From positions 1 through 41,340 of IMG/VR virus record IMGVR_UViG_3300044701_000737: a stretch of 41,340 nt of DNA. One strand, written 5' to 3'. Positions within the stretch are counted from its first letter, which is position 1. Each line of letters opens with the position of its first letter. Source of the DNA: a virus. Shown one piece after another: positions 1 to 41,340 of this stretch. The notes beneath the pieces were generated by a model. That model saw only the letters and a list, made by a program, of their open reading frames with translations. It was not told where the DNA came from and did no database searches. Made by a program: the position numbers and the translations under genes.

Positions 1-1577
1 ACATGGCATTGTGCGGCATCAAGTGTTGACGGTATATACACAGCCTCACGTCTCGACTCTGTGCTCATTTTGGTCACCTTTGGTCGGTTGGTAGTGAATG
101 CATAGTTAATGTAGTTATCAAAGACTATGGCATCGACCCCTTTCCCTTCCATGGTCACTGTGTCTCCGGTAATAAGATCTTTAAGAAAGTCTGCATGATC
201 TTCATTATCAGAGCTAGGCTCGTCCACAGTCACATAGATCTTGTTAGCCAAATGCGCATTAAACTTTCTAAAGATCTGGTCAGGGCCAATAGAGATAGCC
301 ATGTCACCGATCATCTTAGCAATCCAGCCGGTGGTGAACGACTTACCAATGCCTTGCTCATTGCTGATAATCTGTATGGCAGTGTTGTTACGGCACCAAG
401 GCCGTTGAATAATGTTCGCAACCCAGTCATGAAAGTAAGACTCAAACTCCGGAGCATCCTGAAAGAAGTACTGACACCAGTCAAGCCAAGGCTTGCAGTC
501 ACCTTCTATCGGTTCGTATTTCCATTCCTTCATAAAGTTATACTGACCTTCAGGCGTGAGGTTCTGACCTTGGTACTGAGGATATAACCCCATTCCCTTT
601 AGACTCAGCCGCTTGGTCCATTCTTCATACGCATCTTTAAGCTTGATCACCTTTTGTACAGGGTTGCCGTTAGCATTCATACGCTGTTCTAACCAGCTAA
701 TGTTAGCAATCTCAGTAGCTATTTTTGTGGCATTAAACTGCTTACCGTCTCTGAGCCGTATCCATGTACCGTCATAGATTCCCCACTTAGTACGTGCAGT
801 ATACAGATTTAAGTCTCTTGGCATACTGGTAATGGTCGGATCAAGGCTAGTGTTCAGTACTTCCTGTAGATTTCGGCCGATAAGTAGATGGTCATCAATA
901 GCGTACTTCTGGCCTGCGGTCGTAATGAACTGCCCTACACGGCATAGATGCACTTTGGCGCCAAGCCCTACTAATGTCAGTGCTAGGCGGTTTTCATGAA
1001 GAGCTACCTGCTCGTTAGGCTCGCCGTTATCCATCTTACCGTCATAGTCAAAGACGATGTACACAGACCGACCGCCAAGCTGCCGTTTCCAAGATATTTG
1101 CATAAGATCTCTATGCAATGGCAAATCGTTCTTATCAGTCCAAGAGCTAACTCCGGCTAGGCCAAGACAGACATGTGGCAGGCCTTCTGCGGCAATGGCC
1201 TTAGTGATCGCCCATGTCTTAAATTCACCCTCTGTAATAATGATCGGTATGCCGACGTTCTGAATGGCATGCGACCACAGCGGATTGAGTGGAAAGTAGA
1301 TGTGCGACCCACTGGCCTTGGCCTGTGAGTACTTCATCTTACCTTTCGGTGTCAGTATTCGAACTCGGTTAAACGCAGTCAACTGACCATAAATATCTCT
1401 ATACGGAATCTTGATAGACCACTCGGATGTATGCCCCAACAGGCTTCGAGTCTCTTCTTTGTTAAGAAGTTCTAGGCCTAGTGCTTGTACATCTTGGTCA
1501 TCAAATTGTCTGTCTTGTAGGAATTTATTGTATAATTGTTCTGGTTGTGTTGTGTGAGAGGCAAACCCAGACGACAT
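1..1577 (-). CDS. Primase-helicase (DUF3854 Toprim-like plus SF3/DUF5906-type helicase), 3' end off the window
   Basis: Replicative primase-helicase that would lay primers and unwind DNA at the fork. Translating the minus strand from the ATG at 1575-1577 gives about 525 codons open to the left edge, so the C-terminus is missing. A Toprim-like region is visible: ITEGEF (E116, E118) and then FDYDGK (D177, D179), the acidic residues expected to bind metal. A helicase P-loop NEQGIGKSF lies near residues 405-412 and a Walker B-like TVDEPS near residue 452. This order matches the DUF3854/DUF5906 primase-helicases of phages and mobile elements. The start is supported by AAAGGAAA just upstream. The P-loop and acidic motifs are seen directly; the family names are from memory. 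It pairs functionally with the family A polymerase at 8793. Confidence 0.85.
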   Translation of the reverse strand, partial: MSSGFASHTTQPEQLYNKFLQDRQFDDQDVQALGLELLNKEETRSLLGHTSEWSIKIPYRDIYGQLTAFNRVRILTPKGKMKYSQAKASGSHIYFPLNPLWSHAIQNVGIPIIITEGEFKTWAITKAIAAEGLPHVCLGLAGVSSWTDKNDLPLHRDLMQISWKRQLGGRSVYIVFDYDGKMDNGEPNEQVALHENRLALTLVGLGAKVHLCRVGQFITTAGQKYAIDDHLLIGRNLQEVLNTSLDPTITSMPRDLNLYTARTKWGIYDGTWIRLRDGKQFNATKIATEIANISWLEQRMNANGNPVQKVIKLKDAYEEWTKRLSLKGMGLYPQYQGQNLTPEGQYNFMKEWKYEPIEGDCKPWLDWCQYFFQDAPEFESYFHDWVANIIQRPWCRNNTAIQIISNEQGIGKSFTTGWIAKMIGDMAISIGPDQIFRKFNAHLANKIYVTVDEPSSDNEDHADFLKDLITGDTVTMEGKGVDAIVFDNYINYAFTTNRPKVTKMSTESRREAVYIPSTLDAAQCH

Positions 1578-1605
1578 AACTATTTCCTTTATTCAAAATT
1601 GTTCA

Positions 1606-1634
1606 GGCCATCGTTAACGCGATGGCCTTTTTTT
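1606..1634 (+). terminator. Hairpin followed by seven T, terminator-like on the + strand
   Basis: An 8-bp stem (GGCCATCG at 1606-1613, CGATGGCC at 1620-1627) with a 6-base loop is followed by seven T at 1628-1634, the classic intrinsic terminator form. The T run is on the + strand, although both neighbouring genes are transcribed leftward. It would stop rightward transcription arriving from the left, or act as an RNA processing or structural element in the leftward message. Confidence 0.55.
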
Positions 1635-1635
1635 G

Positions 1636-1661
1636 AGCCCCTTCACCAAAATGAAGGGGCT
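1636..1661. repeat. Perfect 10-bp inverted repeat (hairpin) after the DUF932 gene
   Basis: AGCCCCTTCA (1636-1645) and TGAAGGGGCT (1652-1661) form a perfect 10-bp stem with a CCAAAA loop. It starts 10 bases past the DUF932 stop codon. No T run follows on the minus strand. On the + strand it is followed only by GGTTTT. It could be a weak terminator, a message-stabilising 3' structure or an RNase processing site between the DUF932 and primase genes. Confidence 0.5.
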
Positions 1662-1670
1662 GGTTTTACA

Positions 1671-2657
1671 TCATACTACACACAGTTCATTAGCTAGCTC
1701 GGTGGCTTTTTCTTTGGTGGCAATGCCATCACCAAACCAAGCACGATCAATACGAACATCAGAAGTTCTACCCCGATGGTGATCAACAAATTCAGTGACC
1801 GCATTAACTAGGCCCCATACTGTTCCGTTGGCTGATTTTAATTCACTTCCTTTGCCACCACCGGCAAACAGTTCCATAAGGTACTTGGATGTACGCTCGG
1901 ATACTTTTACCTCGCCTTCTGTGGTTGTGTAAGACGAGATGGTATCGAAGTAATCCTGAGCTTGTTCCAGTTCGACCTTGGTCTTCATCCAGACATTCAC
2001 TGAAGTAAGGAACTGCTTCCAAGAGGTAGCGGCTAGGCCTAACTGTGCCTTAACCTTGTCCTCGTCAAAAGCAGTCCGATGATTCACACGAATCACGTTC
2101 TTAGCTTTACCGTTATCTGCCTCGGTCATTGCAAAACCAAGAGTGTTATTACATACAACACGGATGGAGGTGAACATGGCTGTAGTGGCCATAGAGCCGT
2201 CACACGCTGTACCGAGTAATAAGTAGCCTTTGATCGTGTCATCAAGAAGCTTGACTTCTTTACCCATGTTGGCCAAAGCCCAGTACTTTTTGCCGCCTTT
2301 AAGAACACCGGCCGTTTCTAATTGGAATCCAGCCTTCTCAGTGAGGTCACGGTAAAACTCTAGGACTTCTTTGGGTTGAACCACCTGATACTTATCAGAA
2401 ACCACTGCAAGTGGCGCTCTGGTGTCTGAGCGGTACAGAACGTTCTGGCCAGGGAATGTGTCCTCGGCATAAACGTTATTGGAATCGGACTTGAAAGCTA
2501 CTGGAGAGGTGTAGATGGCAAAGTCCATGCCAGCGGCTTTACGCCATGTCTCTATAGATGCGCCTGCTTTAAGCTGTTGACCGAGGCCATGCCATGGGGT
2601 TTCCCCCACGTATGCCATGTTTGCCTGACCGTTTGACATATCGATTTCGTGTGCCAT
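1671..2657 (-). CDS. DUF932 family phage/plasmid-like protein
   Basis: 328-residue protein whose N-terminus (AYVGETPWHGLGQQL) and body (NKYQVVQ-like DKYQVVQ, CDGSMATTAMFTSIRVVCNN) match the DUF932 family, which is widespread in phages and plasmids. The biochemical function of the family is not established. Length is typical and it looks complete. The start follows GGGTAAC, and the upstream 98-residue gene ends two bases before it, so the two are almost certainly co-transcribed leftward and then continue to the primase. A replication-linked or host-interaction role is suggested only by position. Its GC content (29/60 in a hand-counted segment at 1861-1920) is above that of the rightward early genes. 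Family assignment is confident; function is unknown. Confidence 0.85.
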   Translation of the reverse strand: MAHEIDMSNGQANMAYVGETPWHGLGQQLKAGASIETWRKAAGMDFAIYTSPVAFKSDSNNVYAEDTFPGQNVLYRSDTRAPLAVVSDKYQVVQPKEVLEFYRDLTEKAGFQLETAGVLKGGKKYWALANMGKEVKLLDDTIKGYLLLGTACDGSMATTAMFTSIRVVCNNTLGFAMTEADNGKAKNVIRVNHRTAFDEDKVKAQLGLAATSWKQFLTSVNVWMKTKVELEQAQDYFDTISSYTTTEGEVKVSERTSKYLMELFAGGGKGSELKSANGTVWGLVNAVTEFVDHHRGRTSDVRIDRAWFGDGIATKEKATELANELCVV

Positions 2658-2659
2658 GA

Positions 2660-2956
2660 TTAGTTACCCTTTCTTGCTGTTACGCGAATGGTTGAAAAAT
2701 GTGTGGTAGAGGTATGAGCTCTGATAAACTGAGGTGATAGCTTGGCACGAACTGCTTCCATGTCCAAGGTGTCACGGCTTGTAGGTGATACTGTGGCATC
2801 GTACAGATTGCCACTGTGCTTACCATCACCAAGAGCAATGAGCTGCTCTTTTAGAGCTTTTTCTTGTTCTTGGAGTTGGGCGATTTCTGCCTTGATAAGG
2901 CCGAGTTGGTCTACGACATTTACTTCTGTTAGGTTTTTGATTTGAGTATTTAGCAT
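2660..2956 (-). CDS. Small phage protein with N-terminal coiled coil
   Basis: 98 residues. Residues 15-45 form a charged heptad-like helix (IKAEIAQLQEQEKALKEQL). The C-terminal half contains SRDTLDMEAVRAKLSPQFI, which resembles a recurrent phage protein tail, but I cannot name the family. No catalytic motif or membrane segment is evident. It is the first gene of the leftward block: AAAGGA precedes the ATG and the divergent promoter region lies upstream. It ends two bases before the DUF932 start, so the two proteins may act together. Confidence 0.75.
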   Translation of the reverse strand: MLNTQIKNLTEVNVVDQLGLIKAEIAQLQEQEKALKEQLIALGDGKHSGNLYDATVSPTSRDTLDMEAVRAKLSPQFIRAHTSTTHFSTIRVTARKGN

Positions 2957-2999
2957 TTAAGTTCCTTTATTAGTTAATATGGCTTTCGCCATAAGTTGA

Positions 3000-3028
3000 A
3001 CTATACACCAAAAGTAAACACTTGCACA
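3000..3028 (-). promoter_or_regulatory. Candidate leftward promoter with AGTGTTTACTTTT motif
   Basis: On the minus strand a TATAGT (3005 to 3000) sits 17 bases from TGTGCA (3028 to 3023), a weak sigma70-like pair, 44 bases before the first leftward start codon. The spacer holds AGTGTTTACTTTT (3022 to 3010), identical over 13 bases to a sequence at 6168-6180 and nearly matched at 12875. A motif placed between -35 and -10 would suit a repressor site. The motif is seen; its role is inferred. Confidence 0.4.
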
Positions 3029-3092
3029 TCGAGACTAAAAATATTTATAGTTTGTCATATAGTGAAAAAGACTTAAATAGTTGTAGAAAATG

Positions 3093-3120
3093 GTTACAAA
3101 GCTTAAAAATGTGGTACAGT
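3093..3120 (+). promoter_or_regulatory. Candidate rightward early promoter
   Basis: GTTACA (3093-3098), a 16-base spacer and TACAGT (3115-3120) lie 34 bases before the first rightward start codon. The context GTGGTACAGTG resembles the -10 region ATGGTACAATG at 6190-6199, which supports a shared promoter type. Together with the leftward signal at 3000-3028 this makes the region a divergent early promoter. Confidence 0.4.
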
Positions 3121-3154
3121 GCTATCGTAGTCCCATAACTTTGAAAGGAAAGAT

Positions 3155-3295
3155 ATGCAAAACGTACCACAAACCATTGAATTAGTTCAAGAATCTAACC
3201 AAGAACCATCTGATAATATATGGGATGAACAGTCTCAGAAAGAATATGCAGAATGGGCAGCCTATAACGATGCACAACACTATGGAGAACAATAA
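3155..3295 (+). CDS. Small acidic protein, first rightward gene
   Basis: 46 residues starting MQNVPQTIELVQESNQ. It is rich in Glu, Gln, Asn and Trp and has no Cys. No domain is recognised. The ATG follows TTGAAAGGAAAG, a good ribosome binding site, and the stop is two bases before the next start, so it is translationally linked to the 132-residue gene. Being first after the divergent promoter, it would be expressed earliest, which suits a small host-takeover protein. That role is inference. Confidence 0.6.
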   Translation: MQNVPQTIELVQESNQEPSDNIWDEQSQKEYAEWAAYNDAQHYGEQ

Positions 3296-3297
3296 TC

Positions 3298-3696
3298 ATG
3301 TTCATTAAAACTTTTATGCGTAAAGAACTGGCACAATATGCCGTGGACAATATGGTCACCTCATACTGGACCAATCCTCATACACAAGAAAGCCAACCAC
3401 AAGTCACCATCGACATAGACGGTGAGGTATACTGGTTAGACATCTGGCCAGAGACCGGTGAGCTTATATCTGTACATTCACAGAAGCTTATGGATGAGAC
3501 CGACAAAGACTCAGACATGGGTGATCTTTTAAGTAAGGCCGACTACATTAACTTGTGCGTTAAAATTGAAAGTGAAATCTTTAAGAAGAAAAAAGCAGCA
3601 GAAGATAAAGCTTTAATGTCTGACCAAAGCCAAATGCTGTTTAATTTAGTTAATGACATCAACAAAGCTTATTTAGCAGGGGCAAAACATGCGTAA
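3298..3696 (+). CDS. Hypothetical early protein, 132 aa
   Basis: Protein of unknown function with an N-terminal part of mixed strand and helix (residues 20-70, with WTNPHTQESQPQVTIDIDGEVYWLDIW split across it) and a Lys-rich helical C-terminal half. No catalytic motif, signal peptide or membrane segment is apparent. GGAGAA precedes the ATG at suitable spacing. Its stop overlaps the start of the next small ORF by 8 bases, indicating tight translational coupling in the early operon. Confidence 0.7.
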   Translation: MFIKTFMRKELAQYAVDNMVTSYWTNPHTQESQPQVTIDIDGEVYWLDIWPETGELISVHSQKLMDETDKDSDMGDLLSKADYINLCVKIESEIFKKKKAAEDKALMSDQSQMLFNLVNDINKAYLAGAKHA

Positions 3697-3802
3697 ATTA
3701 CAGTTTAGATTTGGTAAGTATTTTCCTCACTACTTTATTGCAGATGTAGTGTTGTACTCAATGATTGTATGGTGGGTTTCGAGGCTTTTCATTAATGAAT
3801 GA
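3689..3802 (+). CDS. Small membrane-type protein, 37 aa
   Basis: Short ORF starting MRKLQFRFGKYFPHYF. The basic N-terminus is followed by a hydrophobic stretch IADVVLYSMIVWWVSRLF (about residues 17-34), consistent with one membrane helix. It overlaps the end of the preceding gene by 8 bases and the start of the next by 8 bases. Such overlap chains are typical of real phage genes and support coding despite the length. No family is recognised. Confidence 0.5.
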   Translation: MRKLQFRFGKYFPHYFIADVVLYSMIVWWVSRLFINE

Positions 3803-3893
3803 TCCTTGCCCATCATTGTTTAACTTGGTCATCGGCACGATCAGTGCCGGTGTTTTTATTTATTTAGCTTTAGTAGTATGTTTATCTTTTTAG
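3795..3893 (+). CDS. Small membrane-type protein, 32 aa
   Basis: Very short ORF starting MNDPCPSLFN. Residues 10-32 are strongly hydrophobic (LVIGTISAGVFIYLALVVC), which predicts a single membrane helix. It overlaps the previous small ORF by 8 bases and ends just before the AGGAAAG ribosome binding site of the next gene. The hydrophobic pattern and overlaps argue for a true product, but the length keeps this tentative. Confidence 0.45.
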   Translation: MNDPCPSLFNLVIGTISAGVFIYLALVVCLSF

Positions 3894-3902
3894 GAAAGTA
3901 TC

Positions 3903-4178
3903 ATGTCACCATTATCATGGCATAAAAGACGGCATGCAGTAGGCATGTCAAGTGTTGCCGAAGTTATTCTTGATCTTATTTTTGATGAAGGGCAAATTGC
4001 AGTAACTGATGTTATGCGTGAATGCCATCATGTCGGCATTGCATCAACTGCTACAATTCACACTGAATTAGTATGGCTTCGTGAACACCACTATGTCAAG
4101 GTTAGTACTAATGCACAAGATGCAAGGCGTAAAGATTGTTCTTTAACAGCCAAAGGCATTAAGTACTTAAATGTCTAA
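3903..4178 (+). CDS. MarR-like winged-helix DNA-binding protein
   Basis: 91 residues, mostly one winged helix-turn-helix. The central helices (VTDVMRECHHVGIASTATIH) are followed by a helix ending LREHHYVKV and a wing with DARRKDCSLTAKGIKYL. That wing matches the D-x-R-x-K-x-x-x-L-T-x-x-G pattern of MarR-type regulators. It is likely a transcription regulator and the only obvious one in the window, so it is a candidate binder of the repeated GTGTTTAC motif at 3010, 6168 and 12875. That link is inferred from co-occurrence only. A good AGGAAAG site precedes the ATG, and it overlaps the next reading frame slightly if the longer start is used there. Confidence 0.7.
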   Translation: MSPLSWHKRRHAVGMSSVAEVILDLIFDEGQIAVTDVMRECHHVGIASTATIHTELVWLREHHYVKVSTNAQDARRKDCSLTAKGIKYLNV

Positions 4179-4209
4179 TGTTAAAACATACACAGGAGGT
4201 GTTCGTTAT

Positions 4210-4422
4210 ATGACTCAACCACTTAGTCCTTGGGAAGAAGCTTATCATGATTGGCGTGATTTATTAGACCGCGCAGGCGCATCTGAACTTGTACATGACC
4301 CTAAAGCAGTATGGGATGAAGCATGGCGCCAAGCACTCTTACGTTCATTAACTGTAATAGAAAAAGATGTTGCTATTACCGATGAAATAAGAAACAATAT
4401 TCAAGAGCTAATGAAATGCTAA
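4210..4422 (+). CDS. Hypothetical protein, 70 aa
   Basis: Small, soluble, Trp-rich protein beginning MTQPLSPWEEAYHDW, with a predicted helical body and no recognised domain. An in-frame ATG exists at 4171, but the strong AGGAGG at 4195-4200 lies just before the ATG at 4210, so I chose 4210. If 4171 were used the gene would overlap the winged-helix gene by 8 bases. It overlaps the next small membrane ORF at its 3' end (ATGAAATGCTAA). Confidence 0.65.
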   Translation: MTQPLSPWEEAYHDWRDLLDRAGASELVHDPKAVWDEAWRQALLRSLTVIEKDVAITDEIRNNIQELMKC

Positions 4423-4508
4423 CCACAGTCATTACAGTCTTTATACTAGGCTTTTTTGCCGTGTCGCTTATTGCAATTGTCGCGATTATTTATTTTATGT
4501 GGGATTAA
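4416..4508 (+). CDS. Small single-helix membrane protein, 30 aa
   Basis: The ORF reads MLTTVITVFILGFFAVSLIA and onward to MWD, almost entirely hydrophobic, as expected for one membrane helix with a short tail. It overlaps the end of the 70-residue gene and stops two bases before the next ATG. No family is recognised. It is the third such tiny membrane-type ORF within 900 bases. Confidence 0.45.
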   Translation: MLTTVITVFILGFFAVSLIAIVAIIYFMWD

Positions 4509-4510
4509 TT

Positions 4511-4777
4511 ATGGACATCGTTAAAGTAGGGTTTAAAACCGAAGAAGAAGCTATTAAGTTTAGAGAGTCTATTTTAGGCGACTACAACATAGTGTGCCTA
4601 ATGACTCGGTTTCCTTCGGTTGATAGCCAAGAGATTGGTTTTTATTTAGAAGAAAAGCCGCTTACTGAAGAGAAGCTAAAAGAAAAGTTTCACGCATGGG
4701 TTGTGTATAACAACATTTTATTTGATGATCCTACAGAAGCCGCATGGAAAGCATGGAAGACAGCACATGGACAATAA
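4511..4777 (+). CDS. Hypothetical protein, 88 aa
   Basis: Acidic, helical protein (MDIVKVGFKTEEEAIKFRES at the start, WKAWKTAHGQ at the end) of unknown function. The start of the sequence suggests a small alpha-beta fold. I chose the ATG at 4511; a GTG four codons upstream (4499) is possible but would overlap the preceding ORF. It overlaps the phosphoribosyltransferase start by 11 bases, so the two are probably translationally coupled. Confidence 0.65.
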   Translation: MDIVKVGFKTEEEAIKFRESILGDYNIVCLMTRFPSVDSQEIGFYLEEKPLTEEKLKEKFHAWVVYNNILFDDPTEAAWKAWKTAHGQ

Positions 4778-5165
4778 ACCAAAACCAAAGCAATATATTT
4801 CATGGGGTCAGATTGACAAAGCAATCGACATTATGTTTAAGCAAATTAAAGCTGCTGATAAGCAATATGAGATGGTAGTTGGTATTACACGAGGCGGTCT
4901 AATACCTGCTGTAATACTGTCGCACAAGCTTGATTTACCAATGATGGCCATGCCAAAAGAACATGTGTTGCCGCTTGAAACAGCAAAAAATGTGCTAATT
5001 GTAGATGAGATCTACGATACAGGTGCTACTATTAATCTAATTAAGCAACATCACCCAAACACTGATTTTGCTGTGTTGTACCACAATCTTAATTTGCCAA
5101 GACTTAATTACTACGGTCACATTAAGCGATTAGATCATTGGTTAGTCTTTCCATGGGAGATGTAA
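4767..5165 (+). CDS. Phosphoribosyltransferase (type I PRTase)
   Basis: 132 residues. It contains the PRPP-binding signature VLIVDEIYDTGAT (about residues 76-88, with the D80-E81 acidic pair) preceded by GITRGGLIPAVIL (residues 39-51), the typical PPi-loop region. The overall pattern is closest to the xanthine/hypoxanthine-guanine type. It would join a purine base to PRPP in nucleotide salvage, though some phage members may be regulatory. It is shorter than most bacterial xanthine PRTases (about 150). An in-frame ATG at 4701 would add 22 residues reading poorly; the ATG at 4767 is preferred. It is one of at least six nucleotide-metabolism genes in the rightward block. Confidence 0.8.
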   Translation: MDNKPKPKQYISWGQIDKAIDIMFKQIKAADKQYEMVVGITRGGLIPAVILSHKLDLPMMAMPKEHVLPLETAKNVLIVDEIYDTGATINLIKQHHPNTDFAVLYHNLNLPRLNYYGHIKRLDHWLVFPWEM

Positions 5166-5314
5166 TGAAAATTCGTAAGCGTTATAGCAGAGGCAGAATG
5201 GCTACCGAAAGGAGAAGGCATGGCATTGCATATCAAATTATGAATCGGTATCAAGCATTTAAACTTAAACTTAAATACGGTAGACGTAAACTTATACACT
5301 GGTGGAGAAAATAA
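5165..5314 (+). CDS. Small highly basic protein, 49 aa
   Basis: Very Arg/Lys-rich ORF (MKIRKRYSRGRMATERRRHG at the start, HWWRK at the end), with a predicted pI well above 11. It is coupled to the phosphoribosyltransferase by a one-base TAATG overlap, and to the next ORF by another TAATG. The charge suggests nucleic-acid binding, but no family is recognised. Confidence 0.5.
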   Translation: MKIRKRYSRGRMATERRRHGIAYQIMNRYQAFKLKLKYGRRKLIHWWRK

Positions 5315-5439
5315 TGATTAACTTTATTGCAGGACTTGTAGTTGGCTTCTTTGTAGCAACATACGGTGTTGGCGGTGTAGCCGCTGCATTGGATAAAGGC
5401 ATTAACTTAGTTAAGTCAGTAGAAGTTAATACAAAATGA
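5314..5439 (+). CDS. Small membrane protein, 41 aa
   Basis: ORF starting MINFIAGLVVGFFVATYG, with one hydrophobic Gly-rich helix (about residues 4-25) and a short polar tail. It begins on the TAATG stop-start overlap with the preceding basic ORF. It resembles the many single-helix small proteins of phage early regions; function unknown. Confidence 0.5.
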   Translation: MINFIAGLVVGFFVATYGVGGVAAALDKGINLVKSVEVNTK

Positions 5440-5552
5440 GATCTGGACTGATGGTTAAATTTGATAAAAGTATTAGTAGCCTTGTAGATGCAAATATATT
5501 TTTATGTCTTACAGTTCATCAGTCTAGGTTTTTTGGCTGTAAGACCATTTAA
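5436..5552 (+). CDS. Possible small ORF, 38 aa, overlapping a hairpin
   Basis: Short ORF starting MRSGLMVKFDKSISS that overlaps the previous stop by ATGA. No ribosome binding site is evident and no family is recognised. Its last third coincides with the 9-bp inverted repeat at 5506-5545, so the region may be an RNA structure rather than coding. Confidence 0.3.
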   Translation: MRSGLMVKFDKSISSLVDANIFLCLTVHQSRFFGCKTI

Positions 5553-5588
5553 GACAACGAGATGGGCGTTGAATCTACATACCCCATC
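5506..5588 (+). other. Two successive inverted repeats in the largest early intergenic stretch
   Basis: GTCTTACAG (5506-5514) pairs with CTGTAAGAC (5537-5545), and GATGGG (5561-5566) pairs with CCCATC (5583-5588). Neither is followed by a T run, so they do not look like intrinsic terminators. Placed 19 bases before the next gene, they could form a leader RNA structure or a small RNA. No known riboswitch consensus is recognised. Confidence 0.4.
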
Positions 5589-5606
5589 GCCTAACAAAGG
5601 TAAACT

Positions 5607-5783
5607 ATGAACGAAAACGAACATTTAAAGCACCAATCAGACTACATTGCCCAATTAGAAAAGGCTTTAGAGTCTAGCATAGCGATGAACAAGGCACAGG
5701 CAGAACGATTTGCGGAGCTAGAAAGAAAGCATAAAGAAGAGTATAACTACGCTGAAAAACTAATAAAGGAACGAAATAAATGA
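5607..5783 (+). CDS. Small coiled-coil protein, 58 aa
   Basis: Charged helical protein starting MNENEHLKHQSDYIAQLEKA. It is rich in Glu, Lys and Ala throughout, consistent with one long amphipathic helix or coiled coil. The ATG follows ACAAAGG. It overlaps the MazG-like gene by ATGA (four bases), indicating translational coupling. No family is recognised. Confidence 0.55.
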   Translation: MNENEHLKHQSDYIAQLEKALESSIAMNKAQAERFAELERKHKEEYNYAEKLIKERNK

Positions 5784-6169
5784 ACCAAGACATTTTTAAT
5801 AAAGTTCGTGAGTTTAGAACAAAACTAAACTTACCTGTAAACCATAAGGCACAGTTATTAGAGCCTGCAGCATTAAGCTTCTATGCACGGTTTTTAATGG
5901 AAGAACTGTCTGAGCTATTAAAAGCACACGAAGATGGTGATCTGGTGGCTGCTGCTGATGCATTGGCAGACTTATCGTATGTGACCATGGGATGTGCGCA
6001 CCATATGGGATTACCCTTACCTCAAGTACTAGATATCGTACACACGGCGAACATGCAGAAGGTTCCTGGAACCACTCGTAGAGGTACCAAGCAAGATGCA
6101 CAGAAGCCTGAAGGTTGGGTAGGCCCTGAAGATCACATTGCTTTATTGCTGTTAAACCATACAAGATAG
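5780..6169 (+). CDS. MazG-like / PRA-PH-type NTP pyrophosphohydrolase
   Basis: 129-residue all-alpha NTP pyrophosphatase that would hydrolyse a (d)NTP to the monophosphate and PPi. The metal-binding helices are visible as MEELSELL (E41, E42, E45) and DALADLSYV (D60, D64), the EExxE...DxxxD arrangement of the MazG/phosphoribosyl-ATP pyrophosphohydrolase superfamily. The downstream KVPGTTRRGTKQDAQKPEGW resembles a C-terminal substrate-binding segment seen in phage members. Length is normal. Phage relatives are linked with cleaning or rebalancing dNTP pools, or with lowering (p)ppGpp; which applies here is unknown. It is the last gene before the internal promoter at 6172. Confidence 0.8.
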   Translation: MNQDIFNKVREFRTKLNLPVNHKAQLLEPAALSFYARFLMEELSELLKAHEDGDLVAAADALADLSYVTMGCAHHMGLPLPQVLDIVHTANMQKVPGTTRRGTKQDAQKPEGWVGPEDHIALLLLNHTR

Positions 6170-6198
6170 TGTTTACTTTTCAGAAAGCATGGTACAAT
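6168..6198 (+). promoter_or_regulatory. Candidate rightward promoter with AGTGTTTACTTTT motif
   Basis: TTTACT (6172-6177) and TACAAT (6193-6198) lie in a 72-base gap after the MazG gene. The spacer is 15 bases, or 17 if TGTTTA is taken as the -35. The 13-base AGTGTTTACTTTT (6168-6180) is shared exactly with the leftward promoter region near 3010. It would drive the operon from 6242 through the polymerase genes. Confidence 0.5.
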
Positions 6199-6241
6199 GT
6201 TCTTGTTGTTTACTTACTACTAAATACTTAAAGGCTAAATT

Positions 6242-6730
6242 ATGAATATCTTTTACTTACACTCAATACCACAAATAGCAGCCATTTATCATTGCGATAA
6301 ACATGTGGTCAAAATGATCATAGAAACTGCACAATTATTAGCAACCGCACATCATGAACTAGGCAATGGCGATAAGGTCACATATAAGCCTACACACAAA
6401 AATCATCCATCTGCCGTATGGGCAAGATCATCACGTTTACACTACATGTACTTAGTTACATTAGGCTTAAGCTTATGCAAAGAGTACACAAAGCGCTATG
6501 GCAAAGAGCATTCCGTAGAAAAGTACTTTAGAACAGAGCTTAATGCACACCCACCTTCACTCACATTTTCAGGCTGGTCTGATCCTCCACAGTGTATGCC
6601 AGATGAGTGCAAAACTAAAGATACTGTACAAGCATACCGTCAATACTACCGTCATAAGAAAAACATTATGACTATGCGGTGGTATAAAGATAATGCATAT
6701 GCACCTGACTGGATGTCTGCTAATGCATAA
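6242..6730 (+). CDS. Conserved phage protein with HCDKHVVKM motif
   Basis: 162 residues. The N-terminus (YHCDKHVVKMIIETAQLLAT, residues about 16-35) and a central HPSAVWARSS match a protein family common in phages, mostly of uncertain function. The conserved His/Cys/Asp/Lys cluster, aromatic residues and a C-terminal RWYKDNAYAPDWM look like an enzyme active site or nucleic-acid binding site. I cannot assign a reaction. No membrane segment is present. It overlaps the dCMP deaminase start by 8 bases, suggesting a link to nucleotide or DNA metabolism. It follows the 6172 promoter directly. Confidence 0.7.
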   Translation: MNIFYLHSIPQIAAIYHCDKHVVKMIIETAQLLATAHHELGNGDKVTYKPTHKNHPSAVWARSSRLHYMYLVTLGLSLCKEYTKRYGKEHSVEKYFRTELNAHPPSLTFSGWSDPPQCMPDECKTKDTVQAYRQYYRHKKNIMTMRWYKDNAYAPDWMSANA

Positions 6731-7166
6731 CCAATGGAAGTGGGATATTCGGTATCTTGAATTGGCCAAGTTTATTTCGAACTGGTCAAAAGACCCAAGT
6801 ACTAAATGCGGTGCTGTGATTACTGATCAACACAATCGCATTATTAGTCTAGGATTTAACGGCTTTCCTGTTAGCGTTAAAGATACATTTAAAAGACTAA
6901 ATGACCGTGATACTAAGTTGGCAATGACCATACATGCAGAACGAAATGCAATGGTGTTTGCCAAACAGGATCTACATAATTGTACGCTATACACATGGCC
7001 AATACAGGCATGCTCTGAATGTGCAGCTATGATGATACAAGCAGGTATTACAAGGCATGTAGCGCCAAGCTATGCGCCTACAAGATGGAAAAAGTCATTC
7101 AAATTAGCAAACCAAATGTTTGATGAAGCAAACGTTTTAGTTAACTTACACTCAGAGGAAATATGA
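6723..7166 (+). CDS. dCMP deaminase (zinc cytidine/deoxycytidylate deaminase family)
   Basis: 147 residues. It converts dCMP to dUMP, the substrate for thymidylate synthesis. The zinc and catalytic residues are visible: H71-A-E73 in IHAERNA and C97-x-x-C100 in QACSECAAMM. The N-terminal part has the typical STKCGAVI (residues 26-33) and LGFNGFPVSV. The usual PC before the second cysteine pair is replaced by QAC. An upstream in-frame ATG at 6693 exists, but it lies well inside the previous gene; 6723 overlaps it by only 8 bases and starts the conserved fold. It fits a dTMP route with the ThyX at 14563. Confidence 0.9.
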   Translation: MHNQWKWDIRYLELAKFISNWSKDPSTKCGAVITDQHNRIISLGFNGFPVSVKDTFKRLNDRDTKLAMTIHAERNAMVFAKQDLHNCTLYTWPIQACSECAAMMIQAGITRHVAPSYAPTRWKKSFKLANQMFDEANVLVNLHSEEI

Positions 7167-7537
7167 ATATCTCAGAACTAATTAATCAGCTTATATCTGT
7201 TAAGCAACAAAGAACTGATCTGGCCACTAAAGATAGTGAATTGTCCAAGGAAGTATCTAGGCTTGAAGCAGACATTATGCATGCTATGACCGAGGCAGGT
7301 ACAACCAAAGCCGCCTCACCAGAAGGTCACTCAGCTGCCATGAACAAAAAGACGCATCCGGTCATTGTGGATTGGAATGCATTCTATGAATACGTAGCTA
7401 AGTCACAAAGCTTTGACTTACTACATAAGAGACTCAGCTCAACGGCCTTTAAAGACCGTTGGGAATCGGGTGAGGTTATCCCAGGCACCTCTACTTCAGA
7501 AGTTTGGGAATTATCTGTACGAGCATCTCGCAACTAA
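7163..7537 (+). CDS. Hypothetical protein with N-terminal coiled coil, 124 aa
   Basis: Residues 1-40 form a charged heptad helix (QQRTDLATKDSELSKEVSRL). The C-terminal half is mixed alpha-beta and contains HPVIVDWNAFYEYV and VWELSVRA. No enzymatic motif is seen. It overlaps the deaminase stop by ATGA and precedes the possible ssDNA-binding protein by 12 bases, so a replication-accessory role is plausible but unproven. GAGGAAAT before the ATG is a good ribosome binding site. Confidence 0.7.
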   Translation: MNISELINQLISVKQQRTDLATKDSELSKEVSRLEADIMHAMTEAGTTKAASPEGHSAAMNKKTHPVIVDWNAFYEYVAKSQSFDLLHKRLSSTAFKDRWESGEVIPGTSTSEVWELSVRASRN

Positions 7538-7549
7538 GGAGTAACGCAA

Positions 7550-8323
7550 ATGAGCAAATCGCAGTCGGCACAACAGAATGCCAAACAACCAGCAGGACAA
7601 CTAACTATATTCGAAGATGAACTTCAGAAGATGGCTAGTCAAGGCATGATAGCAGAACGTAGCACTGCAGGTACTGTATTTTTAAGTGCCAAAGGTGGTA
7701 CATTAACGTATCGTGATCAACCTATAGCAGGCAATTCAATTGATGTAGTGATTGTGGCAAGCCCTGTAGAACGTTTGTACTACACACAGCGGTATGACCC
7801 CACCAATCCTGCACCTCCTGTATGCTATGCATTAGGGCCAACACTCACAGGCTTAAAGCCTAATATCACATCACCTGAGCCACAAGCTGAGATGTGTGCA
7901 AACTGCCCTAAAGATCAATGGGGTAGTGCTGCCAATGGTGGTAAAGGTAAAGCATGTGCAGAAAAACGTCGGTTATTGATCATGACTGCAGACTCTATTG
8001 GATCGTTAGAGACAATTAAAGTCGCAGAAGTAGCAGCATTAAGAACTCCAGTCACGTCAGTTCGTGGTTTTGCCACTTATTTACAGACTGTAGCTTCAGC
8101 TACTAAACGTCCATTGTCTGCTGTTGTGACTAATATTTCACTTGTACCAGATGCAAAGACTCAGTTTAAACTACAGTTTAAGTTTGTCAGGTCTTTAGAT
8201 GATATGGACATCGTGAAAGCATTAATTGCACGTGGCGAACAGGAAATGAACAATGCCGTAATGACAGCAGGTGTTGAAGAAACTGACGCACCAGAAGCTG
8301 CAACTGCATCTAGCAAGTACTAA
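7550..8323 (+). CDS. Putative zinc-binding ssDNA-binding-like replication protein
   Basis: 257 residues. After a polar N-terminus there is a beta-rich region and four cysteines (C92, C116, C119, C136; CANCPKDQWGS and KACAEKRR), a pattern that could hold one zinc. The C-terminus is acidic and disordered (GVEETDAPEAATASSKY), as in ssDNA-binding proteins that contact partners through an acidic tail. The position just upstream of DNA polymerase and nucleases supports a replication role. I infer, not recognise, ssDNA binding; the family seen in other phages is usually annotated as hypothetical. A strong AAGGAG precedes the ATG. Confidence 0.55.
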   Translation: MSKSQSAQQNAKQPAGQLTIFEDELQKMASQGMIAERSTAGTVFLSAKGGTLTYRDQPIAGNSIDVVIVASPVERLYYTQRYDPTNPAPPVCYALGPTLTGLKPNITSPEPQAEMCANCPKDQWGSAANGGKGKACAEKRRLLIMTADSIGSLETIKVAEVAALRTPVTSVRGFATYLQTVASATKRPLSAVVTNISLVPDAKTQFKLQFKFVRSLDDMDIVKALIARGEQEMNNAVMTAGVEETDAPEAATASSKY

Positions 8324-8332
8324 GGAGAAATC

Positions 8333-8467
8333 ATGTTAACAAGACAAGAACTAATTCTTCAGTTCATGCTAGCTTTAGCAGCAAATAGCAATGTTCAACA
8401 ACAGTCTTCATATGTTTATCAATTAGCATCTGATTTAGCTGATGAATATATAAAGAAGCAAGCATAG
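8333..8467 (+). CDS. Small helical protein, 44 aa
   Basis: ORF starting MLTRQELILQFMLALAANSN and ending ADEYIKKQA, predicted as two helices without a clear membrane span. The preceding AAGGAGAAATC is a good ribosome binding site and it lies 9 bases after the preceding stop, which supports coding. Function unknown. Confidence 0.55.
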   Translation: MLTRQELILQFMLALAANSNVQQQSSYVYQLASDLADEYIKKQA

Positions 8468-8517
8468 GTTTGACGGGGAAAGCTTCGGTGAGTACCCACC
8501 TAAATAAAGGAGCTGGT

Positions 8518-8793
8518 ATGAAACGAATACTTATTTTAAGCAGTCTTATATTAACTGCATGTAGTTCTACGCCACCACAAAATGTACCAATGCATCTTAA
8601 TGCACCATCAGTACAGCTAATGTATGAAGCACAGGTCCAGCAAATGAGCCGTCAACAAGTCATACAGGCCACAATGGACTGTGAAAGTGCCGGCATGAGA
8701 GCTAGTCCAATCATGTCAAAGAGAAATGTGTCAGGCATGTTGTCTGACATCATTATTGATATTCAATGCATACCACGTTATAGGGTGTTTTAA
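8518..8793 (+). CDS. Small lipoprotein with lipobox
   Basis: 91 residues with a lipoprotein signal: MKRILILSSLILTAC, where L12-T-A-C15 is the lipobox and C15 would be lipidated and exported to the cell envelope. The rest is polar with two further cysteines (CESAGM, IQCIP), possibly a disulfide in the periplasm. It sits among replication genes, not the lysis cassette, so a spanin role is less likely. A superinfection-exclusion or envelope-modifying role is one possibility. An upstream in-frame GTG or other start would add residues that break the signal; AAGGAG before 8518 decides the start. It overlaps the polymerase start by one base. Confidence 0.7.
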   Translation: MKRILILSSLILTACSSTPPQNVPMHLNAPSVQLMYEAQVQQMSRQQVIQATMDCESAGMRASPIMSKRNVSGMLSDIIIDIQCIPRYRVF

Positions 8794-10613
8794 TGACCGA
8801 TCCAATCTTTCTTGATTTTGAAACAGAAGCAATTGGACCAAGACCAGAGCAATATCCACCACAACCAGTCGGATTAGCCGTTTTAGATCGAACACACCAG
8901 TTCGAGACTAAATACTGGGCATTTGGTCATGACCATAACAATAATTGTACATTCGAAACTGTACATCGACTATTACAACGAATATGGGAATCAGGTAGGC
9001 ATATCTGCTGCCATAACACCATGTTTGACTTGGCTGTGATTATGGAACGATTCGGTATGGATTTCCCACAGCCGGAAAGAGTCCACGACACCCTTGTATT
9101 GGCCTTCCTGCATGATCCATATGTTCGTAGCTTGTCCCTGAAAGAACTATGTGTTGAATGGTTAGGAATACAGCCGGAGGAACGTGATGAACTCTTTGAA
9201 TGGCTGGTTATGCATATCCCTGAGGTAGCCAAGAAGCCTAAGACTGCAGGTGCTTATATTGCTCGCGGCCCCGCGGATTTGGTTGGTAAGTATGCACTGG
9301 CTGACGTTACACTGACTGCCAAGCTATTTGACTACACATTAGAAGTCCGTGAGGATATGCCAGAAGCTTATCTAAGAGAGATAGCATTAATGCCAGTCCT
9401 ATTGGAGAACTCTAAGCTAGGTGTCCGAGTTGACCGTGAAGGATTACAGGCATCACTTGACAAAGCTAACCAAGATATTTTGGATTGCCAGAAGTGGCTG
9501 GATAAATACTTTAATGTCAACGATATTAACTATAATTCTGGTGCACAGCTGGTTAAAGTCATTCAAGATAAAGGTTGTTATGACCAAAAGAAAAAATGGC
9601 CAACTAGTGATAAAGGTACACCTCTATCAGATAAAGATACACTTGCAGATCTAATTACAGACTCTGAGTTATCTTCTGTATTAAGGCACAGGGACGTGCT
9701 TGTCAAACTGACAGGTACTTATATTGAGCCGTGGTTAGAGCAGTCTGCTTCTACAGGTAGAATCTACACTGAATGGAATACGGTCCGTGGAGAAGCTGGT
9801 GGTACACGAACAGGTAGATTATCGGCTAAACCAACACTGCAGACCATGCCTACCCGAGGCCCAAAGACACCACTGCCTGCAGAACTTGGCAATCTCATTA
9901 TACCTAAGGTCCGCACCTTCATCTTGCCTGATGAGGGACATAAGATGGTGGCATGTGATTTTCAGGCACAAGAGTTACGGTTATTTGCACACTTTGAAGA
10001 CGGTAAACTAGCAGAGCAGTACAGACAAGACCCTAATGCTGACTTACATACATTTGCATCTAATCTAATGACAGAAAAAGCAGGTAGGCCTATCATACGT
10101 GACTATGCCAAGACACTATCATTCGGTATTTTGTACGGTGCTGGACCTAAAAAGATTGCAGAGATGCTTAAGATTCCGTATGATGAAGCCAAGCAGTTGG
10201 TAGCACTGTATAAGTCTGAAGTAGCATCTGGTCTGGATAAGATTAATACCGACTTAAATACTCGATATAAACTAAGAAATCCATTTTCTACCATTGGTGG
10301 CAGACTAGTCAAAGGTGAACCACCTAAGCTGATTAATGGCAAGCTAATGGAGTTTGGGTTTAAGTCCTTGAATACATTAATCCAAGGCTCAGGCGCTGAT
10401 ATGGCAAAGCAAGCTATGATAGATTACTATAGAGTAGCTGAGAATTCACGATTGCTATTATCATTACATGATGAATTAATCATATCAGTAAGAGAAGATG
10501 TGGTGGATCGTGAAGCTAAGAAACTTGAGCATGCAATGATTCATGCTTTTACTTTAGATGTACCACTCATAGCAGAAGCTAAGGTTGGCAATAATTTTTC
10601 GGAGGTTAAGTGA
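8793..10613 (+). CDS. DNA polymerase, family A, with 3'-5' exonuclease
   Basis: 606-residue replicative polymerase. The exonuclease motifs are intact: DFETE (D8, E10), HNTMFDLAV (N75, D79) and YALADVTLTA (Y167, D171), so proofreading is predicted. Polymerase motif A is DFQAQELRLFAH (D389, E394). Motif B is RDYAKTLSFGILYG, with R436, K440, F444 and Y448 in the positions of E. coli Pol I R754, K758, F762 and Y766. Motif C is LHDE (H559, D560, E561). There is no 5'-nuclease domain, as in T7-type enzymes. The ATG overlaps the lipoprotein stop (TAATG) and its own stop overlaps the next GTG. It works with the primase-helicase at 1-1577. Confidence 0.95.
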   Translation: MTDPIFLDFETEAIGPRPEQYPPQPVGLAVLDRTHQFETKYWAFGHDHNNNCTFETVHRLLQRIWESGRHICCHNTMFDLAVIMERFGMDFPQPERVHDTLVLAFLHDPYVRSLSLKELCVEWLGIQPEERDELFEWLVMHIPEVAKKPKTAGAYIARGPADLVGKYALADVTLTAKLFDYTLEVREDMPEAYLREIALMPVLLENSKLGVRVDREGLQASLDKANQDILDCQKWLDKYFNVNDINYNSGAQLVKVIQDKGCYDQKKKWPTSDKGTPLSDKDTLADLITDSELSSVLRHRDVLVKLTGTYIEPWLEQSASTGRIYTEWNTVRGEAGGTRTGRLSAKPTLQTMPTRGPKTPLPAELGNLIIPKVRTFILPDEGHKMVACDFQAQELRLFAHFEDGKLAEQYRQDPNADLHTFASNLMTEKAGRPIIRDYAKTLSFGILYGAGPKKIAEMLKIPYDEAKQLVALYKSEVASGLDKINTDLNTRYKLRNPFSTIGGRLVKGEPPKLINGKLMEFGFKSLNTLIQGSGADMAKQAMIDYYRVAENSRLLLSLHDELIISVREDVVDREAKKLEHAMIHAFTLDVPLIAEAKVGNNFSEVK

Positions 10614-11251
10614 GCTATTCTTATTCTGCAATTAAGCTGTATGAACAATGCCCTTTGAAGTACAAACTTACGAGGATTGACCATTTGGTCGAGCCATCCG
10701 GTGATGCAGCTAACCGAGGTAAAACAATCCATGCCGAAATAGAAGCTATTCTTAAAGGTGGTCTAAATCTACTGTCTGATGATATTAAGCACTTAGAAGA
10801 AAAGCTAAGTAACTGGATTAAAGTTAATGGTCAATCAGAACTGCCTGTCGGTGTGAATGACAAATGGGAACCGGTTGCCTTTGATGCCGATGATGTTATG
10901 TTTCGAGGCATTATCGACTTATTTATTAAAGAACAAGACGGTCGTGCCACAGTACTAGACTTTAAGACAGGCAAGCATAGAGACTATTCAGATCAAGTAA
11001 CTGTTTATTCCACGGTCATCTTATCTACTATGCCAGATGTAGATACAGTAGAAAATGTGATTGAATTCATTGATCTGGCCAAGACAGATAGGTATAAACC
11101 TATTACAAGATCTGATCTGCCAAAACTGCAGCTCCAGCTTAAAGGCAGAATTACCACAATTGAAAAAGATAAGATCTATGCGCCTAATCCGTCAGTCTTA
11201 TGCAAATGGTGCCATTTTAGAAAGTCTAACGGTGGCCCATGCAAGTGGTAA
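10610..11251 (+). CDS. Cas4/RecB-like PD-(D/E)XK nuclease with Fe-S cysteines
   Basis: 213 residues. Nuclease motifs are H41 (RGKTIHAEIE), D103 (FRGIIDLF), D117-x-K119 (LDFKTGK) and Q129/Y133, which is the RecB/Cas4 core of a metal-dependent exonuclease. Four cysteines flank it (C14 in YEQCPLKY; C198, C201 and C211 in LCKWCHF and GPCKW), the arrangement that holds a 4Fe-4S cluster in Cas4 and AddB-type nucleases. It starts with GTG overlapping the polymerase stop (GTGA) after GGAGG. It probably acts in recombination or DNA-end processing. No CRISPR genes are nearby. Confidence 0.85.
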   Translation: MSYSYSAIKLYEQCPLKYKLTRIDHLVEPSGDAANRGKTIHAEIEAILKGGLNLLSDDIKHLEEKLSNWIKVNGQSELPVGVNDKWEPVAFDADDVMFRGIIDLFIKEQDGRATVLDFKTGKHRDYSDQVTVYSTVILSTMPDVDTVENVIEFIDLAKTDRYKPITRSDLPKLQLQLKGRITTIEKDKIYAPNPSVLCKWCHFRKSNGGPCKW

Positions 11252-11547
11252 AAAAGATTCTAGAAAGAGATCTAGAACGGCATTTTAGTAAGGAATGTAA
11301 GCGTCTTAAGATAGTCTCGGTAAAACTACATCTTCGGTTTAGCACAGGTTGGCCGGACCGAGTTGTAGTTTTAGATGATGACGTACTATGGGTTGAGCTT
11401 AAAACAATTACAGGTATAGTTTCAGAGCGGCAAAAAGTAATACACAACACACTTCGTCAATTAAATCAAAAAGTACTTATACTAAGAACTAAAGAGGACA
11501 TCACACATGCTTTGGAATCCGCATCAGTATCAGCAAAACGCGGTTAA
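11239..11547 (+). CDS. VRR-NUC domain nuclease
   Basis: 102 residues, the size of a stand-alone phage VRR-NUC. The active-site pattern is GWPDRVVVL (P39, D40) followed by WVELKT (E53, K55) and SERQKVIHNTLRQL (Q65), the PD...ExK...Q layout of this nuclease family, which may resolve branched DNA or process replication intermediates. It overlaps the Fe-S nuclease by 13 bases and the SNF2 helicase by 41 bases, so three DNA-processing genes are packed as one translational unit. VRR-NUC next to an SNF2 helicase is a recurrent phage arrangement. Confidence 0.85.
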   Translation: MQVVKKILERDLERHFSKECKRLKIVSVKLHLRFSTGWPDRVVVLDDDVLWVELKTITGIVSERQKVIHNTLRQLNQKVLILRTKEDITHALESASVSAKRG

Positions 11548-12874
11548 GTTTCTTATTGAAAACGGATCCGGGCAACTATGGTTAGACCCAGGGCTAGGTA
11601 AAACCAGTATTGCATTACAAGCAATTAAGACTCTAAAAGCAGCAAATGTAGTTAATAAAGTACTAATCTTAGCGCCATTAAGGCCTTGCTATGCAGTGTG
11701 GCCAGAAGAGATACAGAAGTGGGATAACTTTAATGGCATGACAATTAGTGTATTACACGGCCCAACCAAAGATAAGAAGCTGCATGACACATCATTAATC
11801 CATGTAATTAATTTTGAAGGTTTACAATGGTTGTCTGCCACTCTTAGAAAGATGAACATTAAACTACCATATGATATGCTGATTGTCGATGAAATTAGCT
11901 ATCTAAAAAATACAAGAACACAGCGGTTCAAAGCATTGGCTCCATTTCTAGATCAGTTTAAGAGACGATTTGGTTTAACAGGATCACCTGCGCCTAACAG
12001 CTTAATGGATATATTTGGACCGCAATTAGTCATTGATCGAGGGGCTACTTTTGGAAAGTATATTACTCATTTTAGAACTAACTATTTTTTCCCGACGGGG
12101 TACGGCGGTTATACGTGGGCATTACAACCCGGAGCAGAAGAAAAGATCCATGAAGCACTGGCAAATAAAGTTCTTAGGATGTCGGCTCAAGATTACTTGG
12201 ATCTCCCAGAGCTAATTACCAATAGAGTCTATGTCACATTGCCTGAAAAAGCAATGAAGCTATATAAAGATCTCGAAGATAAGCTATTGATCGATATAGA
12301 AAATGGTCAAGTAACTGCCATGAATGCAGCAGTTGCTGTCGGTAAATGTCAGCAAATTGCAAATGGCGCAATCTATCTAGATGGTGAAGATAAAGAAATA
12401 CAAGAAGTCCACGAAGAAAAGCTAAATGCAGTAGAAGAAATAGTAGAAGAACTGTCAGGTCAGCCATGCATCATCGGTTATCATTTCAAGCATGACTTGG
12501 ATAGACTACAAAAGCTATTTCCAAGTGCCCCTGTAATTGGTTCTGGTGTGTCTGGTGACAAACTGACAGGCATTATTAATAAATGGAATGGCGGACATAT
12601 TCCGGTCTTGTTAGCACACCCTCAGTCAGCTGGTCATGGCTTAAACTTACAAGGTGCTGGCCATGCAGTCATCTGGTTTAGTAACACATGGTCATTAGAA
12701 ATCTTTGAACAGTTTATTCGAAGACTTTGGAGACAAGGGCAAAGAAATAACATTGTTGTTCACCAGATTATCGCTAAGAAAACGATTGATGAAGCAATAG
12801 TAGCTGCAATTAATTCAAAAGATAAGACTCAGCAATCATTAATGACAGCAATTAGAGACTATGCAACTAAATAG
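11507..12874 (+). CDS. SNF2-type SF2 DNA helicase/translocase
   Basis: 455 residues with two RecA-like lobes. Visible motifs are HQYQQNAVKF (Q-motif-like), Walker A WLDPGLGKTS (residues 25-34), motif II VDEIS (about 127-131), motif III GLTGSPAPN, and motif VI QFIRRLWRQGQRN in the second lobe. This is the core of an SNF2-family DNA-dependent ATPase that translocates on duplex DNA, likely supporting replication or recombination. It overlaps the VRR-NUC gene by 41 bases. No ribosome binding site of note is seen, suggesting coupling. The operon appears to end here, as a new promoter follows at once. Confidence 0.9.
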   Translation: MLWNPHQYQQNAVKFLIENGSGQLWLDPGLGKTSIALQAIKTLKAANVVNKVLILAPLRPCYAVWPEEIQKWDNFNGMTISVLHGPTKDKKLHDTSLIHVINFEGLQWLSATLRKMNIKLPYDMLIVDEISYLKNTRTQRFKALAPFLDQFKRRFGLTGSPAPNSLMDIFGPQLVIDRGATFGKYITHFRTNYFFPTGYGGYTWALQPGAEEKIHEALANKVLRMSAQDYLDLPELITNRVYVTLPEKAMKLYKDLEDKLLIDIENGQVTAMNAAVAVGKCQQIANGAIYLDGEDKEIQEVHEEKLNAVEEIVEELSGQPCIIGYHFKHDLDRLQKLFPSAPVIGSGVSGDKLTGIINKWNGGHIPVLLAHPQSAGHGLNLQGAGHAVIWFSNTWSLEIFEQFIRRLWRQGQRNNIVVHQIIAKKTIDEAIVAAINSKDKTQQSLMTAIRDYATK

Positions 12875-12906
12875 GTGTTTACTTTAGTAAACACTTGTAG
12901 TATAAT
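12875..12906 (+). promoter_or_regulatory. Strong sigma70-like promoter with palindromic operator
   Basis: TTTACT (12878-12883), a 17-base spacer and a perfect TATAAT (12901-12906) lie in the 87-base gap before 12962. Overlapping the -35 is a perfect 8-bp inverted repeat, GTGTTTAC (12875-12882) and GTAAACAC (12887-12894), with a 4-base centre. The same half-site appears at 3012-3022 and 6169-6177. A dimeric regulator bound here would block the promoter. The operator role is inferred. Confidence 0.65.
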
Positions 12907-12961
12907 GTAATTGTAGTACAAAAACTTAAATACTAAATTACTTAATACGAGGATAAAAAAG

Positions 12962-13327
12962 ATGGATCATTATCAACAAGTAGAAGATGCATGGGGTGAT
13001 AAAAAAGAATTAGCAAGTCAGCCTGTGCCTAAAGACAAAGCAATTGATATTGCATTAACTGTATATCTTTTTATGTTTGGTAAGCCATTTATAGGTAAGG
13101 TTAAACTAACTAGTGGTCGTCGATATACTTGGATTAGAAGAGGCACATTAGTAGTGAACCCTAATTTTGAACAAACACATGCATCAGGTTGGAGAGCATT
13201 AGTACATGATTTAAGTCATTATGGTCATTCAAGGCTACACCCTAAAAATAATAACCATGGTCGGATCCATGCAGAATTCGAGGCTGAAATAGCCAAGTAT
13301 GTTGTTAAGAAGTATCTTAATAGTTAA
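12962..13327 (+). CDS. Hypothetical protein with HDxxH motif, possible metal-dependent hydrolase
   Basis: 121 residues. The C-terminal half carries VHDLSHYGHSRLHP followed by HGRIHAEFEAEIAKYVVKKY. HDLSH resembles the HExxH zinc motif of SprT-like proteases with Asp replacing the catalytic Glu, and several further His and Glu residues could bind metal. A reaction cannot be assigned. It is a phage family I half-recognise but cannot name. It is the first gene after the strong 12875 promoter (GAGGAT upstream) and precedes three nucleotide-metabolism enzymes, so a nucleotide-linked role is as likely as proteolysis. Confidence 0.65.
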   Translation: MDHYQQVEDAWGDKKELASQPVPKDKAIDIALTVYLFMFGKPFIGKVKLTSGRRYTWIRRGTLVVNPNFEQTHASGWRALVHDLSHYGHSRLHPKNNNHGRIHAEFEAEIAKYVVKKYLNS

Positions 13328-13340
13328 TAAAGGAGATTGT

Positions 13341-13793
13341 ATGATAAATGATATGTATGTGTATCTAGCAGCACCATTTTTTAATGAAACACAGTTAAGG
13401 CGCGTTGAGAATGTTAAGGAACTCATGGATAAGATGGGCATTCAGTATTTCAGCCCTAAGGATGCAAGTATGTTTGTGCCGGGTGTCACTACACCGGAGG
13501 AGATTTTTGAAACAAATCTACAGGCGCTTAAAAAGACCAATGTCTTAGTTTGTATTACCGACGATAAAGACACAGGCACTATATTCGAGGCAGGTTGGTG
13601 TTGTGCATCTAATATTCCTATTATCTATGTATGGACTACTGCCAAAGAAGGCCAGAAGTTTAACATTATGCTAGCTGCTTCTGGTTCTGTATGCAAGACA
13701 TATAGTCAATTAGAACAGGCTTTAGAAGATATTCAAACAACAAAAGAGTTTATGCGCCGTGACTGGTCAGACGGAGACATTGTATATGAATAA
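13341..13793 (+). CDS. Nucleoside 2-deoxyribosyltransferase-like protein
   Basis: 150 residues. It starts with YLAAPFFN (residues 8-15), the substrate-binding N-terminal strand of this family. It has a mid-region P-x-D element (FSPKDAS) and the catalytic glutamate E83 in DTGTIFEAGW. These enzymes exchange or hydrolyse the base on deoxyribonucleosides or their monophosphates. The conserved glutamate is present, so activity is likely. Which base is used cannot be told. The start was moved to the ATG at 13341 because AAGGAG precedes it; the longer start lies inside the previous gene. It overlaps the HD gene by 8 bases. Confidence 0.85.
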   Translation: MINDMYVYLAAPFFNETQLRRVENVKELMDKMGIQYFSPKDASMFVPGVTTPEEIFETNLQALKKTNVLVCITDDKDTGTIFEAGWCCASNIPIIYVWTTAKEGQKFNIMLAASGSVCKTYSQLEQALEDIQTTKEFMRRDWSDGDIVYE

Positions 13794-14292
13794 AGATGAT
13801 TTTGATTTCTTCATGCAAAGCTATTCATTAGAGCACACCAAGCGCTATAGCATGAAGCCTGTTGTCCACCCTGAAAGTGTGGCAACACATAGTTTCTTTG
13901 TAGCATTAGGCGTATTAATGATGTCAAAAGACTATGAGTTTGATGTTAATACTGCACTAAAAATAGCCATATGTCATGATCTGCCAGAGATGGAAATCTC
14001 AGATGTAAACCATCTGGTCAAGAAGAACTTTCCATTAGTTGCAGCGGCATTAAAAGAAGCAGAAGCAAAGATTGTAGACAGCTTTCCTGAGCAAGTTAAA
14101 GACTACTGTCAAATGTACAATGATGATACGCCTGAAGCATTGGTGGTTCATTATGCTGATGCACTTCAATGCCTACAGTACTCAGACAATGAAATTAAGA
14201 TGGGTAATCAAGGCTACATGGTAGATGTACACACCAATAGTGCAAAGCGCATGGCTGTGCTTGCACATAAGTTGGAGGCATATAAAATATGA
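13786..14292 (+). CDS. HD-domain 5'-deoxynucleotidase (YfbR-like)
   Basis: 168 residues. The metal-binding HD set is present: H35 (ATHSF), H64-D65 (CHDLPEME, with E68) and D125 (HYADALQ). The N-terminal KRYSMKPVVHPESVATHSF matches the YfbR pattern, with R20-Y21 where YfbR has Arg-Trp. The protein should remove phosphate from deoxynucleoside monophosphates. DatZ-type dATP triphosphohydrolases share this fold, so the substrate is not settled. The ATG at 13786 follows GGAGAC and overlaps the deoxyribosyltransferase stop by 8 bases. The two enzymes could act in series on the same nucleotide. Confidence 0.85.
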   Translation: MNKDDFDFFMQSYSLEHTKRYSMKPVVHPESVATHSFFVALGVLMMSKDYEFDVNTALKIAICHDLPEMEISDVNHLVKKNFPLVAAALKEAEAKIVDSFPEQVKDYCQMYNDDTPEALVVHYADALQCLQYSDNEIKMGNQGYMVDVHTNSAKRMAVLAHKLEAYKI

Positions 14293-14585
14293 AGACTACA
14301 GACAAAGTACTGAAACAACGTGGCTCAGTCTATGGTGACTTTCATGACGGTGTAAAGCTAGAAGCTGATATTCTTGACTTAATTACAGCTCAATATGCCA
14401 AACACCATAAAAAGCCTATGAGCTCTGTACATGCCATGTATTTCAGTAAGATTGTTATGAAACTGTCAAGGTTGGCTATTACACCAACACATACAGATAG
14501 CTGGACCGATATTGCAGGATATGCAAGACTTGTAGAACTTCACTTAAATAAAGGAAATGAAAATGCCAAAACTACACAAGAGTAA
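14289..14585 (+). CDS. DUF6378-like phage protein
   Basis: 98 residues with an N-terminal QRGSVYGDFHDGVKLEADIL and a C-terminal SWTDIAGYARLVE, the pattern of a small phage family annotated DUF6378, of unknown biochemistry. Phage members are often found among nucleotide-metabolism genes. It is all-helical, reminiscent of MazG-like folds, but the EExxE motif is not evident. It overlaps the HD gene by four bases (ATGA) and the ThyX start by 23 bases. The family name is from memory. Confidence 0.65.
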   Translation: MKTTDKVLKQRGSVYGDFHDGVKLEADILDLITAQYAKHHKKPMSSVHAMYFSKIVMKLSRLAITPTHTDSWTDIAGYARLVELHLNKGNENAKTTQE

Positions 14586-15492
14586 CATGCCACATCTACA
14601 AAAGATGCACACACAACTTAAGTTCGGTAAAAAGACTCAGCCAATCGAGTTTGTAAACCAATTAGAAGCAATCGATGTACAGATTGTCCATGCACCTACA
14701 GTGGCTGAGTTCAGGAAGACCATATCAGTCTTTTTAATGAACACATGGAACGACAAGATTCAATGGGATTTTCCTCATGAAGACATTGACCAGACCATTG
14801 ATGAACTATTCCGATATGAACTGCTACCCACTGCAATGGAGACGATTAACATTACGTGGTCGGTTAATGGTATGGATATGATTGATACGACACATTTAAT
14901 CAGACATCGTCTGTTTAGTTTTGCGGCTCAGGTCCACGGAGATAGGGACATGAGAGATGATAGAGTAATGGTTAAACCGGGGATCATGGCAAATGCAGAC
15001 TTTTTTGAACGTTATAAGCAAATCACCACAATGGCTCGTGATCTGTATACTGATATGCTCGATAGTGGTCTTGTTCACGGTCTTGATACCCGTACTATTA
15101 TGCCTCGCAATTTTGAACACTTTTACATGGTACGCTGTACGATTAAAGACCTTATCGGTTACTGCATTATGCGCGGTGATGAACAAATTCAGACAACGGT
15201 AGATAACGTTATTGCCATGAAGCTATGGCTAGAAGTATTAAAGAAATATCCATTCCTTGCAGGGTTGGTTGATTTCCGTAAGCCTGATTCGTTCTATCAA
15301 CGGCAGTCTGCCAAAGGTAAAACCAATATATTCCCACCTAATGCAAAGAATGACAACTTTGACTGGTGTGAAGAGCAGTTCTACCATCCGATTGGCCGTG
15401 AAGAATTCCCAGGTGGGGATGTCTACCTAAAAATCAGAGAAGACTTGCTTAACCAAATTGATGCAATTAAAAAGGAGCATATTCATGTCTAA
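14563..15492 (+). CDS. thyX: Divergent FAD-dependent thymidylate synthase (ThyX-like)
   Basis: 309 residues. ThyX methylates dUMP to dTMP using FAD, NADPH and methylene-tetrahydrofolate. The signature region is IRHRLFSFAAQVHGDRD (from I113), retaining RHR and a following Ser but departing from the usual RHR-x7-S-x-R. Further on, TIMPRNFEHFYMVRCTIKDL matches the C-terminal substrate helix, which normally reads LP...T...N.R.L. The protein is longer than typical ThyX (about 220-250), with an N-terminal extension. The ATG at 14563 is spaced best from AAAGG; 14557 is too close. The deaminase at 6723 would supply its dUMP. A ThyX relative with altered chemistry is possible. Confidence 0.7.
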   Translation: MPKLHKSNMPHLQKMHTQLKFGKKTQPIEFVNQLEAIDVQIVHAPTVAEFRKTISVFLMNTWNDKIQWDFPHEDIDQTIDELFRYELLPTAMETINITWSVNGMDMIDTTHLIRHRLFSFAAQVHGDRDMRDDRVMVKPGIMANADFFERYKQITTMARDLYTDMLDSGLVHGLDTRTIMPRNFEHFYMVRCTIKDLIGYCIMRGDEQIQTTVDNVIAMKLWLEVLKKYPFLAGLVDFRKPDSFYQRQSAKGKTNIFPPNAKNDNFDWCEEQFYHPIGREEFPGGDVYLKIREDLLNQIDAIKKEHIHV

Positions 15493-15736
15493 ACGATGGT
15501 CAGATATACAAGTTAAACTGCAAAAGTTAACGCCTAAAGAGAGGACTAAAGTCTTTAATGACTTTATTAACCAGCATCCTAAACTGGCTGATCATACAGT
15601 TGAGTCACTACGACTTATAGTGGTTAAACTTGAAAGTCAAGCAGCTGTTAGTAAAGACTTAGGTCTACATAAGCAAATAGTAAATAGAGTTGCTGCCAAT
15701 TTTAAGCACTTTTTTACTAAGAAGAAGGTAATCTAA
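15485..15736 (+). CDS. Hypothetical protein, 83 aa, possible helix-turn-helix
   Basis: Basic, all-helical small protein. KLTPKERTKVFNDFINQHP (about residues 13-31) and VSKDLGLHKQIVNRVAANF (from about residue 56) could form a helix-turn-helix, but the pattern is weak. AAGGAGCATATTC precedes the ATG at 15485, chosen over the 15458 start inside ThyX. It overlaps the next start by one base (TAATG). It may bind nucleic acid; no family is recognised. Confidence 0.6.
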   Translation: MSKRWSDIQVKLQKLTPKERTKVFNDFINQHPKLADHTVESLRLIVVKLESQAAVSKDLGLHKQIVNRVAANFKHFFTKKKVI

Positions 15737-15936
15737 TGAATTCTGACCTAGAGGATAAGGTCAGGATGACCATGCTTCATCTTCTGATGAAAGGATATAC
15801 CATGGACCAACTTATAACAGCATTGCAGACTATTAAAGTTGAGATGGCAATGGCAATGCAGTATGCCGATGCCATTAATGAAGCACTGTATCAGCCCAAA
15901 AAAACCCCGTCCGAAGACGGGGAAAACCACACGTGA
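15736..15936 (+). CDS. Hypothetical protein, 66 aa, last rightward gene
   Basis: Short, Met-rich helical protein (ALQTIKVEMAMAMQYADAIN in the middle) with a Lys/Pro C-terminus. It starts on the one-base TAATG overlap with the preceding gene. The last codons (about residues 55-62, KKTPSEDG) are encoded by the strong hairpin that acts as terminator for the opposing late genes, so the C-terminus is dictated in part by that RNA structure. Function unknown. Confidence 0.6.
   Translation: MNSDLEDKVRMTMLHLLMKGYTMDQLITALQTIKVEMAMAMQYADAINEALYQPKKTPSEDGENHT
15897..15925 (-). terminator. Strong intrinsic terminator for the leftward late genes
   Basis: Read leftward: CCCCGTC, TTCG loop, GACGGGG, then a run of T (complement of the A run at 15898-15904). 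The 7-bp GC-rich stem occupies 15905-15911 and 15916-15922. TTCG is an extra-stable tetraloop. It lies 25 bases beyond the last late-gene stop and inside the 3' end of the convergent gene at 15736-15936. No T run follows on the + strand. Confidence 0.85.
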
Positions 15937-15950
15937 ACAACAGGGGAGAA

Positions 15951-17084
15951 CTATTCTTTACCAGTATATGCCTTGTAGCCTTCATAAGCTAATGGTATGG
16001 CAGACAAGCCTGCGCCAATTACTCTTGTAGGCAATGTAGGGGCTAGCCCAATTAGACCGCCCATACCTCCTGCAAAGTTAACGGCTGCTTCGCCATATCG
16101 TTTCTGTTTATAGGCATTTGCTGCATTAGCAAAATCAGCTGCAGTCATAGCACCACCTAGCACATTTAGTGCAGGTGATAATGCGTAACCGACTTTGCCC
16201 ATCGTACCTGGGGCAGCTGCTTTAAGCTTTTGAGCTGTTGCTTCTGCTATGGCAGCTTTTTCTTGTGCATTAATTACTCTTTGTGCTTGCTGTGGAGAAA
16301 CAGCAGATCTTGTTGTCATCTTTTCAAACTGGTTCTGAACTCTAGCTGCATTTGTCTTAGCTTTTTCATATGCATCTTGTGCTTCTTGCAGTTTAATTTG
16401 TGCTGCTTGCTGATCTGCGTTGTATACAGGAGCAGCTGCTAACCCACTAGGCACAATCAATCGGCTATTCTGTGCATATCCTGTCAATGGCATACGTTGC
16501 TCAGGTGAAAGACCTTTTGCAGTACCGGCAATGCCTTTCCTTACTGCATTTGCTTCTGTAATCTCACCCATCTTTGCAGAGTGTGACAAAGCACCTTCTG
16601 ATAAAGCACCTGGGGTAGTACTAGTACCAGGTAAAGGTGCAGTAGGTACTGGCACAGGTTCTACAATAGCACCTACTTTTACAGCATTTGATCTAGCTTC
16701 TGCCAACTTAGCATTTGCTTGTGCCAACTCAGCTGTAGCTGCTTTCATCTCTAATTGCAGCTTATCAAGATTGCTCATGTGCGCAGTTTTAGCTTCTTCT
16801 ACTGCTTTTGCAGTTAGATCCGCAGTTTCTTTTGCAACATCAGCTTTAATGTTTGCTTGTGGCAATCCTCGAACAACAGGGGCTTCTAAAGGTAGTGTCT
16901 TTTGTAGACCTATGCCACCAAGAGCACCTGCTCCTGCAGCAAGCATAGGATCAACAACTACTTCTTTACCTGTGTCAGGCGAATAAACTGTAACACTGCC
17001 CTTAGGTTCAGAGGCTGACTTAGGAGGTTCAACAATAGGCTGTTTCCAAAGCGGAATATCTTCTTTTTTGTTGTCATCAGCCAT
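15951..17084 (-). CDS. Ala-rich virion/ejection-type protein, 377 aa
   Basis: Large Ala/Lys/Gln-rich protein with an acidic polar N-terminus, a long helical middle (coiled-coil stretches such as LQLEMKAATAELAQANAKL and AQQAQ-type repeats) and a Gly/Ala-rich hydrophobic C-terminus (about residues 295-360) that could insert in membranes. No family is recognised. As last gene of the late operon, after the M23 protein, it occupies the slot of ejection proteins (T7 gp14-16, P22 gp7/16/20) that leave the virion to form a DNA channel. GGGAG precedes the ATG. The role is inferred from composition and position. Confidence 0.7.
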   Translation of the reverse strand: MADDNKKEDIPLWKQPIVEPPKSASEPKGSVTVYSPDTGKEVVVDPMLAAGAGALGGIGLQKTLPLEAPVVRGLPQANIKADVAKETADLTAKAVEEAKTAHMSNLDKLQLEMKAATAELAQANAKLAEARSNAVKVGAIVEPVPVPTAPLPGTSTTPGALSEGALSHSAKMGEITEANAVRKGIAGTAKGLSPEQRMPLTGYAQNSRLIVPSGLAAAPVYNADQQAAQIKLQEAQDAYEKAKTNAARVQNQFEKMTTRSAVSPQQAQRVINAQEKAAIAEATAQKLKAAAPGTMGKVGYALSPALNVLGGAMTAADFANAANAYKQKRYGEAAVNFAGGMGGLIGLAPTLPTRVIGAGLSAIPLAYEGYKAYTGKE

Positions 17085-17086
17085 TT

Positions 17087-18862
17087 CTATCTACTCCCAT
17101 ATGGTGCCAGTGTTTTTTCAAGTTCTCTACGATTCTTACTATAAGAGTCAAGAATATTAGTGTAGTCTTTAGATGAGAAGAATGCAGAAGGAGGCGCAGC
17201 TGCACCAACTTTTTTGTCATGTGCATCCATGGCATTAAATAGACCAAGTCGTTGCTCATTCAACAATGCTTGTTGTCTAATCCAATACTGTACAGATTTA
17301 GATGAATCACTGATAGTAGGCATTGGTGCTTGTAACAGTCTTGCATCATTGTCTGTTGGGTTAATACCTAACAAGCCTCTATTCTGTGACACGTTATTTA
17401 AGAACTCGCTACCTAGAATTTGATTTGCTCGTGTTAAGTTAGCAGCTTCAGTAGGTGTTAAGTTATATGCTTGTGCCATTTTCTCAATTGGCAAACTGAC
17501 ACTTCCAAATCGGCCTGCAGTAACACCTTCTTGTGCGCCTACTTTTACAGCAGACCAAACACCTTCACCTGAATTCTTTAATATTTGGAAAATACGAGGT
17601 GTTTCAATTGCGATCTTATTTAACTCTTCTAAGTTTGCATTCGAAGTTGTAATAGACGCAGGGTTAAACTTAGTGATATTTGCACGCATCTCTTGGAATG
17701 GCTTATCAGCTTCTTTAACACGACCAACACCAACTTCACCTTGGCCTTTAAGACCTAATCCTTCAGGGCTAGTTAAACTTGCCACTTGAGTTCCTTGTGG
17801 CTGTGCTGCAGTAGCAGGCTTAAATAGCATTGTTGGATCAATAGGTTGATTGTTCTTGTCACGTAAACCAAACTCCACATGAGCACCAGTAGACTTACCG
17901 GTAGAACCGACTGTACCGATCTCTGAACCTTCTCTAATCACATCACCTGGTTTTACTTTTACTTGGTCTAAATGAGCATAGTATGAAGTTGATCCGTCTT
18001 TGTGCTGAATCTCAATGGTGTTACCAAACCCGCCCTTAGGCCCAACAAACTTAACTTCACCCGGTAGGACTGCTTGTACAGGTGAGCCATTAGGCGCAGC
18101 AAAGTCAATACCGTTATGCATAGCAGTCTTTGTTCTATCCACCGGATCAGTTCTTTGACCGAACGGACTAGATATAACTGCATCTTTGGCAGGAGGACTA
18201 AATCCAAGACCTTGTGGTACAGTCTGTGTAGGCTGTGTGGCCTGACCAGGAATACCTTGTGTAAACATCTTAGGAAGTAATGGAAGAGCACCAGGTGTTT
18301 CAAGAACAATCTTGACCGCATCCATTGTACCTCTGCCTATGTCAGCGCCTACTTTATTGCTCTCTACTAACATGCCATGCATATTCTTCAGCATCTCAGC
18401 TCTAGAAGGCGATAATGTTGCAATAATCGGATATAGCTGTGGTATCTTAGCAATCTGTGTAGGCGTTAAATCACCTTTCATTAGCGCTTGCTGAGTATTT
18501 TGTGGCTCAATGCCTAGATTGTCAGCAATAATGTTCAGTGCTTTTGCATCATTCTGTAATGTGTATTTCTGGCCTGCTAACTGAGCTCTCATTAATGCAA
18601 TAGATGGCGCAGCTGCTTGCCGTGCTTCAATTTCTTTTCCCATAGCAGTGGATGCTCTACCTGCAGCTTCACCAAATGAGCCTGTACGGCCTGGGTCAAA
18701 GAATTGACCTGCTACATTAAACCAATTAATCTGGTTTCGTTTTTCAAGTGACTCTACAACTTTATCAAGAGCAGACATATACTCTCGTTGAGCATTCTGA
18801 TCACTTGTAATGCCAGGAGGTATAGCAGTAGGTAATGCGCCAGTAAGTGGATTAGTAGCCAT
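17087..18862 (-). CDS. Virion protein with M23 peptidase domain
   Basis: 591 residues. The central part (about 227-345) is an M23 endopeptidase domain. It has SSPFGQRTDPVDRTKTAMHNGIDF (split over 231-254) with H249 and D253, then YYAHL (H297) and TGKSTGAHVEFGL (H328). The usual H-x-H zinc pair reads H328-V-E330, so the last ligand is Glu, not His. The rest is helical, Ala/Gln-rich and resembles ejection proteins. It would cut peptidoglycan peptides as the tail opens the wall during infection. The flanking genes are other large ejection-type proteins. It could be an inactive domain if Glu cannot replace His. Confidence 0.85.
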   Translation of the reverse strand: MATNPLTGALPTAIPPGITSDQNAQREYMSALDKVVESLEKRNQINWFNVAGQFFDPGRTGSFGEAAGRASTAMGKEIEARQAAAPSIALMRAQLAGQKYTLQNDAKALNIIADNLGIEPQNTQQALMKGDLTPTQIAKIPQLYPIIATLSPSRAEMLKNMHGMLVESNKVGADIGRGTMDAVKIVLETPGALPLLPKMFTQGIPGQATQPTQTVPQGLGFSPPAKDAVISSPFGQRTDPVDRTKTAMHNGIDFAAPNGSPVQAVLPGEVKFVGPKGGFGNTIEIQHKDGSTSYYAHLDQVKVKPGDVIREGSEIGTVGSTGKSTGAHVEFGLRDKNNQPIDPTMLFKPATAAQPQGTQVASLTSPEGLGLKGQGEVGVGRVKEADKPFQEMRANITKFNPASITTSNANLEELNKIAIETPRIFQILKNSGEGVWSAVKVGAQEGVTAGRFGSVSLPIEKMAQAYNLTPTEAANLTRANQILGSEFLNNVSQNRGLLGINPTDNDARLLQAPMPTISDSSKSVQYWIRQQALLNEQRLGLFNAMDAHDKKVGAAAPPSAFFSSKDYTNILDSYSKNRRELEKTLAPYGSR

Positions 18863-18876
18863 GTTTGTTTAGTCGC

Positions 18877-20154
18877 TTAAGGTTCGTATTGACTCATGTC
18901 ATAACCTTCATACGGGTTATAACTGTTATAGTAGTCTTGATAGGCATCATATGCATCTTCTTGGTAAGTATTATTTGCAGCTTCTTGATTGTACAAATCT
19001 TGCTCATTATAGCCTTCAGCATAACCCATATCACCAGTACTACCAGATGGTAAAAGGTTACCTGCTCTGTCAAAATTCTGAACTCTTCCGTCTTCGAACA
19101 TGATAGTTTTAGTACCGTCAGATGCAACATTCATGGTACTACCATCAGCTAATGTTTGCTGATAAGCGATGGTTTTACCACTTTGACCACCAACAAGTGC
19201 ATTAAACCCTGCTTTAGCAGCGCCTGTAACTGTAGAAGAAAGACCTTCAATGCCTTTATTAATAGTAGGTACAAGGTTAGACACACCTGTAGCCAAGGAC
19301 CCAAGACCTGCAATCTGTGATAATGGTGATGCATTGTAAGCGCCAGGAATAGGCCCTGTGTACGACGATGCTGTTGATGTAGGTATAGTCTGACCTCTTA
19401 GTAAGCCAGCCTCTTCTTTTAGCATTTGCATTGGGAATAGCTGTTGATTCTGTGCTAATGTACGTTGCTGTTCGCCTACTGTAGCAAGTGCATTCACATC
19501 ACCAAGGCCTAAAGCTTGAGTTTGTGTTGCTAAATTACCATACTGCTGACTTGCTGCAAGCTTATTGGCGTAGTCACGTTGTAATGCTTCTTGCTGCTGT
19601 TGTGTAATTGCTAAATTAGCGCCTGCTAAAACTTGACCTAATGCTCCAGCACCTCTACGCGATCCAAACTGTCCAGAACCAACAATACCTGCAGTTGCTT
19701 GAGGTGCTAAGTTCTGAGCAATATTGTATCGGCCTAAATCACCAACGGCTTGTGCAAGATTTGAACTGCCTACTTGACCAGCTAAGTTCATAGCACTTGT
19801 TAATGCAGGCTGATAATTTCCAACATTTGACTGAACGTCTTTAAATGCTTGAGTTTGTAACTCTGTAGGGCCTATATATCTTGCATTCTCTGCAGCAGCT
19901 CCACCTTGCGTTGCTAGCCGATTTAGATAGTCTGTGTAAAATTCAGGCGTTGCAGTAGCCTGCATTTGTGTAGTAGTAATATTAGGAAGTGCAGTACCTT
20001 GAGTTAAACCACCACCTCCAGGTGCTGATCCAGCAGTAACGCCTAAATTAGGTATTGCTGCAAAATTAGATACAGAACCAGTTTTTACTTGTGATAGCGG
20101 ATTAGGCGCTGAAGTTGTTGTAGGCGCTGAAGTTGTTGTAGGTGCAACAGCCAT
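18877..20154 (-). CDS. Gln/Ala-rich putative ejection protein, 425 aa
   Basis: Structural-type protein with a Thr/Pro/Ala-rich N-terminus (duplicated TTSAPTTTSAP), a Gly/Gln/Ala-rich helical body (QQQQEALQRDYANKLAASQQ) and an acidic, Tyr/Asn-rich C-terminus ending QYEP. No family is recognised and no catalytic motif is visible. Its position between the M23 protein and the 689-residue protein, and its composition, suggest an internal or ejected virion protein. The stop-start TAATG overlap with the upstream gene shows coupling. Confidence 0.7.
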   Translation of the reverse strand: MAVAPTTTSAPTTTSAPNPLSQVKTGSVSNFAAIPNLGVTAGSAPGGGGLTQGTALPNITTTQMQATATPEFYTDYLNRLATQGGAAAENARYIGPTELQTQAFKDVQSNVGNYQPALTSAMNLAGQVGSSNLAQAVGDLGRYNIAQNLAPQATAGIVGSGQFGSRRGAGALGQVLAGANLAITQQQQEALQRDYANKLAASQQYGNLATQTQALGLGDVNALATVGEQQRTLAQNQQLFPMQMLKEEAGLLRGQTIPTSTASSYTGPIPGAYNASPLSQIAGLGSLATGVSNLVPTINKGIEGLSSTVTGAAKAGFNALVGGQSGKTIAYQQTLADGSTMNVASDGTKTIMFEDGRVQNFDRAGNLLPSGSTGDMGYAEGYNEQDLYNQEAANNTYQEDAYDAYQDYYNSYNPYEGYDMSQYEP

Positions 20155-22223
20155 TATGCTTTCCCTTTCTTAATATATTCCAAAGGTGACTTTGCCTTAG
20201 GCGGTATCTTATGCACAGGGGCAGAACGTTTATGCTTTCTAATTTCTTGTCTCATTTTATCGAGTACCTTTGCTCCAGCATCTGAAGAGCCATTACCAAG
20301 AGCAGCCACAGTGTCAGCGTCAAACACATATTCACCGTCAGCAAGCATAGCAGGAATGTCGTCAGACTGACCATCACCTTTCCCTTTTACATAATGCCCT
20401 GTTGCTCCAGTAATAAACTCGGGCTTATGACTGCCATAGTTTAAACCGTGTATCTCACCACCCTTTGCACGATTTACAAAGTATTGTGAAGAGATAGGTC
20501 GATTATAATTCCCACTCGGGTCTCCGAATGGTACTCGAGCAGCATATTTATTTTGTGCAGGGCCTAAGTTTTCAGCTGCATGCTTAAACAGACGGTCATT
20601 CTCTGCAAATCTTGCATTCCTATTTGCTTTTTCTATTCTTTCAAGCAGTTCATCAATACTGCCACCTTTGTTCATCTGTACAGCCCCTCCTCGAGCATAT
20701 GTCTGTACAGGTGCTTTACTAGTTAAAGATGCCAAGATTCGAGGATCGACGTTTTCTAACTGAGGATAGAGCTGCTTTAACTGAGACACCTGAGGAGTGT
20801 CAACAGATTGATCAGATAATGCCTGAGAGGTTAAAACACCGGAAGCTAATGGTGCAGGTAATCCAGCAGCATTTAACCCTGAGCTAGGAAATAGGCCCGT
20901 CACAGAACCTACGTTGGCATTAGGCGATGATCCGGTTGGTACACCTGCTGAACCGCCTGGCAAAGACACATCAGAAGTATTGGAAGTGGTCGATGCCATG
21001 GAAGGCATGCCTGTCTGACTCAGCATTGAAGAACTGCTCTGCTCATTGCCAAAAATAGGCGCACCTGCAGGGCTCATTCTTGGAGTAAACCCACTAGATT
21101 GTGGTGGTCTAGATGTGCCAGCTTGTGGTAATGCTCCGGGCTGCAAATAGCTAACTGAACTAGGTGCCCCAGCCAACATAGTTCTAGGCATTGGCCTAGG
21201 CATCATTCTTCTAGGATCATCAGGAGTTAATAAGTCTCTAGCTTCAGATCTAGCAGCACTGCCTAAAATATCGCCTGTAATTGTTCGTCTATCAGCATCA
21301 CCAGTCACTTCGTTCTGTAATGCTGTACCTAATTGTCTACCTGCAACACCTGCAGTTCCTACAGCAGCACCAGTTAACCCACCGATACCAATGCTTTTAT
21401 CATTTAAAGCAGCTCCGGTCATTCCACTAGTTGCGCCTGATAAAGCACCTTGACCGTACTGATTTAGACCTAGTTCTTTACCGACCATAGAAGTTCCACC
21501 ACCAACAGCACCACCAATACCTCCTGTCAATGCGCCCATGCCTACATCACGATCATTAATGGATGCATTTAGTGCTCCACCAACAGTGCCACTAAGAGTA
21601 CTTGAAACCATCGGATTGACGTTATACGCATTTAGTGTGCTGTTTAATCCACCTGTCACACCGCCTGTAACGCCTGCATTAATTGCTTGACTTGGGTCAA
21701 TACTGCCTGTCGTGACAAGCTGTGCAGCAGAATTCATGGCTGCTGATTTAGCTGCATTCACTGCAGCTGCTTCTGCAACTGTGGCTAGAGTCGGCGCAGT
21801 ACTTGCAGCAGTTGTACCGGCTACCATGCCTGCTGTAGTTGCACCTTCTGCTATTGCTGCCGCTTCTAAAGCTGCTGCTGCTTCTGCTGCTCCTGCTGCT
21901 GTGGCTGTTGTGCCAGATAAATAAGGGGCTGCATAAGGAGCAGCTACCATTAATGCAACTGTGCCAACAGTAACCCAGCCACCTGGAATTACATCATTAA
22001 CACCTTTATCAATTGCTACACCAACATCGCTAACGGCTTGACCGACACTTTCAACAGCTTTACCTACACCTTCAAATACGTCGCCCACTGCATTAACAAT
22101 GCCGCCTACAATTCCGCCTCCGCCGCCGCCACCTTCCAGTGTCATGCCATATGAAAATGGACCTTTGCCTAGTTTAGGCTGAAAAGCATGGATAGGTAAT
22201 TCTGTAAAGTTAGTATATTTCAT
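20154..22223 (-). CDS. Large Gly/Ala-rich virion protein, 689 aa, with DGEYV C-terminal motif
   Basis: The N-terminal part has a run of seven Gly followed by hydrophobic, Ala/Gly-rich membrane-like segments (about residues 80-180). The middle is low-complexity Ser/Gly/Pro. The C-terminus carries KGKGDGQSDDIPAML, DGEYVFDADTVAALGNGSS and GAKVLDKMRQEI, a recognisable conserved element found at the C-terminus of many phage structural proteins whose function is not known. It could be an ejection protein or tail-associated internal protein. I chose the ATG at 22223 (ATGA overlap with the upstream stop); a GTG at 22238 would give 694 residues. Confidence 0.75.
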   Translation of the reverse strand: MKYTNFTELPIHAFQPKLGKGPFSYGMTLEGGGGGGGIVGGIVNAVGDVFEGVGKAVESVGQAVSDVGVAIDKGVNDVIPGGWVTVGTVALMVAAPYAAPYLSGTTATAAGAAEAAAALEAAAIAEGATTAGMVAGTTAASTAPTLATVAEAAAVNAAKSAAMNSAAQLVTTGSIDPSQAINAGVTGGVTGGLNSTLNAYNVNPMVSSTLSGTVGGALNASINDRDVGMGALTGGIGGAVGGGTSMVGKELGLNQYGQGALSGATSGMTGAALNDKSIGIGGLTGAAVGTAGVAGRQLGTALQNEVTGDADRRTITGDILGSAARSEARDLLTPDDPRRMMPRPMPRTMLAGAPSSVSYLQPGALPQAGTSRPPQSSGFTPRMSPAGAPIFGNEQSSSSMLSQTGMPSMASTTSNTSDVSLPGGSAGVPTGSSPNANVGSVTGLFPSSGLNAAGLPAPLASGVLTSQALSDQSVDTPQVSQLKQLYPQLENVDPRILASLTSKAPVQTYARGGAVQMNKGGSIDELLERIEKANRNARFAENDRLFKHAAENLGPAQNKYAARVPFGDPSGNYNRPISSQYFVNRAKGGEIHGLNYGSHKPEFITGATGHYVKGKGDGQSDDIPAMLADGEYVFDADTVAALGNGSSDAGAKVLDKMRQEIRKHKRSAPVHKIPPKAKSPLEYIKKGKA

Positions 22224-22585
22224 CTTGTAATCATCCACTCATATTCTGGTCGATCAGACTTCTTCACTTGAAGGTCGTTCATCTTTAATACTTGCAGCAT
22301 CTGTGCATCTCTAGGGTCGGCGATATACGCAACTTGAATTTCAGAATTCTTTAACTTCTGAATTAGTACTTTCATTGCAGAAATAAGTCTTAGACCACTG
22401 TCCATGGTATATACATGGACTTCAACTGCACCGTCACCTAGACGAACAACAACTAAGACTGTCTCTCCGCTTTGAAGAACAACAGCCAGATTATCTTCAA
22501 CAAGTTTGGCAACACTGCGTAATACTCTGTCAGGCCCGTCTTCTTGACTATACTTATCGTTGTAGATGATTTCAGATGCTTTCAT
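22220..22585 (-). CDS. Hypothetical protein with GNAT-like C-terminus, 121 aa
   Basis: Small alpha-beta protein. The last strand and loop (QVKKSDRPEYEWM) resemble the end of acetyltransferase (GNAT) folds, and similar short proteins occur near the ejection genes of podoviruses (the DUF2833/T7 gp13-type group). No clear acetyl-CoA P-loop is visible, so any enzyme activity is doubtful. It overlaps the next gene by four bases and follows the 78-residue gene closely. Best guess is a virion-assembly or morphogenesis factor. Confidence 0.55.
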   Translation of the reverse strand: MKASEIIYNDKYSQEDGPDRVLRSVAKLVEDNLAVVLQSGETVLVVVRLGDGAVEVHVYTMDSGLRLISAMKVLIQKLKNSEIQVAYIADPRDAQMLQVLKMNDLQVKKSDRPEYEWMITR

Positions 22586-22588
22586 ACT

Positions 22589-22825
22589 TTACCTATTATC
22601 TATTGACATAATACCAACCATCTGTGCTGCCCAGTCTTTCCAGTCATCAAAAAGTCTAGGATCAGGCACTCCTGAATTCACAAAAAAGCCTATGCCCTGT
22701 ATACCACATGCCCAGTCTTTCCATCGATCTTCTGACACAGTACCAAGCTGCTGTGTAGCAAACAGCTCTGACATTAGCTTACACCAATAATCCCAAGTCA
22801 TGCCGCGAGGATCATATGTAACCAT
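22589..22825 (-). CDS. Hypothetical protein, 78 aa
   Basis: Trp-rich small protein containing PRGMTWDYWCKLMSELFATQ and two DWKDWA/RWKDWA-type segments (residues about 39-42 and 61-68), suggesting a short internal repeat. No family is recognised. It begins on the TAATG overlap with the gp10-like gene's stop and lies between the tail-nozzle and ejection genes, so a virion or assembly role is likely but unproven. Confidence 0.6.
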   Translation of the reverse strand: MVTYDPRGMTWDYWCKLMSELFATQQLGTVSEDRWKDWACGIQGIGFFVNSGVPDPRLFDDWKDWAAQMVGIMSIDNR

Positions 22826-24585
22826 TATGGGTTTCCTGTACTACGCTCATCACCAATATCAGCACTGATCAGAATATTACCCGTCTGATAATTGCCACCA
22901 ACTGTATTACTAATGAATTTTAATCTCATTTCACGACGCTGTTCTCTTAAATCTAACTTAAGAGTTGTAGGTGAAAAATCATATGGGTCAGACGGATCAT
23001 CTACATCTTCTGCATAGCCTTTACCTGTCACAATTAAGCTCATATCGCCAGTTTGTACAAAGTCAGGCTCAAGTCGTTCAAGTCTAATCCATCGATTAGC
23101 GCCTTGCAATGTTCTCTGCCCAGGACCACCTCCAACCCAGCCAATACTATTAGTCTCAAAGTATGACTCAACAGCACTGACAGTATTTAGAAATACAATA
23201 TCTGTACCAATTTCATGCTGCCAAAGTGAATAAGTATTTAGCTGATTTTCTTGATTGTCTGCCCAAATAGGGAACTTAAATACTTCAGAAAATACGCCAG
23301 CTGAGCGATTTGCACCGCTTGCAAACCCTGCATCATACCAAATTTGATCTCTGACATTAAAGATAATGGCATTGTTACACTCTGTAGAGTCACCATGCGG
23401 ATAGAACCACCAAATCTCACCCCAACGAGGTATCTTAGCTGCCCAAACTTTTTGTCTTTGTGTGTAGTTTAAGTTGTCAAAGAAGTAATTGATGTTTGCA
23501 TTGTTCTTAATCTCTTGAACGACACCGTTGTATGCTAAGAATCGGTCAACGCCACACCAGTAGTAGATACCGTCATATTCAATAACGCACTGAGACGATA
23601 AAATTGAAGACTGACTGGTCACAATGTCGTACTTCCAGTACAATGTAGAAGTACCTACTGTAGTCGGGCTGTATGTGACACGAATTAAAGAGTCAAGTGA
23701 CCAGAACAATCCTGCAGGTGATGTGGTACCACCACGAACTGCCATACCTTTTACAATCTTTGTAGCAGATACACTATTTTCGTTGGCATCTGCTGCTACC
23801 CAGTTTGAGAAATCTCCTGCAGAGCTATTTCTAATCGTGCCGTTATTGCCATAGACAAACAAATAAGGGTATAGCATGCAAGTACCGCCTGACACACTAA
23901 CGCTGTTATCAAACGTAACAGTAATGCTCGTACCTGTTGTCATACTATTTGATACTGTTACTGTAGTTGTGCCGCTTGACACAGTTGCTGCAGTTACAGT
24001 TGTATTGGCAGGAATACCAGTACCTGTTACTATTTGGCCGACTCCAATTAAGAAATTTGCCGATGCAATGGTAATTGTAGTGCCTGATAAATTGCCTACT
24101 GCAGTAAAGACACCAACTTTTGACAATGAACTGCCTGCAAAAGTACCTGTTAAAACAGGAGTTTCTACTGTACTGTCAATATTAGTTAAGTTTTGACCGG
24201 GGTGTGCAATAAGTTGTAATGCGCCTGTTCCGTTAGAGTCATATCCAATATCAAACTGCCATAGATTATTAGCATTCGATGTAAAGTTACTTAGTGAAAC
24301 AGCTGCAGGCCCTGATCCGACGCCATTATTGTCATCAGTCTGCCAAAAATTTAATGAATCAAAAAATCCAGAATAAACGTAGTTTAGACCTGTTTGAGAT
24401 TGCATAATCATGCCACGAGATATACTCGGAGCATTGTAAAAAATACTTCTATATCCGCCCATCTTTCTTGGTCGACCGCGCTGAAAACGAACCCAACGTC
24501 CGTCTACATACATCGGTGCATCGAACAGCGTACCGTCTTTTTGTATTCCAGCAGGAATATTTAGAGATATAACGTTTGCTGTCAA
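22825..24585 (-). CDS. P22 gp10-like / T7 gp12-like tail nozzle (DNA stabilisation) protein
   Basis: 586 residues. The start MTANVISLNIPAGIQKDGTL and phrases DAPMYVDGRWVRFQRGRP, YDGIYYWCGVDRFLAYNG and QKVWAAKIPRWGEIWWFYP match the propeller-type stabilisation/nozzle proteins that close the tail end of podoviruses. Residues about 160-226 are a Thr/Ser/Val-rich beta segment (TITIASANFLIGVGQIVTGT) that breaks the pattern and looks like an inserted Ig-like domain. The protein would close the channel after packaging and hold the fibres. It is coupled to the upstream fibre gene by ATGA. Confidence 0.85.
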   Translation of the reverse strand: MTANVISLNIPAGIQKDGTLFDAPMYVDGRWVRFQRGRPRKMGGYRSIFYNAPSISRGMIMQSQTGLNYVYSGFFDSLNFWQTDDNNGVGSGPAAVSLSNFTSNANNLWQFDIGYDSNGTGALQLIAHPGQNLTNIDSTVETPVLTGTFAGSSLSKVGVFTAVGNLSGTTITIASANFLIGVGQIVTGTGIPANTTVTAATVSSGTTTVTVSNSMTTGTSITVTFDNSVSVSGGTCMLYPYLFVYGNNGTIRNSSAGDFSNWVAADANENSVSATKIVKGMAVRGGTTSPAGLFWSLDSLIRVTYSPTTVGTSTLYWKYDIVTSQSSILSSQCVIEYDGIYYWCGVDRFLAYNGVVQEIKNNANINYFFDNLNYTQRQKVWAAKIPRWGEIWWFYPHGDSTECNNAIIFNVRDQIWYDAGFASGANRSAGVFSEVFKFPIWADNQENQLNTYSLWQHEIGTDIVFLNTVSAVESYFETNSIGWVGGGPGQRTLQGANRWIRLERLEPDFVQTGDMSLIVTGKGYAEDVDDPSDPYDFSPTTLKLDLREQRREMRLKFISNTVGGNYQTGNILISADIGDERSTGNP

Positions 24586-25811
24586 GGAAACGTGCCTCCT
24601 TTAATACCATCAATAACATGAAGACCGTCAGCTTCAAGCGTCATTTTTGACGTACCTGTCAATGAAAAACCTAGTTGACCACTTGAAGGTCGATAAAAGC
24701 CTGTTGTTGTATCTCCAGTATAGTTTAGCGAAGGTGCTGCTGCCGTTCCTGCATTCAAAGTTAAACTGGCTAAAGAAGATACAGTAGCTGAGTTAGCATT
24801 ATATACGTTTGTTCCATCACAAATTACAATCAAAGTTTGAGCTTGTGGCAGTGTAACTGTAGATGCACCGACTGAAGTAGTCTTAAACGTAACTGAAAAT
24901 GAGCCTGTAGTTAAGTTCGTCAACGTATACATCTGTACTGTCGGAGGCAGTATAACGTTTATGTTAGTACTTAAAGTCCCAGTGTATTCTTGAATAGCAT
25001 TAGATGCTTCACTTGTAGTCAGCGTAACTGTTGGGCCTAGACCTGTTAATGACTTAGATAAAATGGTATAGAAGAAAGTTGATGACTGACCATAACCGAA
25101 TGAATTGTATCCGTCAACACCGTTAGACACAACAACAAACGATTCATCAAGTTGAAGTTGTTGAGATGCATTGTCATCAATCGTATCAGCACCAGAACAA
25201 GAAATAGTCAGAATACCTGTTCCGTTATTTCTTATCATTGCAAACCAGTTATTGCCTACAGAAGCAGCGCTAGGTAGAACTATGGAGCCTACGCCACCTT
25301 CCCAAACAGCAAAAGAAGCTCTATCAGCAAGAAGAAGAGTTGTACTTGTGGTATAGACGGAAAGATTATATGCTTGGTTAAGAGTTGTACTAATTGCTGT
25401 TAATCCGTATCCTGCAAGTGTTGCTGCATTGGCAGAAGATGTTCCTGCACCAAATGTGACTGAGCTCCAAACACCTGCATCTGTCGAATTATCGGTTAGA
25501 TAGATGTATTGCGAAATGCCTGAACTGATTGCAACAATTGTGCCGCCTGTGTTGTTCTTAACAGTAAAAGAATTTGCGCCTACGTTATTAATAATGACTG
25601 ACTGACCTACTGACACTTGCTGTGCAGAAGGAAAAATAAGACTTAAGCCGGCAGTCGTTGCAGTAACCTGAATAATGTTTGCAACAATGTTGCTTGTATT
25701 ACCATTGACAGGCCACTGAAGTGTAGTGTCTGCAGATATAGATAACGACTCATAGCCTACTTGAGATGGGTTAATTGTCTGATTTGTAAACGGATTAATA
25801 TATGTAGTCAT
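24582..25811 (-). CDS. Thr/Ser-rich tail fibre or tailspike-type protein, 409 aa
   Basis: Beta-rich, Thr/Ser/Asn/Val-rich sequence with repeated short strands (SVGQSVIINNVGANSFTVKN, TIVAISSGISQYIYL). The C-terminus GDTTTGFYRPSSGQLGFSL resembles the 'TG..rP..g.vgfs..G' element near the end of many phage fibre proteins. Lack of helices and low-charge composition fit a trimeric fibre. It lies between the adaptor and nozzle genes. Receptor binding or attachment is inferred. Confidence 0.75.
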   Translation of the reverse strand: MTTYINPFTNQTINPSQVGYESLSISADTTLQWPVNGNTSNIVANIIQVTATTAGLSLIFPSAQQVSVGQSVIINNVGANSFTVKNNTGGTIVAISSGISQYIYLTDNSTDAGVWSSVTFGAGTSSANAATLAGYGLTAISTTLNQAYNLSVYTTSTTLLLADRASFAVWEGGVGSIVLPSAASVGNNWFAMIRNNGTGILTISCSGADTIDDNASQQLQLDESFVVVSNGVDGYNSFGYGQSSTFFYTILSKSLTGLGPTVTLTTSEASNAIQEYTGTLSTNINVILPPTVQMYTLTNLTTGSFSVTFKTTSVGASTVTLPQAQTLIVICDGTNVYNANSATVSSLASLTLNAGTAAAPSLNYTGDTTTGFYRPSSGQLGFSLTGTSKMTLEADGLHVIDGIKGGTFP

Positions 25812-25813
25812 TT

Positions 25814-26446
25814 TTAGCTTTCAATTGCAATAGCTTGACGATCACCAAGACGAAGTTGATCTTCCATCTTCAGAACTTGCATAGCTTGGTCATACTTTTG
25901 CTGGAATATTTGACGTTGATCATTCTTTAGAAATGGCATAGCTTGTAAGAGTGTACCAAAGAGCATGGCATTTGGCGCATTCTGTGTAATCCAGTTTGTC
26001 TGATTTGCAGAGTCAAGAGGCTGTAGTCTTTCATAGTACAGCACTTCAAAATCATAGTCTTGATTAGGAGTAGGCGATACTAACCAATGATCGTAATCAT
26101 AGTCTGCATAGTACAGAGGAATACCGGTAGCAGCATCTGCCGGTGAATAGTTCTTTAGATATTCATATTTTCTAAGATAGACAGGCTGATAAGAATTACC
26201 ATTGTCTATGTTCATCGAGACAGTTTTACGCCATCTAGCCGGCTTAGGAATAATAGGATTACCTGATAGCATAGTGCTAGTTACTACTTGCTGCTGACCT
26301 AAAGTTTTGATCTGCTGTGCAATCTCATATTCACACAGAGTAATGAAAGTAGGTATTTGATTGACAACTGCAGCATCATTTCTTTCTAAATACTGCTCGA
26401 CAGTAGTAATTAGATTGTCATAAGTCAGTACAAAAGAAGCAGTCAT
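25814..26446 (-). CDS. Head-to-tail adaptor (P22 gp4 / T7 gp11-like)
   Basis: 210 residues, the length of T7 gp11-type tail tube/adaptor proteins. The N-terminal helices (TTVEQYLERNDAAVVNQIPT, LCEYEIAQQIKTL) and the following strand region (KPARWRKTVSMNI, YLRKYEYLKNY, YYADYDYDHWLVSPTPNQDY) match the adaptor family, and the C-terminal helix NDQRQIFQQKYDQAM is also typical. It would bind the portal ring and the nozzle protein. It is the first structural gene after the lysis cassette, and the gap before it has a TATAAT on the minus strand. Confidence 0.8.
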   Translation of the reverse strand: MTASFVLTYDNLITTVEQYLERNDAAVVNQIPTFITLCEYEIAQQIKTLGQQQVVTSTMLSGNPIIPKPARWRKTVSMNIDNGNSYQPVYLRKYEYLKNYSPADAATGIPLYYADYDYDHWLVSPTPNQDYDFEVLYYERLQPLDSANQTNWITQNAPNAMLFGTLLQAMPFLKNDQRQIFQQKYDQAMQVLKMEDQLRLGDRQAIAIES

Positions 26447-26479
26447 CTTTGCACCCTATTCGCGGTAATCAATAAATTA

Positions 26480-26485
26480 ATTATA
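26480..26485 (-). promoter_or_regulatory. Possible -10 element in the lysis/adaptor gap
   Basis: A perfect TATAAT on the minus strand lies 34 bases upstream of the adaptor start, in a 42-base gap that is one of the largest in the late block. No convincing -35 is found 16-18 bases away (GTACTC at best). It could be a weak or activator-dependent internal promoter, or chance in an AT-rich gap. Confidence 0.25.
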
Positions 26486-26488
26486 CTC

Positions 26489-26944
26489 TTATGCATATGG
26501 GCGAGTACCTACTTTGTCAATGATCAGAGCTTGACGACGTGGGGGCGTGTCCTTAGTGTTTGAAACACTAATATGTGTCCATCCGCCGCCTTTATCTTTA
26601 TCCCAGAATTCACGGATGATCTGATCAAACTGAACATCTGATGCAATAATTGCTTTGCAGACTTCGTCTGGGTTCATACCTGGAACTCTAATATCTGCAG
26701 CACAACCGATTCTGTGTTGACTGCTATCCTTTGACCCTACGGCATCATTAACTGGCTTTGATCGATAGGCAGAATTAATCATGATCGGCTTCATATCTAA
26801 TGCTTTCTTGACTTCTTCTAGCATGCTTGCTAGTCTGACCAGATTTGCCAACTCAGTGGCATTTGGCGTATTATCAAACCCATGACGTGCTGCAGTCTCA
26901 CTGGCAGTCATTTCTTGTACTGTAAAGTGTTCACTTAGCTGCAT
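26489..26944 (-). CDS. Endolysin, M15-type peptidase
   Basis: 151 residues, a full M15 (VanY/M15_3-type) domain. Zinc residues are H77 and D84 in SQHRIGCAADIR and H124 in GWTHISV. E112 (IIREFW) is the likely catalytic glutamate. The N-terminus LSEHFTVQEMTAS is the usual start of these phage lysins. It would cut peptide cross-links of peptidoglycan at the end of infection. No signal peptide is present, so the holin encoded just upstream should release it. It overlaps the holin gene by 14 bases. Confidence 0.9.
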   Translation of the reverse strand: MQLSEHFTVQEMTASETAARHGFDNTPNATELANLVRLASMLEEVKKALDMKPIMINSAYRSKPVNDAVGSKDSSQHRIGCAADIRVPGMNPDEVCKAIIASDVQFDQIIREFWDKDKGGGWTHISVSNTKDTPPRRQALIIDKVGTRPYA

Positions 26945-27344
26945 CTTTTTCTTTCTTTTTCATGTCCATGATCTTCTCAAGGGTTCTGCCACCAAAGTAG
27001 AACGACATGATTAACATACCCCATTGACCTAATAATTCTACGTACTTCTCGTTGGCATTGTTACCAAAGGCGCTCATCATTGCAAATAAGAAATAGGCAA
27101 ACAAAATAAAGATCAGGGTCATTGGACGGATGTTTTTGGATAGCCATGAGTCCGAGTTCATGTCCGCTTCTTGGCGCTTGGTTAGCTCTTGAGCCTCAAT
27201 ATTGTCGGCATTCAGTTCTGCTAACCTGCCTTCTTGTTGCATCTTGAGCAACTCTTGCTGGGCTTTAGCCTTGGCTTCTGGGTCGGGAATGAACTTGTCT
27301 AGGACTTTCATCCCAACGTCTACTAGTGCTGTTAATGGAAACAT
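26931..27344 (-). CDS. Holin, GTA_holin_3TM-like
   Basis: 137 residues. The N-terminal part is amphipathic (LVDVGMKVLDKFIPDPEAKA) with a helical linker rich in Gln and Glu. Two clear hydrophobic segments follow (MTLIFILFAYFLFAMMSAFG, about residues 75-94; WGMLIMSFYFGG, about 107-118) with a Lys-rich tail (MKKKEKDAAK). This layout, including PDP...A near the N-terminus and W.SKN.RP before the first span, matches the gene-transfer-agent-type holins. It would permeabilise the inner membrane. It lies directly upstream of the endolysin, and its own start overlaps the upstream stop. Confidence 0.85.
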   Translation of the reverse strand: MFPLTALVDVGMKVLDKFIPDPEAKAKAQQELLKMQQEGRLAELNADNIEAQELTKRQEADMNSDSWLSKNIRPMTLIFILFAYFLFAMMSAFGNNANEKYVELLGQWGMLIMSFYFGGRTLEKIMDMKKKEKDAAK

Positions 27345-27697
27345 TATTTTCTCCCTACTTCAGTTTCGTTATCGCCTTTGCGAACAACTACTTTGTCACC
27401 TTCTACCGACACGGACATTGGGTCACGGTCAGCCATCTTATCTAGGCGGGAAATGAGTTCTTTCATAATCTCAAACTCAGGCTTGTCTTGTTTGGGGGTA
27501 GCCCCAGCGACACCGTTAAGCATTGAGATTAAGGCGGTTAAAGATGCACCAAGTAGCCCCATGACTGCGGCCATCTTAGATTCTTCCAGCACAATCGAGG
27601 CGCCCACCCCAATCACCACAATAAAGGTAATGTAAAAAAGACCTTGTTTGCCGATATATTTACCAGCAACTTCTTTAGCGGTTTCATGTTCATTCAT
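27344..27697 (-). CDS. Membrane protein of the lysis cassette, 117 aa
   Basis: Two predicted helices (LFYITFIVVIGVGASIVL, about residues 20-37; AAVMGLLGASLTALISML, about 43-60) are followed by a polar domain (KELISRLDKMADRDPMSVSV). The topology and adjacency to the holin suggest a second holin or antiholin; a structural role cannot be excluded. It overlaps both neighbours by 1-4 bases. GC content in a hand-counted 60-base segment (27481-27540) is 31/60, above the early genes. Confidence 0.65.
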   Translation of the reverse strand: MNEHETAKEVAGKYIGKQGLFYITFIVVIGVGASIVLEESKMAAVMGLLGASLTALISMLNGVAGATPKQDKPEFEIMKELISRLDKMADRDPMSVSVEGDKVVVRKGDNETEVGRK

Positions 27698-28146
27698 TTT
27701 TTAGACCCCCATACCATGTAATAAGCTATCCAGCCCGCTGCTAAAAAGCACCAGAACTGCACCCATCTAACCTTTGACAACTCGGCATCAAAGTACTTCT
27801 TATCTTCCTTCTCAAGCCGCTCAATCTCGGTCTTGATGTCTATTAGCTTCTGCCACTCTTTAGTGCCGTACTTCTTTACAAAATCTACCCTTAATTTGTA
27901 CTCCTCATCCGATATTTGTTTACGGTGTTTGTACTCTTCAAGGGCTTTAAATATTGCCCGTTCCTTCCTTAACTCTGCTTCCCTACGCTCACGGATTCTT
28001 GCGTTTGCCCGTTCTTTTGCTACATCAACTGCTTCTTTCTGTACTTCTTCAATGTTCTTGCCGATCTCACGACCAGCTTCCCTGCCTGTCTTAATCCCTT
28101 CGCTGATCCCCTTGGCACCAGCCGACAACCCCAGTTCGTCCGACAT
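27694..28146 (-). CDS. Coiled-coil protein with C-terminal membrane anchor, 150 aa
   Basis: Residues 35-120 form a long Glu/Lys/Arg-rich helix (KERANARIRERREAELRKER), followed by one hydrophobic span near the C-terminus (VQFWCFLAAGWIAYYMVW, about residues 128-145). The reversed topology (anchor at the C-terminus) differs from usual i-spanins, which are anchored at the N-terminus. It may be a spanin-like or antiholin-like lysis factor. It overlaps the next gene by four bases. Confidence 0.6.
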   Translation of the reverse strand: MSDELGLSAGAKGISEGIKTGREAGREIGKNIEEVQKEAVDVAKERANARIRERREAELRKERAIFKALEEYKHRKQISDEEYKLRVDFVKKYGTKEWQKLIDIKTEIERLEKEDKKYFDAELSKVRWVQFWCFLAAGWIAYYMVWGSKK

Positions 28147-28163
28147 ATCTCACTGTTCTTTGC

Positions 28164-28358
28164 CTATTTAAGAACTAGACTAATCAATAGCAAAACTATT
28201 GCCCCGGCAGAACTAATAAGAGTTGTCTCTAAACGCTTCAGTCGAGCGTTTACACCGCGCATTTCTTTTTCAATACTCTCATACCGAATAGCGCATATAT
28301 CAATATGACTGTCGATATCACTCTTAACTTGCTGTATCGTTAGCTTCTTGGTTACCAT
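28164..28358 (-). CDS. Small coiled-coil and tail-anchored membrane protein, 64 aa
   Basis: A charged helix (IDSHIDICAIRYESIEKEMR, about residues 15-34) is followed by a C-terminal hydrophobic segment SSAGAIVLLLISLVL (about 49-63). This is a shorter version of the topology of the preceding lysis-cassette proteins. AAAGGCG precedes the ATG, and it overlaps the upstream gene by 35 bases. A lysis-accessory role is likely from position; no family name is assigned. Confidence 0.6.
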   Translation of the reverse strand: MVTKKLTIQQVKSDIDSHIDICAIRYESIEKEMRGVNARLKRLETTLISSAGAIVLLLISLVLK

Positions 28359-28569
28359 TATTCGCCTTTGAATGCGCCAAAGACTCTTTAAGCATATTAA
28401 AAAAGGCTTGTTTACCTACTTGCAACTGATCTAAGTTAAATTTAGCCGAGTCAATTTTTCGGTCTAGATCAACGCAATGGTTCACAATTACCTGCTGCTC
28501 TTGAGTTAAGTCTTCGTACTGATATTGAACATTGTCAATAGTAACGGGGGTCTTTTCATTTTTTCCCAT
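28324..28569 (-). CDS. DUF6447-like phage protein, 81 aa
   Basis: The sequence VTIDNVQYQYEDLTQEQQVI and the following CVDLDRKIDSAKFNLDQLQV match a short helical phage family annotated DUF6447 (name from memory), often found between tail-fibre and lysis genes. It has no membrane span and no enzymatic motif. Its function is unknown. AAGGAG precedes the start, and its 3' end overlaps the 64-residue gene. Confidence 0.65.
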   Translation of the reverse strand: MGKNEKTPVTIDNVQYQYEDLTQEQQVIVNHCVDLDRKIDSAKFNLDQLQVGKQAFFNMLKESLAHSKANNGNQEANDTAS

Positions 28570-28581
28570 TTCATTCTCCTT

Positions 28582-28953
28582 TTAGTTAGAAACTATTTCT
28601 ACTTCTACCCATGAGGTTGTAGCCTCGTCCCACGAGTAGCGTTTGTCATCGTTTGGATAAGGTACTGGAGCTTCCCATAGATAAGAATCTTGGTTCATTG
28701 ACCAGCTTGGGAATGGTTGTGGGGCAGAAAACCCTGTTCCATCCCATGTATAACCGATACCAGCATAGTTTTTATGCAGTGGCTCACGACCACTAGGTGT
28801 GCCGTCTTGGTTATAGTGAACGCCACCACGGGTGTTATACGATGTCTGAACCCATGACGCTGGGTCTCCCAACGCACCAGTAGCGATAAAGGCTTCTTCA
28901 GCCACTACTACTTGGACTACAACACCGTTTTCTACTTTTGCAAAGTGTGCCAT
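28582..28953 (-). CDS. Fibre-accessory or virion-associated small protein, 123 aa
   Basis: Beta-rich, aromatic protein starting MAHFAKVENGVVVQVVVAEE. The body contains SYNTRGGVHYNQDGTPSG and YTWDGTGFSAPQPFPSW, the pattern of a small protein common in marine and freshwater phages (including T4-like cyanophages), where it lies near fibre genes. It may be a tail-fibre accessory or a decoration protein. It starts immediately after the previous gene's stop with no gap. Confidence 0.7.
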   Translation of the reverse strand: MAHFAKVENGVVVQVVVAEEAFIATGALGDPASWVQTSYNTRGGVHYNQDGTPSGREPLHKNYAGIGYTWDGTGFSAPQPFPSWSMNQDSYLWEAPVPYPNDDKRYSWDEATTSWVEVEIVSN

Positions 28954-29394
28954 TTAGATTACTCCGTTGTTTGGAAATGATAGGTTTAAAGCCATTAATT
29001 CTTCTACGCTGGTTACGGCAGAGATGGCTGCCTCTAACTCGCTTGCCTTTGCAACAACCGCGGCACGATACGCTACGGTGTCGGCTGGGATGTCTACATT
29101 GCGCTCGGTTTTGCGGATTACCATCCAATCGGTTTGGGATAGGATAGAGTTGGCTGTCCGCTTGACTTGTTCAATATGACCTGACTTTAGACCCTTGGCG
29201 ATTAGTCTTTGGGTTGTGTTAACCATAGACTTTGTTGCCTCGTCATAAACTTTTACATAAGCGGGGTTGCCGTCTTGGTCAACCTCCTCACGGTCTTCCA
29301 GTGCCTTGGGCATCTTTGAGAACGAGCCGTTCTCGTTTGCCGTTACCCAGTAGTAGCGGTCATCTGGTCTGATTTCGTCTTGTCTAATAAACAT
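28954..29394 (-). CDS. Possible tail-fibre assembly chaperone-like protein, 146 aa
   Basis: The C-terminal half has SILSQTDWMVIRKTERNVDI followed by AYRAAVVAKASELEAAIS. The DW..(I)R..E......A.YR pattern resembles the assembly-chaperone proteins encoded next to phage fibres. The N-terminal half (DDRYYWVTANENGSFSKMP) is beta-rich. It follows the giant fibre gene by 8 bases, as expected for a fibre chaperone. The call rests on pattern and position. Confidence 0.6.
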   Translation of the reverse strand: MFIRQDEIRPDDRYYWVTANENGSFSKMPKALEDREEVDQDGNPAYVKVYDEATKSMVNTTQRLIAKGLKSGHIEQVKRTANSILSQTDWMVIRKTERNVDIPADTVAYRAAVVAKASELEAAISAVTSVEELMALNLSFPNNGVI

Positions 29395-29402
29395 ATTAGT
29401 TC

Positions 29403-32400
29403 CTATCGTGCGTTAGCGTATTTAAAGGGGTTTTCGGCAAATGCCATGTAGATGTATGTGTTACTACCAGTATTTATTGTTGTATATGTTTCTCTTAATT
29501 TAAATCCGTTAGATAAAAAATCACATATAACTGTATTTAATTCTTGGTCAGGTTGACTGGGTTGTAAAAAATTACCAACAACATTATATGTTTGGGTTGA
29601 TGTATCCATCAAAATCCATGCGTCACTACCCGCACCTCTATGTTTTAATATTATAAATCTTGGTCTAAATCCTGTGTATACAAAAGTGCCATTTGTAGAA
29701 CCATTACCTAGGTATGAGCCAAATGCACTATAGCCAGCGACTTGTGCAAAGCAGTAAGCTACATAAGTTCCACCGCTTGCATTTAATAATGATGAATCTG
29801 CAGCGATAGTTAGTGTAGAACTTGATGGAGATATAAAGGTGCTACCATAATTTGCTTCACCAGTATTTACATCAAAAAACAAATAGTAAGAAGTGCTAGT
29901 CAATCCTGTGTGATAAGTTGCCCAATTAGCTGAAGCATTTCTGCGTTTAATTATTACCATGCTAGGTGCTGTTGCTATACCACCGACTTGACATCCATGC
30001 CCAACAGTTGTTGTTCCTGTACCGCCTGTGCCTGTATAAGTAACAATACTAAACCCAGCAGTTGTATTAGCACTTACTGTAGATGTAATAGCGCCTGCTG
30101 TGTTGGATACTGTTGAGCCTGAATTAGCGTTCCATGCCCACGCTACAAAGTTATAGGAAGAATTAGAAGCGTAAGAACTATTGAAAGGTATTGTTAGTCC
30201 TGTGCTACTGAATGTAGAAGATGGTGAAACTGCTGCATCAGGGTCAGGTTCATCTGTAAGCAAATACACACCGCCACCACGAACCGAATCTTGCACAAAA
30301 TTACTAAATGCCGCAGTCCTGTTTTTCATCCAAGCAAAATCAGGATAAAAGCCAGTTGTAATTACTGTTCCAGCACCTGCTCCAGCATAAGTTACAGCAT
30401 TAAAATACTTATTTGCTGTTGTTGCTGGTGTAGCACCAATTGCAGGAGTGGTTAAGTTAAATGTGTTTAGTGCTTTAAAGTCTGTTGGTGGGGTGTAGGC
30501 GAATGGTCTTTGACCGAAGTTGGCGTTAATTGTATTAGTTCCAGCAGAACAAAAATCTGCGTTGTATTCGCCAGCAACAATACTTTTAGCACCTTGAGAA
30601 ACATTGTTCTTATAAAATGTAATTTGATTAGTATCTAAATCAAGCGCTACTCCAATTACATCCCCACTACCAAATGTTGCCCCGTAGGAAACACTTGAAA
30701 TTCCAGTATAAAAATTTCCATTACCACCATAATAATGATAGCCTTGCGAAATTGAACTATTGCTTGGTGTTGCTGTTGATAAAATAATTCCTGGTGCAGC
30801 TAAATAGGAATCTTGAGTTTGCTCCCAATACCATTTACCACTTGATACAGCTATCGTATTTGGCTGTTCGCCACCATTTGCGTCCCAAACAACAGTTAAA
30901 TTACCATTGCTTATAGTTGAAGTTGATGGTTTTTTAAGTGGATTCAATACAGCATAATTAGCCGCAGTAGCACTTGTCAGCGTAGGCACATCGGTCATGA
31001 TGTCTAGGGTAGAACCAGCCAGTAAGCCGATGTTGTTGTTTGTCCAGTTGTTCCCATTGGGACTGTAGTCCTTGGACTGATTTGCCAGCATGGTAAATGG
31101 ATACGCTTGGCTAGTTGTTACCGAGTTAGTATTAGTAATGCTAAACGCATTTGTGCTGTTATCTACAATAGTAGCGTTTTGCAGTGTCAACAAGGATGTA
31201 CCACTAATCGCAGTTAAGTTTGCTGTTGGTGGGATAAAGTTGCTTGTGTAAACCGCAGTACCTTTAACAATGCGGACATTGCTCATTGCGCCAGCAAAAA
31301 CAAGCCCTGTTGAAGTTCCGTAGCCGTTAATTTGAACATTCTCTGTTGAAGAGTTAAGAGAAACACCAGTGACACTTACTGTTCCTTGCGAAACTCCATT
31401 TAAGTAACAAGAGAGATTGTTTCCATTGCGAACCGCTGCAACATGAAGCCATTGACCACTTGAAACTATTGTTGTGCCAACTACTTCATAGCCTGTACCG
31501 CCACTAGCCACAAGAATTCTTAAAAAGTTAGATGCGTTTCTTTCAAAGTAAAAACTACCACTAGAATTAAGACCTGAACTATTAATTTGACCAATAATAG
31601 CCGCACGACCAGAGGCATTAAAGTAAACCCACGACTCGATAGTAAAGTCACCACTGCCCATATTAAACGCTGCGTTTTGAGCAATCGTTAAATACTGGCT
31701 AGAGCCATTAAATGACCCGTAGAAAGATGAACTACCTGTAAACGGCAAATAAAATCCATTAGTACCATAGCTACCACCGTAGCGGATAGGTTGCCAGACA
31801 CCGAGTCCGTTAAATGTACCGAAGCTGTTTGGTGTTAGGGCTTGACCGTCAATAGAATTAACTTCAGCTAGTTCGCCATCAAAGTAACCAAATGCTGACC
31901 CAGCGGTGTTATAACTAACACCAACGCCAGTTGATGCAGACGCTTGATTAAATGAAATACCAGCGTTTTGTGATAAATTATTCGATGATGTACCAAATGA
32001 TGTTACCTGTGAACCATTTACATATAAAGCAAAACCTGTTGTAGAAGTTGTATTATCTACTGATACAACAATATGATACCAAGCCGCTGGGTCACGATAA
32101 ACCGCAGAAGTTTGATAATCTATATATGTCGAATTTACGTCATTAGAAATGTAAACACGGAAAGTGTCATTAGCCATAAAGTAAAGCTGAGTCACCCATT
32201 GCGAACTCTTGTAAGAGCCAGCTATTGCAGCGTTACTTCCTAATGTGCCTCGTTTCACCCATGCACTAAATGTCCACTTATTAGTAGAGCCAGAGACAGT
32301 TGGTGTGCGTGTCAGTGAAGCAGATGCGCTTGAACGGAAACGCAATGAGTTGGTTGTTAATACGATTGGGGTTAGGTATCCGCTTGATGTGAATGTGTGG

Positions 32401-34052
32401 ATTACATTACCGCCAGCTACAGTAACTGTACCGCCAGCCATTTGCTGAGTAGAGCCTGGGTAAGAGATGATTACTACACCGCTACCGCCAGAGCCAGAAA
32501 AATCTGGAAACGCTCCACCGCCACCACCGCCTCCGCCTCTGTTTGCTGAACCACTGCTTCCAATAACATTGTAATCAGCACCAGCGCCTCCTCCATCAGT
32601 AGCTGTTCCACCAGAGGTTGTATATCCACTACCACCACCTCCGCCAGCGTATCCAATAGAAGAACCAGTAATGGCAACAGTTACACCAGCGCCACCATTA
32701 CCACCAGTATTTTGTCCAGCAGTTCTACTTTGTCCTACTGCTCCAGCGCCACCACCGCCACCACCAGCATATCCATTTACGCCATCATATCCAGCACCTG
32801 TACCGCCAGCAAATCCTTGATTTGCAGTTCCGCTACCACCAGCCGCACCAGTTCCAGAATTAGAACCACCACCGCCACCAGAACCACCAGATGCTCCTGC
32901 TGTATTTATTAAACCAGAACGACCACCACCAGTAGATGTAATGGATAAAAATGCAGAGTTGCTACCAGAATTTGCTTGTGACACAGTATATTGAGCGCCT
33001 ACACCGCCAGCACCAACAGTAACTAAATAAATGGAGTTTGTGTCAATGGTTAATGTGGACTCTAAACTACCGCCACCACCAGTATTGGTGACTGATGACC
33101 TTAAACCACCAGCTCCACCACCGCCACCATATGCACCACCGCCACCACCGCCACCAGCAACAACTAAGAAGTTTGCTGTCAACGAGGACAATGGGCTAAG
33201 AGTGCCAGATGTAGTAAATGTATGAATTGTGTTGCCACCGCTTGAGGTAACGACACCGCCACCGAATTGTTGTGCGCCTACATAGGAGATGATGACTACG
33301 CCTGAGCCACCTTGACCGCCATCTCTTGTTCCATTTTGACCACCACCGCCACCGCCACCGCCTGTGTTTGCAGTTCCATTCAATCCTACAGTTGATGAAG
33401 AACCACCACCACCATCTGTAGCAGTTCCACCAGTTCCTAATACATTTGAATAACCACCAGCACCACCACCAGCACGACCAGTTGCAGTTCCATTTATTGA
33501 CGAAGAAACACCAGCACCGCCATTTCCAATAGTTCCTGACGAGCCAGCGCCACCTACTGCACCAGCGCCACCGCCTCCTCCTGGTCTATCTCCAGCCGAA
33601 GAAGAACCGCCAGCAAAACCTTGATTTGCATTTCCAGTTCCACCAGTAGTGTTACCACCAGCACCGCCACCTGAACCGCCATTGTTTGCTGGATTACCAG
33701 TATTGCTTCCTCCACCACCGCCACCTGTAGAAGTTATTGTGGAAAAAACTGAATTTGTGCCATTAACTCCATTGGCAGTATTGTCTACCGCACCTGCGCC
33801 ACCAGCACCAACAGTTACTGTGTAGCTATCTGTTAAAGATAAATTTAATTTTCCTTCTGCTGATGCGCCACCACCTGATGATTCTCCTGTAACCGAACAT
33901 CTATAACCACCAGCACCGCCACCACCAGCTACATCATTACCGCCACCTCCACCACCAGCAATTACAAGGAAGTCAACAGTAACGGCAGCCGCACCCGTTG
34001 TCCATCCGAAGGCTGCTAGGGCTGCTGCACCAATTTTAGATAAGCGTGGCAT
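29403..34052 (-). CDS. Giant tail fibre/adhesin: duplicated Gly-rich modules, LamG and SPRY domains
   Basis: 1549 residues. A signal-like start (SKIGAAALAAFGWTTGAAAV) is followed by two copies of a Gly-rich module (about 27-285 and 293-565), each opening FLV(I/V)AGGGGGG and closing GNxIHTFTxSGxL. Then come two LamG/concanavalin-like domains (about 567-760, with KWTFSAWVKRGTLGSNAAI; about 790-980, with GSGDFTIESWVYFNASG). A SPRY-like domain (about 1060-1220, GKWYWEQ and ITFYKNN) and a C-terminal DUF7483-like region complete it. LamG and SPRY domains often bind sugars or proteins, so receptor binding is likely. The N-terminus may be recognised by other virion proteins rather than secreted. It is the longest gene in the window. 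Confidence 0.85.
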   Translation of the reverse strand: MPRLSKIGAAALAAFGWTTGAAAVTVDFLVIAGGGGGGNDVAGGGGAGGYRCSVTGESSGGGASAEGKLNLSLTDSYTVTVGAGGAGAVDNTANGVNGTNSVFSTITSTGGGGGGSNTGNPANNGGSGGGAGGNTTGGTGNANQGFAGGSSSAGDRPGGGGGAGAVGGAGSSGTIGNGGAGVSSSINGTATGRAGGGAGGYSNVLGTGGTATDGGGGSSSTVGLNGTANTGGGGGGGGQNGTRDGGQGGSGVVIISYVGAQQFGGGVVTSSGGNTIHTFTTSGTLSPLSSLTANFLVVAGGGGGGGAYGGGGGAGGLRSSVTNTGGGGSLESTLTIDTNSIYLVTVGAGGVGAQYTVSQANSGSNSAFLSITSTGGGRSGLINTAGASGGSGGGGGSNSGTGAAGGSGTANQGFAGGTGAGYDGVNGYAGGGGGGAGAVGQSRTAGQNTGGNGGAGVTVAITGSSIGYAGGGGGSGYTTSGGTATDGGGAGADYNVIGSSGSANRGGGGGGGGAFPDFSGSGGSGVVIISYPGSTQQMAGGTVTVAGGNVIHTFTSSGYLTPIVLTTNSLRFRSSASASLTRTPTVSGSTNKWTFSAWVKRGTLGSNAAIAGSYKSSQWVTQLYFMANDTFRVYISNDVNSTYIDYQTSAVYRDPAAWYHIVVSVDNTTSTTGFALYVNGSQVTSFGTSSNNLSQNAGISFNQASASTGVGVSYNTAGSAFGYFDGELAEVNSIDGQALTPNSFGTFNGLGVWQPIRYGGSYGTNGFYLPFTGSSSFYGSFNGSSQYLTIAQNAAFNMGSGDFTIESWVYFNASGRAAIIGQINSSGLNSSGSFYFERNASNFLRILVASGGTGYEVVGTTIVSSGQWLHVAAVRNGNNLSCYLNGVSQGTVSVTGVSLNSSTENVQINGYGTSTGLVFAGAMSNVRIVKGTAVYTSNFIPPTANLTAISGTSLLTLQNATIVDNSTNAFSITNTNSVTTSQAYPFTMLANQSKDYSPNGNNWTNNNIGLLAGSTLDIMTDVPTLTSATAANYAVLNPLKKPSTSTISNGNLTVVWDANGGEQPNTIAVSSGKWYWEQTQDSYLAAPGIILSTATPSNSSISQGYHYYGGNGNFYTGISSVSYGATFGSGDVIGVALDLDTNQITFYKNNVSQGAKSIVAGEYNADFCSAGTNTINANFGQRPFAYTPPTDFKALNTFNLTTPAIGATPATTANKYFNAVTYAGAGAGTVITTGFYPDFAWMKNRTAAFSNFVQDSVRGGGVYLLTDEPDPDAAVSPSSTFSSTGLTIPFNSSYASNSSYNFVAWAWNANSGSTVSNTAGAITSTVSANTTAGFSIVTYTGTGGTGTTTVGHGCQVGGIATAPSMVIIKRRNASANWATYHTGLTSTSYYLFFDVNTGEANYGSTFISPSSSTLTIAADSSLLNASGGTYVAYCFAQVAGYSAFGSYLGNGSTNGTFVYTGFRPRFIILKHRGAGSDAWILMDTSTQTYNVVGNFLQPSQPDQELNTVICDFLSNGFKLRETYTTINTGSNTYIYMAFAENPFKYANAR

Positions 34053-34063
34053 CTATAAAACCT

Positions 34064-34888
34064 TTAAGCAAATTTAGTTTGTGATGCGAGTACTGTAAAT
34101 GTAGCACTTCCTGTTTTGATGATGACATAAGTGTAGCTGTCAATTGAGTTTACGTTACCAGTAGTAGGTGCTGTTCCACCTTGCCATTTAGGTGTTACAG
34201 AAGAGCCATCAACCTGAACTGCGGAGTTGTAGTATGCGGTCGATCCGTTAGTAACTAAGAAAGTAACAGACAAAGACTCACCAGTAGACATAATGTCATT
34301 TAAAGCAGTTCCGCTAGAGCCTCTAAAATTGACTGTCCAGCTTCCTGACGCAGCGGTTGTGTAGTACAGGACTGACTGGGTCGTAACATCGTAAGGAATA
34401 GTGCCTGTTGCTGCCGTAGCTGAAACAGTAGCGGTCTCAAGAATATTGGAGGTTTTTAAGTCTGCATTAGAAGACGTACCAGCGAAGGTCTGTAGGGCTG
34501 TAAATGTGGTTGCTGTGCCAGGTGCTACATAGTCTGTACCTGCGGTAGCTGCTGTAAATGCAGAAGTGCCGTTACCTTTTAAGACACCAGTTAGAGTAGC
34601 TGCACCAGAACCACCGTTTGCAACGTTTAACGTGCCGGCTAATGTAACGGCGCCGCTTGTTGCAGAGTTAGGGGTAAAGCCTGTAGTTCCAGCGGAGAAG
34701 GTCGTTACTGGGGACGCTGTAGAACTTTGAGCTAATAATGTAACAACGCCAGAACTGTTTTCAAAGTACAGTTTACCATCAGCAATATTAATTGCTAATT
34801 CACCAGGAACCAGATCTGCAGCAATCGGCACAACAGAAGCCGTAGTGCTGTAATATAGCGATATGGGTGTATAGCCTGCTTGTGCCAT
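34064..34888 (-). CDS. Tail fibre-type protein, 274 aa
   Basis: The N-terminal phrase DLVPGELAINIADGKLYFEN (residues about 21-40) is a standard element at the start of many phage fibre proteins. The rest is Thr/Ser/Ala-rich beta structure (TLNVANGGSGAATLTGVLKG is another common fibre motif), and the C-terminus DSYTYVIIKTGSATFTVLAS looks like a compact tip domain. It probably joins the large fibres at 34926 and 29403 in the host-attachment apparatus. AAAGGA precedes the ATG. Confidence 0.8.
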   Translation of the reverse strand: MAQAGYTPISLYYSTTASVVPIAADLVPGELAINIADGKLYFENSSGVVTLLAQSSTASPVTTFSAGTTGFTPNSATSGAVTLAGTLNVANGGSGAATLTGVLKGNGTSAFTAATAGTDYVAPGTATTFTALQTFAGTSSNADLKTSNILETATVSATAATGTIPYDVTTQSVLYYTTAASGSWTVNFRGSSGTALNDIMSTGESLSVTFLVTNGSTAYYNSAVQVDGSSVTPKWQGGTAPTTGNVNSIDSYTYVIIKTGSATFTVLASQTKFA

Positions 34889-34908
34889 AATTAAAATCCT
34901 TTTACAAA

Positions 34909-34914
34909 ATTATA
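34909..34914 (-). promoter_or_regulatory. Possible -10 element before the 274-aa fibre gene
   Basis: TATAAT on the minus strand sits 21 bases before the fibre start in a 37-base gap. A GTTTAC lies upstream of it, but too close to serve as -35, and no good -35 is found at 16-18 bases. It could reset expression of the fibre genes, or be chance. Confidence 0.25.
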
Positions 34915-34925
34915 AGCCGTAAACA

Positions 34926-37484
34926 TTAAAAAGTGCCTCCGGCAACGCCATAAATTGTGCCTGTGCCACCATTAGCGATAGGCAGTATACCTGAAACTTG
35001 AGTCGTAAGATCAATAGTGCCACTGAGCGCTGAAGTCGGATAACCTGTACAATTAGTTAAAGTACCTGAAGATGGTGTTCCAAGAACTGGCGTAACTAGT
35101 GTTGGCGAAGTTGCAAATACTAATGCGCCTGACCCTGTCTCATCTGTTACAGCAGCTGCTAAGTTTGAAGAGCTTGGTGTTGCTAAGAATGTAGCTACAC
35201 CAGTGCCTAATCCTGTAATAGACCCAACAGCCGGGGTGACTGTTGTATTTCCAGCCAAAGTGAGTTGGCCTTGCGCATTAACCGTAAACGTACCAACTTG
35301 AGTCGAAGAGCCATACGCACCAGCGGCAACCGCAGTGTTGCTGATGCTGAACTGCGTGCCTGTTAGGGTTAAGCCAGTGCCAGCAGAGTAGATTTGCGTT
35401 GCAGAGATTTGGACAAACGTAATATTGGTTGTGCCAAATACGATGACGCCAGAAGTGTTGCAGGTGTAAGTCTCGCCCGCGCCAGTTGTGCCTTGCTGGA
35501 CAAAGAAAGTTGAACCCTCGCCCAGCGTTGTTGGGCTAACAAGTCCGTAAGTATCAGTGTCGGTCGAACGAGTCAGAATCCAGTTTGTCGAGCCAGAACC
35601 CACGTCTGTCACGACGTACACACCATTTTGAATTTGGTTTGTTTGCGCGTAAATCAACACGCGGTCGTTGACCGAAAGGGTGACGCCATCAATCACCAAA
35701 GCGGCTTGCGTGCCTGCGTTGGTCAGAGTTGCCCCAACACCGACTCCAGCCCCGCCCGGTTGGTTGTAGGTTGCATTCAGCGGAGTTGGAGACTCAACAC
35801 GAACTGGCGTATGGAAGTGAATACCAGAAGACACCAAGGTATCCACATACTGTTTGGTTGCTAAGTCAAGCGCCGCAACTGGGTTTTGGGTCACCGTCAC
35901 GCTGGTCAATCCAGCAGGGGTCAGTGACGTGCCACCCAAGGCAATAGTGGTCGTTCCCAAAACAATCGTACTGTTGGTCAACGATGAGTTGGCGATGTTT
36001 GACAACGTGTTATTAGCACCGTCAATTGTCTTGTTAGTAAGTGTCTGTGAGCCGGTTAGTGTAGCTACTGTGCTATCAATAGCAATCGTAACTGGTGTCG
36101 AGCCATTGTAGCTTGTACCGGATAACCCAGTCCCTATAGTCAAAGCATTAGATGCTGTAGCTGTTACTGTAATTGACCCGCCTAAGCTAACACTAGAACC
36201 GTTAATAGTAATAGCACTGTTTGTTAGTGAAGCATTATCAATATTGCTTAAAGTATTAGTAGAACCACTAATAGAAACACCAGCTAAAGTGGTAATCGTT
36301 CCACCTAAAGAAACAGATGTTGAGCCAATCGTAATTGCACTATTTGTCAATGAAGCATTAGCAATATTACTTAAAGTGTTAGTAGACCCGCTAATTGTCT
36401 TATTAGTTAATGTCTGTGTACCAGTCAATGTAACAACAGTGTTATCAATTGATATCGTACCTGTTGAAGTAATTGGACCACCTGTTAACCCTGTGCCTGT
36501 AGCAACTGATGTTACACCTGAACCGGCTGCAAATGATGTCCAAGAAGCTACTGAATAACCTTCAAATAACCCTGTATCTGTATTATAGCGAATCATTCCA
36601 GAAGCTGGAGAAGCTGTTCTATCCGCAGTTCCGCCTTTTGGAAGAACCATTGCCGATAAACCTGGAATAATAGGATTGCTAACAATACTAATTACAGGAG
36701 TAGTTGCACCATTTGCAACAGCAATTTGATTTGCAGTACCTGACACAAAAGTAACAGAACCATCACCTAGACCAAAGTTTTGCCAGCCTGCAGTAGCATA
36801 ACCTTCATATCGATCTGTTGTACTGTTATATCGAATATCGCCAACTACAGGTAGTACAGGGCGATCTCCTGTTGCGCCTGAAGGAATTTGAACAGATTCA
36901 ATACCAGGAAGTACAGGATTGTTAGCAATACTAAATGTTGGATTGCTCCCACCATTTGGGTTGGCAATATCAATTTGATCACTTGTTCCTGTTAGTGTAA
37001 CATTCTGGAAAAATGAACCGCCCACTAAGCTAACCATGCCGCTACCAGTTAATGTGGCAACAGATAAAGCTAATCCTGTTAAAGATATTGTTGGATCACC
37101 ACTAACTCCTGATCCATTAGCAATACTTAATCCGGCAGTCCCAATTGCAATTGATCTATTAGTAACAGTATTAACACCTGTTTTAGCGATGATACCTGCA
37201 GAAGCATTTTCTAAACTAGCAGAAGTGCCGTTTAGAAAGAAGCTATATAACCCTTGAGCGCCGCCGTCTGAAGTACCAATGCCTAATCCACCACCGATAA
37301 ATCGACTATTTGGTAGTGATGCTTGTGCACCGACAGTTAAGAATGTTTGTGTCTGTACTGGACTATTAGTAATTGCACTAACAGTAGTCTGTACTGTTTG
37401 CCCATTTTGCACAACAGGAATAAGTTCAGTGCCTGTAATTGCACTAGGGGCTGCAGGTAATTGTGAAATTCGTATATTTGCCAT
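34926..37484 (-). CDS. Large tail fibre with internal repeats, 852 aa
   Basis: The start ANIRISQLPAAPSAITGTEL is typical of a fibre family found in podoviruses of aquatic bacteria, with P..A..GTELIPVVQNG as virion-anchor signature. The body contains repeated NTLSNI(A/D)N(A/S)SLTNS units, each with a SLGG strand (three copies, DNA about 35930-36410), and QTLTNKTI elements. The C-terminus LPIANGGTGTIYGVAGGTF matches the usual GGTG tail. A stretch near 35400-35950 has much higher GC than the repeats, suggesting a swapped segment. It is a major host-attachment fibre candidate. Confidence 0.85.
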   Translation of the reverse strand: MANIRISQLPAAPSAITGTELIPVVQNGQTVQTTVSAITNSPVQTQTFLTVGAQASLPNSRFIGGGLGIGTSDGGAQGLYSFFLNGTSASLENASAGIIAKTGVNTVTNRSIAIGTAGLSIANGSGVSGDPTISLTGLALSVATLTGSGMVSLVGGSFFQNVTLTGTSDQIDIANPNGGSNPTFSIANNPVLPGIESVQIPSGATGDRPVLPVVGDIRYNSTTDRYEGYATAGWQNFGLGDGSVTFVSGTANQIAVANGATTPVISIVSNPIIPGLSAMVLPKGGTADRTASPASGMIRYNTDTGLFEGYSVASWTSFAAGSGVTSVATGTGLTGGPITSTGTISIDNTVVTLTGTQTLTNKTISGSTNTLSNIANASLTNSAITIGSTSVSLGGTITTLAGVSISGSTNTLSNIDNASLTNSAITINGSSVSLGGSITVTATASNALTIGTGLSGTSYNGSTPVTIAIDSTVATLTGSQTLTNKTIDGANNTLSNIANSSLTNSTIVLGTTTIALGGTSLTPAGLTSVTVTQNPVAALDLATKQYVDTLVSSGIHFHTPVRVESPTPLNATYNQPGGAGVGVGATLTNAGTQAALVIDGVTLSVNDRVLIYAQTNQIQNGVYVVTDVGSGSTNWILTRSTDTDTYGLVSPTTLGEGSTFFVQQGTTGAGETYTCNTSGVIVFGTTNITFVQISATQIYSAGTGLTLTGTQFSISNTAVAAGAYGSSTQVGTFTVNAQGQLTLAGNTTVTPAVGSITGLGTGVATFLATPSSSNLAAAVTDETGSGALVFATSPTLVTPVLGTPSSGTLTNCTGYPTSALSGTIDLTTQVSGILPIANGGTGTIYGVAGGTF
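35930..36410 (-). repeat. Three diverged repeats inside the 852-aa fibre gene
   Basis: Three translated units of about 45-70 residues share NTLSNI(A/D)N(A/S)SLTNS and a following SLGG or ALGG strand. The first two are close copies (adjacent) and the third is more diverged and preceded by TLTNKTI. Boundaries are approximate. Such repeats can change fibre length by recombination. Confidence 0.6.
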
Positions 37485-37485
37485 A

Positions 37486-37857
37486 TTAGGGGCTCAAATT
37501 ATCCAAGTTTCCGTCAAGATCGTCTTGTGCTGTTTCAGGCGCAATACCTGCTTCACCTGCTGTTGTACCAGTAACAGTTTGGTTCGGGTCTTGCACAACA
37601 TTCGGATCAGTTGTAATTGCATCTTGATTTTCAGCAACATCAGCATCAGGCCTCGGAAAACGTATTGATATTTTTTCTGGCTGTCTTGCCGGCAACCGAT
37701 AAGGATCTCGTTCATCATTGCAACCAAAGTTGCAAACTCTTAAACCGGATAAATTTCTATCTGTCCCTATTTCATCATAGGCACGTTTCATTTTACACCG
37801 ATCACAGATAGCGATCGATAAAACTGTATTCCCTCTAGTGTCTAACCATATGCTCAT
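37486..37857 (-). CDS. Structural protein with zinc-type CxxC...CxxxC motif, 123 aa
   Basis: Four cysteines are placed as C18-x-x-C21 and C42-x-x-x-C46 (ICDRCKMKRAY, LRVCNFGCNDERDPYRLPAR), likely binding one zinc. The phrase DPYRLPARQPEKISIRFPRP is characteristic of a small protein adjoining the adaptor and fibre genes in many podovirus-like genomes. The C-terminus is acidic and disordered. It may stabilise the tail-head joint or chaperone assembly; the exact role is unknown. It sits between the 352-residue adaptor and the big fibre. Confidence 0.75.
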   Translation of the reverse strand: MSIWLDTRGNTVLSIAICDRCKMKRAYDEIGTDRNLSGLRVCNFGCNDERDPYRLPARQPEKISIRFPRPDADVAENQDAITTDPNVVQDPNQTVTGTTAGEAGIAPETAQDDLDGNLDNLSP

Positions 37858-38912
37858 TTTGTGTATGGAGAAATGTTAGGCGCAAAGTAGATAGGCGACT
37901 TATCACGCTCTTCTTGCTCTGCTTGGTTCCAGTACTTCTCCCCTTGCTGCTCGCAGTACAGAATACGATCATTTGCAACATTGGGGAGTTCCATAGCCAT
38001 TTGATGAGCCAACATATTCTGAATGGCTAGATACCATCTCTGAGGTATCTCAATCTCGCCACTCAGCGCCCCGACGTCTTGAATTTGTCGATGACACCAC
38101 GCCACAATTTGCGGCTGAATTGTATTAGGGACTGGCCATAAGTACATAGCCGGCTGCGGAATGTTCCGATCAAACCAGTACTGAAGCGGCCGATTATTTG
38201 TAAAGTTTTTGTTAGGTAAGTTTGTATAGTCATCTCGATTTAACCTCGCAAGTGGTATTTCTATAGGTGCTGTGCCAAACACAACTTGATAAACGCCCAT
38301 ATTGGCACCGGCAGTTTGTAGTATTCTCCAAAATGGAGCAGTTGCAGATGGGTCTAAATCATAATAAATCCATGTTCCGGATTCCCAAGTGGTTGCTCCT
38401 GGGCTATAAACTGTGGTCCAAGTTGACCCGTCTTGTGAATACTGAAGCTGTACAGTTACAGAACCGCTAATTGCTGGCAAAATACCAATGGTTGCAACAT
38501 ACACAGGGTTGCCAGAACCATTATTAATGCCAATATATCCAGTATTATTAGATAGCTGACAGATGCTACTGCCGACCCCGTCAAAGGCATTCGATACAAC
38601 CCCTGAGGAGCTATTAGCCCCTGTAGTGACAGAAGTAACAGTTCTGTAGTTCGAATTAAGAACATCAACAGTACCGATTGGCAGATAGTAAATGTACTGA
38701 TCAGGCTTCATGCCGATCACATTCTTCACAATACACCAGTACTGAATGCCTCGATTGGCTAGATTTGACAGTAGATAGTACAGACTGGTCTTAGCAGATT
38801 GTACTTGTTCAACCGTTAGCTCTTCTGCAAGTTTACCTGCTCTTCTTGCACCATGGTCAATAAGAGTTTGAACTGATATAACGGTTTGCCCTACAGTTCC
38901 TGAAGTTGACAT
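37854..38912 (-). CDS. Adaptor-type virion protein with inserted discoidin-like domain, 352 aa
   Basis: The N- and C-terminal parts (QTLIDHGARRAGKLAEELT; YWFDRNIPQPAMYLWPVPNT; RWYLAIQNMLAHQMAMELP) resemble a family seen near head-tail adaptors, with the helix-strand pattern of gp4/gp11-like proteins. Residues about 98-213 interrupt it with a beta-rich segment (NAFDG, YSQDGSTWTTVY, FWRILQTA) resembling an F5/8 type C (discoidin) sugar-binding domain. The insertion could face outwards and bind glycans. It overlaps the zinc-motif gene by four bases. The inserted-domain call is by motif only. Confidence 0.65.
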   Translation of the reverse strand: MSTSGTVGQTVISVQTLIDHGARRAGKLAEELTVEQVQSAKTSLYYLLSNLANRGIQYWCIVKNVIGMKPDQYIYYLPIGTVDVLNSNYRTVTSVTTGANSSSGVVSNAFDGVGSSICQLSNNTGYIGINNGSGNPVYVATIGILPAISGSVTVQLQYSQDGSTWTTVYSPGATTWESGTWIYYDLDPSATAPFWRILQTAGANMGVYQVVFGTAPIEIPLARLNRDDYTNLPNKNFTNNRPLQYWFDRNIPQPAMYLWPVPNTIQPQIVAWCHRQIQDVGALSGEIEIPQRWYLAIQNMLAHQMAMELPNVANDRILYCEQQGEKYWNQAEQEERDKSPIYFAPNISPYTK

Positions 38913-38915
38913 AGA

Positions 38916-39452
38916 TTACCAGCCTGAACAATTCCATTTTTTCAATGATGCTTTAGCTCTAGGCGCATCACCTTTAGCATTCTTCACCACACCTGACATT
39001 CTAGCGCAAAAAGACTTCTTTCTACCTTCATCAGCCTTGGACTTAGGGTTTGGAGCAGGCGCTTTAAGATTGCTGCCTGTCATACGATTAACTTTGTCTC
39101 GGCCCTTCTTTGTTAGCCCAGCACCTTGGTCTGTAGGATACTTTTCGCCTTTAGTGATGGATAACTTAACATCTCCACCTTCTTTCTTACCTGCAGCAGC
39201 TCTAAAGTCAGCAGCAGTAGGCGCCCCTTTACTACCGGGTTTACGCATTTTTTCGCCTGAACCATGCTTAATTCGTTCTTGCTTGGCATGAATGTTATCC
39301 CATAAGCCGACTTTACCGCCTGATTTCTTAGGAGCGGCTCGTTTGGTTTCATAAGCAATCGCAACAGCTTGTTTAACAGGCTTACCAGCACGAACTTCTG
39401 CTGAGACGTTTTTACCGAACGCTTCTTTCGATTTGCTTTTGATCAATGGCAT
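38916..39452 (-). CDS. Lys-rich basic protein (DUF6496-like)
   Basis: 178 residues, strongly basic. The N-terminus IKSKSKEAFGKNVSAEVRAG and KQAVAIAYETKRAAPKK match the DUF6496 element (name from memory) found in phages and mobile DNA. The C-terminal part KKGRDKVNRMTGSNLKAPAP, then KKSFCARMSGVV, is another recurrent phage element. It probably binds DNA, either inside the capsid or during packaging. Function is not established. It lies two bases from the adaptor gene, in the head-proximal part of the operon. Confidence 0.7.
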   Translation of the reverse strand: MPLIKSKSKEAFGKNVSAEVRAGKPVKQAVAIAYETKRAAPKKSGGKVGLWDNIHAKQERIKHGSGEKMRKPGSKGAPTAADFRAAAGKKEGGDVKLSITKGEKYPTDQGAGLTKKGRDKVNRMTGSNLKAPAPNPKSKADEGRKKSFCARMSGVVKNAKGDAPRAKASLKKWNCSGW

Positions 39453-39453
39453 T

Positions 39454-40233
39454 TTATGGACCTGTTTTTACCAAAACCAAGATGAACATTGAAGAAACCG
39501 CGTTGTTGCTGGAACTGCCAATAGCTGTTGCCTCAATCGTGGTCTTTTCAGGAACTTCCAGCGGATACTCGAACACATAATCCGCTACACCATTATTGAT
39601 AGACGTAATTGCTGCGGTCATTCGAATGTTGTTTGTTCCTCTAGTTAGCAATCTGCCTTGAACTTGATTTGAACCGCCTGATTGACCACTTGAGAATAAA
39701 CCTTGAGAAACATAACCCGTATATCCAGCTGGGATTGTATAGCTTCCTGTAATAGTGGTATTGTAATCAAATTTAATAATGTCGTATGTGGTTGCTGGAA
39801 CACCTGCAGTTACAGTGCCTGTACCAATATAAATATCACCTGCTGAACCATTACCTGAACCTGCGGTTGCAACATAAGCGTAATTGACACGCAACAAAGA
39901 CGCAGTCATAGTAACAGCAGTCTGACCATTCAAAGTAACTGTTTCTGTAACTTCGTTATAATTCGCGTCGAGACCTTGAATAACGACAGTACGAGCTCCT
40001 GTACCTGAACTTGTATCATTAGCGCTTGTCGAACTAACAGTCATCTGAAGCGCAGCAGCAGGGAAAGTAATCAAACTTGACAATGGCCATACAGACACTT
40101 GCGCTGTATCTACGTCAGGATTGAAACCAAAAACAGTAACATTCCTGTGTCCCTGAATTTGACCCCTAGAAACTTGAAGCTCAAACGGCTCATATGCACC
40201 ACCACGAGTTACGGACGATATTGTTGTTGCCAT
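39454..40233 (-). CDS. Putative virion/head structural protein, 259 aa
   Basis: All-beta protein with AYEPFELQVSRGQIQGHRN at the N-terminus and VTETVTLNGQTAVT, TITGSYTIPAGYTGYVSQG and EYPLEVPEKTTIEATAIGSS later. The layout resembles structural proteins encoded near the capsid genes of aquatic podoviruses; no exact family is recalled. It has no enzymatic motif. It could be a head fibre, decoration or tail protein. A strong hairpin separates it from the upstream basic-protein gene. Confidence 0.7.
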   Translation of the reverse strand: MATTISSVTRGGAYEPFELQVSRGQIQGHRNVTVFGFNPDVDTAQVSVWPLSSLITFPAAALQMTVSSTSANDTSSGTGARTVVIQGLDANYNEVTETVTLNGQTAVTMTASLLRVNYAYVATAGSGNGSAGDIYIGTGTVTAGVPATTYDIIKFDYNTTITGSYTIPAGYTGYVSQGLFSSGQSGGSNQVQGRLLTRGTNNIRMTAAITSINNGVADYVFEYPLEVPEKTTIEATAIGSSSNNAVSSMFILVLVKTGP

Positions 40234-40248
40234 AATTTATCCTCAATT

Positions 40249-40275
40249 AAAAGGTGGGAGCCGAAGCTCCCGACC
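40249..40275 (-). terminator. Terminator-like hairpin between late genes
   Basis: Read leftward: GGTCGGGAGC, TTCG loop, GCTCCCACC, then TTTT. The 6-bp core stem is 40256-40261 with 40266-40271. The stem extends by three pairs past a one-base bulge. The short T run suggests partial termination, lowering expression of genes downstream relative to the head-proximal genes. Confidence 0.6.
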
Positions 40276-40278
40276 AAT

Positions 40279-40884
40279 TTAGCACTTCTGCATCTTCTTC
40301 ATAGTAGTATAGCCGCCTTCAGCTTTACAAGACATAGCAGCATGACCACCGTTTTTATAGCCTGCAGGTTCTTGTTTAATACCTTTGGTTTTACCTTGAA
40401 CAGTTGGCATCTTCTCTCCACTAGACATATTAGAGATAAACTTAGCTGCACCACCGTTTTTGTAGCCTTTGCCTTCTACGCCACCGGTCTTGGTGTTAAA
40501 AGACTTGGTTTGCTTAGCACTAGAAATATTGTTAAGAAATTTCTTAGCAGAACCACCATTTTTGTAGCCAGGGCCTTCAATCTTGCCTGTCCCTTTTTTC
40601 ATTACAGGACGAGTAGCTTCAATGCCACCTGCTAACCCACCTATAACATTAGGACCAGCTTTAGGCGCAGACATACCGCCACTACGAAGCTTTAAAGTAG
40701 TACCTTTACCACCTTTATGCTCTTGAGCATCATGCTGCTTCATGGCTTTTTTGATCATAGCCTTGTCTTGCGCCATATCAGATTTGCCACCTTCAGCCAT
40801 TTTTACACGACCGCCTTTTTTCAACTTAAGCTCAACTGATGGCTCAGTTGTCTTCATCTTAGGCATTGGTTTGTATTGTCCCAT
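40279..40884 (-). CDS. Lys/Gly-rich basic protein with GYKNGG repeats
   Basis: 201 residues, very basic and low in hydrophobic content. Three GYKNGG units (GPGYKNGGSAKKF, GKGYKNGGAAKF, PAGYKNGGHAAM) recur in the C-terminal half, with KKGGRVKMAEGGK near the N-terminus. Cys occurs only at the end. This looks like a DNA-condensing internal protein rather than an enzyme. It lies between the first late gene and the 259-residue gene. AGGAG precedes the ATG. The function is inferred from charge. Confidence 0.65.
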   Translation of the reverse strand: MGQYKPMPKMKTTEPSVELKLKKGGRVKMAEGGKSDMAQDKAMIKKAMKQHDAQEHKGGKGTTLKLRSGGMSAPKAGPNVIGGLAGGIEATRPVMKKGTGKIEGPGYKNGGSAKKFLNNISSAKQTKSFNTKTGGVEGKGYKNGGAAKFISNMSSGEKMPTVQGKTKGIKQEPAGYKNGGHAAMSCKAEGGYTTMKKMQKC

Positions 40885-40896
40885 TTTGCTCTCCTA

Positions 40897-41340
40897 TTAG
40901 GCTTGAGTTACACCGAGTGCACCAACACGAGTAGCGTTTGGTCCAACTGCGATTGCAGGTAAAAGAATTCCCATCACAAGACGCTTAATGCCGTCAGTTG
41001 CGGCAGAAGGAACGTAAGTACCACGTACATCACCAGTAGTCGTTGTAGCGGTGGCAGTTGCAGCAGCTACAAATGTTCCAGCATCTTCAGCTAGAGTATT
41101 GTTATAACCTGCACGAGCAATATAACCAGCATCAGTAACACGAACTGGAATACCAAGAATATCAGTAGTTCCAATGGTGATAGCAACTACAGTTCCACCT
41201 GAAACAGTAATTTCACTAATCTGATAGAATGCTTTTTTACCGTTTACAGCAGTAGAAGCAGATCCACTAGATGCGATTACTTCACTCATTGCTTGACCAT
41301 AGTAATCATAGCCAGAAACAGTAAAGTTACGAGTAGTTGG
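40897..41340 (-). CDS. Virion structural protein, N-terminus cut by the right edge
   Basis: 147 residues are visible and the frame stays open to 41340, so the gene very likely starts outside the window; an internal ATG at 41289 would give 130 residues. The upstream in-frame sequence RNFTVSGYDYYGQAMSEVIA is a phrase common in virion proteins of aquatic phages, favouring a longer protein. The rest is Ala/Thr/Val-rich beta structure (GGTVVAITIGTTDILGIPVR). The product is likely a head or decoration protein. The capsid genes would then lie further right. Confidence 0.7.
   Translation of the reverse strand, partial: PTTRNFTVSGYDYYGQAMSEVIASSGSASTAVNGKKAFYQISEITVSGGTVVAITIGTTDILGIPVRVTDAGYIARAGYNNTLAEDAGTFVAAATATATTTTGDVRGTYVPSAATDGIKRLVMGILLPAIAVGPNATRVGALGVTQA

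Follow-up and report, generated by a model that had tools for sequence, protein, structure and literature searches.

A mosaic tail fibre gene with an internal domain of probable foreign origin in an uncultured phage

The fibre gene and its internal domain

The window analysed here is the whole 41,340-nucleotide stretch of IMG/VR record IMGVR_UViG_3300044701_000737, which has a G+C content of 42.3%. The parts of its gene P0001 that are discussed below are listed in Table 1. A Pfam search of P0001 gave no match at an E value of ≤1. Beside this gene, at 37854-38912, lies a tail adaptor gene whose product is 54% identical to that of MW202545 and 41% identical to those of the Caulobacter phages RW, GB2A, RLK, and KcrB. 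Gene order is the same in MW202545, in which the counterpart of P0001 is annotated as a tail fibre. Based on this homology and on its position next to the tail adaptor, P0001 is a tail fibre gene. A second large gene, at 29403-34052, encodes a 1549-residue protein with Gly_rich_2, Laminin_G_3, SPRY, and DUF7483 domains and a glycine-rich part with a strong strand skew; it is probably another adhesin-like virion protein.

Table 1. Features of the fibre gene, in window coordinates
Feature	Position	Strand	Basis
Tail fibre gene P0001, 852 aa	34926..37484	minus	ORF and tail-fibre annotation of the syntenic MW202545 gene
N-terminal part, codons 1-200	36885..37484	minus	closest among listed loci is L017, 81.5% aa
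GC3-rich segment, codons 448-754	35223..36143	minus	maximum-likelihood edges
Stretch 85% DNA-identical to L087	35180..36071	minus	blastn
Left linker, codons 506-542	35859..35969	minus	97% DNA to L087; 93-94% to L123, L126, L135
Compact domain core, residues 562-691	35412..35801	minus	pLDDT >90 in each 10-residue block (model of 35250-35951)
Right linker, codons 700-745	35250..35387	minus	similar in most tabulated fibres, often 80-96% (residues 701-745)
C-terminal part, codons 746-852	34929..35249	minus	97% aa to L017

The internal domain is predicted to fold compactly. Its AlphaFold2 model, made with 83 sequences (the alignment took 82 of 98 non-redundant loci), consists mainly of strands and has a mean pLDDT of 82. 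In comparisons of the model with the PDB, none of 77 Foldseek matches reached an E value of ≤0.001, and the best VIA-align match had a Z score of 4.2, which is no clear fold match. By profile, the domain matches 'orf22' of PDB entry 9efk (E value of 8e-38), which carries it in another fibre context. Entry 9efk is absent among the matches listed by both fold searches, the literature searched contained no paper that mentions 9EFK, and a literature search on orf22 and podovirus fibres gave nothing linkable. Tail fibre gp58 of Roseobacter phage CRP-603 also carries the domain (63% identity over residues 528 to 714); its fibre context differs, and just 22% of P0001 is covered.

All 83 aligned domain members match phrog_30390, 81 match phrog_2647, and 62 match phrog_11518. 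The labels of the latter two ('head decoration' and 'tail fiber protein', respectively) conflict, although the domain matches both, and the match of the window's own domain to phrog_2647 (E value of 1.6e-17; residues 86 to 263 of 336) is not evidence of a location in the head. Among predicted viral proteins (BFVD) there are 93 structural matches to the domain model at an E value of ≤0.001; the 50 of these that are listed include proteins named as collagen repeats, chaperone auto-processing, Stf repeats, cyanophage fibres, and giant-virus proteins. As a fibre building block, the domain is widely exchanged and is found in many fibre architectures. The giant-virus matches (Indivirus, Marseillevirus LCMAC201, Mimivirus LCMiAC01, Fadolivirus, and Pithovirus LCPAC401, some of them named tail fibre) represent either a shared domain or mis-assigned metagenome contigs.

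Base composition in this and related fibre genes

A first-pass annotation of the DNA had described a sharp GC jump inside the fibre gene, with 42 G or C bases out of 60 at 35701-35760 and 19 out of 60 at 36241-36300. Both counts are exact, and both stretches lie inside the ORF. A likelihood scan of G+C at third codon positions (GC3) gives 0.515 for the best high-GC3 segment and 0.178 for the rest of the gene. The log-likelihood gain of this segment is 52.0, compared with a maximum of 16.5 in 200 permutations within amino acids and 11.3 in 200 permutations of codon order. The two-unit support interval is codons 445 to 492 for its start and codons 720 to 760 for its end, so that the segment is longer than the 35380-36000 given in the annotation. 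In 40-codon windows, GC3 is 0.05 to 0.33 within codons 1 to 480, 0.35 to 0.63 from codon 461 to codon 760, and 0.20 to 0.25 from codon 741 to codon 840. The word "sharp" slightly overstates a jump that is otherwise real, since on the N-terminal side overlapping windows climb through 0.15, 0.28, 0.33, 0.43, and 0.55.

Codons 495 to 700 have a G+C content of 0.519, compared with 0.428 expected if the same amino acids were encoded as in the other large genes of the window (z of 8.4), while codons 1 to 494 have 0.404 compared with 0.436 expected. The GC jump sits at synonymous positions: sliding GC3 and codon use confirm it beyond what amino acid content gives, and the segment has a foreign composition at its synonymous sites. 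The structural genes of the window have a mean GC3 of 0.286 (614 windows). The description of AT-rich repeats on both flanks was half right; on the N-terminal side, diverged TLTNKTI...NTLSNIANASLTN copies can be seen by eye in the translation. A self-blastn of the gene found no DNA repeat at an E value of 1e-4.

For comparison we used loci on other contigs (L-numbers), which had been found by scans with the whole fibre protein or with its domain. The two scans of viral contigs contributed 80 of 575 and 80 of 341 confirmed loci, respectively. Omission of L002, L086, and identical proteins reduced 155 ORFs to 136 distinct proteins, 134 of which have the domain; 2 loci with too little remaining gene were dropped, leaving 132 listed fibre genes. 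Across these, GC3 of the domain tracks GC3 of the remainder of the gene (r = 0.90; 0.89 with the window added), and domain minus remainder has a mean of 0.028 and a standard deviation of 0.067. The usual state, then, is that the domain agrees with its phage's own composition. The window's excess of +0.335 is larger than that of any of the 132, the next being L067 (+0.256) and L095 (+0.231). Four pairs of loci have identical domain DNA; for the 128 of 132 that are distinct, the mean is 0.027, the standard deviation is 0.067, and the largest value without the window is 0.256. The domain protein does not require GC-rich codons, because L103 and L089 encode domains that are 88% and 91% identical to the window's with GC3 values of 0.333 and 0.387 (remainder, 0.203 and 0.254).

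L067 provides a second candidate case of recent domain import. Its fibre gene (match at 5001-6872) has a GC3 of 0.496 in the domain and 0.24 in the rest. This domain is 94 to 97% identical at the amino acid level to those of L004, L018, L021, L029, and L031, whose N-terminal parts are just 50 to 53% identical.

Relatives of the separate parts

The gene was compared by blastn with 159 of 163 loci, the window's own copies (L001, L002, L082, and L086) having been taken out. The best match among the loci listed is L087, with 85% DNA identity over gene positions 1414 to 2305. L087 lies on a contig of 54 kb with a G+C content of about 50% (50.2% in its 8.6-kb locus), and this record has nine further matches to window positions 22500-41340, which are 65 to 80% identical and up to about 550 bases long. 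Its fibre has a GC3 of 0.33 to 0.68 over the whole length and is 94.7% identical to the window's at the amino acid level in codons 541 to 690, while DNA identity per 30 codons is about 22 to 61% in codons 1 to 210 and 301 to 480, where these align. L017 has the opposite profile, with DNA identities per 30 codons of 57 to 80% in codons 1 to 210, 28 to 50% in codons 541 to 690, and 76 to 92% in codons 721 to 852. At the amino acid level it is 88% identical over residues 1 to 100 and 40% identical over residues 521 to 700. GC3 of the L017 fibre is mostly 0.15 to 0.42, without an island at the domain.

Other loci give the same picture. Five loci (L003, L006, L036, L037, and L045) are 82 to 87% identical in residues 521 to 700 and have N-terminal parts that are ≤57% identical or unmatched. 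Conversely, six of the seven listed loci with an N-terminal part at least 77% identical carry a domain with <55% identity to that of the window, the exception being L015 (65% over 119 domain residues). By DNA, matches to named phages are limited to 4 records that cover at most 15% of the segment, and a pattern-based scan of cellular genomes for the domain found one weak relative (L166; 39% over 79 residues).

Trees were made from the 48 loci that have all three parts, less 13 that had long branches in quick trees, giving 35 loci plus the window. In the domain tree (codons 541 to 690) the window groups with L087 (99/97), and in the C-terminal tree it groups with L017 (100/98). In the N-terminal tree its nearest rows are L017, L030, and L033; a grouping of the window with L017 alone is not the best tree there and costs 4.6 log units (p-AU of 0.08). 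With treekit, forcing the window together with L087 was rejected for the N-terminal part (p-AU of 5.7e-33) and for the C-terminal part (p-AU of 1.8e-49; the C-terminal topology was tested with treekit only). Forcing the window together with L017 in the domain gave a deficit of 179 log units in treekit and yet a p-AU of 0.167, whereas IQ-TREE run directly on the same 36 rows gave a p-AU of 3.9e-65 with KH, SH, and RELL values of zero. We prefer the IQ-TREE result because a deficit of this size was never overcome in its 10,000 resamples. Among the 729 sites that are informative for the window, L087, and L017, those inside codons 346 to 718 favour L087 by 300 to 52, and those outside favour L017 by 296 to 81; the triplet score is 116, compared with a maximum of 29.7 in 2,000 permutations. 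Trees and triplet test agree that the parts of this gene have conflicting phylogenies. The uniform phylogeny that the first-pass annotation had set against import was looked for and not found, and its proposal of a fibre segment imported from another phage is supported by trees, identity scans, and composition.

Estimates of the edges differ by tens of codons (448 to 754 by GC3, 346 to 718 by the triplet test, and from about 506 by near-identity with L087). Near-identity with L087 starts at codon 506, and the left edge probably lies closer to that point. Among the 80 listed loci, residues 481 to 520 and 701 to 745 stay alike whatever domain stands between them, and L123, L126, and L135 have domains that are just 69 to 70% identical to the window's despite the likeness of their left linkers. 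A universal conserved DNA element at codons 506 to 542 was considered and rejected: among domains of at least 60% identity, identical residues share the same codon in 36% of cases there, compared with 40 to 48% in three other stretches.

Within codons 506 to 718, the third base differs between the window and L087 in 45 of 205 identical residues, which indicates that L087 is a cousin of the donor rather than the direct donor. These changes number 20 in each direction plus 5 others, and with this 20-to-20 balance no AT-ward adjustment since the split from L087 is seen. Most of these differences probably date from before the import, when the sequence was at high GC.

Across 103 listed fibres, identity to the window in the N-terminal part and in the domain is uncorrelated (rho = -0.06), while the positive controls in the same analysis give 0.85 (domain halves) and 0.47 (N-terminal halves). 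For loci from the whole-protein scan alone, the halves give 0.34 (domain) and 0.27 (N-terminal part) and the N-terminal part against the domain gives -0.10, 0.08, and 0.03; for loci from the domain scan alone, the controls are 0.74 and 0.84, compared with 0.06, 0.12, and 0.23. We see an even chance that these fibres form a family with an internal cassette site, in which a compact domain stands between linkers that are alike across contigs of 38 to 58% GC and entire domains assort with almost no restriction, the two ends staying native. The variation would then lie in the shaft, unlike the usual swap of the tip, and leftover composition would reveal single recent swaps (the window, L067, and perhaps L095). 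The claim of free assortment is weakened because loci were picked, 80 per scan, for resembling either the whole fibre protein of the window or its domain.

Origin of the domain and comparison with known exchanges

Based on the composition, the switch of nearest relative, and the differing domain in most fibres that share the N-terminal part, we consider it very probable that this tail fibre is a mosaic, with N- and C-terminal parts of an AT-rich, L017-type lineage and an internal domain that derives from an L087-related phage of higher GC content. The exchanged piece, about 200 residues together with the linkers, would have taken the place of the resident counterpart so recently that its codons keep the GC3 of their source, and the transfer would have been into the window's lineage. 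A double homologous crossover during co-infection may have taken place in the linkers common to many fibres (about codons 450 to 540 and 700 to 760), as is suggested by edges that lie in or near such common stretches. The domain would be a displayed part of the fibre whose exchange changes what the fibre touches; a role in receptor binding is conjecture.

There is a small probability that one or both flanks were instead replaced around a resident GC-richer domain, or that several successive exchanges took place in a third phage. Such a history would suit the wide reassortment of fibres in this family, the fact that L087 did not itself donate the domain, and codons 361 to 505, which fit neither L087 nor L017 well. 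However, low GC3 is common to the flanks and the window's other structural genes, which makes the domain the odd part, and a single exchange inside the gene is the simpler account. An intermediate donor would also fit with import of the domain.

That the high GC results, without any transfer, from amino acid content or from a constraint (codon-related or functional) acting on the domain is less probable still. The domain is indeed non-repeat sequence, of another kind than its N-terminal flank, and in many phage genomes GC3 changes along the sequence for no single reason (PMC2266997). Against this stand the within-amino-acid permutations, the low-GC3 versions of the domain in L103 and L089, the correlation across the 132 listed fibres, and a tree conflict that is independent of composition at this level.

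Equally improbable is an assembly artefact that joined two phages of one sample: the window is a metagenomic contig and both parents occur as contigs of the same collection, but L002, a contig from another dataset that may come from the same population and so may not be a fully independent check, is 100% identical to window positions 34053-41340 (7,288 bases, the whole fibre gene included), the shift in composition takes tens of codons, and the DNA of the domain is 15% different from that of L087, so that L087 itself was not stitched in.

Mosaicism of fibre genes is familiar from older work on P2 and T-even fibres. Import of the domain also has parallels in other studies. Tailspikes of E. coli phages are likewise modular, with domains swapped across genera (Pas et al. 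2023, PMC10408124), and in these phages recombination has been proposed to take place at conserved DNA motifs that flank the receptor-binding domains. There, a C-terminal receptor-binding domain with a known target moves, while in the window an internal domain moves and both ends stay. Alteromonas phages (PMC10579305) resemble the window in that fibre and host-recognition modules are horizontally common to distant phages, but those modules are whole genes or gene sets and not part of one gene. In metaviromic islands of marine phages (PMC3909814), as here, co-occurring aquatic phages differ more in parts of their fibres than elsewhere; that work used read recruitment and found the C-terminal part most variable, whereas composition and trees point to an internal part in the window. 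Mosaicism inside fibre genes is thus of a known kind (PMC10408124, PMC10579305), of which the window is a clean new case that departs from it modestly, in that the exchanged part is internal and both ends are kept.

The case leaves knowledge of phage mosaicism unchanged. It offers a well-controlled recent intragenic swap in an uncultured phage for which representatives of both parental lineages are available, and it suggests that GC3 of a domain relative to the rest of its gene, with homologous genes as controls, is a practical marker of recent fibre swaps. Such a marker flags places where attachment may have changed lately.

GC3 similar to that of the fibre segment also occurs elsewhere in the window (60-codon windows), at 26931-27344, 27694-28146, and 28954-29394 and in the left-end genes at 3-2657. 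The first three are small genes in which GC3 reaches 0.57 to 0.62 amid AT3-rich structural genes. The gene at 26931-27344 matches GTA_holin_3TM, and its neighbour at 26489-26944 matches Peptidase M15. No DNA match to window positions 26447-27800 was found in the L017 contig, and for this reason a putative lysis cassette there may be a second exchanged region. The left-end genes (primase-like with DUF5906/DUF3854, and DUF932) have a GC3 of 0.47 to 0.48, which is well over that of the structural genes.
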